A stretch of 64,000 bases of DNA from positions 1 to 64,000 of the forward strand of contig NZ_RQJX01000004.1 in the NCBI RefSeq assembly GCF_003850045.1, written 5' to 3'. Of the stretch, positions 1 to 64,000 are shown piece after piece. Position 1 is the first letter of the stretch; each line of letters starts with the position of its first letter. The translations under genes and the position numbers were made by a program. The DNA is from Aeromicrobium camelliae (GTDB taxonomy: Bacteria; Actinomycetota; Actinomycetes; Propionibacteriales; Nocardioidaceae). The notes beneath the pieces are model-generated. The model searched no databases. It was given only the letters and a program-made list of their open reading frames with translations, and was not told the origin of the DNA.

Positions 1-100
1 TCGACACCCACGAGCATCAACGAGCGGTCTTGCAGATGACGTGAGACATGCCTTGCAGATGTCCTGAACCAGCACACTGTCACCCCGACTCTCAGAAGAT
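1..100. other. left-edge sequence, no supportable gene
   Basis: All three forward frames meet a stop within about 80 bases, so this is either the last codons of a gene entering from the left or plain intergenic DNA. A 10-base word, CTTGCAGATG, occurs twice (29-38 and 52-61). The hairpin that follows at 101-147 suits the end of a gene lying to the left. Confidence 0.3.
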
Positions 101-147
101 CGACACAGAAGACCCCCGAACCTCTGGTTCGGGGGTCTTCTGTGTCG
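101..147. terminator. bidirectional hairpin terminator
   Basis: A perfect 22-bp inverted repeat (arms 101-122 and 126-147) with a 3-base loop TCT. The arms are AT-tinged at the base (ACACAGAAGA / TCTTCTGTGT), so each side leaves a U-containing tract. It sits just downstream of the minus-strand GntR gene (stop at 169), and would also serve a plus-strand gene coming from the left edge. Confidence 0.8.
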
Positions 148-168
148 AGCGACGGAACAGGCCGGCCG

Positions 169-858
169 TCAGGTGGCGATGAGTCGCGACGACATGTCGT
201 CGAGCGTCCACTCCTCGATTTCGTCCAGGTGCGTGGCCGCATGCGACTGGGCAGCGGCCACGTCACGCTCTGCCATGGCATCGAGGATCTTCAGATGGCG
301 GGCAGTCGAACCCGCGATGCGATTCGCCCCTGTCGCGCCGAGAACTCGAAGCCAGTACACGAACGGTTCGACCGATGATCGCGATGCGATCAGACGCGAG
401 TTGCCGGTGAACTCGATGATCTCCCGGTGAAGCCGGGTGTCGCTCTCGAAGAACGGCTCGAAATCACCGGCTTCCGCTGCCTCGAGAGCCGCGACCGCCT
501 GGGCCCGCAGATCGGCGATCTGCGCCGTTGACATCTTCTGCGCCGCGATTCCCGTCGCCAGCCACTCAAGGCCTTTGCGGAGCTGGCAGACCTCATGGAC
601 GTCCTGGCGCGTCGGGCGGACCACGAAGCTGCCCGACCGGGGCCGAGTCTCGACGAGTCGCTCATGCTCGAGTTTGATCAGGGCGTCACGGATCGGCGTC
701 TTGGAGACACCGAACTCAGCGGCGATGGCTCCAGAGTCGATCCGCGAGCCCGGAGCCATGACGCCCGTCGTGATGCGGTGTCGCAAGACGTCGTGCAACT
801 GGTCGGCGATCGACGCAGCCAGCACCGGCCGGCCTGCGACGCCCAGATCGTTCGACAT
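169..858 (-). CDS. GntR-family (FadR/FCD) transcriptional regulator
   Basis: A 229-residue regulator with an N-terminal winged helix (about residues 8-72; typical GntR wording such as FGVSKTPIRDAL) and an all-helical FCD effector domain (about 80-215). The FCD metal-site residues are present: Asp and His in SDTRLHREI, His in ARHLKIL, and His in ATHLDEI. The start is ATG at 858 because GAGGAG lies five bases upstream; a GTG at 870 lacks such a site. It is transcribed with the DapA-like aldolase upstream of it (20-base gap) and most likely represses that gene and the divergent permease-kinase operon. FCD members often bind small carboxylates or sugar acids, so the inducer is plausibly the pathway substrate; that part is inference. 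Confidence 0.9.
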   Translation of the reverse strand: MSNDLGVAGRPVLAASIADQLHDVLRHRITTGVMAPGSRIDSGAIAAEFGVSKTPIRDALIKLEHERLVETRPRSGSFVVRPTRQDVHEVCQLRKGLEWLATGIAAQKMSTAQIADLRAQAVAALEAAEAGDFEPFFESDTRLHREIIEFTGNSRLIASRSSVEPFVYWLRVLGATGANRIAGSTARHLKILDAMAERDVAAAQSHAATHLDEIEEWTLDDMSSRLIAT

Positions 859-878
859 CACGCTCCTCACTCAGTGCA

Positions 879-1772
879 TCAGATGTCATCGATCAGATTA
901 GCCGTGACCATCGCCGCGCGGATGCGTTCCTTGTCTTCCGCGGTGGCCGGTGCGAAGGGACGACGCGGCAAGCCTCCCCGGCGGCCTTGCAGCTCAAGGG
1001 CCGCCTTGATCTGCGCCGGGAGGTTCGGCCTGTCGATGGCGCGCCACACCGTGAGGATCCGCTCATGAAGCTCGAGAGCCGTCGCGTGGTCGCCCGACCG
1101 AACAGCTTCCCACAGCTCCACACTCAGGCGCGGCGTCACCGTCGGGATGGCGGCCAGGGCCCCGTGGGCGCCCATGACGAAGGCCGGGTAGTGCAGATCG
1201 TCCAAAGCGGCGAGGATGGTGAACCGGTCCCGCACCCGGTGCAGCAGATCGGCGAGCAGGTGGATGTCGCCACCTGACTGCTTGACGGAGATGACCTGGG
1301 GCACCTCGGCGAGCGCTTCGATCGTCTCGATCGACAAGAGCGCCCACGGGACCACGTTGTAGAGGATGATGGGAAGGTCAGTCGCTTCTCCGATCTCCCG
1401 GTAGTGCGCGACGTTCTCCTCCTTCGAGGGCGCGAAGACGTAGTGGACCGGAGTCACCTGGAGAACATCCACGCCCGCTTCCTTGAGAGCGAGGGAGTAC
1501 CGCTTCGCCTGCGCCGTGGAATTCTGGATGACCCCGCCGATCACGGGGACACGACCTGCCACTTCATCCACGACGACTTCGCAGATGGCGACGCTCTCTT
1601 CGAGGGACAGCGTCTGCCCCTCTCCGGTACTGCCACAAGCACAGATCGCGGTGACACCCTGCTCCAGGAGGTACTTCACCTCCGCCCTGAGCAACTCGAG
1701 GTCGACCTGGTCATCGGCGTCGAACGGCGTCACGACCGTCGAGATCATTCCGCCGAGTTCAACGTGCTTCAT
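879..1772 (-). CDS. DapA-family (DHDPS/NAL) aldolase
   Basis: A 297-residue class I aldolase of the dihydrodipicolinate synthase / N-acetylneuraminate lyase superfamily, a TIM barrel forming a Schiff base with pyruvate or a 2-keto acid. Visible motifs are GSTGEG (residues 47-52), the proton-relay Tyr in YNVVP (Y138), and the Schiff-base Lys in ISVKQSGG (K164). The start is ATG at 1772, with GGAGGG upstream; upstream in-frame starts have no ribosome site. It is unlikely to be the lysine-pathway DapA. Its neighbours are a GntR regulator, an MFS permease and a DhaK/DhaL kinase, so a catabolic role such as splitting a 2-keto-3-deoxy sugar acid into pyruvate and an aldehyde fits better. The exact substrate is unknown. 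Confidence 0.88.
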   Translation of the reverse strand: MKHVELGGMISTVVTPFDADDQVDLELLRAEVKYLLEQGVTAICACGSTGEGQTLSLEESVAICEVVVDEVAGRVPVIGGVIQNSTAQAKRYSLALKEAGVDVLQVTPVHYVFAPSKEENVAHYREIGEATDLPIILYNVVPWALLSIETIEALAEVPQVISVKQSGGDIHLLADLLHRVRDRFTILAALDDLHYPAFVMGAHGALAAIPTVTPRLSVELWEAVRSGDHATALELHERILTVWRAIDRPNLPAQIKAALELQGRRGGLPRRPFAPATAEDKERIRAAMVTANLIDDI

Positions 1773-1814
1773 AGAGCCCTCCGTGCCACTGTTGCCCGCA
1801 TCACAACGAGCATG

Positions 1815-1838
1815 TAATGTCTGATGCATCAGATATTA
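1815..1838. promoter_or_regulatory. GntR operator candidate in divergent promoter
   Basis: A 24-bp palindrome with a single mismatched pair and the 14-bp perfect core TCTGATGCATCAGA (1820-1833). It is centred in the 114-base gap between the divergent aldolase and permease genes. The right half-site word GCATCAGATGT recurs at 877-887, just upstream of the GntR gene. Position and symmetry suit the binding site of the FCD regulator encoded at 169-858. Confidence 0.6.
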
Positions 1839-1886
1839 GCACGTCGTTGATCGACCGCGAAGTGTCGCGACGTTCCAAGGAGCACT

Positions 1887-3218
1887 ATGTCCCAGCAAGC
1901 AGTAGAGAGCGCGAAGAAGACCCCGTTGAGGCGGGTGGTGACCGCCAGCGCTCTCGGCACGACCGTCGAGTACTACGATTTCACGTTGTACGCGACGACG
2001 GCGGCGCTCGTCTTCGACCGCATCTTCTTTCCCGACGCCTCACCCCTGGTCGGCACTCTCGCCGCGTTCGCAACGTACTTTGTGGGCTACCTCGCCCGCC
2101 CCCTCGGCGGCCTGATCTTCGGTCACTACGGTGACAAGCTCGGCCGCAAGAACGTTTTGATCATCACGATGCTGATGATGGGGATCGGCACCTTCGCGAT
2201 CGGCCTGCTGCCCTCCTACGACCAGATCGGCATCTGGGCACCGCTGCTCCTCGTCCTCATCCGGGTGATCCAAGGGTTGGGCATGGGCGGCGAGTACGGG
2301 GGCGGCGTACTCATGGCCCTCGAATACAGCCCTCGCGAACGGCAGGGCCTGTTCACCTCGATCGTCCACGTGGGCACCCCGGCAGGCGTGCTGCTTCCCG
2401 TGGCGTTGATCGCCGCGCTCGACCTGGTACTCCCGGCAGACGCCTACGAGAATTGGGCCTGGCGCATCCCGTTCCTCCTCAGCATCCTGCTCATCGGCGT
2501 CGGCGTGTACATCCGTCTGCGCGTGACGGAGAGCCCCGAGTTCGTCAAGATGCGCGCTGACCGAGAGGTGCAGAGTCTGCCGGTCCGCGAGGTCGTCACC
2601 CGGCAGTCCGCGACGGTTCTTCTCTCGGTGCTCGCGAAGCTCGCCGAGAGCGGCCTCTTCAACATCTACTATGTCGTCGCCATCACCTACGTGACGGTCG
2701 AGCTCGACCTGCCTCGCGGCCCGGTCCTCACCGCGGTGCTCATCGCCTGCTTCATCGAGTGCTTCACTCTCCCGCTCTTCGGGCATCTCTCCGACCGCAT
2801 CGGACGGCGCAAGGTCTACGCGGGCGGTGCCATCTTCCAACTCGTCCTCGCCATCCCGTTCTTCCTGCTGATGCAGACCGGGAACTTCTGGGCGTACACG
2901 CTCGGGATGGCGCTCGGGTTGGGCGTCGGTCACGCGGCGATGTACGGAGCCCAGGGAGCACTGTTCGCCAACCTCTACCCGGTGAACGTCCGCTACACGG
3001 GGCTCTCGCTCACGCAGCAGGTGGGTGCGACACTCGGTGGCGGCCTTTCGCCGATGATCGGCACCAGCTTGCTGGCCGCCGGTCACGGTAGCTGGCACCT
3101 GCTTCCCATCTACTGCTTCACGGTGGCGATCGTCTCGGCCCTCGCCGCCTCCCGGCTCCGATCGGGCGAGGCGCAGTACTCCTCGCGGACCGTGGTCGAG
3201 GAGGTTCGGAACTCATGA
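1887..3218 (+). CDS. MFS transporter, metabolite:H+ symporter type
   Basis: A 443-residue permease with about twelve hydrophobic segments. It carries MFS loop signatures GHYGDKLGRKN (loop 2-3) and its repeat FGHLSDRIGRRK in the second half, the pattern of the metabolite:H+ symporter (ProP/ShiA/citrate) branch. The start ATG at 1887 has AAGGAG seven bases upstream. Its stop overlaps the dhaK start (ATGA), so the two are translationally coupled. It presumably imports the sugar acid or polyol handled by the adjoining aldolase and kinase, and it reads away from the operator candidate at 1815-1838. The substrate cannot be told from sequence. Confidence 0.88.
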   Translation: MSQQAVESAKKTPLRRVVTASALGTTVEYYDFTLYATTAALVFDRIFFPDASPLVGTLAAFATYFVGYLARPLGGLIFGHYGDKLGRKNVLIITMLMMGIGTFAIGLLPSYDQIGIWAPLLLVLIRVIQGLGMGGEYGGGVLMALEYSPRERQGLFTSIVHVGTPAGVLLPVALIAALDLVLPADAYENWAWRIPFLLSILLIGVGVYIRLRVTESPEFVKMRADREVQSLPVREVVTRQSATVLLSVLAKLAESGLFNIYYVVAITYVTVELDLPRGPVLTAVLIACFIECFTLPLFGHLSDRIGRRKVYAGGAIFQLVLAIPFFLLMQTGNFWAYTLGMALGLGVGHAAMYGAQGALFANLYPVNVRYTGLSLTQQVGATLGGGLSPMIGTSLLAAGHGSWHLLPIYCFTVAIVSALAASRLRSGEAQYSSRTVVEEVRNS

Positions 3219-4204
3219 GCTCACTGTTCCTCACTGACGACGGGGTGGACCTCGCGCTACGGGGCTTCGCTCGCGTTCATCCGCAGGTGTCACTTCACGC
3301 GGATCCGACGTACGCGACGACGAACGACCGCCATCCCAACCGTCGCGTCGGCCTCGTCTCTGGCGGCGGTTCCGGCCACGAACCACTCCACGTGGGCATG
3401 GTCGGACGAGGGTTGCTCGACGCAGCAGTTCCCGGCCGGATCTTCGCCTCTCCTCACAATCGCCAGGTTCTCGAAGCAAGCCGTCGCGTTGCCGGACCCG
3501 AGGGTGTCCTCCACATCGTGAAGAACTACACGGGCGACCGCATCAACTTCGGCATCGCGGCGGAACGGTTGCGGGACGAAGGGATCGCCGTCCAGCGAGT
3601 CCTCGTCGACGACGACATCGCCACCGAGAACGCCCAGACAGCGACCGGCCGGCGAGGCACCGCCGGCACCGTCATCGTCGAGAAGGTCCTCGGCGCGGCG
3701 GCCGACGAAGGCCATGGCCTCGACGATCTCGTCGAGGTCGGTGCCGACGTGGCCAGGCGGTCACGCAGCGTCGCGGTGGCGCGCCGCGCACAGACGACGC
3801 TCAGCGGCGGGCCCGCCTTCACGCTGGCCGATGACGAGCTCGAGTACGGGGTGGGCATTCATGGTGAGCGCGCCGCCGAGACCATCCCTCGCCCCCCGCT
3901 CGATGTCCTCGTCGGACGCATGCTCGACGACCTTCTCCAGCGCCACGAGGAGCAGCGCGGCGTTGTCCTCCTCGTCAATGGCCTCGGTGCCACCACGCAG
4001 CTGGAACTACTGACGATCGCCGAGCTGGCCGCGGAGCACCTCGGGTCGCGCCGCGTCCGGCTCCTGGATGTTCTCGTGGGGACCTTCGTCCCCGCGCTCG
4101 ACATGAGCGGATTCTCCCTGACCACGAGCGCAATGACGTCAGACCAGTTGCACTACTGGCGAGCCGAGGCCGACGCCCCCGGCTGGCCGAGGAGGCCACG
4201 ATGA
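3215..4204 (+). CDS. dhaK: dihydroxyacetone kinase-type DhaK subunit
   Basis: A 329-residue DhaK domain protein, the substrate-binding half of a dihydroxyacetone-type kinase. Signature stretches are all present: GGGSGHEPLH, NYTGDRINFG, RRGTAGTVIVEK, and YGVGIHGE with the His that binds the substrate carbonyl covalently. Length matches stand-alone DhaK (about 330). It overlaps the permease stop by 4 bp and the dhaL start by 4 bp. No DhaM phosphoryl-transfer subunit is nearby, so the pair more likely uses ATP than PEP. Related actinobacterial kinases act on dihydroxyacetone, glyceraldehyde or erythrulose; which applies here is open. Confidence 0.9.
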   Translation: MSSLFLTDDGVDLALRGFARVHPQVSLHADPTYATTNDRHPNRRVGLVSGGGSGHEPLHVGMVGRGLLDAAVPGRIFASPHNRQVLEASRRVAGPEGVLHIVKNYTGDRINFGIAAERLRDEGIAVQRVLVDDDIATENAQTATGRRGTAGTVIVEKVLGAAADEGHGLDDLVEVGADVARRSRSVAVARRAQTTLSGGPAFTLADDELEYGVGIHGERAAETIPRPPLDVLVGRMLDDLLQRHEEQRGVVLLVNGLGATTQLELLTIAELAAEHLGSRRVRLLDVLVGTFVPALDMSGFSLTTSAMTSDQLHYWRAEADAPGWPRRPR

Positions 4205-4830
4205 CCCACGCGATCCAGCGAGCCACGGCAGCCGCCCTCGGCGCACACGTCATCTTGACCGAGTACGACCAGCTCAGCGGCGACGGGGACTTCGGCGACA
4301 ATCTGTGTGAGGGATTGCAGCGCGCGGTCCGGCAGATCGACGCGCGACCTCACGAGGATCCCTTCGCGGTGACCGCACAGGTGTTCCTCGACGAGGTCGG
4401 CGGAACGAGCGGGCCGCTACTGGGTCTGCTGTTCAACGAGCTGGCCAAGGCACGCGCATCGGGCGATCCCCGCTGGCTGTCCACGGGCCTCGAAGCCGGT
4501 GCGGCGGCGATCCAGCGTGTCGGCGAAGCCCAACGCGGCGACCGCACCCTGCTGGATGCCCTCGTTCCCGCAGCTGAGGCGGCGAAGGCGGATATCGCAC
4601 CGAGCGCCGTCGCGGATGTGGCGCTACGTGCCGCCTTGGATACTGCCGCATTCACCGCGCGGCGCGGCCGGTCGAGTTACGTCGGCGCGAGGGCCCTCGG
4701 CGTGCCGGACCCCGGAGCCGTGGGCATCGCGATCCTGCTCTGGTCGATCGCGCATGAGGACATCGCGCCGGAGGCGGCCGGGGCCGCCGTGACGGCACTG
4801 CTTCCCCGCCCCGCGTCGCCGCTGCGTTGA
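4201..4830 (+). CDS. dhaL: dihydroxyacetone kinase-type DhaL subunit
   Basis: A 209-residue nucleotide-binding DhaL subunit. It shows the Mg-nucleotide acidic loop SGDGDFGDN (usual form GDGDHG; the His after the Asp pair is Phe here), GGTSGP, and the C-terminal RGRSSYVGARALG with DPGAVG. It begins by ATGA overlap with dhaK, and so forms a stoichiometric pair with it. Its 3' third lies opposite the run-on end of the methyltransferase ORF at 4652-5491. The His-to-Phe change beside the metal loop is unusual and could affect the choice of phosphoryl donor. Confidence 0.9.
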   Translation: MTHAIQRATAAALGAHVILTEYDQLSGDGDFGDNLCEGLQRAVRQIDARPHEDPFAVTAQVFLDEVGGTSGPLLGLLFNELAKARASGDPRWLSTGLEAGAAAIQRVGEAQRGDRTLLDALVPAAEAAKADIAPSAVADVALRAALDTAAFTARRGRSSYVGARALGVPDPGAVGIAILLWSIAHEDIAPEAAGAAVTALLPRPASPLR

Positions 4831-5491
4831 GCGCCCTCGCCTGTGCCGGGGTGAAGTAGGGGTGAAAACCGGGACGAAGATGCCGATTAATGGCACCGTC
4901 AGGGTTCGATGACGGGTTGACGGTGCGGCCGTTCGGTGCCGTCACGTTCCGCGGCCCTTCCTCGGCTCTGACCAGCTCCCAGGCGGTGCCCGCAAGCCGC
5001 GCCGTGATGCCGTCGGCGTCGGCGGTGGCGGCGCTCGGGTGGTGGTGCTGGTGGTTCGGGGACGCGAGGTGTCCGACGATCAGCAGCGTGCCGCCCGGCG
5101 CGACCCAGCGGCTGATCCGCTCGTAGAAGTCGAGCTGCGGAATCTGGGGATGCGCGTAGTGCGTCGTCACCAGATCGAAGGTCTGCGCTGGTTCCCAGGT
5201 GGTGAGGTCGGCTTCGACCCGGCGGACAGCGGGAATCTCGGCGCCGGAGACCTCCCCCGCCGCGGCGCGCGCGAGCGCCACGGCGGAGATGTCCACCGCT
5301 GTGACGCGCCAGCCCTGCGCGGCGAGCCACAGCGCTTCGGTGCCTTCACCGCTGCCTGCGTCGAGGGCCGTGCCCGGTGAACGCTCTGCGGCTGCGGTGA
5401 TCAGCGCGGGATGTGGCGGCACCCGGTGGTCGCCTCGTCGTTCCGCGTCCCGCCAGTGTTCTTGCCAGTACGTCGCATCGAACTCACCCAT
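4652..5491 (-). CDS. class I SAM-dependent methyltransferase, run-on C-terminus
   Basis: A 279-residue frame. Residues 1 to about 190 are a normal class I methyltransferase: motif I LDAGSGEGTEALWLA, then VTAVDIS, FDLVTTHYAH, and PGGTLLIVGHL. Family members of this kind end near 200-210 residues. Here the frame loses any family resemblance after about residue 192 and continues through 80 Arg/Pro-rich residues that are simply antisense of the dhaL 3' end and the gap beside it. The natural tail and stop seem lost, by a deletion, rearrangement or frameshift near 4900-4920. In another frame a stop occurs at 4899. It may make an extended or unstable product; the substrate is unknown. Confidence 0.6.
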   Translation of the reverse strand: MGEFDATYWQEHWRDAERRGDHRVPPHPALITAAAERSPGTALDAGSGEGTEALWLAAQGWRVTAVDISAVALARAAAGEVSGAEIPAVRRVEADLTTWEPAQTFDLVTTHYAHPQIPQLDFYERISRWVAPGGTLLIVGHLASPNHQHHHPSAATADADGITARLAGTAWELVRAEEGPRNVTAPNGRTVNPSSNPDGAINRHLRPGFHPYFTPAQARALNAAATRGGEAVPSRRPRPPPARCPHARSTRAGSRCPRLRGPARRGPSRRRNSTGRAAR

Positions 5492-5619
5492 CCGCCTAGC
5501 ATCCCGACGTGTCTGCCGAACCGCACATCATCTTGCTGCATCAGCAACTTTTTCCTGTGCGCTTCCGCGCGCTCCCTCGCGCGCGCGAGTCGTCATGAGA
5601 GCTGTGCCACACTGCTGCC

Positions 5620-6294
5620 ATGGAGGAGCCGGAGTCCCCGCGACGTGTCAAGAAGGTCGTGATCCGGCGGGTCGCACCCCAGACGAAGACCCCGGAATCC
5701 GCGCCGGCGGACGAGCGCCGTCCCGTCGCCACGATCCCGCGGGTTCGTCGGCCTCGCCGCCGACCGCGTGACACCGAGCCCACGCCACCCGCAGCTCCCC
5801 AGCGCACGCTCGCTGATCGCGCCGCCACCGCCGGGCGCAAGGCATCGGCCGGCGCTCGCCTAGTCGCGGAACTCACGGTCGCCGAACTGCGCCACCTGCA
5901 CTGGCCGCAGTGGGAGAGCTGGCTGGCAGCCACCGTGGTCGGCGCCGGTGCCGGCGTGCTCATGGCGGCACTCGGTGCCGTCGCCACGGCGATCGTCGCC
6001 GCGGTCCGAGGGGTGTCGGGAGGAGCCGGGGCCGCGGGCTTCGCAGCGGTCGCCCTCCTCTCAGTGTTGGTGGTGAGCGCGGCCGCCTTCTGCCTGCGCC
6101 GACTCGGTTCCCCCCGCGCCTGGACGGTGGCTTCACTCGGCGCCGTCGTCGTGACGGTGCTGGTCCTCGCACTCTTCCTCCGCCCGGCGGCGACCGCGTG
6201 GGCGTTTCTCATTCTTCCGGCGCTGGGAGCGCTCGCCTTCCTCGCCGCCGACCGTGTTCTCGACCTCGCCGAACGCCAAGGAGACGACGCATGA
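5620..6294 (+). CDS. unknown membrane protein with basic N-terminus
   Basis: I do not recognise this 224-residue protein. Residues 1-75 are charged, Pro/Arg-rich and probably disordered and cytoplasmic. From about residue 105 there are four hydrophobic segments (near 107-132, 138-158, 170-188 and 192-211), separated by short Arg-containing loops. There is no signal peptide or catalytic motif. The stop overlaps the acetoacetyl-CoA synthetase start (ATGA), implying coupled translation, but no functional link is evident. The start at 5620 is the first ATG; a Shine-Dalgarno sequence is not clear. Confidence 0.65.
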   Translation: MEEPESPRRVKKVVIRRVAPQTKTPESAPADERRPVATIPRVRRPRRRPRDTEPTPPAAPQRTLADRAATAGRKASAGARLVAELTVAELRHLHWPQWESWLAATVVGAGAGVLMAALGAVATAIVAAVRGVSGGAGAAGFAAVALLSVLVVSAAAFCLRRLGSPRAWTVASLGAVVVTVLVLALFLRPAATAWAFLILPALGALAFLAADRVLDLAERQGDDA

Positions 6295-8240
6295 CCGCTC
6301 CCGTCCTCTGGTCACCACCGCTTGACGGATCGAGCCGGATGGAGGACTTCATGCGGTGGCTGGCGGAGGAATCCGCGGCCGATGTCACGGACTACGACAG
6401 CCTCTGGCAGTGGTCTGTGGACGAGCCGGACGCCTTCTGGTCGGCACTCTGGCGCTACTTCGACGTGCCCTCGGACGGCGACCCGACCCTCGCCCTCGCC
6501 CACGACGCCATGCCCGGGGCGGTCTGGTTCCCGCACGTGCGCGTCAATTACGCGGAGACGATGCTGCGCCTGCCCGGCCGCGCAGACGACGACATCGTCG
6601 TGTTCGGCCGATCCCAGAGCCGCGAGGACGTGGCACTGACGGCCGCCGAGCTCCGCGACCAGGTAGCCCGAGCGCGAGCGGGGCTCGTGCGCGCCGGCGT
6701 GAGCGAGGGCGACCGCGTGGCCGCCTACGCACCGAACGTGCCCGAGACGCTGATCCTGATGCTGGCGAGCGCGAGCCTCGGAGCGGTCTTCACCTCGTGC
6801 GCACCCGAGTTCGGCACGCAGAGCGTGGTCGACCGGTGGCAGCAGATCGAGCCGACCCTCCTCCTCGTCGTCGACGGTTACCGCTACGGCACCAAGCCGA
6901 TCGACCGTCACAGCGAGGTCGAGGCGATCCGCGCCGCCCTACCGAGCGTCCGCACGACCGTCTGGCTGCCCTACCTCGACGCGGACGCCTCCGCGCCCGA
7001 CGGCGCTGTGACGTGGGCCGACTTCACCGCAAAGTCCGCTCAGCTCGAGTTCAGCCGGCTCCCCTTCGCAGCCCCGCTGTACATCCTGTTCTCATCGGGC
7101 ACCACCGGCCTGCCCAAGCCGATCGTCCACGGCCACGGCGGCATCACGATCGAGCACCTCAAAGCACTCGCGCTGCACTGCGACCTCGGTCCCGGCGACC
7201 GGTTCTTCTGGTTCTCCACCACCGGCTGGATGATGTGGAACTTCCTCGTCTCGGGTCTCGCCACGGGCTCGGCGATCGTCATGGTCGACGGCGATCCGGC
7301 AAGTCCGGACCTCGGCGCGCTGTGGCGCATGGCCGGCGAGCTGGGCGTGACCTACTTCGGTACCAGCGCGCCGTTCCTGCTGCAGTGCCGCAAGGCGGAC
7401 ATCCATCCGCGGCAGCTCGCGGACCTCTCGGCGCTACGCGCCATCGGCTCCACCGGCGCTCCGTTACCGGCCGAGGGATTCTGGTGGGCCGCCGAGGAGT
7501 TCGGGCCGGCCGTGCAGATGTGTTCGGTCTCGGGCGGCACGGACGTGTGCGCCGCATTCGTGGGGTCGGCGCCGATCGTCCCGGTGTACGCAGGCGAGAT
7601 CTCGTGCCGGTGCCTCGGCTGTGCGGTCGATTCCGTCGACCCCGAGGGCCGCCCGGTGCGCGACCAGCTCGGCGAGCTCGTCGTCACCCGCCCGATGCCG
7701 TCGATGCCCGTCGGCTTCTGGGGGGACCCCGACGGCAGCCGTTACCGGGCCGCCTACTTCGAGGACATCCCCGGAATGTGGCGCCACGGCGACTGGATCC
7801 GCATCACCGACTACGGCAGCTGCGTCATCACCGGACGCAGCGACGCGACGCTCAACCGTGGCGGAGTCCGGCTGGGCACCTCGGAGTTCTACAGCGTCGT
7901 GGAGTCACTGCCGGAGGTCGCCGACAGCCTCGTCGTGCACCTCGAGGACGATGAGGGCGGGGCGGGGCGGCTCCTGCTGTTCGTCGCGACCGCGGACGGC
8001 GCCGAGCTCGACGACGACCTCTGCCAGCGCATCCGCGGCGAGCTGCGGTCGCGGCTGTCGCCGCGGCACGTGCCCGACGAGATCCACCAGGTCCGCGGCG
8101 CTCCGCGGACGCTGTCGGGCAAGAAGCTCGAGGTGCCCGTCAAGAAGATCCTGCGCGGCACGCCGATCGACGACGCCGCCGCACGCGGAGCCCTCCAGAA
8201 CCCCGAGGTCCTCGAGGACTACACCGCGTACGGCAGTTGA
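6291..8240 (+). CDS. aacS: acetoacetate-CoA ligase
   Basis: A 649-residue ANL-superfamily adenylate-forming enzyme, the normal AacS length. It activates acetoacetate with ATP and CoA. Visible parts are an N-terminal ACS-like cap (WxxSVDEPDAFWSALW), the P-loop LFSSGTTGLPKPIVHG, WFSTTGWMMWN, and the C-terminal hinge DATLNRGGVRLG followed by LSGKKLEVPVKKILRG with the catalytic Lys. The start is ATG at 6291 with AAGGAG eight bases upstream, overlapping the stop of the unknown membrane protein. It could feed acetoacetate from leucine or ring-fission catabolism into central metabolism. It is not obviously co-regulated with the island further right. Confidence 0.9.
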   Translation: MTAPVLWSPPLDGSSRMEDFMRWLAEESAADVTDYDSLWQWSVDEPDAFWSALWRYFDVPSDGDPTLALAHDAMPGAVWFPHVRVNYAETMLRLPGRADDDIVVFGRSQSREDVALTAAELRDQVARARAGLVRAGVSEGDRVAAYAPNVPETLILMLASASLGAVFTSCAPEFGTQSVVDRWQQIEPTLLLVVDGYRYGTKPIDRHSEVEAIRAALPSVRTTVWLPYLDADASAPDGAVTWADFTAKSAQLEFSRLPFAAPLYILFSSGTTGLPKPIVHGHGGITIEHLKALALHCDLGPGDRFFWFSTTGWMMWNFLVSGLATGSAIVMVDGDPASPDLGALWRMAGELGVTYFGTSAPFLLQCRKADIHPRQLADLSALRAIGSTGAPLPAEGFWWAAEEFGPAVQMCSVSGGTDVCAAFVGSAPIVPVYAGEISCRCLGCAVDSVDPEGRPVRDQLGELVVTRPMPSMPVGFWGDPDGSRYRAAYFEDIPGMWRHGDWIRITDYGSCVITGRSDATLNRGGVRLGTSEFYSVVESLPEVADSLVVHLEDDEGGAGRLLLFVATADGAELDDDLCQRIRGELRSRLSPRHVPDEIHQVRGAPRTLSGKKLEVPVKKILRGTPIDDAAARGALQNPEVLEDYTAYGS

Positions 8241-8261
8241 CACCCTCCTTGGGGTGGCAAC
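8236..8261. terminator. short hairpin between convergent aacS and asd
   Basis: An imperfect hairpin (GTTG-A-CACCC / GGGTG-G-CAAC with a 6-base loop) overlapping the aacS stop. It lies in the 25-base gap between convergent genes, so it could terminate both. Confidence 0.45.
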
Positions 8262-8265
8262 TCGC

Positions 8266-10604
<2,339 letters not shown>

Positions 10605-10732
10605 GGAGGGTTCCTGATTCTAGTGAGGACGGGAACATGAACGCCACGCTGCGCCATCGCTTAGTCTACGCACTCATCCCTCGACGTCCGCTCCCCTCCC
10701 GCGAGATGGGCGCCGACGGCGCGTCGGGCTGC

Positions 10733-10828
10733 GCGCGGATTACCAGGTTACGTAGGTTCTTTGTCACTCCACCCGGCGAATTCACCCGGTGACGTGAGGG
10801 AAAAACTACGTAACCTGGTAATCCGCGC
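10733..10828. repeat. 96-bp element with perfect 23-bp inverted ends
   Basis: Left arm 10733-10755 and right arm 10806-10828 are exact reverse complements, separated by 50 bases. The core of each arm reads CCAGGTTACGTAG. The spacer holds ACCCGG twice and a GTCAC/GTGAC pair. There is no coding potential and no clear target-site duplication. It begins four bases past the recR stop, so the transcript could form a long stem-loop, acting as a terminator for recR and insulating the lysC promoter. It could also be a MITE- or REP-like unit. Confidence 0.8.
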
Positions 10829-10831
10829 CGC

Positions 10832-11431
10832 TCACTGACCGACGGACGTGCGGTGCTCGAAGGCGCGGCCGAGGGTGACCTCGTCGGCGTACTCGAGGTC
10901 GCCGCCGACGGGCAGGCCGCTGGCGAGTTTGGTGACGCGGATGCCGAGCGGCATCAGCATGCGCATAAGGTAGGTGGCGGTCGCCTCGCCCTCGAGGTTC
11001 GGGTCGGTCGCGATGATGACCTCGGTGACGGTGCCGTCCTGGAGCCGGCCGAGCAGTTCCTTGATGCGCAACTGATCGGGACCGATGCCGGCGAGAGGGC
11101 TGATCGCCCCGCCGAGCACGTGATAGCGACCGCGGAACTCCCGCGTGCGCTCGATCGCGATGACGTCCTTGCTCTCCTCGACCACGCACAGCACGGCAGG
11201 GTCACGCCGCGGATCGGCGCAGATGCGGCATTCTGTCTCGACCGTCACGTTGCCGCACACGACGCAGAAGTGGACCTTGGTCTTGGCGTCGACGAGGGTG
11301 GCGGCCAGACGCTTGACGTCCTCGGGGTCGGCGTCGAGCAGATGGAACGCGATGCGCTGAGCGCTCTTCGGACCGATGCCCGGAAGCTGGCCGAGCTCCT
11401 CGATGAGGTCCTGGATCACGCTCTCGTACAC
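10832..11431 (-). CDS. recR: recombination mediator RecR
   Basis: A 199-residue RecR, which works with RecF/RecO in loading RecA at gaps. It has the N-terminal helix-hairpin-helix ([20 protein letters not shown]), the Cys4 zinc finger (CVVCGN and CRICAD), and a Toprim domain with LCVVEESKD and the Walker-B-like region [18 protein letters not shown]. Length is exact for the family. The start is ATG at 11431. The inverted-repeat element starts four bases past its stop. Confidence 0.97.
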
Positions 11432-11498
11432 CTGTCCAGCCTAGTCGGTCGGCTCCAGCACACACCGCAACGCGCGGGGTCCTGCGGCACGCGGCTGA

Positions 11499-12137
11499 CT
11501 AGGCGGGGAGAAAGCGCGCAGCAGGAGCGATACCCTGCGTGGCGATCAGCCTCGCGACGCCGGGTCCGACCCCCAACTCGCCGACGCGCTCGAGATCGTC
11601 GAGGGTGTCGACATCGTCCCGGACACCGGGCCACGCGCCCGGCATCGCTATCGCGCCGAGTTCGCGATGACGCGCTGCGGAGGCTCCGCCGTAGGCAGCC
11701 ACCAGTTTGCCGGGACCACTAGCCGTCAGCAGCGTCGTGCCGGAGCCCTGATGGTCGGCCCAGAAAGCAGCTTGGTGTCCGCGAGCAGCGGCGAGGGCGG
11801 TGTCGAGACGGCGAGACGTGAGCGCCGGCAAGTCGGCGGGAACCACGGCGACTGGAGCGTGCGGTCGGCGGTCGAGCGCCCAGCGCCGGCCCGCTTCCAC
11901 CGCGCCCGGCAGCGACCCCGGATCCGGGATGACGATCACATCCGCGCTTCTGGCGACAGCGCTGCCCTCACCCACGAGCACCACAGCAGCGACCTGTTCC
12001 GCATCGAGCGCAGCAGTCACGACGTGAAGGGCGAATGCTTGGGCAAGACCCTCGCGCTGCTGCGAGGGCAGCGCGAGCCGTGACTTCGCCCGGCGGTAGC
12101 GCTTGACCGGAACAATGGCTGTGTAGCCCGCCGTCAA
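11499..12137 (-). CDS. cofC: phosphoenolpyruvate/2-phospholactate guanylyltransferase (F420 synthesis)
   Basis: A 212-residue CofC/FbiD. It couples GTP with phosphoenolpyruvate (or 2-phospholactate) to give the activated side-chain precursor for F420. Motifs are the nucleotide-binding [14 protein letters not shown] at the N-terminus, [16 protein letters not shown], and [13 protein letters not shown] near the C-terminus. Its start overlaps the stop of fbiC by 4 bp, so the two are one translation-coupled unit. Mycobacterial homologues use phosphoenolpyruvate; that may hold here too. Confidence 0.92.
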
Positions 12138-14632
12138 GCCGGCACCCGCTCGTACGTGGTGGTCCGCTGCACCGCGGGACGACCGGCGAGTGTTGCCATC
12201 TGCTCCAGCTCCGCGATGGACTTACGCGAGCCGTTGGTGGAGCCGGCCATGCGGCTAATGGTCTCTTCCATCAGGGTGCCACCGAGGTCGTTGACGCCAC
12301 CGTCGAGCACCTGCGCGCACAGTGGTGGACCGAGCTTGACCCAGGAGCACTGGATGTTGTCGATGAGGCCATGAAGCATGATGCGCGACATTGCGTGAAC
12401 GGCGCGGTTGTCACGGACCGTGGGGCCAGGGCGCGCGACGCCCGCAAGGTAGATGGGGCTGGACTGGTGGACGAAGGGCAGCGGGACGAACTCGGTGAAG
12501 CCACGAGTGCGGCGCTGGATGTCGGCGAGCGTTCGTAGATGCGCCACCCAATGCCGCGGGTGGTCCACGTGCCCGTACATCATCGTCGCGGTCGTCGGCA
12601 GCCCGATGTCGTGTGCGGTCGTAACGACCTCGATCCACTGAGCGGCGGGAAGCTTGCCCTTCGTCAGGACCCAACGAACCTCATCGTCGAGGATCTCCGC
12701 GGCGGTGCCAGGCAGCGAATCGACCCCAGCCTCTCGAATCGACACGAGGAACTCGCGGATGCTCAGTCCGGTGCGGGCGACGCCGTTCATGACCTCCATT
12801 GGACTGAACGCATGCACGTGCAGGGACGGGGCCGCGGCCTTGACCGTGCGAGCGATCTGCTCGTAGGCGCTGGCGGGCATCGCCGGGTCGATGCCACCTT
12901 GCAGGCAGACCTCAGTGGCTCCGACCTCGACGGCCTCGACGGCGCGGGCGGCGATCTCGTCGAGGGAGAGGGTGTAGGCGTCGGCGTCGGTGGCGCGTTG
13001 GGCGAACGCACAGAACCGGCAGCCGGTGTAGCAGACATTGGTGAAGTTGATGTTCCGGTTGACCACGTAGGTGACCACGTCACCCACTGCCTCGCGCCGC
13101 AAGTCGTTCGCGAGGGCGCACACGGCGTCGAGCGCGGGTCCTTCCTCCGCAGTCATCAACGTCAACGCCTGGGCCTCGGTCAGCTCGGCGGGAGCACGTT
13201 CAGCCGACCGCAAGGCCGCCGCCACATCGGTGGAGCCGAGCCACTGCCCGGCCAGATGCGGCGAGGAGCGAACCTGCTCACGCAGCGCCGCCCAGTCACC
13301 GTAGACGACGTCGAAGTCGCCGCGCCGGTCCGCTGAGCGGCCTTCGCGGTCGATACCGGTGTGCAGATCGACGCGACCCTTGCTCTGCCAGCCGCCGTCC
13401 GGCTCCTGCCACGGCCGCCCGATCGCGCGCGCCTCCGGGTCGGCCAGGCCATCGGGACCGGCCAGCGCTTCGACATGACTGCGCACCCGCGGATCCAGCC
13501 ACGGCCCGCGCAGATACGGCGGGTGAACCGTCAACCGCTCCCGGAGCTCGAAGCCCTCCTGCTCGCACACACGCGCGAGCCGGTCGATCTGCGGCCACGG
13601 ACGCTCGGGATTGACGTGATCGGGCGTCAGCGGGCTGATGCCGCCGAAATCGTCGATGCCCGCGTCCAGCAGCGAACGGCATTCGTCGAGCTCCACCAGG
13701 TTCGGCGGCGCCTGCAGCCGAACCGCCGGCCCGAGCACCACCCGACAGGCGGCGATCGCGGCCAGATACTCCTCAAGCGGAAGGTCGTCGCTGTGGCGCA
13801 TGGCGGTATCGGGCTTGGCGCGGAAGTTCTGCACGATCACCTCTTGCACCGACCCGTGCTCACGGTGAATTCGACGAAGGTGGAGCACGGCGTCTGCCCG
13901 CTCCTGCAGCGTCTCGCCGATCCCGATCAGCAGACCGGTCGTGAACGGCACGGACAGACGGCCCGCGTCCTCCAGCACACGCAGACGCACCCCGGGATCT
14001 TTATCGGGACTGCGGTAATGTGGCTGCCCCTTCTCCAGCAGCCGTGTGCTCGTCGTCTCCAGCATCATGCCCATCGACGGCGCCACCGGCTTGAGCCGGT
14101 TCATCTCGCTCCAGCTCATCACCCCAGGGTTCAGATGCGGCAGCAGACCGGTCTCCTCCAGCACCAGAACCGCCATCGCCCGCAGGTACTCCAGTGTCGA
14201 GTCGTACCCGGCCTCCTCCAGCCACCGCCGCGCCTGCGGCCAGCGGTCCTCCGGCCGGTCCCCGAGGGTGAATAGGGCCTCCTTACACCCTTGTTCCGCT
14301 CCCCGACGCGCGATCTGCAGCACCTCGTCGGCCGACAGATACGGCGACTCGCCCCGCGCCTCCAGCACCGCCGGCGACGTCACGAACGTGCAGTAGTGAC
14401 AACGATCGCGGCAGAGCCGGGTCAACGGGATGAACACCTTGCGCGAATACGTCACCACACCCGCCAGCCCGGCCTCACGCAGCCCTGCCTCACGCACCCG
14501 GCGCGCCGCCGCCATCAGCCGCTCCAGCGCCGCCCCCCGCGCAGCGAACAACGCCGCGATCTCCTCGGAGTCGAGCGTCCGGGCGGCCTCGGCACGCGCG
14601 ACCGCCCGCGCGATCTGCCGGTCGTTGGGCAT
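12134..14632 (-). CDS. fbiC: bifunctional FO synthase (CofG-CofH fusion)
   Basis: An 832-residue bifunctional radical-SAM enzyme that makes the deazaflavin chromophore Fo from tyrosine and 5-amino-6-ribitylaminouracil. The N-terminal CofG half has its cluster motif CRDRCHYC (near residue 75); the C-terminal CofH half has CYTGCRFC. Length matches actinobacterial FbiC. The start is ATG at 14632 with GAGGAGGACGC directly before it; an upstream in-frame start at 14680 would overlap the preceding gene and has no ribosome site. It lies 13 bases after the F420H2:NADP oxidoreductase gene and is coupled to cofC. Confidence 0.96.
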
Positions 14633-14645
14633 CGCGTCCTCCTCA

Positions 14646-15308
14646 TCAGCGATCGGCCGGGATGCCCGTGATCGCCACACCCGAACGAGTCTTGTACCGC
14701 TTGTTCATGCTGATCAGCACCGCCGTCAACGGCTCCAGCTGACGCGCCAGCCGCAACGCACCCGCATCGATCCCACGACGACCGGTCACCGACACGGCCA
14801 GATCCTGCACCAACGACGTCGCCTCGGCATCATCACCACACACCAGGACGTCCTCATGAGTCAACGGCTCAGCCGTCTTCCACAACGACAACGCCGCCAC
14901 ATGATGGAACGCGCCCACCACCCGAGCCTCCGGAACCAGCCGCTGCGCCTCCTCAGCCGCCGACTCCTGCAACGTCAACCCATACGGGCCCCGTTCATCG
15001 AACCCCAGCGGATTGACACAACTGATCACCACCTTGCCCGCCAACTCACCCGCCAGCGAACCCACCAGCTCGGCATGACCGTCCCACGGCACCGCCAACA
15101 ACACGACGTCCGCCTCGGCCGCAGCCGCCGCGTTACCCGCCCCCGCCACAGAGGCCCCCGCCCGCTCCGCGATCTCAGCCGCCTTCTCCTTCGCCCGCAC
15201 CTCATCACGCGAACCCACCGTCACGTCATGCCCGGCGAGCGCGAAACGATACGCCAAGCCCCGCCCCTGAGGACCGGTCCCACCGATCACGGCAATGCGC
15301 TGCTGCAT
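14646..15308 (-). CDS. npdG: F420H2:NADP+ oxidoreductase
   Basis: A 220-residue Fno/NpdG protein that passes hydride between F420H2 and NADP+. The N-terminal Rossmann motif is [10 protein letters not shown], followed by [10 protein letters not shown] (the Ser/Arg of an NADP-specific loop), [24 protein letters not shown] and GAFHHVAAL, all usual for the family. It leads a three-gene unit with fbiC and cofC, so F420 reduction is tied to F420 synthesis. GGGAGACCT precedes the ATG at 15308. A good promoter is visible at 15329-15357. Confidence 0.93.
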
Positions 15309-15328
15309 AGGTCTCCCGCCAATCTGTG

Positions 15329-15357
15329 ATAATCATCTGGCTCATCTAGTGTGTCAC
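15329..15357 (-). promoter_or_regulatory. sigma-70-like promoter of npdG-fbiC-cofC
   Basis: Read on the minus strand: -35 GTGACA, a 17-base spacer, -10 GATTAT, then a leader with GGGAGA before the npdG ATG. The spacer contains CACTAGATGA, which resembles the CTAG element found in several island promoters. Confidence 0.55.
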
Positions 15358-15390
15358 AGTCCACACCCGAGCGAAAGAACCACCGCCCAC

Positions 15391-16314
15391 TCACCGACGG
15401 ACGTCGACCGCGAGCTCCAGCCCCTCGGCGAATGCCACGGCCCGCAGCCGCTCCATGAGCGCTCCCGCGGCGACGGGATCCTCGCGCGCATCGATCGTCA
15501 CACGGCCGCCTTCACGGCGAGCAGCCACCTCCGCGGCGGCGATGAGGTCGTCCACAACGGCCCAGTCGTCGGTCGGGTCGAGGAAGCCCCGCCGCGACCC
15601 CCGCACCGCCGCGGCGCGCACGGCTTCACGGGCGCCGAGCCCGAAGAGGTCCTGGCCTTCGGCACGCACGAGGACTGCGGCCCCGGGCCCGTCGTCGGCG
15701 AGCAGCAGGGCAGGGTCGAGTCCTCGGACGATGACGACCGGCCGGCCGCCCAGCTTGCCCGAGACGAGCTCCGCCGCGCCGGCGACCTCGTCGGCGACCG
15801 CCGGCGCCGTGACCACCAGCGGGTTGCCGTGAGCGTCCGTCTGCCCCGCGAACGTCTGGACGGGCAGTATCCCGGCGCAGCCGATCGCCATGTCGGTCTG
15901 CCCGACCCGCCAGGCGCGGCCCGCCGTGTCGGCGATGATCACGGCGACGGCCAAGCCGGTGGCGGCACGGATCCGAGCGCGCAGCTCGCGGGCCTCGGCG
16001 TCGGGATCGCGCGGCAACGGCACGACCGAGCCGGACGCCACGTTGGAAGCGTCGACACCGGCGGCGGCCATCGTGAGCCCGTGCCACGTCCTGACGATCG
16101 CGGTGGGGCCGCGGCGCGCGACCACCCGGTCGGTCTCCTCGGCGATGACCTCGTCCCGCGGCCGGCGCGTCACCAGACCGGCTGCCTTGGCGACGATCTT
16201 GCTGGTGACGACGAGGACGTCGCCCGCACGCAGCTCCGCGTGCCGGGTCACGACGGCGGCGACGTCGTCCCCCGCGCCGACCTCGCCGATGCCGTCGACG
16301 GCGAAGATCTCCAC
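15391..16314 (-). CDS. cofE: coenzyme F420-0:L-glutamate ligase, no reductase domain
   Basis: A 307-residue CofE, which adds glutamate residues to F420-0 using GTP. It has VVTSKIVAKAAG near the start, then VIIADTAGRAWRVGQTDMAIGCAGI and VADEVAGAAELV in the middle. Mycobacterial FbiB (about 450 residues) carries a C-terminal FMN-dependent nitroreductase-fold domain that reduces dehydro-F420. Here only about 60 unrelated residues follow the ligase domain. The start is GTG at 16314, one base after the fbiA stop. Without that domain, reduction of dehydro-F420-0 needs another gene, which is not in this window. Confidence 0.92.
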   Translation of the reverse strand: MEIFAVDGIGEVGAGDDVAAVVTRHAELRAGDVLVVTSKIVAKAAGLVTRRPRDEVIAEETDRVVARRGPTAIVRTWHGLTMAAAGVDASNVASGSVVPLPRDPDAEARELRARIRAATGLAVAVIIADTAGRAWRVGQTDMAIGCAGILPVQTFAGQTDAHGNPLVVTAPAVADEVAGAAELVSGKLGGRPVVIVRGLDPALLLADDGPGAAVLVRAEGQDLFGLGAREAVRAAAVRGSRRGFLDPTDDWAVVDDLIAAAEVAARREGGRVTIDAREDPVAAGALMERLRAVAFAEGLELAVDVRR

Positions 16315-16315
16315 G

Positions 16316-17293
16316 TCAGCGCCTCCGCACCAGCGCGTCCGCGAGACCGACGGCGTCGGCGGCCAGCTGGCGGGTGGTGGCGTCGTCGTTCATGTAGAGC
16401 GGCACGGCACGCGCGGTGATCCCCTGGGCGTGGAGCCGGTCGACTGCGTCGCGATCGGCCGGGTCGACGAGCCAGCCGTCGAGGACGCCCTCGCCCTCGC
16501 GCGCGCCGTGATACTCCGCGACGGCCGCGGCGGAGACCTCCAGGCCCAGCCCGCCCAGCAACTGGTCGGCCATGCCCCGGACATGACCCCCGGCGATGAT
16601 CGGCGAGACGCCGACGACCGGGGCCGCCGACGAGCGCACGAGGTCGCGCAGGCCCGGGACCTCCAGGATGGGGCGCAGCGAGACGACCGGATTGGACGGC
16701 GCGAGCACGATGGCGTCGGCCTCGGCGAGCACCTCGGCGACGGCGGGCGCGGGACGCGCCGCCTCGATCCCGGCGTAGCGCAGACTGCGGAGGGGCGCCT
16801 CGGCTCGGTACCGGATCCAGTACTCCTGGAAATGCAGGTCGCGCTCGCCCTCGGGGAGCTCCACGACGATGCGCGTCTCGACCTCGTCGTCGGTCATCGG
16901 GACCAGCCGCACCCCCGGGCGCCACCGCCGGCACAGCTCCTCGGTCACCTGCGAGAGCGTCGCGCCCGCGCGCAGCCGCGCGGAACGGACCAGATGCGTG
17001 GCGAGGTCGCGGTCGCCGAGCCCGAACCACGAGTCCGGCTCACCGTAGTGCCCGAGCTCCTCGCGTGCGTTCCACGTCTCGTCGCGGCGGCCCCAGCGCC
17101 GCTGCGGGTCGATGCCTCCGCCGAGCGTGTACATCACCGAGTCCAGGTCCGGGCAGACCCGCACCCCGAAGACCCACAGGTCATCGGCGGTGTTGACGAT
17201 CGCCGTGACCTCTGCCTCGGGGCAGGCGGCACGGACCCCTTCGAGAAAGCGGGCTCCGCCGATCCCGCCGGAGAGCACCACGATGCGTCGCAT
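16316..17293 (-). CDS. fbiA: 2-phospho-L-lactate/PEP transferase (F420-0 synthesis)
   Basis: A 325-residue CofD/FbiA. It transfers the activated lactyl or enolpyruvyl phosphate to Fo, making F420-0 or dehydro-F420-0. It starts with the typical LSGGIGGARF, and shows VNTADDLWVFGVRVCPDLDSVMY (nucleotide-site region), LAPSNPVVSL, and GVSPIIAGGHVRGMADQLL. The start is placed at ATG 17293; GTG 17296 is also possible and neither has a clear ribosome site. One base separates it from cofE. Its stop-proximal neighbours are the rest of the F420 locus, and upstream begins the catabolic island. Confidence 0.94.
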   Translation of the reverse strand: MRRIVVLSGGIGGARFLEGVRAACPEAEVTAIVNTADDLWVFGVRVCPDLDSVMYTLGGGIDPQRRWGRRDETWNAREELGHYGEPDSWFGLGDRDLATHLVRSARLRAGATLSQVTEELCRRWRPGVRLVPMTDDEVETRIVVELPEGERDLHFQEYWIRYRAEAPLRSLRYAGIEAARPAPAVAEVLAEADAIVLAPSNPVVSLRPILEVPGLRDLVRSSAAPVVGVSPIIAGGHVRGMADQLLGGLGLEVSAAAVAEYHGAREGEGVLDGWLVDPADRDAVDRLHAQGITARAVPLYMNDDATTRQLAADAVGLADALVRRR

Positions 17294-17309
17294 CACGCCA
17301 TTGTGACGG

Positions 17310-18119
17310 TCAGTCGACGGTGATGTCGTCGCGGACTCCTCGCCACGCCATCGTCCCGCCGTCCACCGGGAGGTTCACGCCCGTGATGAAGGACGCGGCG
17401 TCACTGGCCAGGAAGCAGACGGCGGCGGCGATCTCGTCGACCTCGCCGAAGCGCGGGATCAGGTGATTGCCGTACATGGCGCGGGCGCGCGCGACCTTGT
17501 CCTCGGCTGCGTCGAGGTGCGACTGGCTCATCGGCGTGCGGATGGACCCCGGTGAGAAGGCGTTGACGCGGATGTGCGGCGAGAGGCCGATCGCCGCGGT
17601 GCGTGTCAGCTGGATGACGGCGGCCTTGCTCACCGAGTAGGCCGTCATCCCGGCGCCGGTCATGCCTGCCACGGAGGCCGCGTTGACGATCGACGGACCG
17701 TTCGTGGAGGCCATGAGGTGCGGTGTGGCCGCCTTGATGGCGAGCCAGACGGCCTTGAGGTTGATGTTCATGACGGTGTCCCAGACCGCCTCGTCCAGCT
17801 GGTGCACCTGGACCTGGTCCGCCGGCGTGAACACGTGGTCGAGCACGCCCGCGTTGTTGACCAGCGTGTCCAGGCCGCCCGCGGCGGCGGCGAAATCGTC
17901 GACCATGGCCGTCACGCGGTCGCCGTGGGCGAGGTCGACCTCGAGCTCGGTGACCTCGGCGCCGATCGCGGCGAGCTCGCCGGCGAGGCTGCGCAGGCCC
18001 TCGGCGTCGCGGTCGGCGATGCCCACGTGCGCCGCACCCTGCCGCGCCGCCTCCAGCGCGATCTCCCGGCCCATGCCCTGGGCCGCCCCGGTGACGAGGA
18101 TCAACTTGTCGGTGAGCAT
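17310..18119 (-). CDS. SDR-family oxidoreductase
   Basis: A 269-residue classical short-chain dehydrogenase. Cofactor glycine motif TGAAQGMG, Asp at the end of beta-2 (IADRDAEG, favouring NAD), NNAG, catalytic Ser in NAASVAGM and YSVSK. The start is ATG at 18119 with AAAGGGAACG upstream. It follows a second SDR by 17 bases and forms a two-gene unit with it. Likely oxidises a hydroxyl to a ketone, or the reverse, on an alicyclic or acyl-CoA intermediate; the substrate is not readable from sequence. Confidence 0.85.
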   Translation of the reverse strand: MLTDKLILVTGAAQGMGREIALEAARQGAAHVGIADRDAEGLRSLAGELAAIGAEVTELEVDLAHGDRVTAMVDDFAAAAGGLDTLVNNAGVLDHVFTPADQVQVHQLDEAVWDTVMNINLKAVWLAIKAATPHLMASTNGPSIVNAASVAGMTGAGMTAYSVSKAAVIQLTRTAAIGLSPHIRVNAFSPGSIRTPMSQSHLDAAEDKVARARAMYGNHLIPRFGEVDEIAAAVCFLASDAASFITGVNLPVDGGTMAWRGVRDDITVD

Positions 18120-18136
18120 CCGTTCCCTTTCTGTCG

Positions 18137-18967
18137 TCACGAGCTGCGCCCGCCCTCGAGCAGGGCGCCGCGGCCGGCGTAGCTCTCGCGAGCGAAGGCC
18201 GCCGAGCCGGAGGCGTGGGTGTAGCCCGCGTCGACGAAGACCTCGCTGCCGGTCATGTAGCGGGCGTCCTCGCTGGCCAGGAAGGCCACGGCACCGGCGA
18301 TGTCGGCCGGCTGGCCGGCGCGATCGAGCATCGCCGTGCCCGCCATGGCCTCCGTCGCGGCATCGAGGGCGTTCGCGTCGCCGACGACCGCCGAGGCCGT
18401 CATCTGCGACACCACCGCGCCGGGAACCAGGGTGTTGACCCGGATGCCCCAGTCGCGCAGCTCCGCGGCGACCGACCGGGCCAGCCCGATCACCCCCGCC
18501 TTGGTCGCGCTGTAGACGTGCGGGCCGGCGCCGCCGACGATGCCACCGGGGCTGGCGGTGACGATGATGCTGCCGCTGCGCTGCGGCTGCATGACGCGCG
18601 CGGCGTGCTTCAGGCACAGCAGGACGCCGCGCAGGTTGACGGTGATCGTGAGGTCCACGTCGGCGGTCCGCTGCTCGGCGATCGGGCCCACGGCGCCGAA
18701 CACCGCGGCGTTGGCGAAGAAGACGTCCAGACGCCCGTGCCGCTCGACGACCGTGTCGACGAGCGCGGCGATGCTGGTCTCGTCGGCGACGTCGGTGCGC
18801 ACGAACTCTGCACCGTCGAGCCGGGCGACCAGTTCGCGCCCAAGCTCCTCCTGGACGTCGGCGACCACGACCTGCGCGCCCTCGGCGTGGAAGCGCTCGA
18901 CGCACGCGGCGCCGATGCCGGCCGCCCCACCCGTCACGACGACGACGGCTCCGTTCAGACCCCGCAT
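18137..18967 (-). CDS. SDR-family oxidoreductase
   Basis: A 276-residue classical SDR with TGGAAGIG, VADVQEE (NAD-type Asp), and YSATK. The usual NNAG is FANAAV here. The C-terminus has an extra 20 residues after the normal SDR end. It begins at ATG 18967 with AGGAGAGGACG before it. The region upstream (18968-19052) carries an AT-rich promoter-like stretch with the word TCGGTGTATA on the minus strand, also seen before the usp gene near 24219. Confidence 0.85.
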   Translation of the reverse strand: MRGLNGAVVVVTGGAAGIGAACVERFHAEGAQVVVADVQEELGRELVARLDGAEFVRTDVADETSIAALVDTVVERHGRLDVFFANAAVFGAVGPIAEQRTADVDLTITVNLRGVLLCLKHAARVMQPQRSGSIIVTASPGGIVGGAGPHVYSATKAGVIGLARSVAAELRDWGIRVNTLVPGAVVSQMTASAVVGDANALDAATEAMAGTAMLDRAGQPADIAGAVAFLASEDARYMTGSEVFVDAGYTHASGSAAFARESYAGRGALLEGGRSS

Positions 18968-19052
18968 GCGCGTCCTCTCCTGGTGCTAGCTAATTCATGA
19001 TCACGATATACACCGAGCGGCCAGCTGACCAGACCGGGTTGCCGGCGGCCGA

Positions 19053-21107
19053 TCACTCCCGCGGGAGGCCGAGCCCCCGGGCGATGATGCCGCGCTGGAC
19101 GTCGTTGGTGCCGCCGCCGATGACGTACATCGGGGCCAGCCGGAGCATGCCCTCGAAGCGTCCGGCGGCGAGGCCCTCGACCCCGAGCAGGTCGAGGGCG
19201 AGACGCCCGAAGTCCTCCGCGAGATCGCCGCTCAGCACCGCGGACACCGGTCCGAGCAGACGCGCCTCGTCGCCGTCCATGCCCCGTGTCGCGGCGACCA
19301 CGAGCGTCCGGGCGGCCTGCAGCCGGGCAGCGAGCGCGGCGAGGCGGTCCAGGTCGGCCGCGGCCGGCGCGGCCGCACCGCGCAGCTGGTCCAGGAGCGC
19401 GTCGAAGTGGCTGAGCAGTGTCGCGGCGACGCCTCCCATGAGCACCCGCTCCGCCGCGAGGGCGTCGGTGATGACGCGCCAGCCGCCGTCGACCTCGCCC
19501 ACCCGCATCGAGTCGGGGACCCGGACGTCGTCGTAGAAGACCGTGCAGGAGATCTCTCCGGACAGCGCCCGGTGCTGGTGGACCGTGATGCCCGGGGTGT
19601 CCATCGGCACGAGGAAGATCGTGATGCCGGCGTGGCGCGGGCGCGCATCGGGATCGGTCCGCACGGCGAGCCAGACGTGCGAGGCGGTGTGCGCCCGTGT
19701 CGTCCAGAGCTTCTGCCCGTCGATCACCCAGTCGTCCCCGTCGCGCACGGCCCGGGTCGAGAGCGATGCGAGGTCAGAGCCCGCCTCGGGCTCTGAGTAT
19801 CCGAGGCAGAAGGCGAGCCGGCCGTCGCGCAGCAGCGGCAGGAAGGCGGCGCGCTGCTGGTCGGTCCCATGCCGCAGGAGGGAGTGCCCGATGAGCATCG
19901 TCGCGCTCATCGCTCGGTCGACGGGCCCGCCGGCGTACTTCATCTCCTCGTTCACGACGACCTGCTCCTCCAAGCTCGCTCCCCGTCCGCCGTACTCTCG
20001 CGGCCAGGCCAGCGCGAAGACGCCGGCATCGGCCGCCGCGGCGCGGAGTCCCTCGACGTCGAAGCCGTCGCCGTCGCGGTGGTCGTCGAGCAGCGACCGG
20101 ATCTCCGCGCGCAGCGCCTCGGCCTGCGCGCCGAGGCTCAACCGCGGCAGGGGGCGCTCGTGAGCCAGCAGCATCCGCTCGAGCCGCACGGCCTCGGGCA
20201 GCGCGCGTTCGATCTCGCGCAGCCAGGTGAGCTCGGCATGGACGAACCGGAACAGCCACGCCACCTCGTGCTCATCGAAGTACCCGATGGCCCCGAGGGT
20301 GTGCTGCGCGCCGGCGAGCACCGCGGCCGAGCGGTCCCGGGCATGCCGCGCTGCCAGCGCGCAGGCCATGAGGGGTTCCCCGGACGCGAGGGACTGGACC
20401 GCCTCGTCGATCAGCGCGCTCTGGGCGGTGACGTCGATGTGACTGGCCGCGACCCGCTGCTGCACCGCACCGAACGCGCCGATCGGCCGGCCGAACTGCC
20501 GGCGCATGGTCGCGTGCGCGACGGACAGCCGGTGAGCGCGCTCCACCGCTCCGGTGAGCCGCGCCGCGGACGTCAGCCGCACGAGGGAGAGCGCTTCCTC
20601 CAGCATCGCCGGGTCGACGGCCTGGCCGACCGGCTCGCCGACGCTGACCCGGGACCAGGCCGGCTCGGGCAGACCCGGGACCTCCTCGATGTCACGGACG
20701 GGCGCCAGGGTGACCCGGCCGGCGGTCATGTCGACGATCAGCACGTCGGTCAGCCCCGCGCCGGCCGGCACGAGCGGCCGGCTCTGCGACCCCCGACACA
20801 ACGCGACGCGGCGACGGCCGCTCGCCAGATCGCCGGCGAGTTCGGGAAGGAGGCGGGACGCGACGTACGCGTCCTCGACGAGGAGGGGGCAGGCCCGCTC
20901 CCCCAGCAGGCGAGCGAGGGCCACGAGGTGCTCGGCGGCTCCTGCCTCGCCGAGCTCGAACCAGCCCTGTTCGACGGCGAGAGCGTGGAGTGCGGACCAG
21001 CGCGGCTCCCCCGCGCTGGTCGCGTCGGGCCACAGATCTGCGAGCGCTCCCGTGACACTGCGCGTGAAGGCGCGCAGCTCCTCATTTCCTGATCGGTTGT
21101 CGTACAT
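19053..21107 (-). CDS. fused double-domain acyl-CoA dehydrogenase
   Basis: A 684-residue protein made of two acyl-CoA dehydrogenase units in tandem. The first (residues 1 to about 325) is degenerate, keeping mainly the C-terminal helical features. The second (about 335-684) is full, with LGYSEPEAGSDLASL, VIDGQKLWTTRAHTA, and the terminal GGTNDVQRGIIARGLG. The usual catalytic Glu of YEGT is Gly here, so the base must sit elsewhere or catalysis differs. Fused or heteromeric dehydrogenases like this are known from side-chain oxidation of bulky substrates in actinobacteria (family knowledge). The start at ATG 21107 lacks a ribosome site; a TATATG box just upstream suggests a leaderless mRNA. It diverges from the TetR gene. 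Confidence 0.85.
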   Translation of the reverse strand: MYDNRSGNEELRAFTRSVTGALADLWPDATSAGEPRWSALHALAVEQGWFELGEAGAAEHLVALARLLGERACPLLVEDAYVASRLLPELAGDLASGRRRVALCRGSQSRPLVPAGAGLTDVLIVDMTAGRVTLAPVRDIEEVPGLPEPAWSRVSVGEPVGQAVDPAMLEEALSLVRLTSAARLTGAVERAHRLSVAHATMRRQFGRPIGAFGAVQQRVAASHIDVTAQSALIDEAVQSLASGEPLMACALAARHARDRSAAVLAGAQHTLGAIGYFDEHEVAWLFRFVHAELTWLREIERALPEAVRLERMLLAHERPLPRLSLGAQAEALRAEIRSLLDDHRDGDGFDVEGLRAAAADAGVFALAWPREYGGRGASLEEQVVVNEEMKYAGGPVDRAMSATMLIGHSLLRHGTDQQRAAFLPLLRDGRLAFCLGYSEPEAGSDLASLSTRAVRDGDDWVIDGQKLWTTRAHTASHVWLAVRTDPDARPRHAGITIFLVPMDTPGITVHQHRALSGEISCTVFYDDVRVPDSMRVGEVDGGWRVITDALAAERVLMGGVAATLLSHFDALLDQLRGAAAPAAADLDRLAALAARLQAARTLVVAATRGMDGDEARLLGPVSAVLSGDLAEDFGRLALDLLGVEGLAAGRFEGMLRLAPMYVIGGGTNDVQRGIIARGLGLPRE

Positions 21108-21168
21108 AAAAGCATATAGTGGACGATGGGCGTCCGAAATCCGAACCCGCCCGGCTACAGTGCCTGAC
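21108..21168. promoter_or_regulatory. divergent promoter/operator region (dehydrogenase / TetR)
   Basis: A 61-base gap between divergent genes. It holds an inverted repeat GGACG-5-CGTCC (21121-21135) and a tandem TCCGAA pair right next to it. TATATG on the minus strand is a candidate -10 for the dehydrogenase. This is a natural place for the TetR protein to bind, repressing itself and the dehydrogenase. Confidence 0.45.
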
Positions 21169-21771
21169 GTGAACGCGCGCAAGTCCCCCGGACGTCCACG
21201 GAATCCCGCCGTCGGCGGCCGCATCGCGGCGGCAGCGGTCGAGGTGTTCGCTCGGCAGGGATGGGCAGGGTTCAGCATCGACGCCGTCGCCCGCGCCGCC
21301 GGGGTGGGCAAGGCGTCCATCTACCTGCGCTGGGCCGACAAGGAGTCGCTGTTGACCGAGGCGATAGCCGGGGTCTTCGCCCCCATCGCCGAGATCGACA
21401 CCGGTTCCCTGCGCGGCGATCTCGAACAGCTCGCCCTGCTCCTGCTCGACGTGTATTCCGACGGCGTGCGCGGAACCGCCGCGCGGCGGATCGTCGTGGA
21501 GTCGGAGGTCATCGAGACGGTGCGGGGCTATTGGCAGCGCGTCCGTGCCGATCAGATCCGTGCGACCCGCGCGATCGTGCGGCGCGGCGTCGAACGCGGC
21601 GAGATCGACGGCGGCGCCCCCATCGCCCTGATGCTCGACACCCTGTGCGGGGCGGCGATGCTCCATCCGGTCGCCGCGCCGGCGGACCGGCCCACGGACA
21701 ACCGCAGGCATGCGCGGGCGCTGGTCGACTTCGTGCTCGGGCGCTCAGCGCCCCGCCGGGCTCAGGAGTAG
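21169..21771 (+). CDS. TetR-family transcriptional regulator
   Basis: A 200-residue TetR repressor. The N-terminal helix-turn-helix is typical (VFARQGWAGFSIDAVARAAGVGKASIYLRW), followed by an all-helical ligand domain. The start is GTG, either at 21169 (VNARKSPGRP) or at 21160; neither has a ribosome site and I favour 21169, where the basic N-terminal arm begins. It diverges from the fused acyl-CoA dehydrogenase and converges on an SDR gene with a 10-bp overlap of 3' ends. It probably senses a CoA or free-acid intermediate of the island; the ligand is unknown. Confidence 0.85.
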   Translation: MNARKSPGRPRNPAVGGRIAAAAVEVFARQGWAGFSIDAVARAAGVGKASIYLRWADKESLLTEAIAGVFAPIAEIDTGSLRGDLEQLALLLLDVYSDGVRGTAARRIVVESEVIETVRGYWQRVRADQIRATRAIVRRGVERGEIDGGAPIALMLDTLCGAAMLHPVAAPADRPTDNRRHARALVDFVLGRSAPRRAQE

Positions 21772-22541
21772 TACGCCCTCCCGGCGGTCCCGAGCACCGC
21801 GTCGCCGCCGTCGACGACGAGCGTCGCCCCGTTGACCCTCCGGGCCCGGGACAGGAAATACGCCGCCTCCGCCACGTCCTCGCTCGTCGTCGGGACGCCC
21901 GAGGACGAGCGTGCGGCCAGCTGCTCATAGGCCGTCCGCAGATCGTCCGGACTCGTGCCGATGAGGCCCGCCGAGAGCGAGCTGACGGTCCCGCCGGGAG
22001 CGACCGCGTTGACGGTGAGACCGTACGGGGCGACCTCGACCGCGACGGACTCCACGAGACCCTTCACGGCGTGCTTCGCAGCGGTGTAGGCGTGCGGACC
22101 GAGGCCGCCACGGAGGCTGGCCACCGAGGCGGTGGCGACCATCGCCCCGCGGCCACGGTCGCGCATCGTCGCCACGGCGTGCTTGAAGGTCACGAAGACG
22201 CTGCCCACGAGCAGGTCCAGGGTGGAGCGGAAGTCCTCCACCGCGGTCTCCACCAGGGTGCCGGTGACCCCGACCGCCCCGGCGTTGGCGTACACCGCGT
22301 CCACCGGACCCAGTTCACGCTCGGCGTGGGCGAACACGGCTCGGACGTCCTGCTCGGCAGTCACGTCGGCGCGCAGGAACCGCGCCGACGACCCCAGCCG
22401 ACCCTCGAGCGCGCGCCCGGCCTCCTCGTCGAGGTCGGCGACCAGGACACGGCCGCCGTCGCGTACGACCGTGCCGGCGATCGCGGCGCCGATGCCCCGA
22501 GCGCCGCCGGTGACGACGGCGATCTGGGGCGGTTCAGCCAT
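21762..22541 (-). CDS. SDR-family oxidoreductase
   Basis: A 259-residue classical SDR: TGGARGIG, VADLDEE, YANAG and YTAAK. It overlaps the upstream ferredoxin reductase gene by 8 bp, and the two are transcribed together. The 3' end overlaps the tail of the convergent TetR gene by 10 bp. Role in the pathway is a keto/hydroxy interconversion of unknown position. Confidence 0.85.
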   Translation of the reverse strand: MAEPPQIAVVTGGARGIGAAIAGTVVRDGGRVLVADLDEEAGRALEGRLGSSARFLRADVTAEQDVRAVFAHAERELGPVDAVYANAGAVGVTGTLVETAVEDFRSTLDLLVGSVFVTFKHAVATMRDRGRGAMVATASVASLRGGLGPHAYTAAKHAVKGLVESVAVEVAPYGLTVNAVAPGGTVSSLSAGLIGTSPDDLRTAYEQLAARSSSGVPTTSEDVAEAAYFLSRARRVNGATLVVDGGDAVLGTAGRAYYS

Positions 22542-24186
22542 CGTTGCGGCCGACCGCTATGAGATCGTCGACCCGGACCTGCTTGACCCGCGGCCGTCCG
22601 GCCGGGCGCCCCGCCGCCCGCTCGTGGCGGTCGATCCGCTTCCAGGCCGCGGCGTCGAGGTGCTCGGGCAGGATCTCGGCGATGTCGGCGCTCTCCGCCA
22701 GCTCCGGCCCGACGACGCCGTCGCGTACGTCGCGCAGCAGCGCCGTGACCGTCTCCTGCGCGCACAGCTTGTTGGTGCCGATGACGCCGGAGGGCCCGCG
22801 CTTGATCCAGCCGGCCACATAGGCCCGCCCGGACCACGATCCCTCGGGGTCGACGACCTTGCCCTCACTGTTGGGCACCACGCCACGGTCGCTGTCGAAC
22901 GGCAACCCGGGGATGGGCTCGCCGTAGTAGCCGACCGAGCGCAGGAGAAGATCGCAACCGAGCTCCTCGGTGACCCCTGTCGGCCTCGCCGCCATCCGCC
23001 CCGCTTCGTCGACGAGCTCGTTGACCGCCAGGCGGACGCCCGTCACCCGGTCCTCGCCCAGGACGGCGGTCGGGGAGGCCAGGAAACGCAGCGTGATCGT
23101 GCGGTCGCCGGGCCGGGGCTCGCTGGCCGCCGCCTCTCCCAGCACCTCGACCTTGAGCCGGGCGATGTCGTCGGCCGCCGAGATCGCCGCCGGATCGGCG
23201 CCCTCCACGCGCACGTGGACGCCTCGCGTGGCGAGCAGGCCGAGCAGTTCGGGCGTGGTGTAGGCGGCCTCGGCGGGTCCGCGCCGGCCCACCACGACCA
23301 CCTCGCGGATCCGGGAGGACCGCAACGCCTCGAGCGCGTGGTCGGCGATGTCGGACTGCTCCAGGACGGCCACGTCCGCGGTCAGCACGCGCGCGACGTC
23401 GAGCGCGACGTTGCCGTTGCCCACGATGACGGCCCGCTCGCCGCTGAGGTCGAACGTCCGGTCGGCGTGGTCGGGGTGGCCGTTGTACCAGCCGACGAAC
23501 TCGGTGGCCGCGTGGCTGCCCGGGAGCTCCTCACCCTCGACGCCGAGGCGGCGGTCGCGCGTGGCACCGACCGCGAACACCACCGCGTGATAGCGCTCCT
23601 GGAGCTGATCGAACGTGACATCACGTCCGACCTCGACGTTGAGGAAGATCCGGAATCCCGATCGCCGGAACAGCGAGGCGAAACTGTCGGCGACGACCTT
23701 GGTGTCCTGGTGGTCCGGAGCGACGCCGTAGCGCACCAGGCCGAAGGGCACCGGCAGCCGTTCGAACATGTCGACCTGGACGTCCAACCCTCGGGTCCCG
23801 AGCAGTTCCTCGGCCACGTAGCAGGCGGAGGGGCCGGACCCCACGACGGCGACGCGCAGCGGCCCTTCCCACGTTCCGTCCCACTCGCGGTGACGCGGCG
23901 CGTTGGGCGTCTGCGGGTAGTCGGCATGCTCGGGGTCGAGGTAGTAGCGGGCGTTGATCTGCTCGTACCGCTCCATCGACTCGGGCAGCTCGTAGTCGGG
24001 GGCGATCGCCGACACGGGGCAGACGTCCATGCAGGCGCCGCACTCGACGCAGACGTCCGGGTCGATGTAGAGCATCTCCGCGGTGCGGTAGTCCGGCTCG
24101 TCGGGCGTCGGATGGATGCAGTTGACCGGGCAGACCGGCACGCACGAGGCGTCGTTGCAGCAACTGCGCGTGATGACGTAGGGCAT
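22534..24186 (-). CDS. fprB: ferredoxin-fused ferredoxin-NADP+ reductase (FprB type)
   Basis: A 550-residue fusion. Residues 1-60 are a 7Fe-type bacterial ferredoxin domain (CVPVCPVNC, then CVECGACMDVCP). From about residue 107 follows an adrenodoxin-reductase-like flavoprotein with the FAD motif VVGSGPSACYVAEEL, VPFGLVRYGVAPDH, NADP motif VIVGNGNVALDVARVL, and the C-terminal GWIKRGPSGVIGTNK. This is the mycobacterial FprB architecture. It moves electrons between NADPH and ferredoxins and is a candidate partner for the island P450. It is co-transcribed with the SDR downstream. Confidence 0.93.
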   Translation of the reverse strand: MPYVITRSCCNDASCVPVCPVNCIHPTPDEPDYRTAEMLYIDPDVCVECGACMDVCPVSAIAPDYELPESMERYEQINARYYLDPEHADYPQTPNAPRHREWDGTWEGPLRVAVVGSGPSACYVAEELLGTRGLDVQVDMFERLPVPFGLVRYGVAPDHQDTKVVADSFASLFRRSGFRIFLNVEVGRDVTFDQLQERYHAVVFAVGATRDRRLGVEGEELPGSHAATEFVGWYNGHPDHADRTFDLSGERAVIVGNGNVALDVARVLTADVAVLEQSDIADHALEALRSSRIREVVVVGRRGPAEAAYTTPELLGLLATRGVHVRVEGADPAAISAADDIARLKVEVLGEAAASEPRPGDRTITLRFLASPTAVLGEDRVTGVRLAVNELVDEAGRMAARPTGVTEELGCDLLLRSVGYYGEPIPGLPFDSDRGVVPNSEGKVVDPEGSWSGRAYVAGWIKRGPSGVIGTNKLCAQETVTALLRDVRDGVVGPELAESADIAEILPEHLDAAAWKRIDRHERAAGRPAGRPRVKQVRVDDLIAVGRNDG

Positions 24187-24259
24187 CCGATGAGACCTTC
24201 CTCACACCTGTGGGGGATTCGGTGTATACGATAGTCATAGATTCCCCGAGGAGGAACCC

Positions 24260-24682
24260 ATGGACCTGATCATCGTCGGCGTCGACGGCAGCAGCACCGC
24301 CCTGAGCGCGGCCCGGACCGCCGCCGCTCTCGCCCGAGCGCTCGAGGCACGTCTGCACGTCATCACCGCGGTCACCCGCGACTCCCTCGACTACGAGGAC
24401 GCCCAGCACCACGTCCAGGTCGACGTCGCCGGCGATGCCGAGGACCTCGCCGCACAGACGGCCGAGACCCTGCGCTCGGTCGCTCCGCAGGTCACCTCCG
24501 CGGTGGTCACGGGCCGGCCCGCCGACGCCCTGGTGAGCGAGGCCGAGCGGCTCGGTGCGGACCTCATCGTCGTGGGCAACCGCCGCGTCCAGTCGTCGGT
24601 CGCCCGCGTGATGGGGAGCATCGCCACCGCGGTGGCCCACCACGCCCCCTGCGACGTCTACATCGCCCACACGTCGCGATGA
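24260..24682 (+). CDS. universal stress protein (UspA family)
   Basis: A 140-residue single Usp domain. It starts IIVGVDGSSTALSAARTA and ends VVGNRRVQSSVARVMGSIATAVAHHAPCDVYI. The ATP-binding form has GxxG near this C-terminal loop; here it reads GNRR, so nucleotide binding may be lost or altered. GAGGAGGAACCC precedes the ATG. It diverges from fprB, with an AT-rich promoter stretch between them. Its role in the island is unclear; perhaps a general stress function. Confidence 0.85.
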   Translation: MDLIIVGVDGSSTALSAARTAAALARALEARLHVITAVTRDSLDYEDAQHHVQVDVAGDAEDLAAQTAETLRSVAPQVTSAVVTGRPADALVSEAERLGADLIVVGNRRVQSSVARVMGSIATAVAHHAPCDVYIAHTSR

Positions 24683-24696
24683 TGTCCCCCGTGTGG

Positions 24697-26376
<1,680 letters not shown>

Positions 26377-26391
26377 CACAAGGAGTTCTCG

Positions 26392-27603
26392 ATGCCCGAC
26401 ACCACGACGACACCTCCGCTGGCGGGGGTCCGCGTCATCGAACTCGGCTCCATGTACGCCGCCCCCACCGCGGGCCGGATGCTGCGCGACTTCGGCGCCG
26501 AGGTGATCAAGGTCGAGGATCCCCGTCAGGGTGACTTCGCCCGGCAGTGGCAGCCGGCCCACGAGGGCATGGCCATCGGCTTCGCCCGGCTCAACTCCGG
26601 CAAGCGCTCGGTGGGCATCGATCTTCGCGAGCCGGCCGGGCGCGAGATCGTCCGCGATCTCGTCCGGGGCGCCGACGTGCTCATCGAGAACTTCCGGCCG
26701 GGCCGGCTCGAGGCCTGGGGCATGTCGTACGCCGAGCTGTCGGCCGATCAGCCCGGACTGGTGATGACACGGGTCAGCGGGTTCGGGCAGACCGGCCCCT
26801 ACCGCGAACGCCCCGGCTTCGGCACGGTGGCCGAGACGGCGAGCGGGTTCGCCTTCCTCAACGGATGGCCCGAGACGCCCCCGACGGCTCCTCCCTTCGG
26901 CTTCGCCGACTCCATCGCCGGCATCTCCGCCGCCTTCGGCACCGCGATGGCGCTGTTCCGGCGCGAGATGTCCGGCGGCCGCGGCTCCGAGGTCGACGTC
27001 GCGCTGTACGAGCCCCTCATGTTCATCCTCGGCGACGCCGTGCTCAACTACACCGCCAGCGGCACGGTGATGCAGCGGCATGGCAACGCCTCCGGCGCCG
27101 CCTCCCCACGGGGGATCTACCAGGCCGCCGACGGCGGATGGCTCTCCATCGCCGCCTCCAACCAGGCGATCGCCATGCGGCTGTTCGAGGCGATGGGCCG
27201 TCCCGAGCTCAAGACCGACGAGCGCTACGCCACCAACACCGCCCGCATGGCCAACAACGACACGCTCCAGCAGATCGTCATCGAGTGGGTCGGCTCCTAC
27301 GACCGTGACGAGGCGCTCAAGATCCTCGACGACCACGAGGTCGTGGCGGCGGCCGTGAACGACTCCCGCGACATCAGCGAGGATCCGCACTTCCTGGAGC
27401 GGACGCTGCGTCACCTCCAGAACACCGTGCTCGGGCCGGCCCTCACGCCGGGCCCGGTGCTGCACGTGGCGGGGTACGACGGGCCCGAGTACGACGGCGT
27501 TCCGGCCGTCGGCGAGCACACGCACGAGATCCTGCGATCGCTCGCCGGCTACGACGACCGGCGCCTCGCCGAGCTGGCCGAGCGCCATGTCATCTCGGGT
27601 TGA
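26392..27603 (+). CDS. CaiB/BaiF (family III) CoA-transferase
   Basis: A 403-residue family III CoA-transferase that moves CoA from one acyl-CoA to a free acid through an aspartyl thioester. It has the N-terminal GVRVIELGSMYAAPTAGRMLRDFGAEVIKVE, NSGKRSVGIDL, and FGFADSIAG with the likely nucleophilic Asp (near residue 167), then EVDVALYEPL. It starts 15 bases after the monooxygenase stop with AAGGAG upstream. It could activate the acid released after Baeyer-Villiger cleavage. It is a single-length enzyme, unlike the double-domain paralogue at 50838-53291. Confidence 0.92.
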   Translation: MPDTTTTPPLAGVRVIELGSMYAAPTAGRMLRDFGAEVIKVEDPRQGDFARQWQPAHEGMAIGFARLNSGKRSVGIDLREPAGREIVRDLVRGADVLIENFRPGRLEAWGMSYAELSADQPGLVMTRVSGFGQTGPYRERPGFGTVAETASGFAFLNGWPETPPTAPPFGFADSIAGISAAFGTAMALFRREMSGGRGSEVDVALYEPLMFILGDAVLNYTASGTVMQRHGNASGAASPRGIYQAADGGWLSIAASNQAIAMRLFEAMGRPELKTDERYATNTARMANNDTLQQIVIEWVGSYDRDEALKILDDHEVVAAAVNDSRDISEDPHFLERTLRHLQNTVLGPALTPGPVLHVAGYDGPEYDGVPAVGEHTHEILRSLAGYDDRRLAELAERHVISG

Positions 27604-28519
27604 CCCGCTCGATCCCGCGATCGCCGCCCTGCGCGACGGGGCACGGGGATCGGGGGCGGCGGCACTGGTCGACCTCACGCCCGAGGAGGCCCGCGAGCGC
27701 GTGAGCGGGGGCGACGCCGCGTGCGCCGCCGGCCCGCCGGTCGACCACGTCGAGGACCTGCTGGTGCCGACCGCGACCCAGGCGTCCCCGATCCGGGTGC
27801 GCCGCTACGAGCACGGAGCTCCGCACGCCACCCTGGTGTACGCGCACGGCGGCGGATGGGTGACCGGCGACCTGGAGTACGCCGACGAGCTGTGCCGGTT
27901 CCTCGCCGCGCGCGCCGGTCTGCGCGTCCTGAGCGTCGAGTACCGGCGCGCCCCCGAGCATCGTTGTCCGGCGGCCGTCGACGACGTCGACCGCTGCCTG
28001 GCGTGGGCCGCCGAGCAGCACCGGGACCTCCCGTTGTTCGTCGGCGGCGACAGCGCCGGCGGGAACCTCGCGGCGGTCGTCGCCCAGCGGCGCCGGGACC
28101 TCGTCACCGGGCTCGTCGCGGTGTATCCGGTGCTGGACCACGACACCACGCGTGACTCGTACCGCGAGCAGCAGGACGGCTTCCCGATCGGAGCCCGTGA
28201 CATGGCGTGGTTCTTCGACCACTACACCGACCCCGACCAGCGCAGCGATCCCCGCGTGAGCCCGCTGCGCGGCGTCCGGGCCGGTCATCCGCCGACCTAC
28301 CTGCTGACCGCCGGGCACGACCCCCTGCGCGACGAGGGGTTCGCCTACGCCGACGCGCTGCGCGCCCTCGGCGTCCCCCTGCGCCACGACCACGAGCCCG
28401 CCCTCTGCCACGGCTTCCTGCGCACGACCGGGCCGTCCGACGGTGCTCGCGCGGCCCGCGATCGGCTCGTCGAGGCCGTCGCGGGCTTCGTCCGCGATCA
28501 GACGTCCGTCCAACAGTGA
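27587..28519 (+). CDS. alpha/beta hydrolase, HSL family
   Basis: A 310-residue hormone-sensitive-lipase-type esterase. It has the oxyanion HGGGW, nucleophile elbow GDSAGGN, and acid and base residues in TAGHDPLRDEG and LCHGFL. It overlaps the CoA-transferase by 17 bp. Given the adjacent Baeyer-Villiger monooxygenase, hydrolysis of the lactone or ester product is the likely job; that is inferred from context. No signal peptide is seen, so it acts in the cytoplasm. Confidence 0.9.
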   Translation: MSSRVDPLDPAIAALRDGARGSGAAALVDLTPEEARERVSGGDAACAAGPPVDHVEDLLVPTATQASPIRVRRYEHGAPHATLVYAHGGGWVTGDLEYADELCRFLAARAGLRVLSVEYRRAPEHRCPAAVDDVDRCLAWAAEQHRDLPLFVGGDSAGGNLAAVVAQRRRDLVTGLVAVYPVLDHDTTRDSYREQQDGFPIGARDMAWFFDHYTDPDQRSDPRVSPLRGVRAGHPPTYLLTAGHDPLRDEGFAYADALRALGVPLRHDHEPALCHGFLRTTGPSDGARAARDRLVEAVAGFVRDQTSVQQ

Positions 28520-28609
28520 CGCGGTCGCTCGCCTTGAGGACAGATTGATGCATAGGATTCTCGTGAGTGAACGGCCAGTAACCGCCGGCCCACGTTCGAT
28601 GGAGGAAAG

Positions 28610-29347
28610 ATGGCGTCTGTGACCCACGCGCGACCGCCGAAGACGGCGATGCTGCTCGCGCAGCAGATCGTTGCCGACATCAACCGGCGGGGCAACCACG
28701 TCGGCGACCGGCTGCCTCCCGAGCGCCTCATGCTCGAGGAGTACCAGGTCGGCCGCGGCACCCTTCGCGAGTCGCTGCGCTTCCTGGAACTGCAGGGCGT
28801 CATCAGCCTGCGCCCGGGTCCCGGCGGCGGTCCGGTGGTCGAGCGCCCGGACTCGACGGCGCTGGCCACCTCGCTGACGCTGCTGCTGCAGTTCGCGAAC
28901 GCGCCGTTCCGCACCATCGCGGAGTCACGCGCCGGACTCGAGCCCGTCATGGCGCAGCTCGCGGCCGAACGCATGAGCGACGAGCAGCTGGCCGACCTCA
29001 AGGCGAGCGTGGACACGATGAAGCGCCATCTGGGTGACCAGCGGATCTTCCTGGAGGAGAACAAGCGCTTCCACGACGTCATCGCCCATGGCTCGGGCAA
29101 CGCCATGTTCGGCTATCTCATCGACGCACTGCTGGACATCCTCGACGGCTCCGCGATCGGCATCGACTACCCGGAGGTGCGCCGCGAGGCCGTCCAGGAC
29201 GCCCACGCCCAGATCTACGAGGCGATCGCCTCCCGCGATCCGCTGGCCTCGTCCCAGGCGATGGCCGATCACATCGACCAGTACCTGCGATACGCGGAGC
29301 GCAAGTTCCCCGACGTGCTGAACGAGCCGATCAGCTGGACCGGCTGA
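28610..29347 (+). CDS. GntR-family (FadR/FCD) transcriptional regulator
   Basis: A 245-residue regulator: N-terminal winged helix (LPPERLMLEEYQVGRGTLRESLRFLE) and C-terminal FCD domain. The FCD site reads NKRFHDVI (Asn where Asp is usual), DAHAQIYEAI and MADHIDQYL, so its metal site may be altered. GGAGGAAAG precedes the ATG. It has its own promoter-like upstream (TAGGAT near 28552). It lies between the Baeyer-Villiger operon and the dehydrogenase operon and may control both. Its own leader has TTGATGCATAGGATTCT, similar to TTGATGATAAGGAATCT at 42208-42224. Confidence 0.88.
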   Translation: MASVTHARPPKTAMLLAQQIVADINRRGNHVGDRLPPERLMLEEYQVGRGTLRESLRFLELQGVISLRPGPGGGPVVERPDSTALATSLTLLLQFANAPFRTIAESRAGLEPVMAQLAAERMSDEQLADLKASVDTMKRHLGDQRIFLEENKRFHDVIAHGSGNAMFGYLIDALLDILDGSAIGIDYPEVRREAVQDAHAQIYEAIASRDPLASSQAMADHIDQYLRYAERKFPDVLNEPISWTG

Positions 29348-29359
29348 GACCGCCGACGC

Positions 29360-30163
29360 TCAGGCGCGCCAGTGCGACGGCAGGTCGAGCATCCGGGCCA
29401 TCGTGCCGCCCAGCACCAGCTTGACCTCGTCGTCGCTCAGCCCCAGGGCATCGATCGCGGCGATCTCCTCGGCCGGACTCGTCATCGGCCAGTCCGAGCC
29501 GAACACGATGCGCTCGGCCCCGTGGTCGCGGATGAGCCGCCGCACGACCTCGGGTCGCAGCGTCGCCAGGCTCGGGGGCCACGAGGTCTCCAGGACCACG
29601 TCGACTCCCGAGAGGATCTCGCGCGCGTCGTCGAACAGCTTGTAGCCGCCGAAATGGCAGGCCATGAGCCGCAGCTGCGGGAACTGCCGGGCGATGTCGC
29701 GGATCATCCGCGGATTGGACAGGGCGTTGGCCTCCGGCGAGCCACCCTCGCCCACGTGCGTGATGACGGCGATCTCACTGCCGAACGCCTCGAAGATCGC
29801 CCAGAGCCGCGGGTCGTCGAGCGCGAAGTTCTGGAACAGCGGGTGGATCTTCACCGCCGTCACGCCGTGCCGGCGCAGGCTCGCCAGGTTCTCCTCCGGC
29901 GACAGCTCGACGTGGACGGTGCCGAACCCGAAGCGCTCCGGGGAGCGCAGCGAGGCCACGAACTCGTTGACGCGATCGACGTGCCGGGCCTGGTTGGCGA
30001 TCCCCAGGCAGCAGGAGAGGCTGACGCCGCTGGCGGACATGTCGGCCATGAGGCCTCCCACGGTCCCGTCGCCGCGGGCCTGCAGGCCCGGGAGGCGGTT
30101 GCCGGCGAGCGCGGCGTGGGCGATCTTGTCGGGCCAGACGTGGGCGTGGGCATCGATGATCAT
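29360..30163 (-). CDS. amidohydrolase family 2 protein
   Basis: A 267-residue metal-dependent amidohydrolase of the ACMSD/gamma-resorcylate decarboxylase-like group. The metal-binding HxH is in IDAHAHVW at the N-terminus, further His in ITHVGEG and ACHFGG, and the terminal Asp in GSDWPMTSP. The start is ATG at 30163, four bases after the SDR stop, with GGAAAG upstream; longer forms would read through the SDR. Such enzymes perform C-C hydrolysis or decarboxylation on ring compounds (family knowledge). The precise reaction is unknown. Confidence 0.88.
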   Translation of the reverse strand: MIIDAHAHVWPDKIAHAALAGNRLPGLQARGDGTVGGLMADMSASGVSLSCCLGIANQARHVDRVNEFVASLRSPERFGFGTVHVELSPEENLASLRRHGVTAVKIHPLFQNFALDDPRLWAIFEAFGSEIAVITHVGEGGSPEANALSNPRMIRDIARQFPQLRLMACHFGGYKLFDDAREILSGVDVVLETSWPPSLATLRPEVVRRLIRDHGAERIVFGSDWPMTSPAEEIAAIDALGLSDDEVKLVLGGTMARMLDLPSHWRA

Positions 30164-30167
30164 CGGA

Positions 30168-30917
30168 TCACAGCTTTCCGGACTCGCCACCGTCGACGAC
30201 GAAGACGCCACCGGTGGTGAAGGGGGATGCGGGCGAGACGAGCAGGCAGGCGAGCGGCACCAGCTCGGCGGGATCGGCCATGCGTCCGGCTGGGATCTTG
30301 GCGACACGCCGGGCGTGAAGCTCCGGCGACTCGGTCACGGCCTTCTGCGCCTCGGTGACGAAGGCACCCGGAGCGATGCAGTTGACCTGCACGTTGTGCC
30401 GTGCCCACTCGGCCGCCAGGGCCTCGGTCATGCGCACGACCGCGCCCTTGGAGGTCGAGTAGCCCACCAGATGCGGCTTGCCCCGGACCCCGGTCGTCGA
30501 GGCCACGTTGACGATGCGCCCGGCCTGCTGCTCGATCATGTGGCGTCCGGCGGCCTGCGCCAGCATCATCGGCGCGATGACGTTGACCGCGAGCGCGTCC
30601 TTCCAGATGGCCGGGTCCTGGTCCACGAACTTGCCCGCCGGCGCGATCCCGGCGTTGTTGATGAGGCCGTCGATCCGGCCGTGGCGGGCGATGACCTCGG
30701 GGACGAGCGCGGCCACGGAGGCCTCGTCGCGCATGTCGGTCTCGACGGTGGAGATCCGGCCGCCGCCCTGCTCGGCCACGGCCTCCAGGCTCTGTGCCGA
30801 GCGCGCGGCGGCGACGACGTGGGCGCCCTCCGCGGCGAGGGCGATCGCCATCGCGGCACCGAGACCACGGCTCGCTCCGGTGACGACCACCACGCTGTCA
30901 CGCAATCGCAGATCCAT
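30168..30917 (-). CDS. SDR-family oxidoreductase
   Basis: A 249-residue SDR: TGASRGLG, AAARSAQS at the cofactor loop (Arg, suggesting NADP preference), NNAG, NVASTTG and YSTSK. It is the third gene of a four-gene minus-strand unit: two acyl-CoA dehydrogenases, this SDR, then the amidohydrolase, with gaps of 2-14 bases. Its role is probably hydroxy-acyl or ring-alcohol oxidation, or ketone reduction. Confidence 0.87.
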   Translation of the reverse strand: MDLRLRDSVVVVTGASRGLGAAMAIALAAEGAHVVAAARSAQSLEAVAEQGGGRISTVETDMRDEASVAALVPEVIARHGRIDGLINNAGIAPAGKFVDQDPAIWKDALAVNVIAPMMLAQAAGRHMIEQQAGRIVNVASTTGVRGKPHLVGYSTSKGAVVRMTEALAAEWARHNVQVNCIAPGAFVTEAQKAVTESPELHARRVAKIPAGRMADPAELVPLACLLVSPASPFTTGGVFVVDGGESGKL

Positions 30918-30919
30918 CC

Positions 30920-32047
30920 TCAGCGTCCCTTCTTGTTCAGCCGGCGGGCCAGGGAGTCGAGCAGGACCTCCGTGGCACCCTCGTAGACGCGCAGCGGGCG
31001 GGCGTTGCGGTACAGCCGCTCGATCTTGCTCCCCCGGACGAGCCCGAACCGGCCCATGGTCTGCACCGAACGGTCCACGATGCGGCTCGCCGCTTCGGTC
31101 GCGCTGACCTTCGCCATCGAGGAGAAGTCGAGGTGTCCGAGCGGGTCGTTCTTCGCGAGGGCGGCCGCGCGGTACACGAAGGAGCGCGCCGCCTCGGTCT
31201 CGGTCCAGGAGAGCGCGAGCGACTGCGAGACCGCACCGAGCTCGGCCAGGGGGCGGCCGAACTGCGTGCGCTCCTGGGCATGGCGCACCGCCTCGTCGAG
31301 GGCCGCCTGAGCGAGCCCCACGGCCGAACCGGCCACCGTGACGCGGAAGACCGCGAGCGTCTGGAGCATCAGGGAGAACGCCTTGCCCGGCACCCCGAGA
31401 CGGTGGGTCGCCGGGACGCGGACGCCGTCGAAGGTCAGCTCGCCGAGGATGTGCGGCGCGATGAGCCCGGCACCCGGCTCGATGCTCAGTCCCGCCGAGT
31501 CCGCGGGGACGAGCGCCATCGAGTAGCCGTCCCCCTCGCGAGCGAGCACGCAGTAGAAGTCGGCCGCTCCGCCGTTGGTGATGAAGGACTTGCGGCCGTC
31601 GATCACCAGCTCGTCGCCGTCGACCGTCAGGGTGGTGGTGACCGCGCGAAGGTCCGAACCGACGTCGGGCTCCGTCAGCGCCAGGCCGGCGATGGCCTCC
31701 AGCGCCGCGACGCGAGGCAGCCAGGTGCGCTTGAGCTCGTCCGAACCGCCGACCGAGAGCGAGTAGCTCCCGACGCCCTGCATGCCGAAGAGCGAGTCCA
31801 GGTGCGCCGAGGAGTACATCAAGGCCTCGCGCACCACGGCGATCGTCAGCGGATCGAGCTGCTCGCTCACCCCGCCGTACTCCGCGGGCACGACGTGACG
31901 GGCCAGGCCGCTCGCGCGGAGCTCCTTCAGCACGCCCGGATGGACCTCGGTGTACTCGTCGGCCTCGTCGGCGTAGGGGGCGACGGCCGCCGCGACCTCG
32001 CGCGCGACCGCCTGGGCATCGAGGTGCTCTCTGGTCAGCTCGAACAT
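30920..32047 (-). CDS. acyl-CoA dehydrogenase
   Basis: A 375-residue acyl-CoA dehydrogenase. It shows LALTEPDVGSDLRAV (FAD contact), VIDGRKSFITNGGAAD, QERTQFGRPLAEL, and VYEGATEV near the C-terminus. That Glu matches the catalytic base of short-chain family members, so it should be a conventional alpha,beta-dehydrogenase. The ATG at 32047 has GGGAAGG upstream. It follows the companion dehydrogenase at 32062-33213 by 14 bases. The two may form a heteromeric enzyme, since the partner lacks the usual Glu. Confidence 0.92.
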   Translation of the reverse strand: MFELTREHLDAQAVAREVAAAVAPYADEADEYTEVHPGVLKELRASGLARHVVPAEYGGVSEQLDPLTIAVVREALMYSSAHLDSLFGMQGVGSYSLSVGGSDELKRTWLPRVAALEAIAGLALTEPDVGSDLRAVTTTLTVDGDELVIDGRKSFITNGGAADFYCVLAREGDGYSMALVPADSAGLSIEPGAGLIAPHILGELTFDGVRVPATHRLGVPGKAFSLMLQTLAVFRVTVAGSAVGLAQAALDEAVRHAQERTQFGRPLAELGAVSQSLALSWTETEAARSFVYRAAALAKNDPLGHLDFSSMAKVSATEAASRIVDRSVQTMGRFGLVRGSKIERLYRNARPLRVYEGATEVLLDSLARRLNKKGR

Positions 32048-32061
32048 GGGTCTACCTTCCC

Positions 32062-33213
32062 TCACCGTCGCTGGTCGAACTTGCGGCCCAGCAACTCCGA
32101 GACGATCCGGATGCGCTGCATCGTCGGCGTGCCGCCGGCGATCGCCCAGCCGTGAGCGTCGCGGTGCAGGCGCTCGATGCCGTACTCCTCGGTGTAGCCG
32201 TTGCCGCCGTGCAGCTGCATCGCGATGTCGGTGACGCGCTTGGCCATCTCGTTCGCGGTGCACTTGGCCAGCGAGACCTCATAGGAGTCCGGCAGGCCGA
32301 CGCCGGCGGTCGCGGCGGCGCGGTCGCGCAGCAGTCGGGCGGCCTCGACCTGCAGCGCCATGTCGGCGAGCAGCACCTGGACGCTCTGGAACTCCACAAG
32401 CGGCTTGCCGAACTGCTCGCGCTCCTGGACGTACTTGATCGTCTTGTCCAGCGCGGCCTGGCCGATCGCGATGCTCATCGTCGTGTTGCCGAGGCGCTCG
32501 ACCGAGAAGACCCCGAACAGCTTCGAGAAGTCGCCCGCCGGCACCACGACGTTCTCCTGCGGCACGCTCACGTTGTCGAAGTAGATGTCGGCCGAGGGAA
32601 TGCCGCGGAAGCCCATGAGGCGCTCGCCGGCGCCGAAGCTCAGGCCGGGCGTGTCCTTCTCGACCAGGATCGCACCGATGCCCTTCGAGCCCGGTGCGTC
32701 CGAGAGGCGGCAGTAGACGAGGTACTGATCGGCCTCACCGCCGTTGGAGATCCACCGCTTGGTGCCGTTGATGACGTACCGTTGGCCCTCGGGCTTGGCC
32801 GCCGTGATCATGTCGGTGGCAGCCGAGCCCGCGTCGGGCTCGGAGATGGCGACCGCCATCGTCTTGGCTCCGCTGACGATGTCGGGAAGCCAGCGCTGCT
32901 TCTGCTCGTGGGTGCCCAGGTGCGAGATCACCTGAGCCGGGCCGGTGTTGGCCTCGAAAATCTGGAACGCCGCGGGGCGGCACACCTTGCCGAACTCCTC
33001 GACCACGGCGAGCGCCTGGGCGAGCGGCGCCCCGGAGCCGCCGTACTCCTCGGGGTGCGCGATGCCGAGAAACCCCAGCGCCCCCAGTTCCATCCGCTGT
33101 TCGCGCGAGATGGGCTTGCGCTGAACGTCGAGCTCCTCGGCGATGGGCTCGTACCGCTCACGAGCCACTTGCGCAGCCAGTGCGCGGATCTCTGCCAGAT
33201 CATCGTGCGCCAC
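32062..33213 (-). CDS. acyl-CoA dehydrogenase
   Basis: A 383-residue acyl-CoA dehydrogenase with AISEPDAGSAATD, VINGTKRWISNGGEAD, EREQFGKPLVEFQ and HGGNGYTEEYGIERLHRDA. The C-terminal IAGGTPTMQR has Gly in place of the short-chain catalytic Glu. GTG at 33213 is preferred because AGGAGG lies 10 bases upstream; GTG at 33222 abuts that site. It is first in its operon, driven by a strong promoter at 33241-33269 and divergent from the thiolase. Confidence 0.92.
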   Translation of the reverse strand: MAHDDLAEIRALAAQVARERYEPIAEELDVQRKPISREQRMELGALGFLGIAHPEEYGGSGAPLAQALAVVEEFGKVCRPAAFQIFEANTGPAQVISHLGTHEQKQRWLPDIVSGAKTMAVAISEPDAGSAATDMITAAKPEGQRYVINGTKRWISNGGEADQYLVYCRLSDAPGSKGIGAILVEKDTPGLSFGAGERLMGFRGIPSADIYFDNVSVPQENVVVPAGDFSKLFGVFSVERLGNTTMSIAIGQAALDKTIKYVQEREQFGKPLVEFQSVQVLLADMALQVEAARLLRDRAAATAGVGLPDSYEVSLAKCTANEMAKRVTDIAMQLHGGNGYTEEYGIERLHRDAHGWAIAGGTPTMQRIRIVSELLGRKFDQRR

Positions 33214-33240
33214 GACGATCACCTCCTCATGTGGTTAATC

Positions 33241-33269
33241 ATTATCCTAGATTGTGTGACGTAGGTCAA
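33241..33269 (-). promoter_or_regulatory. promoter of acyl-CoA dehydrogenase operon with CTAG element
   Basis: On the minus strand: -35 TTGACC, 17-base spacer, -10 GATAAT, close to the sigma-70 consensus. The spacer contains GTCACACAATCTAG, near-identical to GTCACCCAAATCTAG in the TRAP operon promoter at 58186-58214. Confidence 0.7.
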
Positions 33270-33286
33270 CTCCACCACCCCGGCGG

Positions 33287-33315
33287 TTGGACGCCCCGGA
33301 CGAAATCATGATAAT
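33287..33315 (+). promoter_or_regulatory. promoter of thiolase operon, leaderless transcript likely
   Basis: -35 TTGGAC, 17-base spacer, -10 GATAAT, then only eight bases to the thiolase ATG at 33324. With no Shine-Dalgarno sequence, transcription probably starts at or next to the ATG. Confidence 0.65.
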
Positions 33316-33323
33316 GGTTAGCT

Positions 33324-34520
33324 ATGTCACTCCACCCACGCGACACCGTCATCGTCGATGCCGTCCGCACCGCGAGCGGCAAGGGCCGCAGCGGGGGCAG
33401 CCTCGCGGAGGTCCACCCGGTGGACCTGCTGGCACAGACCTTCCAGGCGCTCCTGGGCCGCAGCCCCGCGCTCGATCCCGCCGAGGTCGACGACGTCATC
33501 GTCGGTTGCGTCTCCCAGGTCGGTGAGCAGTCCGCGACCCCGGGCCGCATGGCCTGGCTCGGCGCCGGGTTCCCGGCCCACGTCCCCGCCACCACCATCG
33601 ACCGCAAGTGCGGATCGGGGCAGCAGGCCGTCCACTTCGGTGCCCAGGGGATCGCCGCCGGGAGCTACGACGTCGTGGTCGCCGGCGGCGTGGAGTCGAT
33701 GAGCCGCGTGGTCATGGGCTCCGCCCGGATGGGTGCCGACCCCTACGGATCGCTGGTGGCGGAGCGCTTCGCCCCCGGCCTCGTCTCCCAGGGGGTCGCC
33801 GCCGAACTGGTCGCCGAACGCTGGAAGCTCGATCGCGGCGCCCTCGACGGACTGGCGGTCGAGTCGCATCGCCGCGCCGCTGCCGCGCTCGAGGGCGGGC
33901 AGTTCAGTCGCGAGACGATCCCCGTGTCGACTCCGGCCGGTCAGGTCGACCGCGACGAGACCGTGCGGCCCGGCAGCAGCATCGAGAAGCTCGCGACGCT
34001 CCCGGGTGTCTTCCGCACCGACGAGCTGGCCGACCGCTTCCCGGGGGTGGGCTGGAACGTGACCGCCGGCAACTCCTCCCAGATCACCGACGGCGCGAGC
34101 GCCCTGCTGCTCATGAGCGCCGAGCGCGCCGCGGCCCTGGACCTGACCCCGCGCGCCCGCATCCACACCATGGCCGTCGTGGGCGACGACCCGCTGCTGA
34201 TGCTGACCGCGCCCATCCCCGCGACCCAGCGGGTGCTCGAGCGCTCGGGACTGTCCCTCGACGCGATCGACCACGTCGAGCTCAACGAGGCCTTCGCGTC
34301 CGTCCCGCTCGCGTGGATGGCCGAGTTCCCCCAGGTCGATCCCGCCCGGGTCAACCCCCGCGGCGGCGCGATCGCGCTGGGCCACCCGCTCGGTGCCTCC
34401 GGCGCGCGGCTCATGACCACGATGCTGCACGCCCTGGAGGACACCGGCGGCCGGTTCGGCCTGCAGCTCATGTGCGAGGCCGGCGGCATGGCCAACGCCA
34501 CCATCATCGAGCGCCTCTGA
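33324..34520 (+). CDS. acetyl-CoA C-acyltransferase (thiolase)
   Basis: A 398-residue degradative thiolase. The acyl-accepting Cys is C96 in DRKCGSGQQAV, the His is in IALGHPLGASGARL, and the second Cys in LQLMCEAGGMANA. It carries out the last thiolytic step of beta-oxidation. It heads a three-gene plus-strand unit with an SDR and an enoyl-CoA hydratase, which together make a complete hydratase-dehydrogenase-thiolase set. The leader is very short (see the promoter at 33287-33315). Confidence 0.95.
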   Translation: MSLHPRDTVIVDAVRTASGKGRSGGSLAEVHPVDLLAQTFQALLGRSPALDPAEVDDVIVGCVSQVGEQSATPGRMAWLGAGFPAHVPATTIDRKCGSGQQAVHFGAQGIAAGSYDVVVAGGVESMSRVVMGSARMGADPYGSLVAERFAPGLVSQGVAAELVAERWKLDRGALDGLAVESHRRAAAALEGGQFSRETIPVSTPAGQVDRDETVRPGSSIEKLATLPGVFRTDELADRFPGVGWNVTAGNSSQITDGASALLLMSAERAAALDLTPRARIHTMAVVGDDPLLMLTAPIPATQRVLERSGLSLDAIDHVELNEAFASVPLAWMAEFPQVDPARVNPRGGAIALGHPLGASGARLMTTMLHALEDTGGRFGLQLMCEAGGMANATIIERL

Positions 34521-34554
34521 GGCGCCGCCACCACCCAGAAGGAGGATGCCCCCT

Positions 34555-35316
34555 GTGGACGTCTCACACGGTTCAGCGCTCGTCACCGGAGGAGCGTCGG
34601 GCCTCGGCGCCGCGACCGCGCGGGCGCTCGCCGCACGCGGAGCGCACGTCGTCGTGCTCGACCTGAACGAGGAGCTCGGGCGGATCGTCGCCGACGAGAT
34701 CGGCGGCACCTTCGCCCGTGCCGATGTCACCGACACCGCCGCGGTCGACGCCGCTCTCGACGCCGCCGTCTCCCACGCCCCGCTGCGCGCGGTGGTGCAC
34801 TGCGCCGGCAAGGGCGGCACCGTCCGTGTCGTCGAGCGCGACGGCGAGCCCGGGTCACTCGAGACCTACGAGCAGCTCATCCGGCTGAACCTCGTCGGCA
34901 CCTTCAACGTCCTGCGGCTGTCCGCGGCGCGCATGGCGCGCCAAGACCTCGTCGAGGACGAGGAGCGCGGCGTCGTCGTGCTGACCGCCTCCGTCGCGGC
35001 GTACGAGGGTCAGATCGGCCAGATCCCCTACGCCTCCGCCAAGGCCGGTGTCGTCGGCATGACCCTCGTGGCCGCCCGGGACCTGGCCAGCAAGGCCATC
35101 CGGGTCGCCACGATCGCACCGGGGACGTTCGACACCCCGATCCTCGCCCGCTTCGGCCAGGAGGTGCGCGACAAGCTCGCCGCCCAGACGCCGCACCCGC
35201 GCCGGCTGGGCCGGCCGGAGGAGTACGCCAGCACGGCGCTGCACATCATCGAGAACCCCATGATCAACGGCGAGACCATTCGCCTGGACGGAGCGATCAG
35301 GATGGCCCCGAAGTGA
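34555..35316 (+). CDS. SDR, 3-hydroxyacyl-CoA dehydrogenase (HSD10-like)
   Basis: A 253-residue SDR with TGGASGLG, VLDLNEE (NAD type), LTASVAAYEG, and YASAK. The stretch ARDLASKAIRVATIAPGTFDTPIL and its placing with thiolase and enoyl-CoA hydratase match the type II 3-hydroxyacyl-CoA dehydrogenase (HSD17B10-like) group. GTG at 34555 is preferred, with AAGGAGG nine bases upstream; the ATG at 34546 directly abuts that site. Its stop overlaps the hydratase start by 4 bp (GTGA). Confidence 0.88.
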   Translation: MDVSHGSALVTGGASGLGAATARALAARGAHVVVLDLNEELGRIVADEIGGTFARADVTDTAAVDAALDAAVSHAPLRAVVHCAGKGGTVRVVERDGEPGSLETYEQLIRLNLVGTFNVLRLSAARMARQDLVEDEERGVVVLTASVAAYEGQIGQIPYASAKAGVVGMTLVAARDLASKAIRVATIAPGTFDTPILARFGQEVRDKLAAQTPHPRRLGRPEEYASTALHIIENPMINGETIRLDGAIRMAPK

Positions 35317-36095
35317 CCGCCGCACCGAACTCGGCCCCCGAGCTCCACGTCGAGGAGCGGGGCCGCGTCCTCGTGCTGACGATGGACCGCCCGCAGGCCC
35401 GCAACGCGATGTCGATGACCATGGCGCACCAGATCGCCGAGGCGCTCGAGGAGTTCGATCGCCGCGCCGACCTGAGCGTCGCCGTCATCACCGGCGGGGG
35501 CGGCACCTTCTGCGCCGGGATGGACCTCAAGGGGTTCGCCCGCGGCGAACGCCCCGTCGTCGAGGGCCGCGGGTTCGCCGGCATCGTCAAGCGCCCCCCG
35601 GCCAAGCCGATCATCGCCGCCGTCGAGGGGTACGCCCTGGCCGGCGGGTTCGAGATCGTCCTGTCGTGTGATCTCGTCGTCGCCTCCCGCGAGGCGACCT
35701 TCGGCCTCCCGGAGGTCAAGCGCGGCCTCACGGCGGCGGCCGGCGGCCTGCTGCGCCTGCAGCACCGCGTGCCCTACCACCTCGCGATGGAGCTCGTGCT
35801 GACCGGGCGCATGTGGCCGGCGACCGAGGCCCACGAGGCAGGGCTGGTCAGCCGCCTGGCCGACGCGGGCGGCGCTCTCGATGCCGCGCTCGAGCTGGCC
35901 GAGCAGATCGCCGAGAACGCTCCCCTCGCCCTGGCCGCCTCCAAGCGGGTGCTCGTGGAGTCCGTCGACTGGCCGCTCGCGGAGAAGTTCGACCGCCAAG
36001 AGGCGATCGTCAATCCCGTGCGCGAGTCCGAGGACGCCAAGGAGGGCGCCCGGGCCTTCGTCGAGAAGCGCGCACCCCAGTGGTCCGGGCGGTAG
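35313..36095 (+). CDS. enoyl-CoA hydratase (crotonase family)
   Basis: A 260-residue crotonase. Oxyanion-hole segments are GGGTFCAGMDLKGF and EGYALAGGFEIVLSCDLVVA, and EATFGLPEVKRGL follows with Glu in the hydratase position. It starts at GTG 35313, coupled to the SDR, and ends before the terminator hairpin at 36110. Together with the upstream genes it completes beta-oxidation. Confidence 0.92.
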   Translation: MTAAPNSAPELHVEERGRVLVLTMDRPQARNAMSMTMAHQIAEALEEFDRRADLSVAVITGGGGTFCAGMDLKGFARGERPVVEGRGFAGIVKRPPAKPIIAAVEGYALAGGFEIVLSCDLVVASREATFGLPEVKRGLTAAAGGLLRLQHRVPYHLAMELVLTGRMWPATEAHEAGLVSRLADAGGALDAALELAEQIAENAPLALAASKRVLVESVDWPLAEKFDRQEAIVNPVRESEDAKEGARAFVEKRAPQWSGR

Positions 36096-36109
36096 CCCGC
36101 AGCAGCACA

Positions 36110-36155
36110 GAACGTCGAACGCCCCCGAGCCTGAGCTCGGGGGCGTTCGACGTTC
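36110..36155. terminator. strong hairpin terminator after the thiolase operon
   Basis: A perfect 21-bp inverted repeat (36110-36130 / 36135-36155) with a 4-base loop CTGA and a GC-rich core GCCCCCGAGC. It lies 15 bases past the hydratase stop, between convergent operons. Confidence 0.8.
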
Positions 36156-36173
36156 CCTCCCTCGCCACCTGGC

Positions 36174-36283
36174 GGTGACTGACGCACCTTTGCATCCCCG
36201 CGAGCGGTGAGCAACGCACCTTTCCGCCGCCGCGAAGTGTGCCTCACTCACCGCTCGACCGCGGGAAGGGTGCGTAGCTCACC
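36174..36283. repeat. four-copy palindromic repeat cluster
   Basis: Four copies of a 20-23-base unit of the form GGTGAnnnACGCACCyTT. Two are direct (36174-36193 and 36206-36227) and two inverted (36232-36252 and 36261-36283). The arms between copies also pair (CCGCGAGCGGTGAG with CTCACCGCTCG). Copies 2 and 4 match at about 19 of 22 positions. The cluster fills the gap between the thiolase operon terminator and the end of the aldehyde dehydrogenase operon, and looks like a REP/BIME-type element. There is no coding potential. Confidence 0.75.
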
Positions 36284-36301
36284 GCCCCGGGGAGGGGACG
36301 C

Positions 36302-37774
36302 TCAACCGCGGCCGATGGCGATGGACTTCGTCTCCAGGTAGCTGCGGTAGCCGTACTCGCCCATCTCGCGCCCGATCCCGGACTGCTTGTAGCCGCCGAA
36401 CGGGGCACCGTACGCCTGCGGGTAGCCGTTGATGCTGAGCATCCCCGTGCGCACCCGGCGGGCGACGGCGATCGCCTCGTCCTCGTCGGCGCCCCAGACC
36501 GAGCCGGAGAGCCCGTACGGCGAATCGTTCGCGATGGCGACGGCCTCGTCCACCGAGTCGTAGGGCACGACGGCGACGACCGGACCGAAGATCTCCTCAC
36601 GGACCGCCCGCATCGAGTTGTCGACGCCGGCCAGCAGCGTGGGCGGCACGAACCAGCCGTCGGAGAGCTCCGGCGGCAGGGTCAGCGACGAGCCGATGAC
36701 CCGGGCGCCCTCCGAACGCGCGAGGTCGACGTAGCCGGTGACCTTCTCGTGCTGATCGCGCGAGACGAGCGGGCCGATCTTCGTGGCCGCGTCCATCGGG
36801 TCGCCCACCGTCCAGCTCGCGAGCGCGTCGGCGAAGGCGTCGACGAACTCCTGCTCACGCTGACGCGGCACCAGGATGCGGGTCTGCGCGATGCACAGCT
36901 GCCCGTTGACCATGAGCGCCATCGGCAGCACGGCGTTGACGACCTGGCCCGCGTCGGCGTCGGGCAGCACGACGGCCGCGGACTTCCCGCCCAGTTCCAG
37001 CGTGACGCGGGCGATCCGCTCGGCCGCGGCGTGCATCATGGCCCGTCCGGCGGCCGTGCTGCCGGTGAAGGCGAGCTTGTCGACCTCGGGGTGCTCGATG
37101 AGCGAGCGCGCCGCCACGCGACCGGCCGGCACGATGCTCAGGACACCCTCGGGCAGGCCGGCCTCGCGGAACGCGTCGGCGAAGGCGTAGGCGGTGAGCG
37201 GCGTCTGCGACGGCGGCTTGAGGACCACCGAGCATCCCGCGGCGATGGCCGGGGTGATCTTGAGGCTCGGCGAGCTCAGGGGACCGTTCCAGGGCGTGAT
37301 CGCGCCGACGACCCCGACCGGCTCCTGGGTCACCAGACTGCGGAGACCGGAGTCGTCGGTGATGACATCGTCGAGGTCGTAGTTCTCGGCGAGGCCGGCG
37401 TAGTACCGCGTGTGCCGGATGGGATTGGGCACGTGCGCCTGCTGGCTGAACCACAGCGGGCAGCCCAGCTCGGCGGTCAGCACGACCGCGATCTCCTCGG
37501 CGCGCTCCTCCAGCAGGTCGGCGGCGCGGCGCATGACCGCGGCCCGCTCGGCGCCGGGGAGATCGCGCCAGCGACCGTCGTCGAAGGCCTCGCGGGCGGC
37601 GTCCACCGCCTGCTCGAGGTCGGCCGACGACCCCAGCGCGGCATGGCCGACCACGCTCTGATCGGCAGGATTGCGCACCTCGACGATCTCCCCGCCGGAG
37701 GAGTCCTGCCAGTGTCCACCGATGAACAACTGCCGGCGCTCGGCCAGATCCTCAGCCACCGTCACAGACGTCAT
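36302..37774 (-). CDS. aldehyde dehydrogenase family protein
   Basis: A 490-residue NAD(P)-dependent aldehyde dehydrogenase. It has ITPWNGPLSSP (Asn of the oxyanion hole), FTGSTAAGR, LELGGKSA (Glu base), NGQLCIAQTR (catalytic Cys near residue 298), and EEIFGPVV. GAGGAGGAAGCA precedes the ATG. It is the last gene of a five-gene minus-strand unit starting at 42185. It oxidises an aldehyde intermediate to the acid, perhaps one released by retro-aldol cleavage or by P450-derived alcohol oxidation. Confidence 0.93.
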   Translation of the reverse strand: MTSVTVAEDLAERRQLFIGGHWQDSSGGEIVEVRNPADQSVVGHAALGSSADLEQAVDAAREAFDDGRWRDLPGAERAAVMRRAADLLEERAEEIAVVLTAELGCPLWFSQQAHVPNPIRHTRYYAGLAENYDLDDVITDDSGLRSLVTQEPVGVVGAITPWNGPLSSPSLKITPAIAAGCSVVLKPPSQTPLTAYAFADAFREAGLPEGVLSIVPAGRVAARSLIEHPEVDKLAFTGSTAAGRAMMHAAAERIARVTLELGGKSAAVVLPDADAGQVVNAVLPMALMVNGQLCIAQTRILVPRQREQEFVDAFADALASWTVGDPMDAATKIGPLVSRDQHEKVTGYVDLARSEGARVIGSSLTLPPELSDGWFVPPTLLAGVDNSMRAVREEIFGPVVAVVPYDSVDEAVAIANDSPYGLSGSVWGADEDEAIAVARRVRTGMLSINGYPQAYGAPFGGYKQSGIGREMGEYGYRSYLETKSIAIGRG

Positions 37775-37790
37775 TGCTTCCTCCTCACCG

Positions 37791-38801
37791 TCACCGGAAG
37801 GCCGGCAACACGTCGTTCTTGAACATGTCGAGCGTGGCCAGCACCTGCTCCTGCGGCAGGCCGTACCACTGCATCCGCAAGATGATGTAGGTCAGCCCCT
37901 GGGCCTCGAGCTCCTTGAGCGCCGCGATGGCGCCCTCGGGGTCGGTGAACAGATACGACGCGTCGGCCACATCCGTCGCGGACTGCGCCGACTGCAGGTG
38001 GCGGTAGGCGTCGCCCTGCTGGGGGGCGTTGTACTGCGCGTACTGGGCGGTCACGTCGCCACGCGCCTGGAGTCCGATCGCCCGGGCCCGCTCACGGTCG
38101 CGGTCCAGCACGAGCTCGCGCCGCACGACCAGGTGCTTCACCGGAAGACCGAGCCGTTCCTTCTCGGCGCGGTAATGCCCCAGGACGACCTTGAGGCGCT
38201 CGGGTTCGACGTGCGGCGGGACGATCCAGGCGTCGCCGAGACGCGCCGCGCGCTGCGCGCCCTTCTTGTGCGGCCCCGCGCCGATCCAGATCTCCGGGCC
38301 TCCGGGCTGGACCGGACGCAGGCTGATGCTCTGGTCCTCGATCCGGTAGTACTCACCGTCGCGCGTCACCGGCTCGCCGCTCCAGAGGTCGCGGATCATC
38401 GCGATGCTCTCCTCGAAGCGCCCGACCCGCTCGTCCAGGCCGATCCCGAAGGACGCGAACTCGTTCTCCCGGTATCCCATCCCGAAGCCGGCCACGGCCC
38501 GGCCGCCGGTGATGTGGTCGAGGGTCGAGAACTCCTCGGCGACCTCGACCGGATGCCGCAGCGGGAGGATGAACATGTTGGTGCCCAGCTGCATCTCACC
38601 CGCGTCGGCGGCCAGCGCCGCGAGGGTGGGGACCGGCTGCAGCGTGGGCATCCCGCCGAGATAGTGCTGCAGGACCCAGGCCGACGAGATCCCGCTCTGC
38701 GACGCCGCACGCACCTGCTCACGCATCGCGGCGATCCGGTCGGCGGGGACGACGTCGGGCGGGAAGTCGTTCATGATGGCAAGGCCGAAGGTCAACGGCA
38801 T
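37791..38801 (-). CDS. LLM-class, probably F420-dependent, oxidoreductase
   Basis: A 336-residue luciferase-like (beta/alpha)8-barrel protein. It has LGTNMFILPLRHPVEVAEEFSTLDHITGGR, VAGFGMGYRENEF, and WIGAGPHKKGAQRAARLGDAW, as in F420-dependent LLM members. No dedicated flavin reductase sits beside it, and the same window encodes F420 synthesis, so F420 is the likelier cofactor than FMN. The start is ATG at 38801 with GGGAGACACC upstream. It could add or remove hydride at a hydroxyl or enone of the substrate. A flavin-dependent monooxygenase role remains possible. Confidence 0.85.
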   Translation of the reverse strand: MPLTFGLAIMNDFPPDVVPADRIAAMREQVRAASQSGISSAWVLQHYLGGMPTLQPVPTLAALAADAGEMQLGTNMFILPLRHPVEVAEEFSTLDHITGGRAVAGFGMGYRENEFASFGIGLDERVGRFEESIAMIRDLWSGEPVTRDGEYYRIEDQSISLRPVQPGGPEIWIGAGPHKKGAQRAARLGDAWIVPPHVEPERLKVVLGHYRAEKERLGLPVKHLVVRRELVLDRDRERARAIGLQARGDVTAQYAQYNAPQQGDAYRHLQSAQSATDVADASYLFTDPEGAIAALKELEAQGLTYIILRMQWYGLPQEQVLATLDMFKNDVLPAFR

Positions 38802-38853
38802 GGTGTCTCCCGTGTGGTGCTGTCGGATGGGTGTGGTGCCACGTCCGGGCCGC

Positions 38854-39735
38854 TCATTCGCCACGCACCAGGCGGGCGTGAGCGAGCCAGTCACGCGCCT
38901 TGTCGGCGTGCGCGAGGTCGACGTGCTGGCCGCGGTAACGCACGGCGCCGTGGCCCCGCGCGGCGGCCTCCTCCACCGCGGCGACGAGTCCTTCGTGATA
39001 GGCGACCTCGTCGTCGCTGGGGGTGTAGATCTCGTGGATCACGGGCACGTGGGTGGGGTGGATGGCGATCTGCCCGCGGAAGCCGAGCTGCAGGCCGTAG
39101 TCGGCGAACTCGCGCAGGCCCTCCAGGTCGCCGAGGTCCTCCCACAGCCCGGTGAGCGCGTGCAGCCCGTACTGGCGGCAGGCCAGCAGGATCCGGCTGC
39201 GCAGGTAGAGCGTCTCGCTGCCCTCGCGGGACTGCCGGTAGCCCACCGCGCGGGCGATGTCGGCGTGCGCGGACGTCGGCCCGATCATCGCGCCGACCCG
39301 CTCGGAGGCGCCGGCGATCTCCTGACAGTTGGTGATCGCGTCGACCATCTCGACCGGGACGATCATCTCCAGGCCGTCGGCGCCATTGCGCGCCTCGAAC
39401 CAGTCCAGCAGCGACTCCCAGCGGATGACGTCTCGCGCATCGCGGATCTTGGGGGCGAACACGCCGTCGAGCTCGGGGCCGACGACGGCCTCGAGGTCGG
39501 CGCCGGCCAGACGGGTGTCGAGCGCGTTGGGCCGCACGAACAGACCCACCCGCTCACTGCGCGACCGCAGGTCCCGCAGGGTCTCGCGAGCGGTCTGCCG
39601 GCTCGCCTCCTTCAGATCGGCGGGCACCGAGTCCTCGAGATCGATGACGATGCAGTCCGCCCCGCTCGCCAGGGCCTTGGCGGCCCAGTCCGGCTTGTGA
39701 GCAGGGGCGAACAGCAGGGAGCGGTACGGGTGCAC
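38854..39735 (-). CDS. HpcH/HpaI (CitE-like) acyl-CoA lyase
   Basis: A 293-residue CitE-family C-C lyase. It starts RSLLFAPAHKPDWAAKA, then DCIVIDLEDSVPADLKEAAR-like sequence with the metal Asp/Glu, VRPNALDT, PKIRDARDV, PVEMVDAI with Glu, and QIAIHPTHVPVIHE. Related enzymes cleave malyl-, citramalyl- or methylmalyl-CoA. The start is GTG at 39735 with AGAGGAG upstream. It lies between an acyl-CoA ligase and the LLM oxidoreductase. A matching MaoC hydratase is at 45552-46019 in another operon. Confidence 0.88.
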   Translation of the reverse strand: MHPYRSLLFAPAHKPDWAAKALASGADCIVIDLEDSVPADLKEASRQTARETLRDLRSRSERVGLFVRPNALDTRLAGADLEAVVGPELDGVFAPKIRDARDVIRWESLLDWFEARNGADGLEMIVPVEMVDAITNCQEIAGASERVGAMIGPTSAHADIARAVGYRQSREGSETLYLRSRILLACRQYGLHALTGLWEDLGDLEGLREFADYGLQLGFRGQIAIHPTHVPVIHEIYTPSDDEVAYHEGLVAAVEEAAARGHGAVRYRGQHVDLAHADKARDWLAHARLVRGE

Positions 39736-39747
39736 GTCTGTTCTCCT

Positions 39748-41403
39748 CTACCGGGCGGACTGTTCGCGGTCGTGCGTGTCGTCGGTGATGCCCAGCTCGC
39801 GCAGCTTCGCCTTCTGCACCCGCTGGGACGGGGTCTTGGGCAGCTCGTCGACGAACCGGATGTACCGGGGGATCGCGAACGAGGGGATGCGCTTCTCGAA
39901 GTGCGCCCACAGCTCCTGCGCGGTGACCTCCTCGCGCGCGATCACGTAGGCCATCACCTCGTCCTCACCGGCCTCGGAGGAGGCGGGGACCGCGATCACG
40001 GCGGTCTCGACCACGGCCGGGTGGCTCAGCACGGCGGTCTCGATCTCATAGGAGGAGATGTTCTCGCCGCGGCGGCGCAGTGCGTCCTTGAAGCGGTCGA
40101 CGAAGTAGAACCAGCCCTCGGCGTCGCGCTTGAGGGCGTCACCGGTGTGGAACCAGAGGTTGCGCCAGGCCTCCACCGTCTTCTCGGGCATGTTGAAGTA
40201 GCCCATCGAGCAGATGAAGGGGACCTTCGGGCGGATGACCAGCTCGCCCACCTCGCCGACCGCGACCTCCTCGTCGGTGTCGGGGTCGACGAGCGCGACA
40301 TCGAACCACTCGTCGGCGGCGAGCCCGGCCGCGCCGGCGGGACGGTCCTCGCCGTACGGGGAGATGATCGGCGCCGAGGTCTCGGTCAGGCCGAAGACCT
40401 CCACGAACGCCTCGATGCCGTAGCGCTGCTTGAGCGGCTCGACGAGGGTCGCGGCGGTGGGCGCGGCGAACACGCAACGCAGCGGGTTGTCGGCGTCGTC
40501 GGGCCGCGGGTCCTGCTTGGCGATGAAGTCCATCATGACGCCGATGAAGTTGGTGACCGTCACCTGGCTCTCGCGGATCTGGTCGATCCAGCGACTGGCC
40601 GAGAAGCGGCTGCGGGTGACGAATCGCGCGCCGGCCACGAGGGTCGGGTAGGCGGCCATGAACTGCGCGTTGCCGTGGAAGAGCGGCGTCACCGACATCC
40701 ACGTGTCGAGGCTGCTCAGGCGCACGAGGGAGACGCACTCGTCGGCGAAGAAGTACATCTGGGCATGCGGCATGGCGACGCCCTTGCTCGGACCCGTGGT
40801 GCCGGAGGTGAAGAGCACCGAGGCGAGATCCTGCGGGCGCACGTCGGGAAGCTCGATCTCGTCGCTCACGCGGGAGTCCTCGTCGAGGTTCTCCCAGGGC
40901 TCGGCCCGCCATCCGGCGGCGCGCAGGGCGGCGATCGCCTCGTCGCGTCGGCCGGTGTCGATCACCCAGAACGTGCCGATGGTCGAGGCGGCCTCGGCCA
41001 CGTCGACGAACCGGGAGGCGAAGACGTCGTCGATGACGGCGTGCGTCGCCTCGACCGTCCGGACCTGGTGCGCGAGGAAGTCGTGCTCGTACGCGGTGTT
41101 GATCGGCACCTCGACGAGCCCGGCGACCGCCGTCCCGACCCAGGTGCGCACGAACTGCGAGGAGTTGGCGGCCACGATGACGACGCGGTCGCCCGGCGCT
41201 GCCCCGGCGTCGAGCAGCGTCCGCCCCACCCGCTCGGCGGAGGAGAGCATCTCGGCGAAGGTCCAACGCCGGCCCTCTTCGGGCGCGTCGAGCCAGACAG
41301 CACCGGGCCGCTCGGCCGCCTGATGCCGCAGGACGGTGGGCAACGCCCAGTCGCCACGCTCGACGAAGGTGGGCTTGAGGTCTCGGTAGTAGCGGAAGCT
41401 CAT
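39748..41403 (-). CDS. AMP-forming acyl-CoA ligase
   Basis: A 551-residue ANL-family acyl-CoA synthetase. Core motifs are FTSGTTGPSKG (P-loop), VFGLTETS, WFHTGDALKRD, and DRFKDALRRRGENISSYEIE at the hinge. The terminal segment LPKTPSQRVQKAKLRELG has the catalytic Lys region. The start is ATG at 41403, overlapping the crotonase stop by 4 bp. It makes the CoA ester of a carboxylic acid taken up or produced in the pathway; which acid is unknown. Confidence 0.93.
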   Translation of the reverse strand: MSFRYYRDLKPTFVERGDWALPTVLRHQAAERPGAVWLDAPEEGRRWTFAEMLSSAERVGRTLLDAGAAPGDRVVIVAANSSQFVRTWVGTAVAGLVEVPINTAYEHDFLAHQVRTVEATHAVIDDVFASRFVDVAEAASTIGTFWVIDTGRRDEAIAALRAAGWRAEPWENLDEDSRVSDEIELPDVRPQDLASVLFTSGTTGPSKGVAMPHAQMYFFADECVSLVRLSSLDTWMSVTPLFHGNAQFMAAYPTLVAGARFVTRSRFSASRWIDQIRESQVTVTNFIGVMMDFIAKQDPRPDDADNPLRCVFAAPTAATLVEPLKQRYGIEAFVEVFGLTETSAPIISPYGEDRPAGAAGLAADEWFDVALVDPDTDEEVAVGEVGELVIRPKVPFICSMGYFNMPEKTVEAWRNLWFHTGDALKRDAEGWFYFVDRFKDALRRRGENISSYEIETAVLSHPAVVETAVIAVPASSEAGEDEVMAYVIAREEVTAQELWAHFEKRIPSFAIPRYIRFVDELPKTPSQRVQKAKLRELGITDDTHDREQSAR

Positions 41404-42185
41404 CGCTCGTCCTCTCGCGCGCTGCGGGCCCCGCGGAAGTCCGGGCGCCGCTTCTCCAGGAAGGCGTTGGCGCCTTCGATCATGTCCTCGCTGCCGATGG
41501 CCTGGATCAGCATCCCGAGGCCGGACGACATGTTGTCCTTCGACAGGTTCCACCACTGGTTCGCGCTGATCTTGGCGATCTCCAGATAGCGGGGGCTCAG
41601 CTGGTGGATCTCGGCGAGCCAGCGCTCGACGGCGGCCTCGAGGCCGTCATCGGGGACGACCTCGTTGACCAGGCCCATCGCCAGCGCCTGCTCCGCGGAG
41701 TACCGACGGCACAGCATGGCCATCTCCCGCGCGCGCTTCTCCCCGATCTGCACCGACATGAGGTTCGTGGCGCCGAGCACGGGAGCCGAACCGACCTTGG
41801 GACCGGTCTGGCCGAAGGTCGAACGCTGGGTCGCGATGGCGAAGTCGCAGGCGACGACCAGCTCGTTGCCGCCACCGGCGGCCGCGCCGTCGACGGCCGC
41901 GATCACCGGCCGCGGGCACGCACGCAGGGCGTCGACGAGCCGCAGCGACGTCGTGAAGAGTTGGCGCAGGCCCTCGGGGTCGGGCGTGCCGAGGTTGTTG
42001 AGGGCGCCGCCGGCGCAGAAGGCGCCCCCGGCCCCGGTGAGCACCACGGCCTCGGCATCCGCGGCGTCTTCGACCGCCGCGATCATCGCGCGCGCCATGT
42101 CCAGGTCATAGGCGTTGCGCCGCTCCGGCCGGTTGATCGTGATCCAGACCGCCCCGTCACGTCGTTCGACTTCGACCCCGCTCAC
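41400..42185 (-). CDS. crotonase, MenB/BadI-like
   Basis: A 261-residue crotonase. The stretch TFGQTGPKVGSAPVLGATNL, followed by GEKRAREMAMLCRRYSAEQALAMGLVNEVVP and FLEKRRPDFRG, follows the MenB (naphthoyl-CoA synthase) and BadI (2-ketocyclohexanecarboxyl-CoA hydrolase) pattern rather than ordinary hydratases. However, the catalytic Asp those enzymes have after GS (GSFDGGYG / GSVDPGYG) is replaced by hydrophobic or Pro residues. A ring-opening hydrolase or related C-C reaction is my best guess. GTG at 42185 has GGAGGAG upstream. It leads the five-gene ligase-lyase-LLM-aldehyde dehydrogenase unit. Confidence 0.82.
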   Translation of the reverse strand: MSGVEVERRDGAVWITINRPERRNAYDLDMARAMIAAVEDAADAEAVVLTGAGGAFCAGGALNNLGTPDPEGLRQLFTTSLRLVDALRACPRPVIAAVDGAAAGGGNELVVACDFAIATQRSTFGQTGPKVGSAPVLGATNLMSVQIGEKRAREMAMLCRRYSAEQALAMGLVNEVVPDDGLEAAVERWLAEIHQLSPRYLEIAKISANQWWNLSKDNMSSGLGMLIQAIGSEDMIEGANAFLEKRRPDFRGARSAREDER

Positions 42186-42265
42186 GCCACTCCTCCATAA
42201 TCCATGCCTTTGATGATAAGGAATCTAGTGTAGTGTGCATCACAAGTCAAACCGGAGGGAGTCCC

Positions 42266-43345
42266 ATGCGTGCAGCCGTGCTTCACAGATTCGGATCCGA
42301 GGTGCAGATCGAGGACGTCAGGACCGCGGACCCGGCACCCGACGAGGTCCTCGTCCGCACCGCCGCCTCCGGCGTGTGCCACACCGACCGTACGATGCAG
42401 AACGGCGCCAACGCGCTGCCCCTCCCCCTGATCCTGGGCCACGAGGTCGCGGGGGTCGTCGAGGCCGTCGGCCGCGATGTCACCGACGTGCGGCCGGGCG
42501 ACGCCGTGGCGACCTGTGCCTCGTCGTTCTGCGGCGTATGCCGCTGGTGCCAGCGCGGCGCCCTGCAGCACTGCGAGAACAAGGGGCGGTCACGACCCGC
42601 CGGAAGCCCGCCCCGGCTCACGCTCGGCGATGCCCCCGTGGAGCCCTTCGTCGGACTGGGCGGCTTCGCCGAGCAGTTGCTCGTCCACGAGCGCACCCTG
42701 GTGAAGCTCCCCGGGGACATGCCGCTGGACAAGGCGGCACTGCTGGGCTGTGCCGGGATCACCGGCCTGGGTGCCGTCCGCCACGCGGCCGGCGTCCGCG
42801 CCGGGGATACTGTCGCGATCATCGGCTGCGGGGGCGTGGGCCTCAACGCCGTCCTGGGGGCGCGGCTCGTGGGCGCGGCGCGCATCATCGCCATCGATCG
42901 CCTCCCCGCCAAGCTGGATCTCGCCCGACGTCTGGGCGCCACGGACACGATCGACGCCTCCGAAGTCGATCCCGTCGAGGCGGTCCGCGAGCTCACCGGT
43001 GGCGGCGTCGACCACGCGATCGAGGTCGTGGGCATCGCCGCGACGATCGAGCAGGCGTTCGCGATGCTCGACACGATGGGCACCGCGACCGTCGTCGGCG
43101 TCGCCCATCCCGATCTCAAGGTCCAGATCCCGGCCGCTCAACTGCTGCTGGAGAAGCGCCTCCAGGGCACCAAGATGGGCTCGACGCGCTTCCGCCTCGA
43201 CATCCCGTTCTACTGCGACCTGTACCTGTCGGGCCGTCTCGATCTCGACGCCCTGCTCAGCGAGACGATCGGCCTCGACGAGGTCAATCGCGCGCTCGAG
43301 GACCTCGACGCTCCCACCGGGGCCCGGACGGTCATCACCTTCTGA
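42266..43345 (+). CDS. zinc-dependent alcohol dehydrogenase (MDR)
   Basis: A 359-residue medium-chain dehydrogenase. Catalytic zinc ligands are the Cys in ASGVCHTD and the His in LGHEVAG; the structural zinc Cys residues are in SSFCGVCRWCQRGALQHC. The cofactor fold is IIGCGGVGLNAVLGA with Asp in IAIDRLPAK, hence NAD. GGAGGGAG precedes the ATG at 42266. It diverges from the MenB/BadI-like crotonase. Likely oxidises a primary alcohol to the aldehyde used by the nearby aldehyde dehydrogenase. Confidence 0.92.
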   Translation: MRAAVLHRFGSEVQIEDVRTADPAPDEVLVRTAASGVCHTDRTMQNGANALPLPLILGHEVAGVVEAVGRDVTDVRPGDAVATCASSFCGVCRWCQRGALQHCENKGRSRPAGSPPRLTLGDAPVEPFVGLGGFAEQLLVHERTLVKLPGDMPLDKAALLGCAGITGLGAVRHAAGVRAGDTVAIIGCGGVGLNAVLGARLVGAARIIAIDRLPAKLDLARRLGATDTIDASEVDPVEAVRELTGGGVDHAIEVVGIAATIEQAFAMLDTMGTATVVGVAHPDLKVQIPAAQLLLEKRLQGTKMGSTRFRLDIPFYCDLYLSGRLDLDALLSETIGLDEVNRALEDLDAPTGARTVITF

Positions 43346-43384
43346 GCCCCGGCGGGACACGGGACGAGCCGGTCTCCCGGCTAG

Positions 43385-43424
43385 GGCGATGCGCCGAGGT
43401 GTCAGGACACCTCGGCGCATCGCC
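43385..43424. terminator. hairpin terminator between convergent genes
   Basis: A perfect 18-bp inverted repeat (43385-43402 / 43407-43424) with a 4-base loop CAGG. It sits between the alcohol dehydrogenase stop and the convergent end of the long TRAP/P450 transcription unit, and would serve both strands. Confidence 0.8.
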
Positions 43425-43429
43425 ATGGG

Positions 43430-44698
43430 TCACGCCGGCCTTCTCGCTCCCATCGCGCCTTCCCAGAGAGCGTCGAAGTAGCGCTGCAGGTCAGGGGCAC
43501 CGTCGGCGTACCACTGCGGGAACTCCTCGTAGGACGTCCCGACACCCTCCAGGCCCAGTGCATCGATCCTGTCGGCCCACTCCTGCTCGAACTCGCGGGC
43601 CATCTCCACGAGCGCCTCGCCGTCGGCGACGGCACCACCCTCGGCGACACCGCGCTCCACCTCGTCATGGACGGCTGCGAGAGCGTCGGTCGCCGACGAG
43701 GGGAGCGGCGCGAAGGAGCCGCCGGCGCTGAGGACCTGCTCCACGGCCGCACTCGTGTTCTCCCAGGCGCCCTCGAAGTTGGCCTGCATGAGCACGTCGA
43801 GTCGGTCGACCATCAGCTGCTGCGCCGCGAGCGGAAGCTCGTTCCAGCGCGCCAGGCTCATCGCGATCGAGCCGCCGGGGGCGTTGAAACCCGTCTCCTC
43901 GTCGAACAGCACGTGAGGGGCGGCCGCGATGTATCCGCCGAGCGCCGCTCCGGTCACCGTGGTGAGAGCGCAGTCGACCACCCTGCGCTCGAGCGCCTCG
44001 AACATCTCGTTGTAGCTGATCGACATGGGGTTCATCCCCAGCGCCTCGCTCTCACGGTTCTGGACACCGCTCTGGGTCGCCACACCGCGCCCGGCCACAT
44101 CCTCGGCGGACTCCGCTCCCTCGGCGCAGTAGGGCATGTACGCCCCGGAACCGAACGCGGGAAGCAGCAGCTTCATGTCCTTCGCCTCGTACTCCTCGTC
44201 GACGTCATCGATGGCCGCCGACATGTCGAGCATGATCCCGTGCCACTGGAGCATCCAGTCGACGGGAAGCTGGCGGCCCAGGTGACTGAGGTCGTTGAGC
44301 GCATTGGCGGCGGGGAACTCGGCCGGCACGAGAGCGGGCATCACCGAGCCGATGTCCAACCGTCCGTCGGCGAGGGCCTGATGCACCTCCGTCGGGGGAG
44401 CCACCGCGTTGGAGTAGAAGAAGTTGAAGGTGATCTTGCCGCCCGACCAGTCCTCGACGGCCTCCGCGTAAGCCTCGAAGCGACGCCCGGTGGCCGACCC
44501 CTGGGGTCCCGTGGACTGGATGGTCAGCTCGACCGGCTCCATGTCCTGAAGCGCCTCGACGTACTCGGCCCGGTCGGCGCCGTACTCGACGCTCGCACCT
44601 CCTCCCCCGTCGCCTGATCCGCCCTGCTCGGCGCATGCCGACGTCACCAGGAGGGCAGCCGCCGCACCCAGCGCGCCGATGATCCGATATCGCCGCAT
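43430..44698 (-). CDS. TRAP transporter substrate-binding protein (DctP), second copy
   Basis: A 422-residue DctP-like binding lipoprotein. The signal peptide MRRYRIIGALGAAAALLV leads to the lipid-attachment Cys in TSACAEQGGSG. The mature part has EDWSGGKITF, NAVAPPTEVHQAL, ADGRLDIGSVMP and ALERRVVDCAL. ATG at 44698 is preferred, with AAAGAGG eight bases upstream; two earlier ATGs sit on top of that site. It is a clear paralogue of the DctP at 56818-58107, sharing even the SACAEQGGSG junction, but no second DctQ/DctM pair accompanies it. It is the last gene of the long operon. Confidence 0.9.
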   Translation of the reverse strand: MRRYRIIGALGAAAALLVTSACAEQGGSGDGGGGASVEYGADRAEYVEALQDMEPVELTIQSTGPQGSATGRRFEAYAEAVEDWSGGKITFNFFYSNAVAPPTEVHQALADGRLDIGSVMPALVPAEFPAANALNDLSHLGRQLPVDWMLQWHGIMLDMSAAIDDVDEEYEAKDMKLLLPAFGSGAYMPYCAEGAESAEDVAGRGVATQSGVQNRESEALGMNPMSISYNEMFEALERRVVDCALTTVTGAALGGYIAAAPHVLFDEETGFNAPGGSIAMSLARWNELPLAAQQLMVDRLDVLMQANFEGAWENTSAAVEQVLSAGGSFAPLPSSATDALAAVHDEVERGVAEGGAVADGEALVEMAREFEQEWADRIDALGLEGVGTSYEEFPQWYADGAPDLQRYFDALWEGAMGARRPA

Positions 44699-44729
44699 CT
44701 GCATCATCCTCTTTCTCTTCTGTCGTGGA

Positions 44730-45542
44730 TCAACTCGTCGTCGGCGCGCCGGTCGCGATCCGTTCTGCCAGCGGCAGCGATCGTCCCGCCAGGAAGCCGC
44801 CGTCCACGCCGTAACACGAACCCGTGACGAACCCCGCCTCAGGCGAGGCCAGGAAGGAGACCACCGCCGCGACCTCCTCGGCCTTCGCCAGCCGCCCGAC
44901 CGGATGCGCCGACGCGAGCTGCGCCAGCTCAGCTGGAGTGCGACGGTCGCGAAGGAACGCCGTGTCGACGAAGCCCGGCACCACGGCGTTGACTCTGATG
45001 CCGTCGTCGGCATACTCGAGCGCGGCCGATCGCACGAGACCCGTCAGCGCGTGCTTGGTCGTCGCGTAGGGCGCGGCACCGGCGAAGCCGACCTCGGCCC
45101 CGACCGACGACACCACGACGATGCTGCCGCCCCCGCCCGTCGCCGCCATGAGACGCAGCTCTTCACGCAGGCACCGGAACGTGCCGTTGAGGTTGATGTC
45201 GACGACGCGCTCCCACTCGTCGTCGCTGTGGGCGTGGAGCCGACGCGCCGGGCCGCCCACGGCCGCGAGATTCACCGCGACGTCCAGACGTCCCCAGCGG
45301 TCCGCGATCTCGTCGAACGCCGATCTCACGCTGGCGCTCGAGCGCACGTCGACGGCGATCGCCTCTGCCGCACCCGTCCGGTTCATCGCGGCCGTGGCCC
45401 GCTCTGGATCGAGGTCGGCCACGACCACCCGGAATCCGCGGGCGACGAGCGCGGCCACACAGGCCGTTCCGATGGCGCCGGCTCCCCCGACCACCACGGC
45501 GATTCCTGGAGAATCAGCGGCGACGTCGGACGGGCGACTCAT
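44730..45542 (-). CDS. SDR-family oxidoreductase
   Basis: A 270-residue SDR. The cofactor loop is GGAGAIG, without the customary Thr in front of it; VADLDPERA, VVSSVGAEV and YATTK follow, with NLAAVG in place of NNAG. It lies between the MaoC hydratase and the orphan DctP in the long minus-strand unit, with gaps of 9 and 31 bases. Probably acts on a hydroxyacyl-CoA made by the MaoC enzyme; substrate unknown. Confidence 0.85.
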   Translation of the reverse strand: MSRPSDVAADSPGIAVVVGGAGAIGTACVAALVARGFRVVVADLDPERATAAMNRTGAAEAIAVDVRSSASVRSAFDEIADRWGRLDVAVNLAAVGGPARRLHAHSDDEWERVVDINLNGTFRCLREELRLMAATGGGGSIVVVSSVGAEVGFAGAAPYATTKHALTGLVRSAALEYADDGIRVNAVVPGFVDTAFLRDRRTPAELAQLASAHPVGRLAKAEEVAAVVSFLASPEAGFVTGSCYGVDGGFLAGRSLPLAERIATGAPTTS

Positions 45543-45551
45543 GCTGCACCC

Positions 45552-46019
45552 TCAGGACATCACTTCGTGGGCCGGGCGCTTCATCATGAGCCCGGCGCGT
45601 TTGCAGACCATCACGAGCACGTCGTCCTGGTTGTAGCCGCGGTGCTCGAACCACACGATCCCGGAGTCATCGCGACTCGTGGACAGCCGCTTGTCGAGGA
45701 TCGTGGTCTCGCCGCGCAGCGTGTCACCGGCGAAGACCGGTGCCGGGAATCTGACGTCCTCGTAGCCGAGATTCCCCAGTGTCGTTCCCATCGTGAGCTC
45801 CGGGACGTGAAAGGCACCGATCAGCGCCACGGTGAAGAGGCTGTTGACCAGCGGCCTGCCGTGGATGGTCGTCTTCGCGTATTCGGCGTCGAGGTGAATC
45901 GGGGCGACGTTCATCGTCAGCGACGTGAACAGCACGTTGTCCATCTCGGTGATCGTCCGCCGGAAGGCGTGCTCGTACGTCTTGCCGATCTCGAACTCTT
46001 CGAAGTACAGGCCGCGCAT
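45552..46019 (-). CDS. MaoC-family acyl-CoA hydratase
   Basis: A 155-residue single hot-dog hydratase. The site region reads MNVAPIHLDAEYA, with His and an Asn where many have Asp, then HGRPLVNSLFT, LGYEDVRFPAPVFAGDTL, and CKRAGLMMKRP. This wording resembles itaconyl- or mesaconyl-CoA-type hydratases, which pair with CitE-like lyases. It starts at ATG 46019 with AGGAGC upstream, overlapping the acyl-CoA dehydrogenase stop. The CitE-like gene at 38854-39735 could be its partner. Confidence 0.87.
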   Translation of the reverse strand: MRGLYFEEFEIGKTYEHAFRRTITEMDNVLFTSLTMNVAPIHLDAEYAKTTIHGRPLVNSLFTVALIGAFHVPELTMGTTLGNLGYEDVRFPAPVFAGDTLRGETTILDKRLSTSRDDSGIVWFEHRGYNQDDVLVMVCKRAGLMMKRPAHEVMS

Positions 46020-47182
46020 CAGTAGCTCCTGGGAAGACCGAGCACGTGCTCGGCCACGTAGTTGAGGACCATCTCTTGACTGATCGGCGCGATCCGCATC
46101 AGCCGCGCCTCCCGGAAGTAGCGTTCGACGTGGAACTCCTTGCTGTACCCCATCCCGCCGTGCACCTGGAGGGCGACGTCGGCGGCGTAGTAGCCCGCCT
46201 CCGCGCACAGCCACTTGGCGTAGTTGGCCTCCGCCGCACAGGGCTCCTGTCGGTCGACGAGCCAGGTCGCCTTCTGCAGCACCGCATCGGCCGCCTCGAT
46301 GCGGATCTTCGCCTCGGCCAACTGGAAGGACAGGCCCTGGTTGGCGCCGATCGGGCGACCGAAGACCACACGGTCCTTCGCGTACTGGGTGCCGCGGCGC
46401 AGGGCGGCCTCGCCGATGCCGAGCATGGCGTTGGCGGCGACGACGCGCTCGGCGTTGAGGCCGGTCAGGATGACCTTGAAGCCCTTGCCGACCTCGCCGA
46501 CGACGTCCTCGTCGGCGACGAAGAGCTCGTCGATGAACAGCTCGTTGCTGTCGACCGAGTTGCGCCCCATCTTCGGGATGGCGCGCACCGTGACCTTCTC
46601 GCGATCCAGGGGCGCGAAGAAGACCGTGAGTCCGTCGGTCTTCTTCGCGCACTCGCTCTTGGGCGTGGTGCGGGCGAGCAGCAGCATGCGCTCGGCACGC
46701 TGGGCATTGGAGATCCAGACCTTCTTGCCCGAGACGAGCCACCCCCCGTCGACCTTCGTGGCGAACGTGGAGATGTTGGTGGTGTCAGTGCCGGCATCCG
46801 GCTCGGTGACGGCGAAGGAGATCTGCAGATCCCCCGCCGGCACGCGCGGCAGGAAACGCCGCTTCAGCTCCTCGCTGCCGTGGTGGAGGATGGGCTCGAA
46901 GCCGAAGATCCCGATATGGACGGCCGAGCATCCCCCCATCCCGGCGCCTGACGCAGCGATCTCCCGCTCGACGATGGCGGCCTCGGTGACACCGAGGCCG
47001 CCTCCCCCGTACTGCTCGGGGATCGTCAACCCCAGCCAGCCGCCCTCCGCGACGGCCTGAAAGAACTCACCGGGGAACTCATGGCGTTCATCGTGCTCGG
47101 CCCAGTACTCGTCGGGGAACCGCGAACACAGGGCGCGAACGGCGCTTCGGATGTCGTCGTGAACTGGGCTGGTCTCGTACAT
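46019..47182 (-). CDS. acyl-CoA dehydrogenase
   Basis: A 387-residue acyl-CoA dehydrogenase with AVTEPDAGTDTTN, LVSGKKVWISNAQRAE, VVFGRPIGANQGLSF, and HGGMGYSKEFHVERYFREARL. The end reads IAPISQEMV, without the Glu of short-chain members. It precedes the MaoC hydratase, a natural dehydrogenation-hydration pair. The ATG at 47182 follows the alcohol dehydrogenase gene by nine bases. Confidence 0.92.
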   Translation of the reverse strand: MYETSPVHDDIRSAVRALCSRFPDEYWAEHDERHEFPGEFFQAVAEGGWLGLTIPEQYGGGGLGVTEAAIVEREIAASGAGMGGCSAVHIGIFGFEPILHHGSEELKRRFLPRVPAGDLQISFAVTEPDAGTDTTNISTFATKVDGGWLVSGKKVWISNAQRAERMLLLARTTPKSECAKKTDGLTVFFAPLDREKVTVRAIPKMGRNSVDSNELFIDELFVADEDVVGEVGKGFKVILTGLNAERVVAANAMLGIGEAALRRGTQYAKDRVVFGRPIGANQGLSFQLAEAKIRIEAADAVLQKATWLVDRQEPCAAEANYAKWLCAEAGYYAADVALQVHGGMGYSKEFHVERYFREARLMRIAPISQEMVLNYVAEHVLGLPRSY

Positions 47183-47191
47183 CGGGTGTGT

Positions 47192-48241
47192 TCACCTTCC
47201 TCGAGCTGGATCATCGGCGCGCATCCGCACGACCGCCCGGCCGCGGATGTCGCCCTCCGCCAACCGTCGGTACGCCTCAGGCGTCTGTTCGAAGGGAAGC
47301 TCCTCCACCACCGCTTCCACCTCGCCCGAGCGCGCGAGCTCGAGCACCTGGTGGAGCTCTGGCCGGGTTCCCCAGAAGGGCAGGTCGGTGCGTGCCCCCA
47401 ACGGCAGGGCGTGCATGCCGACCGCCAACCGATCGGCACCGACCCCCACGATCGAGACGACTCCGTCGCGGGCCAGGACGGCTCGGGCGAGCTCCAGCGT
47501 CGAGTGGTGGGCGACGAAGTCGAGCACCACGTCGGCAAGGCGGCCGTGGGTGAGGTCCCGGATCTCCTCGGCCGTGCCTTCACCACCGAGCACCTGGTCG
47601 GCGCCCTGCCGCCGGGCCAGCGTGCGGGCGTCCTCCTCCCGGTCGACCGCGATCACCGTGGCACCCCTGAGCTTGGCCAGCCGCACCGCGAGGTGACCGA
47701 GGCCGCCGACACCGATCACCACGACGACGAGGCCGAGAGGCGGTCGGCCGATCATGGCGAACGCACGGTTCAGCGCATGCAGCGCCGTCAGGCCGGCATC
47801 GGTCATGACCGCCGCCTGAGCCGGGGGCAGACCCGCCGCCGGGACGAGATGGGACGCCGGGACGGCGACGAACTCCGCGAGTGCGCCGTCGCTGCCCAAT
47901 CCCAAGGGAAAGGAGGTCGCGCGGCCGTGGCAGTAGTTCTCGGCGCCCGCCGAGCAACGCGAGCACCGACCGCATCCCCGTGGCCCGTAGCCGACGACAG
48001 GATCGCCGACCTGGACCTCACCAGCGCCGGCTCCGACCTCGACCACGACGCCGGCGAGCTCGTGACCCAGAACCACGGGCAGGCTGAAGGGATGCTGCCC
48101 CGGCGCCCGGGACACCAGGGTCAGATCAGAATGGCACAGACCTGCGGCCGAGGTCTGCACGATCGCGTGCCCTGGCGCTGCCTGCGGGTCGGGAACGTCA
48201 CGAAAACCGCCTCCCTCCCGGCCGAGTACGAAGGCCCTCAC
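47192..48241 (-). CDS. zinc-dependent alcohol dehydrogenase (MDR)
   Basis: A 349-residue medium-chain dehydrogenase. Catalytic zinc ligands are the Cys in AAGLCHSD and LGHELAG; structural Cys residues are in RGCGRCSRCSAGAENYC. The cofactor motif is VIGVGGLGHLAVRLA with Asp in IAVDREED. The start is GTG at 48241, overlapping the DUF35 stop. It belongs to the long operon. It could oxidise an alcohol or reduce an aldehyde formed by retro-aldol cleavage immediately upstream in the pathway. Confidence 0.9.
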   Translation of the reverse strand: MRAFVLGREGGGFRDVPDPQAAPGHAIVQTSAAGLCHSDLTLVSRAPGQHPFSLPVVLGHELAGVVVEVGAGAGEVQVGDPVVGYGPRGCGRCSRCSAGAENYCHGRATSFPLGLGSDGALAEFVAVPASHLVPAAGLPPAQAAVMTDAGLTALHALNRAFAMIGRPPLGLVVVVIGVGGLGHLAVRLAKLRGATVIAVDREEDARTLARRQGADQVLGGEGTAEEIRDLTHGRLADVVLDFVAHHSTLELARAVLARDGVVSIVGVGADRLAVGMHALPLGARTDLPFWGTRPELHQVLELARSGEVEAVVEELPFEQTPEAYRRLAEGDIRGRAVVRMRADDPARGR

Positions 48242-48642
48242 ACCACGTGACCGACCGGCAGGTGCTCGCTACCCTCAGGCTGGACGAATCCGATCCGGAC
48301 CGCCCGGCCGACCGCGAGGCCTGCCGGGTCGCACTCGGGGAGCTGGACCGAGAGCCACGGGCCCTCGTCCAGTTCGACGATGCCGATGACGGTGTCGGGC
48401 GTGACGACGTCGTCGCGCCGCCGGCCCGGCTTCACGGTCCAGGTGACGAGGTGGCCCGTCCCTGCCGCCTCCCGCCACTCCAGATCGGCTGCCTGAGTCG
48501 TGGAGCAGACCAGCGCCGCGGGCTCGGACCAGGTGTCCTGGCTCGGCGAATAGCGCAGCAGCAGCCTGCCCTCGGCGGCCGCCTCGAAGAACGGCGCGGA
48601 GAAGTCGTCACGGACGACTGCGGCGAGTGTCACGGTGGTCAC
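48238..48642 (-). CDS. DUF35 OB-fold protein without zinc-ribbon cysteines
   Basis: A 134-residue DUF35 (OB-fold) protein, beginning at GTG 48642 and overlapping the thiolase-fold gene by 4 bp. DUF35 proteins bind CoA substrates and partner thiolase-fold enzymes; the DUF35 part of actinobacterial ChsH2 supports the Ltp2 aldolase. The usual N-terminal zinc ribbon (two CxxC pairs) is missing: the region RYSPSQDTWSEPAALVC has one Cys only. The OB-fold part (TWTVKPGRR to VRIGFVQPEG) is intact. It probably forms a complex with the protein at 48639-49799. Confidence 0.85.
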   Translation of the reverse strand: MTTVTLAAVVRDDFSAPFFEAAAEGRLLLRYSPSQDTWSEPAALVCSTTQAADLEWREAAGTGHLVTWTVKPGRRRDDVVTPDTVIGIVELDEGPWLSVQLPECDPAGLAVGRAVRIGFVQPEGSEHLPVGHVV

Positions 48643-49799
48643 CGTCCCTTCCGGTGCGGGCTGAGGATGAGCGTGGAGTGGAAGTCCAGGACGCCGCCGT
48701 TGCCCGAGACCATCACCACGTCGTGCCGGTCGACCTGGCGCTCGCCGGCCTGCCCACGCGCCTGAATCACGGCCTCCGACAGCGGCGTCATCCCCCACAT
48801 GTAGAACGAGGAGAGCTCGCCGCCTCCGGTGTTGGTGGGATGGGATCCGCCGGGGGCGAGAGCCCCGCTGGCCACGAACTCGCCGCCTTCGCCCTTGGCG
48901 CAGAAGCCGTAGTCCTCGAGCGTGACGAGGGTCGTGAAGGTGAAGCAGTCGTAGAGCTGGCGAAGATCCACCTCGTCGACGCTCACGCCGGCCATCTTGA
49001 GGGCGTCGGGTCCGGACTTCGCGGCGCCGGTCACGAGACCGAACTGGCTGTCGCGGTGCTGCACGTAGCCCGGATGCGCCTGGCCCCAGCCCCACACGTG
49101 GACGGGAGGCTGACGCAGCGTCGCGGCGCGGTCGGCGCTCGTGACGATGATCGCGACGGCACCGTTGCTCACCAGGCAGCAGTCGAGCAGCCGCAACGGG
49201 TCGGCGATCATCCGGGAGGCCTGATGGTCCTCGAGCGTGAGCGGATCGCGCATCTGGGCCGCGGGGTTCATCGCCGCCCACTGGCGCGCCGCCACCGCGA
49301 CCGCGCCGAACTGCTCGCTGGTGGTGCCGTAGGTCTCCATGTGCCGGCGGGCCGCCACGGCGTACCGCTCGGGTGCCGCCTTGAGACCCGCGGCGAAGGG
49401 CAGCGATCCCACGCCCACCATGGCACGCGCCTGGCCCGGATAGGCGTCCGAGGAGCGCTTGCCCTCCTTGAGCGGGGCGTCGGCGTACACGCAGGCGACG
49501 ACGTCGGCCATGCCGGCCTCGATCGCCATCGCGGCGTACTGGACCATCTGGCCGGCCGACGAGCCGAAGCCCTGGATCGTGGCCAGGACGCGGGTGTCGC
49601 GCATCTGCAGCGCCGACTGCAGCCGCAGATCGGTGTCGTTCTTGACCCCCGGGTTGACGTAGAGGCCGTCGATGTCCGCGAGCGAGAGACCCGCGTCCTC
49701 GGCCGCCCGGCTGATCGCCTCGACCGCGAACTGCGTCGCGGTGCGTCCGTAGACCTTGCCCATCTCGGTCATCCCGAGTCCCACGATGGCCGCGCTCAT
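48639..49799 (-). CDS. thiolase-fold protein, Ltp2-like retro-aldolase
   Basis: A 386-residue SCP2-type thiolase-fold protein. The position of the thiolase Cys is GFGSSAG, with no Cys, and the usual GHPxGA His motif is replaced by GGGELSSFYMWG, with Tyr. YDCFTF remains. Loss of the Cys and His with Tyr in the active site is what is seen in steroid side-chain aldolases (Ltp2), which do retro-aldol cleavage rather than thiolysis. It overlaps both the DUF35 gene and the MaoC gene by 4 bp. The start is ATG at 49799. The substrate here is unknown. Confidence 0.85.
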   Translation of the reverse strand: MSAAIVGLGMTEMGKVYGRTATQFAVEAISRAAEDAGLSLADIDGLYVNPGVKNDTDLRLQSALQMRDTRVLATIQGFGSSAGQMVQYAAMAIEAGMADVVACVYADAPLKEGKRSSDAYPGQARAMVGVGSLPFAAGLKAAPERYAVAARRHMETYGTTSEQFGAVAVAARQWAAMNPAAQMRDPLTLEDHQASRMIADPLRLLDCCLVSNGAVAIIVTSADRAATLRQPPVHVWGWGQAHPGYVQHRDSQFGLVTGAAKSGPDALKMAGVSVDEVDLRQLYDCFTFTTLVTLEDYGFCAKGEGGEFVASGALAPGGSHPTNTGGGELSSFYMWGMTPLSEAVIQARGQAGERQVDRHDVVMVSGNGGVLDFHSTLILSPHRKGR

Positions 49800-50254
49800 C
49801 GCTCGTCCTCCCCACCGGTGGGCAGGACGACCTCGACGACGCCGGGGCCGACGGTGACGCCGGAGGAGTTCTCGCATCGCACCGTGACCTCGACGACGCC
49901 GTCCTGGCCGTCCCTACGGGTCGCGGTGACCTCGCCGAGGACGCGCATCGTGTCGCCCACATAGTTGAAGGAGCGCATCCGGAAGCCGCGGATCGCGCGG
50001 AGCCGGGCGCCCGGGCCCGCCCAGTCACGGACGAGCCTCTCCCACGAGCTCATGAGGAACGACGTGTTCGCGTACATCTCCTCCGCTCCCGTGGACCGGG
50101 CGTACTCACTGTTGTGGTGGATCGAGTTGAAGTCGCGGTTGCTCCCTGCCGCCATCACGAGGCGGTAGACGGTCAGCGGCAGACGCACCTCGGGAAGCTG
50201 GTCGCCGACCGCGACCTCCTCGAAGACGCGCGTGGCCGCCTGCGCGGTGGTCAC
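49796..50254 (-). CDS. MaoC-like hydratase subunit (ChsH1-like)
   Basis: A 152-residue hot-dog protein carrying the hydratase-2 motif: RDFNSIHHNSEYARSTG, with the catalytic Asp and His. GTG at 50254 overlaps the stop of the neighbouring MaoC-like gene. It and its neighbour probably form a heteromeric hydratase, like ChsH1-ChsH2 of actinobacterial side-chain degradation (family knowledge). This is the catalytic half. Confidence 0.87.
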   Translation of the reverse strand: MTTAQAATRVFEEVAVGDQLPEVRLPLTVYRLVMAAGSNRDFNSIHHNSEYARSTGAEEMYANTSFLMSSWERLVRDWAGPGARLRAIRGFRMRSFNYVGDTMRVLGEVTATRRDGQDGVVEVTVRCENSSGVTVGPGVVEVVLPTGGEDER

Positions 50255-50841
50255 GACTGTTCTCCCTTCTGGTGGGGGACATAGGCGTAGGTGCCGATGC
50301 GGATCAGGCCGACCACGTCACCGCGGTCGCTGACGATCTCGCTCTCCCAGGTCATGAAGGCGCCCCGGCCGACGCCCGTCTCCTTCGGGGTGCACGCCAC
50401 GAGCCGGCGGCCCCGGCGGCCGATCCGCTCGCCGGCGACGACCTCGCGGTGGAAGTCGACCTCGATGTCCGTCCCGAAGAACCCGGTGGTCTTCGGGCCG
50501 ATCGGCATGTCGGCGTTGTTGATCGCCGTGTGGACGGGCTGGGCGTCGCGGTCGGCGGAATCGAACAACGTCTCCCCGGGCCGCCACGCGGCCGGGATCG
50601 TCCACGCGATGACGCCGGTGTAGGGCATCGTGACGTCCTCGAAGCCCGCGGCCCGCGCGACCTCGGGATCGGTGTGCAGCGCACAGTCGAACTCGAGCGG
50701 CTCCAGATAGCGCCGGATCGCGCCGCGTTCCACCGGATCGCCGCCCCACGTGATCTCCCCGTCGGCGAAATCACGGCCGACGGCGTCGACCACCGGCTGC
50801 CACGCGGCCTTCCATTCCGTCTCGGTCTCCGTCGCGGTCAT
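50251..50841 (-). CDS. MaoC-like N-terminal hot-dog subunit (ChsH2-like)
   Basis: A 196-residue protein of the MaoC N-terminal (FAS1 dehydratase-region) type. It has a hot-dog fold with TDPEVARAAGFEDVTMPYTGVIAWTIP and FFGTDIEVDFHREVVAGERI, but no Asp/His hydratase motif. It would be the structural or substrate-binding half partnering 49796-50254. In ChsH2 this half is fused to DUF35; here the DUF35 domain is a separate gene two positions downstream. It overlaps the CoA-transferase stop by 4 bp. Confidence 0.85.
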   Translation of the reverse strand: MTATETETEWKAAWQPVVDAVGRDFADGEITWGGDPVERGAIRRYLEPLEFDCALHTDPEVARAAGFEDVTMPYTGVIAWTIPAAWRPGETLFDSADRDAQPVHTAINNADMPIGPKTTGFFGTDIEVDFHREVVAGERIGRRGRRLVACTPKETGVGRGAFMTWESEIVSDRGDVVGLIRIGTYAYVPHQKGEQS

Positions 50842-53291
50842 CGCAGGATTCCTTTCGTCTCCAGTCGCTCGATCGTCGCCTCGTCATAGCCCAGGACGGA
50901 CTCCAGGACGCGGCGGTTGTGCTGGCCGAGGGTCGGTGCGCACGAACGCGGGCCGCCCGGGGTGGCATCGAGACGGACCCGAGCACCCTCGACCACCGTC
51001 ATGCCGTGCAGTGGATGGGCCAGCTCCACCAGGTGCTGGCGGTGCACCACCTGGGCGTCGCGGGGATAGTCCTCGGGGCGCAGCGCGAGATAGGCGGGGA
51101 TCCCCGCCTCCTGGAGCCGGCGCTCCACCAGCTCGCCGTCGCGCTCTGTGGTCCACGCGGCGATGGCGGCGTCGAGCTCCGTGGTCGCCGCACGACGTCC
51201 GGCCGCCGTCGCGAGATCCTCCCGGACGAGGTCCGGCCGGCCCAGCACCGCGACGAGCCGCTGCCACTGCAGGTCGTCGGTCACCGCGATCGCGACGAAC
51301 CGCTCGCCGTGCTCGTCGGGCGACACCGGATAGACGCCGTGGGGAGCCCACCGTGCGTCGTCGTTGCCGCGGCGCTCGGCCACGGTGCCGTCGAACCCGA
51401 AGTGCGCGATCTGCGGCGCGAGGAAGTACACCCCGCTCTCGACCTGGGACACGTCGATGTAGCAGCCGTCCCCGGTGCGGGCCCGGTGCCGCAGCGCGGC
51501 GAGCAGTGCGACCAGCGCCGTGCGGGGACCCAGGTAGTCGGTGTACGGCCCGAACGGGCCCATCGGCAGGCGATCGGACCAGCCCACGAGGTGCTGGAAG
51601 CCGCTCAGCGACGAGCCCACGTTGCCGAAGCCGGCGAGCTTGGACCAGGGACCATGCTGACCCGCGATGGAACTGCTGAGCATGACGAGCCCGGGATTGA
51701 CGGCGCGCAGCGCCTCCTCGTCGAGTCCCCACTTGGCCAGCTGGCCGGGCGAGAACGACTCGATCACCACGTCGGCCCAGCGGGCCAGGTCACGCACGAC
51801 CTGCTGGCCCTCCGACGTCGTGAGATCGAGTGTCATCCCGAGCTTGCCGGCGTTGCAGTTGCCGAACAGCGCCGACCCCTCACGGTCGGGGCGGCCGTCG
51901 TGGAACGGTTGCATCATCCGCGCGGTCTCGACCCGCACCCCGGATTCCACTCGCACCACGGTCGCCCCGAAGTCGGCCAGCGTGCGCCCGATGAGCGGAC
52001 CGGCCACGACCCAGGAAAGGTCCAGGACCTTCAGTCCCTCCAGCGGGAGCGTACGGCCGCGCGACGGCACGGCGGACTGTGGCACGACGGTCGCGAGCCA
52101 GTCGCGCGCGACCTCCTCGTGGTGCTCCCCCACCTTGGGTGCCCGGGCCCGCACGTGCGGGCCCGGCGCGCCGCGCACGTGCGCGAACACGGAGGGGACG
52201 GGCACCGCCACGCCCTCGATGTCGAGGTCCGCGAAGAACCCGCGCTGCGCCAGGTGCTCACTCGAGGCCACGTCGGCGACGTCGAAGATCGCCATGGACA
52301 GCAGGCGGCGGCGCAGCGCCTGCTCCACCACCTCCGCCTTGGTCTTCGTCGCGAGGAAGGCACGCACCGCCGCGCGCGCGTCGTCGAGGTCGGCGAGATC
52401 CAGCGTCCCCTCGGCCACGAGCGACGGGACCTCCCGCCAGTCCCACGCCGCGATGCGGTCGTCGACGGCTCCCTCCTCGTGCATCCAAGCGAAGAGCCTG
52501 TTCGTGAAGGCGCCGGCGGCGGCACCGATCGACAGGTGCAGCTCGATCATGCCGTCACGACAGTGCCACTTCTTGAGGCTGTTGGGGGTCGCTGCCCCGC
52601 TCCCGGACTGGTCGGCGCGGGCGGTCGGCTGCTGCTGCCACTCGGGGTTGTCGTCGCCCACGGCGTGCGCGAGGATGCGCGCGAGCGTGGCCTGCCCGAC
52701 CGAGCTCTGGGCGGAGACGTCGACGAACTGTCCTCGGCCGCTGCGATCGCGTTCGAGCAGGGCGAGCAGGACTCCCGTCGCCGCGTCCGCGGCCGCATGC
52801 AGGAAGGCCTGGGGGACGCTGATCCGCAGCGGCGGGCGATCACCGTCACGATGGGGAGCGAGCGGACCGCCCGCCGCCCAGACCGTGAGATCGCTCGCCG
52901 CCAGCCGCGAACGCGGTCCGTCCCATCCGTAGGCCGTGATGGCCGCCACCACGGCCTGGGGTGCGAGGGACAGCACCTCGTCGGGCGTCATGCCCCAGCG
53001 CTCGAGCTCGGCGTGGTCCCACGAGGTGACGACGGCGTCGGCCCGGCGCACCAGGTCCTGGAGCAGTTCTCGGTCGCGCTCGGGATCGAGCGCGATGCCT
53101 CGCTTGCCGGCCGCGAACGTCTGCCACGTGAACGAGATGCCGGTGCTCGGGTCGACCGGGTCGGCCGTGCGGGCCGGCGACCCGCTCAGCGGCTCGACCT
53201 GCACGACATCGGCCCCGAGATCGGCGAGCAGCCGACCGCAGAGCAGACCCCGTTCGTCGGTCAGGTCGAGGACGCGCAGACCGTCAAGCAT
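50838..53291 (-). CDS. double-domain CaiB/BaiF CoA-transferase
   Basis: An 817-residue protein made of two family III CoA-transferase units in tandem. The first (1 to about 390) begins LDGLRVLDLTDERGLLCGRLLADLGADVVQVE; the second (about 410-817) begins LEGLKVLDLSWVVAGPLIGRTLADFGATVVRVE. The second unit keeps GPYTDYLGPRTALVALLAAL, with a candidate nucleophilic Asp. Standard members are about 400 residues and form interlocked dimers, so this is a covalent dimer. The start is ATG at 53291, inside the ferredoxin 3' end (8-bp overlap), with no strong ribosome site, so translation is probably coupled. Confidence 0.9.
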   Translation of the reverse strand: MLDGLRVLDLTDERGLLCGRLLADLGADVVQVEPLSGSPARTADPVDPSTGISFTWQTFAAGKRGIALDPERDRELLQDLVRRADAVVTSWDHAELERWGMTPDEVLSLAPQAVVAAITAYGWDGPRSRLAASDLTVWAAGGPLAPHRDGDRPPLRISVPQAFLHAAADAATGVLLALLERDRSGRGQFVDVSAQSSVGQATLARILAHAVGDDNPEWQQQPTARADQSGSGAATPNSLKKWHCRDGMIELHLSIGAAAGAFTNRLFAWMHEEGAVDDRIAAWDWREVPSLVAEGTLDLADLDDARAAVRAFLATKTKAEVVEQALRRRLLSMAIFDVADVASSEHLAQRGFFADLDIEGVAVPVPSVFAHVRGAPGPHVRARAPKVGEHHEEVARDWLATVVPQSAVPSRGRTLPLEGLKVLDLSWVVAGPLIGRTLADFGATVVRVESGVRVETARMMQPFHDGRPDREGSALFGNCNAGKLGMTLDLTTSEGQQVVRDLARWADVVIESFSPGQLAKWGLDEEALRAVNPGLVMLSSSIAGQHGPWSKLAGFGNVGSSLSGFQHLVGWSDRLPMGPFGPYTDYLGPRTALVALLAALRHRARTGDGCYIDVSQVESGVYFLAPQIAHFGFDGTVAERRGNDDARWAPHGVYPVSPDEHGERFVAIAVTDDLQWQRLVAVLGRPDLVREDLATAAGRRAATTELDAAIAAWTTERDGELVERRLQEAGIPAYLALRPEDYPRDAQVVHRQHLVELAHPLHGMTVVEGARVRLDATPGGPRSCAPTLGQHNRRVLESVLGYDEATIERLETKGILR

Positions 53292-53499
53292 CGACGGGAG
53301 CGGCCGAACTGACGGCGATCGCGCCTTCGGGGCAGGCGTCGACGGCTTCCTGCGCCTGGTCCAGCAGGTCCGCCGGCACCTCCCAGCGCTGTCCTCGCTC
53401 GGCGACGAACCCCTCGTCGTCATCGGTCAGCAGGTCGGGGGCGACGGCGTAGCAGCGCCCATGACCCATGCACTTGGTCGCGTCGATCTCGATGAACAT
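53284..53499 (-). CDS. 3Fe-4S type ferredoxin for P450
   Basis: A 71-residue single-cluster ferredoxin of the P450-associated type. Ligands are KCMGHGRC (the second Cys position is His) and a later Cys in VDACPEGAI. It lies three bases after the P450 gene and overlaps the CoA-transferase start. It should reduce the P450, taking electrons from the reductase at 60437-61660 or the FprB-type protein at 22534-24186. Confidence 0.93.
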   Translation of the reverse strand: MFIEIDATKCMGHGRCYAVAPDLLTDDDEGFVAERGQRWEVPADLLDQAQEAVDACPEGAIAVSSAAPVDA

Positions 53500-53502
53500 C
53501 CT

Positions 53503-54702
53503 TCAGACCTCCCACTCCAGCGGCAGCGACTGCAACGTCAGCTGCCCCCCTCGTTCCTTCAGCTCGGTACCGGCGGCGATGCGGTAATCCGGAATGCGCT
53601 CGTGCCACTGCTCCAGCACGACCTTGAGTTCGAGCCGTGCCAGGTGCATGCCCAGGCACCGGTGCGGTCCGCCGCCGAACGCGAGGTGCTGGTTGGCGCC
53701 CGGGCGGTCGATGATGAACTCGTCGGGATCCTCGAACTTGCGGGGATCGCGGTTGGCCTGACCGATGCCGAGCCACACGACGTCGCCCTTCTTGAGCTCG
53801 AGGCCCTCGAACTCCTGATCCTCCTGGACCTCACGCCCGGCCTGGAAGACCAGCGGGTAGAGCCGCAGGAACTCCTCCACCGCCTTGCCGATGAGATCGG
53901 GATCCTCCACGAGCTCACGACGGTGGTCCTGGTGCGTGGCCAGGTGGGTGTAGACGTAGCCCAGGGCCGAGCGGGTGGTGTCCAGACCCGCGAGCATGAG
54001 GGTCAGCAGGATCGTGAGGATCTGGTCCTGCGTCAACGGCTCGTCGTCGATCCGCGCCTCGAGCAGGCGCGTCACCATGTCGGTGGCCGGGTCGCCCGGG
54101 TTGGCGCGGCGCTCCTCCAGGGCCTTCTCGAAGTAGTCCGTGATGTTCTTCTTCGCCAGCGCCGCCCGGGTCGGTTCGCCCGCGAGCATCGCCGAGAACA
54201 GCTCCTCGGACCATTCGAGGAACATCTGACCGTCGGAGACGGGCAGGCCCAGCAGCGCCAGGAAGAGGTCGGTCGGGTACCGGATGGCGAACTCCGCCAC
54301 GAAGTCGCACGACCCCTTGGGCTTCAGCTCCTCGATGAGCTCGATGCACCGCTGCGTCGCGAGCGGCTCCAGCCGCCGCACCGCGGCCGGCGCGAAGAAC
54401 TGGTTGAGGATCTTGCGCAGCTTGACGTGCTCCTCGCCGTTGAGGTCCTGCGGCAGCAGCGGCTCACCGACGCCCGGGCGCAGCGCGCTGCGGACCGCGG
54501 TCGTCCAGTTCTGATGCTGCTGGAAGCCCGCCTGCACGTCGTCGTACCGCTGCAGCATCACGAAACCACGCTCGGTGGAGTCGTTGAACAGGAACCGGTC
54601 CCGTTCGCGGTCGGCGTTGAGGAGCGCGTAGTGCTCGAAGATCGGCGTGGTCGTCGTGTAGTCGGTGTGGGTGACGGGGCACCCGCGGTGGGTTTCGGTC
54701 AT
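53503..54702 (-). CDS. cytochrome P450
   Basis: A 399-residue soluble bacterial P450. I-helix oxygen motif MLAGLDTTRS, K-helix ExxR in EEFLRLYP, and the heme loop FGGGPHRCLG with Cys ligand near residue 349. No membrane anchor, so it is a class I P450 needing ferredoxin, which follows directly. AAGGAACTGAGCT precedes the ATG. It hydroxylates an unactivated carbon of the substrate, perhaps the first oxidative step after uptake by the adjoining TRAP system. The regiochemistry cannot be read from sequence. Confidence 0.95.
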   Translation of the reverse strand: MTETHRGCPVTHTDYTTTTPIFEHYALLNADRERDRFLFNDSTERGFVMLQRYDDVQAGFQQHQNWTTAVRSALRPGVGEPLLPQDLNGEEHVKLRKILNQFFAPAAVRRLEPLATQRCIELIEELKPKGSCDFVAEFAIRYPTDLFLALLGLPVSDGQMFLEWSEELFSAMLAGEPTRAALAKKNITDYFEKALEERRANPGDPATDMVTRLLEARIDDEPLTQDQILTILLTLMLAGLDTTRSALGYVYTHLATHQDHRRELVEDPDLIGKAVEEFLRLYPLVFQAGREVQEDQEFEGLELKKGDVVWLGIGQANRDPRKFEDPDEFIIDRPGANQHLAFGGGPHRCLGMHLARLELKVVLEQWHERIPDYRIAAGTELKERGGQLTLQSLPLEWEV

Positions 54703-54725
54703 AGCTCAGTTCCTTGGGTCGGGGA

Positions 54726-56228
54726 TCAGCCACCGGCACCCGAGCTCGCCAGCTCGGGGATCCAGGTGCTGATCTCGGGGAAGAAGATCAGGATCAACGT
54801 GACGACGATCGCCATCGGCAGGAACCACGCGGTGGCCACGAAGACGTCGCCGAGGCTGATGTGGTGTCCCTGGTTGACCTCGGGCTCACGGGTGATCGAG
54901 TGGATGATGAACGCCAGGATCCCCACCGGCGGCGTCACGACCGCGATCTCGGCCATGAACACCGCGAACACGCCGTACCACAGCAGGGAGATGTCGAGCG
55001 AGTGGAGCGTCGGGATGAGGATCGGGATCGTCAGCACCATCATCGCGAGCGGCTCCATGAAGGTGCCCAGCACGATGTAGACGACCATCATCAGCAGCAG
55101 GAAGGTCACCCGGCTGAGGTTCAGCGCCGTGACGAGCTCGGCGAATCCCTCGCTGATCCCGGTCAGCGTGAACATCCGCGACAGCGCGGCCACGCCGACC
55201 AGCATGAAGAAGATCGCGCCGACGCTGGCGACCGCACCGGTGGCGGACTCTGCCACCGCCCGGAACGCCCCGGTCTTGCGCCGCCAGATGACGGTGATGA
55301 TCAGCGACAGCAGTGCGGCGACGGCACCGGCCTCGGTGGCGGTGAACGCGCCCGAGAACATGCCGACGACGATCACGGCCATGAGCAGCGGCACGGGCCA
55401 GATGCCCACGATCGTGCGCAGCCGCCCCTTGCCGCCGGCCGACGGTGTCGGCGCCGTCTCCGGCGCGTTCTTGGCCCACCGCGTTGCGAAGACCACGATC
55501 ATCAGCGAGAACATGATCGCGACGAGGATGCCGGGGCCGATGCCCGCGAGCAGCTGCGGTCCGACCGGCACCTCGGCGATGCCGGCGTAGATCACCAGCA
55601 TGATGCTCGGCGGGATCAGCTGACCGGGGAGCCCCGCCACGATGACCGCGCCGAGTGCGAGCCGCTTGTCGTAGCCGGCCTTGAGCATCTCCGGCACGCC
55701 GATCCGGGCCAGGGCGTACGTCGTCCCGACCGACGAACCGCTCACCGAGGCCAGGCCCGCACCGGCGACGTTCGTGCCGATGGCGAGGCCACCGGGGAGC
55801 CAGCCCAGGAACTGACGCGCCGCATCGTAGATGCTCTCGGTCAGCCCGGCACGCCAGAGCAGCAGCCCCATGAGGATGAACATGGGCACGACGCTCAGCG
55901 ACCAGCTGGCCACCTCGCCGTAGGGCAACGACGTCATCGTGCTGGCCACCAGCGCCGATCCCCGCATGGCGTACATGCCCAGCAGCGCCGGGATCAGCAG
56001 CGCCATCGCCACCGGAACCCGCAGGAAGATCAGGCAGAGCATCATGATGATGCCCATGCCGCCGATGGCTTCGGGGACCAGGGGAAGGAACATGCCGACG
56101 GTGCTGCCGACCAGGAAGACCATGGTCACCCAGAACACGGGCCACGACGCGCGCCGAGCGACGATCGGCGGCGCTGCGGGGGTCTGCCCCGTGGGCCCGC
56201 CCTGCGGCGTCTCCACCTCGATGGTCAT
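54726..56228 (-). CDS. dctM: TRAP transporter large permease (DctM)
   Basis: A 500-residue TRAP large subunit with about twelve hydrophobic segments. It contains GNxxAGAGLASVSGSSVGTTYAL-like sequence (VAGAGLASVSGSSVGTTYA), LPGQLIPPSIMLVIYAGIAEVPVGP, and AEIAVVTPPVGILAF, all typical of DctM. It starts by ATGA overlap with dctQ. Together with DctQ and DctP it imports an organic acid driven by a sodium gradient. Confidence 0.94.
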   Translation of the reverse strand: MTIEVETPQGGPTGQTPAAPPIVARRASWPVFWVTMVFLVGSTVGMFLPLVPEAIGGMGIIMMLCLIFLRVPVAMALLIPALLGMYAMRGSALVASTMTSLPYGEVASWSLSVVPMFILMGLLLWRAGLTESIYDAARQFLGWLPGGLAIGTNVAGAGLASVSGSSVGTTYALARIGVPEMLKAGYDKRLALGAVIVAGLPGQLIPPSIMLVIYAGIAEVPVGPQLLAGIGPGILVAIMFSLMIVVFATRWAKNAPETAPTPSAGGKGRLRTIVGIWPVPLLMAVIVVGMFSGAFTATEAGAVAALLSLIITVIWRRKTGAFRAVAESATGAVASVGAIFFMLVGVAALSRMFTLTGISEGFAELVTALNLSRVTFLLLMMVVYIVLGTFMEPLAMMVLTIPILIPTLHSLDISLLWYGVFAVFMAEIAVVTPPVGILAFIIHSITREPEVNQGHHISLGDVFVATAWFLPMAIVVTLILIFFPEISTWIPELASSGAGG

Positions 56229-56752
56229 GAGCCGTTCCTCTCCGTCTGGGACTCCTCATCGGTGCGACGCCAGGCACGCACCGCGGCGAACGCGAACTGG
56301 CAGGTCAGCGACCCGAACGCCAGGGGCGCGAGGAAGTAGGTGGGCCACGCCGGCAGGTCGCTGACTCCGGCCGTCCGCCGGATCGTGAAGGCGTGGGTGG
56401 CCTCGTGCCAGCCGTACCAGGCGAACCCGGCGCTGATCGCGGCGATCACCACGAACGTCACGATCTTGACCCAGCGCTGCGCCAGCGCGGGCAGCACGCC
56501 GTAGATCAGGTCGGCACTCACGTGCTGACCGCGTCGCTGGGCCGCGATGAAGCCCAGGAAGGCGATGATGGGCACGTACCAGTACTGGGTGATCTCCAGG
56601 GTGTTCCGCAACGGAGCACCCCAGAAGGTCCGCAGCGCGGCGTTCAGCGAGATGTGGACCATCATCGCGAACGTGATGATCACCGCCGGCACCTCGATCA
56701 GCAGATCGATGCTCAGGCGGCGACGCACGGGGGGATCGACGGCTACGCTCAT
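56225..56752 (-). CDS. dctQ: TRAP transporter small permease (DctQ)
   Basis: A 175-residue four-helix small subunit. Hydrophobic segments lie near residues 20-40, 56-76, 97-117 and 137-160, with WGAPLRNTLEITQYWYVPIIAFLG as the family-like stretch around helix 2. The ATG at 56752 follows AGAGGAGAAGAGAGC; a longer start at 56806 has no ribosome site. It is coupled to dctM. Confidence 0.9.
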   Translation of the reverse strand: MSVAVDPPVRRRLSIDLLIEVPAVIITFAMMVHISLNAALRTFWGAPLRNTLEITQYWYVPIIAFLGFIAAQRRGQHVSADLIYGVLPALAQRWVKIVTFVVIAAISAGFAWYGWHEATHAFTIRRTAGVSDLPAWPTYFLAPLAFGSLTCQFAFAAVRAWRRTDEESQTERNGS

Positions 56753-56817
56753 GCTCTCTTCTCCTCTCACGACCGGGCGGGTGGCCATCGCGGACGCGAT
56801 GGCCACCCAGCCTCGAG

Positions 56818-58107
56818 TCAGGACGGACGGTGCTCCGCGAACGTGTCGTCGAGCAGCTTCTGCAGGAACGGCTCGATGTCGATCGCGTCCTCGGTGTACC
56901 AGGTGTCGAAGTCGTTGTACCCGACCTCGTCGGCGTAGCCGAGGTCGCCGCCGACGATCTCCAGCCAGCGCTCCGCCGCCTCCAGCATCGAGTCGACGAA
57001 GGCGTCACCGTCACCGACGGCCCGCACGTCGCGCAGATCGTCCAGCAGCTCCTCGTTCACGGCCTGCAGCGCGGCGCGCGCGTCGTCACTGAAGGCCTGG
57101 ATCGACCCGCCGGACTCCTTGGCCACGGCCGCGGCCTCGACGCTGTTCGGCCAGATCTTGCTCACGATGTTGCCGCCGATGAAGACGTCGAGCTTGTCCC
57201 AGAAGAGCTGCTGGGCCACGAGCGGCAGCTCTTCCCACTTCGCCTTGCTGAAGGCCATGCCGCCCGGAGCCAGCGCGAATCCGGCGGCGGGGTCGATGAC
57301 GACGTGGGGCGCCTGCGGCAGGTAGCCGCCGAGCACCGCGACCGTGGGGCTCGAGACGGTGCAGCCGACGACGCCGCGCTCCAGGCTCTCGTAGAGCTCG
57401 GTGTACGCGACGGACGCGGGTGATCCGCCGAGCGCCTCGATCTGCTTGCTCTGCGCCGTGCCACCGGAGCCGACGGCCGTGCCGGAGATCGAGGAGAGAT
57501 CATTGCGCTCCTGGCTGCAGAACAGGCCGTTGGAACCGGAGTTGTACACCGGCACGAGCGGCACGAGGCCGTGCGCGTCCCATTCCTCCATGATCTCGGG
57601 GGTGTTGAACGCGACGTCGTTGGGCCAGGCGTTCGACTGCAGCGCGCCGACCACGGGGCTCTGGTCGGAGATGAAGCCGCCTTCGATCAGCGCGGCCGTG
57701 GCGGGGTACTCGGAAGGCTCGTAGATCGGGAGCACCTGTCCCAGGTCCAGCCGTCCGTCGTTGAGCGCGTCGTCGATCTCGGCGGGCTGCGCCACGGCGT
57801 TCGCATAGGCGATGTCGAAGGTGATCTTGCCGCCGGACCATTCCTCGACGGCGGCCAGGTAGTCCTCGACGTTCTTGCCCGTCGTCGAGCCCTTCGGGGC
57901 GGGTGTCTGCGTGCGGATCTCGATGGGATCGAGATCCTCGAACGCGGCGATGTAGTCCTCCTTGGTGGCGCCGGGCTCGAGGCCCTCGCCGCCGGCCGAG
58001 TTGCCGCTGCCCCCCTGCTCAGCGCAGGCGCTGAGAGTTACCAGTCCGACCACGGCCAAGGTCGCCAGCAGGCGTCCCGCCTTCGAGTTGCTTCGCGTTG
58101 CCATCAT
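56818..58107 (-). CDS. dctP: TRAP transporter substrate-binding protein (DctP), main copy
   Basis: A DctP-like binding lipoprotein of 429 residues. The signal peptide ends LVTLSAC (lipid Cys), then AEQGGSG. The mature part has EEWSGGKITFDIAYANAVAQPAEIDDAL, NDGRLDLGQVLP, SLERGVVGCTV and PGGMAFSKAKW. Start is ATG 58107 or 58104, after GGAGACAGG. It is the first gene of the long transcription unit. It is paralogous to the binding protein at 43430-44698. Confidence 0.92.
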   Translation of the reverse strand: MMATRSNSKAGRLLATLAVVGLVTLSACAEQGGSGNSAGGEGLEPGATKEDYIAAFEDLDPIEIRTQTPAPKGSTTGKNVEDYLAAVEEWSGGKITFDIAYANAVAQPAEIDDALNDGRLDLGQVLPIYEPSEYPATAALIEGGFISDQSPVVGALQSNAWPNDVAFNTPEIMEEWDAHGLVPLVPVYNSGSNGLFCSQERNDLSSISGTAVGSGGTAQSKQIEALGGSPASVAYTELYESLERGVVGCTVSSPTVAVLGGYLPQAPHVVIDPAAGFALAPGGMAFSKAKWEELPLVAQQLFWDKLDVFIGGNIVSKIWPNSVEAAAVAKESGGSIQAFSDDARAALQAVNEELLDDLRDVRAVGDGDAFVDSMLEAAERWLEIVGGDLGYADEVGYNDFDTWYTEDAIDIEPFLQKLLDDTFAEHRPS

Positions 58108-58185
58108 CCTGTCTCCGTCTGTAGGTGGTGTCGTGGGGATCGACACCGTGACCTCATCTCGTGACCTCGATCACAAGATGTGAAT

Positions 58186-58214
58186 ATCATTCGCCTAGAT
58201 TTGGGTGACGTCAA
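58186..58214 (-). promoter_or_regulatory. promoter of the TRAP/P450/retro-aldolase operon with CTAG element
   Basis: On the minus strand: -35 TTGACG, 17-base spacer, -10 AATGAT. The spacer holds TCACCCAAATCTAGG, nearly matching the element in the 33241-33269 promoter. It is about 80 bases upstream of dctP and is the only evident promoter for the run of genes down to 43430. Confidence 0.6.
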
Positions 58215-58232
58215 GCTCTCTGGAGATCAATC

Positions 58233-60347
58233 TCACGATTTCTCCTCCCGGAGCACGACGAGCGCGTCCAGCGCCTCCACGTTCGCCCCGTCGACCCGCA
58301 GCGGATTGACCTCCAACGCCTCGAGCCGCGGGCCCAGGGCGGCGGCGGTCGTCGCGATCGCCGCGACGACCGAGACGACCGCGTCGAGGTCGGCAGCAGG
58401 ACGCCCGCGCACCCCACCGAGGAGCCGCGCACCTCTCAGCTGCGACAGCAACCGCCGCACCCCGGTCTCGTCGACCGGCAGGGGGGCGATCGCCACGTCG
58501 TCGAGCATCTCCACGAGCACGCCGCCGAGACCGACGGCCAGCAGCAGCCCCCAGTCCGGATCACGCGTGACGCCGACCAGAAGCTCCGTGGCCGGATCGC
58601 GCTGCGGGCCGACCAGCACACCGTCGATGCGGGCCTGGGGCACCGCGGCGGCGACGTCGTGCATCATCTGGCCCGCGACCTCGCCCACGTCGTGAGGCGC
58701 GACGTGGAGCCGGACGCCTCCCACGTCGGTCTTGTGAGCGATGTCCGGTGAGACGATCTTGACCACGAGCGGGCCCGATCCGAACTGCGCGGCTGCGGCC
58801 ACGGCTTCGTCCGCCGTGGACGCGAACGCCGCCGGGACCACGGGGACGCCGTGCCGTTGCAGGAGTGCGCGCGCATCGGCCTCGCTCAGCGCGGCGCCGC
58901 CGGCCCTCTCCTGCGTATCCGGCGGCGGCCAGACCGGCTCCCGCACCGCCGCGTCGAGCCGCTGACTCCAGTCGCGGATCCGTGCGACCGCGTCCACGGC
59001 GGCCCTCAGGCCGGCCACCTGATGGGGCACGCCCGCCTGGGCGAGGATGTCGCGGGCCTGCGGCCCGAAGGGCTGCCCGACCTGTGTCACGTACAGCCCC
59101 GGGACGGGGGCCTCGGCCAGCGCCCGCCCGATCTGGTCGACATAGGGCTGTCCGTAGAACGGCCTGCCGTCTTCGCGCCAGGGCAGGCTGTTGACCGCCA
59201 GCACGACGCCCACGGCAGGATCGGCGGCCACCGCCTCGATCGCCGCGCCCCACAGCGGAGGGTCGGTGATGGCGGCCCCTGTGATGTCGAGGGGGTTGTG
59301 GGCGTGCCCGAAGTCGGGCAGCCGGGCCCGCAGTCGCTCCTGGGTCTGCGGCGTGAACTCGGGGATCTCCACCGCCGCGCTCTCGGCGAGATCGGCGATG
59401 ATGTCGCAGGCGCCGCCGGAGATCGACACGACGCCCAGGCCGCCCTCGATCGGCCCCGCATAGGCGCCGAGGCCGGCGGTGACGAGCATGTCCTCGATGG
59501 TGTCGACGCGCACGACCCCGAGCGCGGAGAAGACCGCGTCCACCACCCGATCGTCCCCGACGAGCGCGCCCGTGTGAGACGCGGCGGCGCGCGCGGCGAG
59601 CTCACTGCGGCCGGCCTTGAGCACGACGATGGGCTTGCCCGCCGCGGCGGCACGGCGAGCGGCGGCCGCGAAGAGCTGGGGCTCCTTCACCGCCTCCATG
59701 AAGATCGCGATGGCACCCACGCGGTCGTCGTCCACCAGGAAGTCGACGAGGTGGGCGATGGTGACCATGGCCTCGTTGCCGACGGTCAGGACGTGTGAGA
59801 GCTCCACCCCCGCAAGTTCGGCGAAGTCCTTCATGGCCCCGCAGCTGGCCCCGCTCTGCGAGATCAGGGCGACGCGCCCCGGCCGCTGCGGAGGGTCGGA
59901 CAGCGCCATCGCCGGGATGCCGTCGAGAACGTTGACGACACCCAGGACGTTGGGGCCGAGCATCGTGATGCCGAGGCTCTCGGCGAGCGCGACGAGCTCG
60001 GCCTGCCGCTGCCGCCCCTCCTCGCCGGCCTCCGCGTAGCCGCTGCTCAGCACGATCGCCGCACTCGCCCCGGCCTCGGTGGCGTCCCGCAAGGCGTCCG
60101 GGGCGAGGCGCGCCGGCACCATCACGAAGGCGAGGTCGACACCGCCCGCGATGTCGCGGCACCGGGCCACGGTGGCTTGACCGTGCACCTCCGGCGACCG
60201 AGGGTTGACGAGGTGCACGTCGTCACCGCGACCGGCCCCCCGCAGGTTCGCGACGACGAGCGAGGAGAAGGTCGACTTGTCACTCGCGCCGATGAGGGCG
60301 AACGACTGCGGACTGAGCAGGGCCTGGAGGCCCTTGCGGGTGACCAC
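58233..60347 (-). CDS. NDP-forming acyl-CoA synthetase (fused alpha-beta)
   Basis: A 704-residue acetate-CoA ligase (ADP-forming) family protein. The CoA-binding part (FALIGASDKSTF) is followed by the ligase-CoA domain with the phospho-His H258 in ASHTGALVGDD, and then an ATP-grasp domain (ALSEADARALLQRHGVPVVP, VKIVSPDIAHKTDVGGV). GTG 60347 is preferred, with AAAGGA nine bases upstream; GTG 60365 also is in frame. It can run either way, making acyl-CoA or recovering ATP from it. It diverges from the ferredoxin reductase gene. Confidence 0.9.
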   Translation of the reverse strand: MVTRKGLQALLSPQSFALIGASDKSTFSSLVVANLRGAGRGDDVHLVNPRSPEVHGQATVARCRDIAGGVDLAFVMVPARLAPDALRDATEAGASAAIVLSSGYAEAGEEGRQRQAELVALAESLGITMLGPNVLGVVNVLDGIPAMALSDPPQRPGRVALISQSGASCGAMKDFAELAGVELSHVLTVGNEAMVTIAHLVDFLVDDDRVGAIAIFMEAVKEPQLFAAAARRAAAAGKPIVVLKAGRSELAARAAASHTGALVGDDRVVDAVFSALGVVRVDTIEDMLVTAGLGAYAGPIEGGLGVVSISGGACDIIADLAESAAVEIPEFTPQTQERLRARLPDFGHAHNPLDITGAAITDPPLWGAAIEAVAADPAVGVVLAVNSLPWREDGRPFYGQPYVDQIGRALAEAPVPGLYVTQVGQPFGPQARDILAQAGVPHQVAGLRAAVDAVARIRDWSQRLDAAVREPVWPPPDTQERAGGAALSEADARALLQRHGVPVVPAAFASTADEAVAAAAQFGSGPLVVKIVSPDIAHKTDVGGVRLHVAPHDVGEVAGQMMHDVAAAVPQARIDGVLVGPQRDPATELLVGVTRDPDWGLLLAVGLGGVLVEMLDDVAIAPLPVDETGVRRLLSQLRGARLLGGVRGRPAADLDAVVSVVAAIATTAAALGPRLEALEVNPLRVDGANVEALDALVVLREEKS

Positions 60348-60436
60348 GACGGCAGGTCCTTTCACCGGCGGGAATATTGCTTATAATCAAATGTATCATC
60401 TATGGTGATGTGGGACACACCAGGTCAGGAGGACGC

Positions 60437-61660
60437 GTGACGGTCGGAACGCTCATCGTCGGCGGAGGGATCGCCGCAGTGCGCTGCGCCGAGCGGCTGA
60501 GACGCGCCGGGGACACCGATCCAGTCACCATCGTCGCCGCGGAGGACGGCCTACCTTACGACCGGCCCCCGCTGTCCAAGCAGGCCCTGCTCGACTCCGC
60601 CGTCGACCGCCCCGTGCTCAAGAGCTCAGAAGCCCTCGACGCTCTCGGCGTGCGCCTGCTGCAAGCACGACACGCCCTCCGCCTGCATCGCGCTGAGCGA
60701 CGCGTCGACCTCGACTCCGGCGAGTCCCTGTCCTACGACGACCTGGTGATCGCCACCGGTTCGGTTCCACGGCGGCTCCCGCTCCTCGATGATGCCGCAC
60801 CGCATTACCTGCGTACGTGGGACGACGCGCTGCGGCTCCGGAACGCCCTGCGGCCGGCGAGCGGGCATGTGCTCGTCGTCGGGGCCGGCGTCCTCGGGCT
60901 CGAGATCGCAGCCACGAGCCGCGCTCTCGGCCATGAAGTCACCGTCGTCGACGCCGCACCCCGCGTACTTCCCCGGCTGGGCGGACCGGGCCTGAGCGAG
61001 ATCGTCATGGCCCTGCACGAGCAGCACGGCGTCCGCTTCGCCCTCGGCGTCACGGTCGGCTCGGTCATCCCCGCGGGGGACGGGGCGGCCACCCTGGCAT
61101 TGAGCGACGGCACCCGCGTGGACGCCGACGTCGTCGTCGTGGCCATCGGCGCGGTCCCCGCGACCGGCTGGCTCCACGGCTCGGAGCTGGCCGGGCATGA
61201 CGGCGTCGAGACCGACGCGGCCTGTCGTACCCGGGACGACCGCATCTTTGCGATCGGCGACGTCGCGCGAGTGGAACGGTCCCCGGGAGTCCACGAGCGA
61301 CTCGAGCACTGGACGAGCGCCGGGGACACCGCAGCCGTCGCAGCCCGCAACATCCTCGCGCGGCGCCGCGATGAACCTCCCGTCCAGTTGGAGGAGCTCC
61401 CCTACGTATGGAGCGACCAATTCGACGGCAAACTACAGATCCTCGGCACCATCGGACCCGACGACGACCTGCTGCCAGCGGTCGACGACACAGAGTCGGG
61501 ACGATGGCTGCGCCTGGCGAGTCGCGAAGGGAACCTTGTCGGCGTCGTCGGCTGGAACATGCCTGCCGCCGTCAACCGCTGTCGCACCGCCATCGCCGCT
61601 CGCGCGGCGGTCACCGACGTGGTCACCGCCGCCCCCTGGGAAAGGATGGGCCGCCCGTGA
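60437..61660 (+). CDS. ferredoxin reductase-type FAD oxidoreductase (P450 partner)
   Basis: A 407-residue NAD(P)H-dependent flavoprotein like the reductases of P450 and dioxygenase systems. FAD motif VGGGIAAVRCAERL, YDRPPLSKQ, DLVIATGS, NAD motif VVGAGVLGLEIAATSRALG, and FAIGDVARV. GTG at 60437 has AGGAGG four bases upstream; upstream in-frame starts are unsupported. It is followed by an overlapping SnoaL-like gene. It is the natural electron donor for the ferredoxin at 53284-53499. Confidence 0.92.
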   Translation: MTVGTLIVGGGIAAVRCAERLRRAGDTDPVTIVAAEDGLPYDRPPLSKQALLDSAVDRPVLKSSEALDALGVRLLQARHALRLHRAERRVDLDSGESLSYDDLVIATGSVPRRLPLLDDAAPHYLRTWDDALRLRNALRPASGHVLVVGAGVLGLEIAATSRALGHEVTVVDAAPRVLPRLGGPGLSEIVMALHEQHGVRFALGVTVGSVIPAGDGAATLALSDGTRVDADVVVVAIGAVPATGWLHGSELAGHDGVETDAACRTRDDRIFAIGDVARVERSPGVHERLEHWTSAGDTAAVAARNILARRRDEPPVQLEELPYVWSDQFDGKLQILGTIGPDDDLLPAVDDTESGRWLRLASREGNLVGVVGWNMPAAVNRCRTAIAARAAVTDVVTAAPWERMGRP

Positions 61661-62097
61661 ACGAGGAGCTCCGACGTCGCGTCGAGCGGCTGGAACGCCG
61701 CGAACTCGCGCGCGACACAGCTGCGCATTATGCCGACGCAGTGGATTCCGGTGACCCCGCGCAGATCGCCGCAGTCTTCCATCCGGAGGGAACTCTCACC
61801 ATTCCGAGCGAGACTTTCCGGGGCCGCGATGCCATCGCCGCGTTCTACGCTCGCAGGGCCCGCGGGGCCGACCGACGGCACTTCGTCACCAACATCACCG
61901 TCGACGACACCGTCATCGACACACGGTTCGCTGTCACGGCGTACTTCCTGTTCACCAGCCGCGAGCCCGGCCGCTCCGCGCTGGGCTGGGGAGTCTACGA
62001 CGATCTCGTCGAGGTCGCCGGAGGCATCCCTCTGCTGCTCTCCAAACGCATCACTCCGGCGCTGTTCACCGACCTCGACGACGGGTGGCCCGCCTGA
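61657..62097 (+). CDS. SnoaL/NTF2-like fold protein
   Basis: A 146-residue cone-fold protein of the nuclear transport factor 2 / SnoaL superfamily, a group with ketosteroid isomerases, dehydratases and ring-hydroxylating small subunits. It begins with a charged helix (ELRRRVERLERRELARDTAAHYADAVDSGD) and has FHPEGTLTIPSETFRGRDAIAAFY. GTG 61657 overlaps the reductase stop by 4 bp. The catalytic role is unclear. It may isomerise or dehydrate a ring intermediate. Confidence 0.8.
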   Translation: MNEELRRRVERLERRELARDTAAHYADAVDSGDPAQIAAVFHPEGTLTIPSETFRGRDAIAAFYARRARGADRRHFVTNITVDDTVIDTRFAVTAYFLFTSREPGRSALGWGVYDDLVEVAGGIPLLLSKRITPALFTDLDDGWPA

Positions 62098-62109
62098 CCG
62101 AAACGCTCG

Positions 62110-64000
62110 TCAGCGCGCGGCGAGGAACCTTCCGAGCAGCGCGTGGCCGTGCCGGGTCAGGATCGACTCGGGGTGGAACTGCACGCCCTCGATCGGGAGT
62201 TCGCGGTGGCGGAGCCCCATGACGATGCCAGATCCCGTCCGGGCCGTCACCTCGAGCTCCGCCGGCGGCTCCTCGACCACCAGCGAGTGATAACGCGCGG
62301 CGGCGAACGGCGACGGGAGACCGGCGAGGACACCCTGCCCGCGGTGTTCGACGAGGGTCGGCTTGCCGTGCACGGGCTCGACCGCTCGAACGACCCGGGC
62401 ACCGAACACCTCTGCGATGACCTGGTGACCGAGGCAGACGCCGAGCAGCGGCACCCCGTGCGCGGCGGCGGCTTGGACGGCATCCCGGCTGGAGCCGGCC
62501 TCACGCGGCCCTCCTGGGCCCGGCGAGATCACCACGTGGCTGAACGCGCTGACGTCGGGTAGCGCGGCGTCCGACCGCACGATCGTGGCCCGCGCCCCGA
62601 GTTCGCGCGCGTACTGAACGAGGTTGAACACGAACGAGTCGTGGTTGTCGATGAACAGGACGTCGGCTCCCGCGATCGCATCGACGCGAGCCGGCGGGGG
62701 CGGCGGCGTCGACAGCAGCGACGCGACGGGACCCGGGACGGCCCACCGCCCCACTCCCGCGACCTGGTGCACCGGCACGATGCCGCGCAGCGCGTTGGTG
62801 GCGAACACTTCGGACGCATGCGACAGTTCCCCGAGCCGGATGGAGCGCTCGTAGACCGGGACACCGTGACCACGTGCTCGCTCCAGCACTATGGCGCGCA
62901 TCGTGCCCGGGAGGATGCGCCCGTCGAGCGGTGGCGTGTGCAGGCCGTCGTCGAGGACCACGAACACGGACCCGCGACCCGTCTCCAGCACGTCGTCGCC
63001 GTCGAGCAGCAGCGGTTCGTCCGGTCCGTCCGGCAATGCACGACGATCGGCCCACTTGTGGGCGCCGAGTCCGCCCCGAAGCGGAAACGGGACGAGCGCC
63101 CACGATGCCGGGCCGGTATCGAGCGGGGCGGCGGTCGCGGTGAGCCGGCCCGCCGGCGACACCTCGATCCGCAGCCGCTGCGTGCCCGCCAGATCACGCG
63201 CCCGTTCGACGGCGAGTGCCCGTGCCGGAACGGCGACGTCGTGCCCGTAGAGCTCGGCGGCGCTGGCGGCGAGCCGCGAGACGTGGGCGTCGAGCTGCTC
63301 GGGTCGGCCCTCACGTACGAGAAGGGTGGTGAACACTCCCGCGGCCGGATCTCCCGCGGGGGCGCCGGGGCTCGCGCGACGGCCGGGGGCGGCCGCAGCC
63401 GTTTCGACGTCGTCGGCCAGCACCGTGCCGAGGACGCGAGCGAGCGGGCGGGCCTTCACGAAGCACTCCGTGAGTTCAGCGGACGGGTCACTGTCGGCCA
63501 CGATGCCCCCTCCGACCCCGAACCAGACGCGGTCGCCGACGAACTCCAGCGTGCGGATCGCGACGTTGAGTTCGAGGCCCGCAGCGCTGACGTAGCCGAT
63601 CGCCCCGGTGTAGGCCTCGCGCGCGGTGGTCTCGAGTTCGGTGGCCACGAGTTCCATGGCTCGCACCTTGGGCGCTCCCGTCACCGAGCCGGGCGGGAAC
63701 GTGGCGCGCAGCAGCGCGGAGTCGGGCGCACGAACCTGCGCGGCGACGTCGGAGACGAGGTGCCACACGGCGTGGCGTTCGAGGCGAGTGAGAGCGGGCA
63801 CGGCCACACTGCCGGGCTCCGCCACCCGCCCCAGGTCGTTGCGCATGAGGTCGACGATCATGACGTTCTCGGCGCGGTCCTTGCGGGAGGCGAGGAGCTG
63901 CGCCGGGTCGGCGTCGAGCGGGGCGGTGCCCTTGATCGGCGACGTGAGGACAGTGTCGCCTTGCCGCCGCAGGAACAGTTCGGGGGACCAGCTGGCGACG
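62110..64000 (-). CDS. PabB-PabC-PabA triple fusion, 5' end beyond window
   Basis: A gene that enters from the right edge and ends at 62110. The visible part is at least 629 codons. It starts inside the chorismate-binding PabB domain (TSPIKGT, DRAENVMIVDLMRNDLG, and FPPGSVTGAPKVRAMEL). It continues into a class IV aminotransferase-fold PabC (aminodeoxychorismate lyase) domain with the PLP Lys in GAHKWADRR, and ends with a class I glutamine amidotransferase (PabA) domain with Cys in LLGVCLGHQ and HPES. It would make 4-aminobenzoate for folate in one polypeptide. Order B-C-A is unusual. It converges with the SnoaL-like gene. Confidence 0.88.
   Translation of the reverse strand, partial: VASWSPELFLRRQGDTVLTSPIKGTAPLDADPAQLLASRKDRAENVMIVDLMRNDLGRVAEPGSVAVPALTRLERHAVWHLVSDVAAQVRAPDSALLRATFPPGSVTGAPKVRAMELVATELETTAREAYTGAIGYVSAAGLELNVAIRTLEFVGDRVWFGVGGGIVADSDPSAELTECFVKARPLARVLGTVLADDVETAAAAPGRRASPGAPAGDPAAGVFTTLLVREGRPEQLDAHVSRLAASAAELYGHDVAVPARALAVERARDLAGTQRLRIEVSPAGRLTATAAPLDTGPASWALVPFPLRGGLGAHKWADRRALPDGPDEPLLLDGDDVLETGRGSVFVVLDDGLHTPPLDGRILPGTMRAIVLERARGHGVPVYERSIRLGELSHASEVFATNALRGIVPVHQVAGVGRWAVPGPVASLLSTPPPPPARVDAIAGADVLFIDNHDSFVFNLVQYARELGARATIVRSDAALPDVSAFSHVVISPGPGGPREAGSSRDAVQAAAAHGVPLLGVCLGHQVIAEVFGARVVRAVEPVHGKPTLVEHRGQGVLAGLPSPFAAARYHSLVVEEPPAELEVTARTGSGIVMGLRHRELPIEGVQFHPESILTRHGHALLGRFLAAR

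Follow-up and report, generated by a model that had tools for sequence, protein, structure and literature searches.

The window analysed here is a 64,000-nucleotide stretch of the 3.06 Mb genome of Aeromicrobium camelliae, and four overlapping genes within it (the module, positions 48238-50841) raise the question of which reaction they serve. A sequence-only reading had taken them for the parts of a side-chain hydratase-aldolase, with a thiolase-fold retro-aldolase, in a non-steroid context. We examined the active-site residues, phylogeny and genomic neighbourhood of the module.

Gene layout and conservation of the module

The four overlapping genes were all present on the minus strand (Table 1), and adjacent genes share 4 bases at every junction: ATGA at 50838-50841, GTGA at 50251-50254, ATGA at 49796-49799, GTGA at 48639-48642 and GTGA at 48238-48241. 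The chain of overlaps extends upstream to the double CoA-transferase and downstream to the alcohol dehydrogenase. The DUF35 gene most likely starts with the GTG at 48642, overlapping the stop of the thiolase-fold gene. The MaoC protein scored 23.4 bits against Pfam MaoC_dehydratas, which is below the cut-off of 27, and the Thiolase_N match of the thiolase-fold protein was also slightly below the Pfam cut-off.

With the thiolase-fold protein as the query, 80 actinobacterial loci were fetched. The order P450, double CaiB, MaoC-N, MaoC, thiolase-fold, DUF35 was found in 17 of them, all in other genomes: Aeromicrobium (the nearest module-bearing relatives), Nocardioides, Pimelobacter, Actinomadura, Thermocatellispora, Thermobifida and Streptomyces spongiae. 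In S. spongiae, the order is interrupted by an SDR. The thiolase-fold proteins of the 17 loci were 71-93% identical to that of the window. The identical gene order, together with this identity, indicates that the module is not a chance arrangement.

Table 1. Positions and assignments of the module genes and of other genes of the island (window coordinates)
Feature	Coordinates	Strand	Assignment and conservation
MaoC-N protein, 196 aa	50251..50841	-	Pfam FAS1_DH_region; presumed non-catalytic hydratase half (ChsH2 N-domain-like)
MaoC protein, 152 aa	49796..50254	-	MaoC_dehydratas; presumed catalytic hydratase half (ChsH1-like)
Thiolase-fold protein, 386 aa	48639..49799	-	Thiolase_C_1 + Thiolase_N; presumed retro-aldolase
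DUF35 / OB_ChsH2_C protein, 134 aa	48238..48642	-	Pfam OB_ChsH2_C; presumed retro-aldolase partner subunit
Phenylacetone monooxygenase (PAMO) orthologue, type I Baeyer-Villiger monooxygenase	24739..26376	+	789.5 bits to 1w4x
Double (tandem-domain) CaiB-type CoA-transferase	50838..53321	-	Pfam CoA_transf_3, two stretches; 14/14 compared regions
Cytochrome P450	53503..54702	-	Pfam p450; best PDB match CYP101J2; upstream of module in 14/14 compared regions
Zinc alcohol dehydrogenase	47192..48241	-	Pfam ADH_N / ADH_zinc_N; GTGA overlap with DUF35 gene; 5/14 regions
Acyl-CoA dehydrogenase	46019..47182	-	Pfam; several module genomes at 86-90% identity, T. fusca at 75%
Third MaoC protein (RipB/Ich-like)	45552..46025	-	Pfam; NCBIfam NF038241 139 bits, below cut-off
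Second CaiB-type CoA-transferase	26392..27603	+	NCBIfam CaiB-family matches; directly 3' of PAMO orthologue
HSL-type esterase	27587..28519	+	Pfam Abhydrolase_3; NCBIfam LipP1 250.8 bits, below cut-off; 10/14 regions
Acyl-CoA dehydrogenase pair, thiolase, SDR, enoyl-CoA hydratase (beta-oxidation set)	30920..36095		Block kept in 12/14 regions
CitE-type lyase, AMP-forming CoA ligase, BadI-like crotonase	38854..42185	-	Block kept in most island genomes

The presumed hydratase pair

The only PDB matches of the MaoC-N protein were 4w78 and 4wnb, which are ChsH1/ChsH2 hydratase entries. The best PDB matches of the MaoC protein were the short catalytic chains of the same two entries. The MaoC protein carries the dyad Asp41/His46 in a DFNSIH motif, and this dyad is kept in all module loci. 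In the MaoC-N protein, Phe51 stands at the catalytic Asp position (Phe or Leu across all module loci), and His56 is retained where ChsH2 has Tyr. In the ChsH1/ChsH2 enzyme, the dyad is found in ChsH1 only, and ChsH2 is modified to accept bulky rings (PMC11321319). The window pair is similar in that one MaoC protein has Asp and His and its partner is without the complete dyad. These residues suggest that MaoC-N and MaoC together would act as a heteromeric hydratase on an enoyl-CoA that is bulky or branched.

The thiolase-fold protein and its presumed DUF35 partner

The active site of the thiolase-fold protein was aligned with those of TcLtp2 (6ok1), CtSal (9myr) and the canonical thiolase 7yvy. 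Gly79 stands at the position of the thiolase nucleophile Cys, and the HDxF position reads Tyr283-Asp-Cys285-Phe (YDCF), with Tyr in place of His. The predicted loss of the thiolytic Cys and His is thus borne out. Tyr333 aligns with Tyr344 of Ltp2. G79, Y283, D284, C285 and Y333 were invariant in the 42 aligned sequences. The catalytic residues of TcLtp2 are Tyr294 and Tyr344; CtSal cannot do without Tyr302 and Cys304 and has Gln352 in place of the second Tyr (PMC12329534). The comparison with the active-site tyrosines of Ltp2 gives a match for Tyr283 and Tyr333, which correspond to Tyr294 and Tyr344, but not for the motif around the first of them, which is YDCF and not YDHF. Because the window protein has YDC as in CtSal and a Tyr333 equivalent to Tyr344 of TcLtp2, its active site is composite, combining a Sal-like Tyr-Asp-Cys motif with an Ltp2-type second Tyr. 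At the Cys position of YDCF, Ala is found in IpfD and His in Ltp2, so this Cys may be accessory.

The PDB matches of this protein were 4u4e, 6ok1 (Ltp2) and 9myr (Sal). Its AlphaFold2 model (monomer, pLDDT 89) gave the same entries as the best Foldseek matches: 4u4e, 6ok1 (TM 0.88) and 9myr (0.86). In the tree, the module proteins formed one clade within a larger YDC-plus-Tyr clade (support 98/99), which adjoins Ltp2 (94/82) and stands apart from Sal; some branches, that of Sal among them, are long, and the order of the deeper nodes is uncertain.

In a plasmid search, a protein with 50.1% identity turned up both on pIBU218 (Rhizorhabdus wittichii MPO218) and on a plasmid of Sphingopyxis granuli. 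On pIBU218, the genes stand in the order ipfABDEF and encode dioxygenase alpha, dioxygenase beta, IpfD, the OB-fold protein IpfE and a CoA ligase. In ibuprofen degradation, the retro-aldol release of propionyl-CoA, which yields 4-isobutylcatechol, is attributed to IpfD and IpfE (PMC9195938, PMC6063337). By sequence identity, ibuprofen IpfD (49-50%) is the closest characterised relative found, and not Ltp2 (36%) or Sal (33%). The nucleophile Cys is absent in the module clade and its sister clade. The exchange of Cys for Gly and of His for Tyr, as in CtSal and TcLtp2, and the identity to IpfD argue for a retro-aldolase.

The alternative that the thiolase-fold protein and DUF35 make up a thiolase or acyltransferase of an unusual kind, comparable to BbsAB, PhlABC or the archaeal thiolase complex, has the same fold and the same DUF35 partnership on its side, and the pair also matches 7pxp, 6esq and 5m3k in PDB and Foldseek searches. 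We regard it as very improbable: the nucleophile Cys and the HDxF His are missing in both the module clade and the sister clade, and the similarity to Ltp2 and IpfD exceeds that to 7pxp, 6esq and 5m3k. A benzoylsuccinyl-CoA-type thiolase was likewise rejected, as the nucleophile is missing.

The AlphaFold2 model of the DUF35 protein (monomer, pLDDT 92) has a helix-plus-OB fold, with Foldseek matches to 9myr_B and 6ok1_B. In 84 fetched loci, a few of which overlap, the thiolase-fold gene is followed directly by the DUF35 gene, and in one locus (L099) DUF35 is naturally fused to a homologue of the thiolase-fold protein. This adjacency and the fusion support a partnership of the two proteins. The zinc-ribbon Cys (CxxC pairs) are lost in the DUF35 proteins of all module loci; the window protein has 2 Cys and the others have 0-1, none as CxxC pairs. 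Many DUF35 proteins of the sister clade retain the pairs. Without its zinc ribbon, the DUF35 protein may have taken on a changed role.

The sequence-only reading had stressed that DUF35 is encoded apart from MaoC-N. The two are indeed unfused in all 17 other module genomes, but the emphasis was misplaced: the nearest characterised relatives, IpfD and IpfE, are also encoded separately, and an adjacent downstream DUF35 gene is the rule of the clade. Another Aeromicrobium has a steroid Ltp2 locus (L173) in which a single open frame covers MaoC-N, DUF35 and a ChsH1-like MaoC, the opposite of the separate genes of the window module.

The conserved island and the PAMO orthologue

Larger regions were compared for 14 of the 17 module genomes. 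The module belongs to an island of about 30 genes, matching 18-60 kb of the window and common to the 17 other actinobacterial genomes, and an orthologue of PAMO is constantly nearby; this is new here. The island encodes the PAMO-type Baeyer-Villiger monooxygenase (BVMO), CaiB, an HSL-type esterase, a FadR-type regulator, an amidohydrolase, acyl-CoA dehydrogenases, a thiolase, SDRs, an enoyl-CoA hydratase, an ALDH, an LLM oxidoreductase, CitE, a CoA ligase, a BadI-like crotonase and a TRAP transporter. The second CaiB-type CoA-transferase is 67-90% identical in 12 of the 14 compared regions and is also found in T. fusca, where a single 14-kb contig carries both the module and PAMO, and a different contig carries the beta-oxidation block. 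A motif search for a ferredoxin gene that could serve the P450 found none. CYP222A1 and FdR9 of T. fusca were considered as the P450 and reductase of the cluster and rejected, because those genes are Tfu_1273-1275, whereas the PAMO gene is Tfu_1490. The island, the monooxygenase and the kept Cys285 are all absent from the earlier reading.

PAMO is familiar as an isolated biocatalyst. The window BVMO is 62% identical to the product of the T. fusca PAMO gene, and its alignment shows the FxGxxxHxxxW[P/D] fingerprint. Against the steroid monooxygenase 4ap3, it scored 555.6 bits. A PAMO orthologue was found in all 17 module genomes (54-84% identity), 2.3-29.4 kb from the thiolase-fold gene; for two of the loci (L006 and L010), PAMO and the module were taken to be on the same contig from coordinates only. 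In T. fusca, PAMO lies 6.4 kb from the module. Within Aeromicrobium, the orthologue is 84% identical in module genomes, and no match in the other genomes is above 49%.

In a set of 294 genomes from the order, 7 carried the module, 8 carried the PAMO orthologue and 7 carried both, with a naive hypergeometric value of 2e-13 that ignores the relatedness of the genomes. In the eighth PAMO genome (G321), the lower island and PAMO are present and the contig breaks off just at the expected start of the module. A search for a close module aldolase elsewhere in that genome found none. The physiological substrates and roles of Baeyer-Villiger monooxygenases are largely unknown (PMC4498894). In the literature searched, whose coverage is incomplete, we found neither a physiological role of PAMO nor a link of PAMO to a CoA-dependent aldolase pathway.

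Proposed pathway and its alternatives

The degenerate and catalytic MaoC pair, the active-site residues of the thiolase-fold protein, its place in the tree beside Ltp2 and the Foldseek matches to 6ok1 and 9myr give good support to the side-chain hydratase-aldolase parts list and to the retro-aldolase function proposed earlier. We consider it probable, from sequence comparison, that the MaoC-N/MaoC hydratase and the thiolase-fold/DUF35 retro-aldolase act together and that a ketone product is oxidised by the PAMO-type enzyme. The substrate would be activated with CoA, presumably by the double CaiB-type CoA-transferase, and optionally dehydrogenated. Water would then be added to the CoA-bound 2-enoyl substrate by MaoC-N/MaoC to give a 3-hydroxyacyl-CoA. 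Tyr283 would take the hydroxyl proton, the C-alpha/C-beta bond would cleave, and the enolate would be protonated by Tyr333 and/or Cys285, giving acetyl-CoA or propionyl-CoA and a carbonyl compound. This compound would most likely be a ketone, because the beta-carbon would be branched. The PAMO-type monooxygenase would convert the ketone into an ester or lactone; an esterase, for which the HSL-type enzyme is a candidate, would open it, and the beta-oxidation genes would complete the breakdown. The gene content, the junction overlaps, the active-site residues, their conservation and the proximity of PAMO can be read directly from the sequences; we infer this reaction, the complex of the four proteins, the order of the steps and the action of PAMO on the aldolase product. 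PAMO could also act elsewhere in the pathway, and co-localisation in one island is compatible with more than one order of steps.

Judging from the P450, the BVMO and the two enzymes of BadI-like and CitE type, the substrate is likely a branched or alicyclic acid. A cyclohexaneacetate pathway (EC 4.1.3.35), into which a BVMO would fit well, was considered as a substrate idea only, since neither a sequence nor a paper in support of it was found in the literature searched.

If the beta-carbon bears a hydrogen, hydration and retro-aldol cleavage would instead give an aldehyde and acetyl- or propionyl-CoA, as with Sal; an SDR or ALDH would take the aldehyde, and PAMO would act at another step on another ketone. 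CtSal, which has the YDC motif, releases an aldehyde (PMC12329534), and the island has conserved genes for ALDH and SDR enzymes. We nevertheless consider this outcome unlikely. The module protein has the second Tyr of Ltp2 and IpfD and not the Gln of Sal, Ltp2 and IpfD both work at a ring carbon, and the constant neighbour of the module is a ketone monooxygenase.

A substrate with steroid rings is unlikely, because HsaA is absent from the A. camelliae genome at E<=1e-40. No second Ltp2/Sal-type protein was found in this genome and no steroid-ring genes were identified around the module; the non-steroid context proposed earlier stands. A displaced steroid side-chain system with Ltp2/Sal function, in a steroid degrader, is hardly credible as an explanation of the module, even with a ChsH1/ChsH2-like hydratase, HsaA in several module genomes and a PAMO orthologue resembling 4ap3. 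HsaA is also absent from two more Aeromicrobium with the module, G069 and G074, and matches only below the cut-off in T. fusca, G068 and G073. In addition, other Aeromicrobium have true Ltp2 proteins with YDHF, and in the one case checked the gene architecture is fused.

For the route by hydration and ketone-releasing cleavage, we tentatively put forward a wider claim: the module and PAMO may constitute one undescribed actinobacterial route in which a beta-branched enoyl-CoA undergoes hydration, retro-aldol cleavage to acyl-CoA and a ketone, Baeyer-Villiger oxidation of the ketone and hydrolysis of the ester, with a composite-site aldolase and a zinc-free DUF35 protein. If true, this route would give the natural role of phenylacetone monooxygenase. 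BVMOs are widely studied biocatalysts, and the natural role of PAMO becomes directly testable because its constant genomic partner is expected to release a ketone. The T. fusca orthologues come from a thermophile and should lend themselves to assay.

Comparison with known aldolase systems

The IpfD-IpfE pair shares with the window module a separate DUF35 gene directly downstream, a DUF35 protein without zinc-ribbon Cys, Gly at the nucleophile position, the second Tyr and a non-steroid role. An unfused DUF35 and a non-steroid substrate are therefore not new features of such aldolases. IpfD differs in having YDAF and not YDCF, and its beta-hydroxyl comes from a ring dioxygenase, whereas a hydratase is presumed here. 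The Ipf operon encodes a ring-hydroxylating dioxygenase and an acyl-CoA ligase and is without the MaoC pair, P450 or PAMO; the window module has a P450, CaiB and the MaoC pair instead.

The Ltp2-ChsH2(DUF35) aldolase with the ChsH1-ChsH2 hydratase (igr operon) has the same parts, namely a degenerate MaoC, a catalytic MaoC, a thiolase-fold aldolase and DUF35. Ltp2 belongs to the neighbouring clade, is also without the nucleophilic Cys and has the equivalents of both tyrosines. It has YDHF (Tyr294/His296) and not YDCF, and its DUF35 is fused to MaoC-N in ChsH2 with four zinc Cys, whereas the window DUF35 is separate and has lost the zinc ribbon. The Ltp2 system serves steroids, and the window module lies in a non-steroid island.

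The bile-acid aldolase Sal-Shy(DUF35) of Comamonas testosteroni shares the Tyr-Asp-Cys motif and the Gly at the nucleophile position (PMC12329534). It belongs to a separate clade and has Gln352 where the window clade has Tyr333, and in Shy one MaoC is joined to DUF35 in the same protein, unlike the separate genes of the window. True thiolases have the nucleophilic Cys and the HDxF His, where the window protein has Gly79 and Tyr283. To the DUF35 aldolases Ltp2 and Sal, the module would add a non-steroid clade whose catalytic residues form a combination of their own.

Apparent hydratase exchange and gene fusions

In the sister clade of the window aldolase (about 60-67% identity), a crotonase-type enoyl-CoA hydratase gene was often located upstream of the aldolase, in place of the MaoC pair. 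This arrangement was found at the fetched loci L019, L021, L030, L037, L045, L046, L050, L055, L069, L081, L082, and others. It looks like an exchange of the hydratase ahead of the same aldolase/DUF35. A natural fusion was present at L099 in an Aeromicrobium genome, and three parts share a single open frame at L173 in another Aeromicrobium (Table). The thiolase-fold part of the L099 fusion carries the motif YDGF.

In the alignment with the window aldolase, the solved structure PDB 4u4e from Sphaerobacter thermophilus, named a thiolase, has a YDSF motif and Gly at the nucleophile position. Because of these two features, 4u4e is probably a retro-aldolase-like enzyme and not a thiolase.

Other island genes and an ipf-like cluster

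The RipB/Ich-like MaoC and RipC/CitE-like lyase encoded in the island point tentatively to a lower-pathway intermediate of the methyl-branched C5 type. The ferredoxin-like/oxidoreductase fusion gene was retained in Aeromicrobium islands only.

Table. Coordinates of island genes, fusions and the ipf-like cluster
Location	Feature	Remark
window 22534-24186	pyridine-nucleotide-disulphide oxidoreductase	fused ferredoxin-like N-terminus
window 38854-39735	RipC/CitE-like lyase	match below family cut-off
window 45552-46025	RipB/Ich-like MaoC	match below family cut-off
L099:1471-3231	zinc-ribbon DUF35 fused to N-terminus of thiolase-fold protein	
L173:6551-7843	MaoC-N + DUF35 + ChsH1-like MaoC	single 430-aa open frame; steroid-type Ltp2 locus
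L183:3697-10683	ipf-like cluster	dioxygenase, aldolase, OB-fold protein, CoA ligase, plus paaI

The ipf-like cluster lies on plasmid pBN3 of Paraburkholderia aromaticivorans, and its aldolase is 74% identical to the ibuprofen retro-aldolase IpfD.
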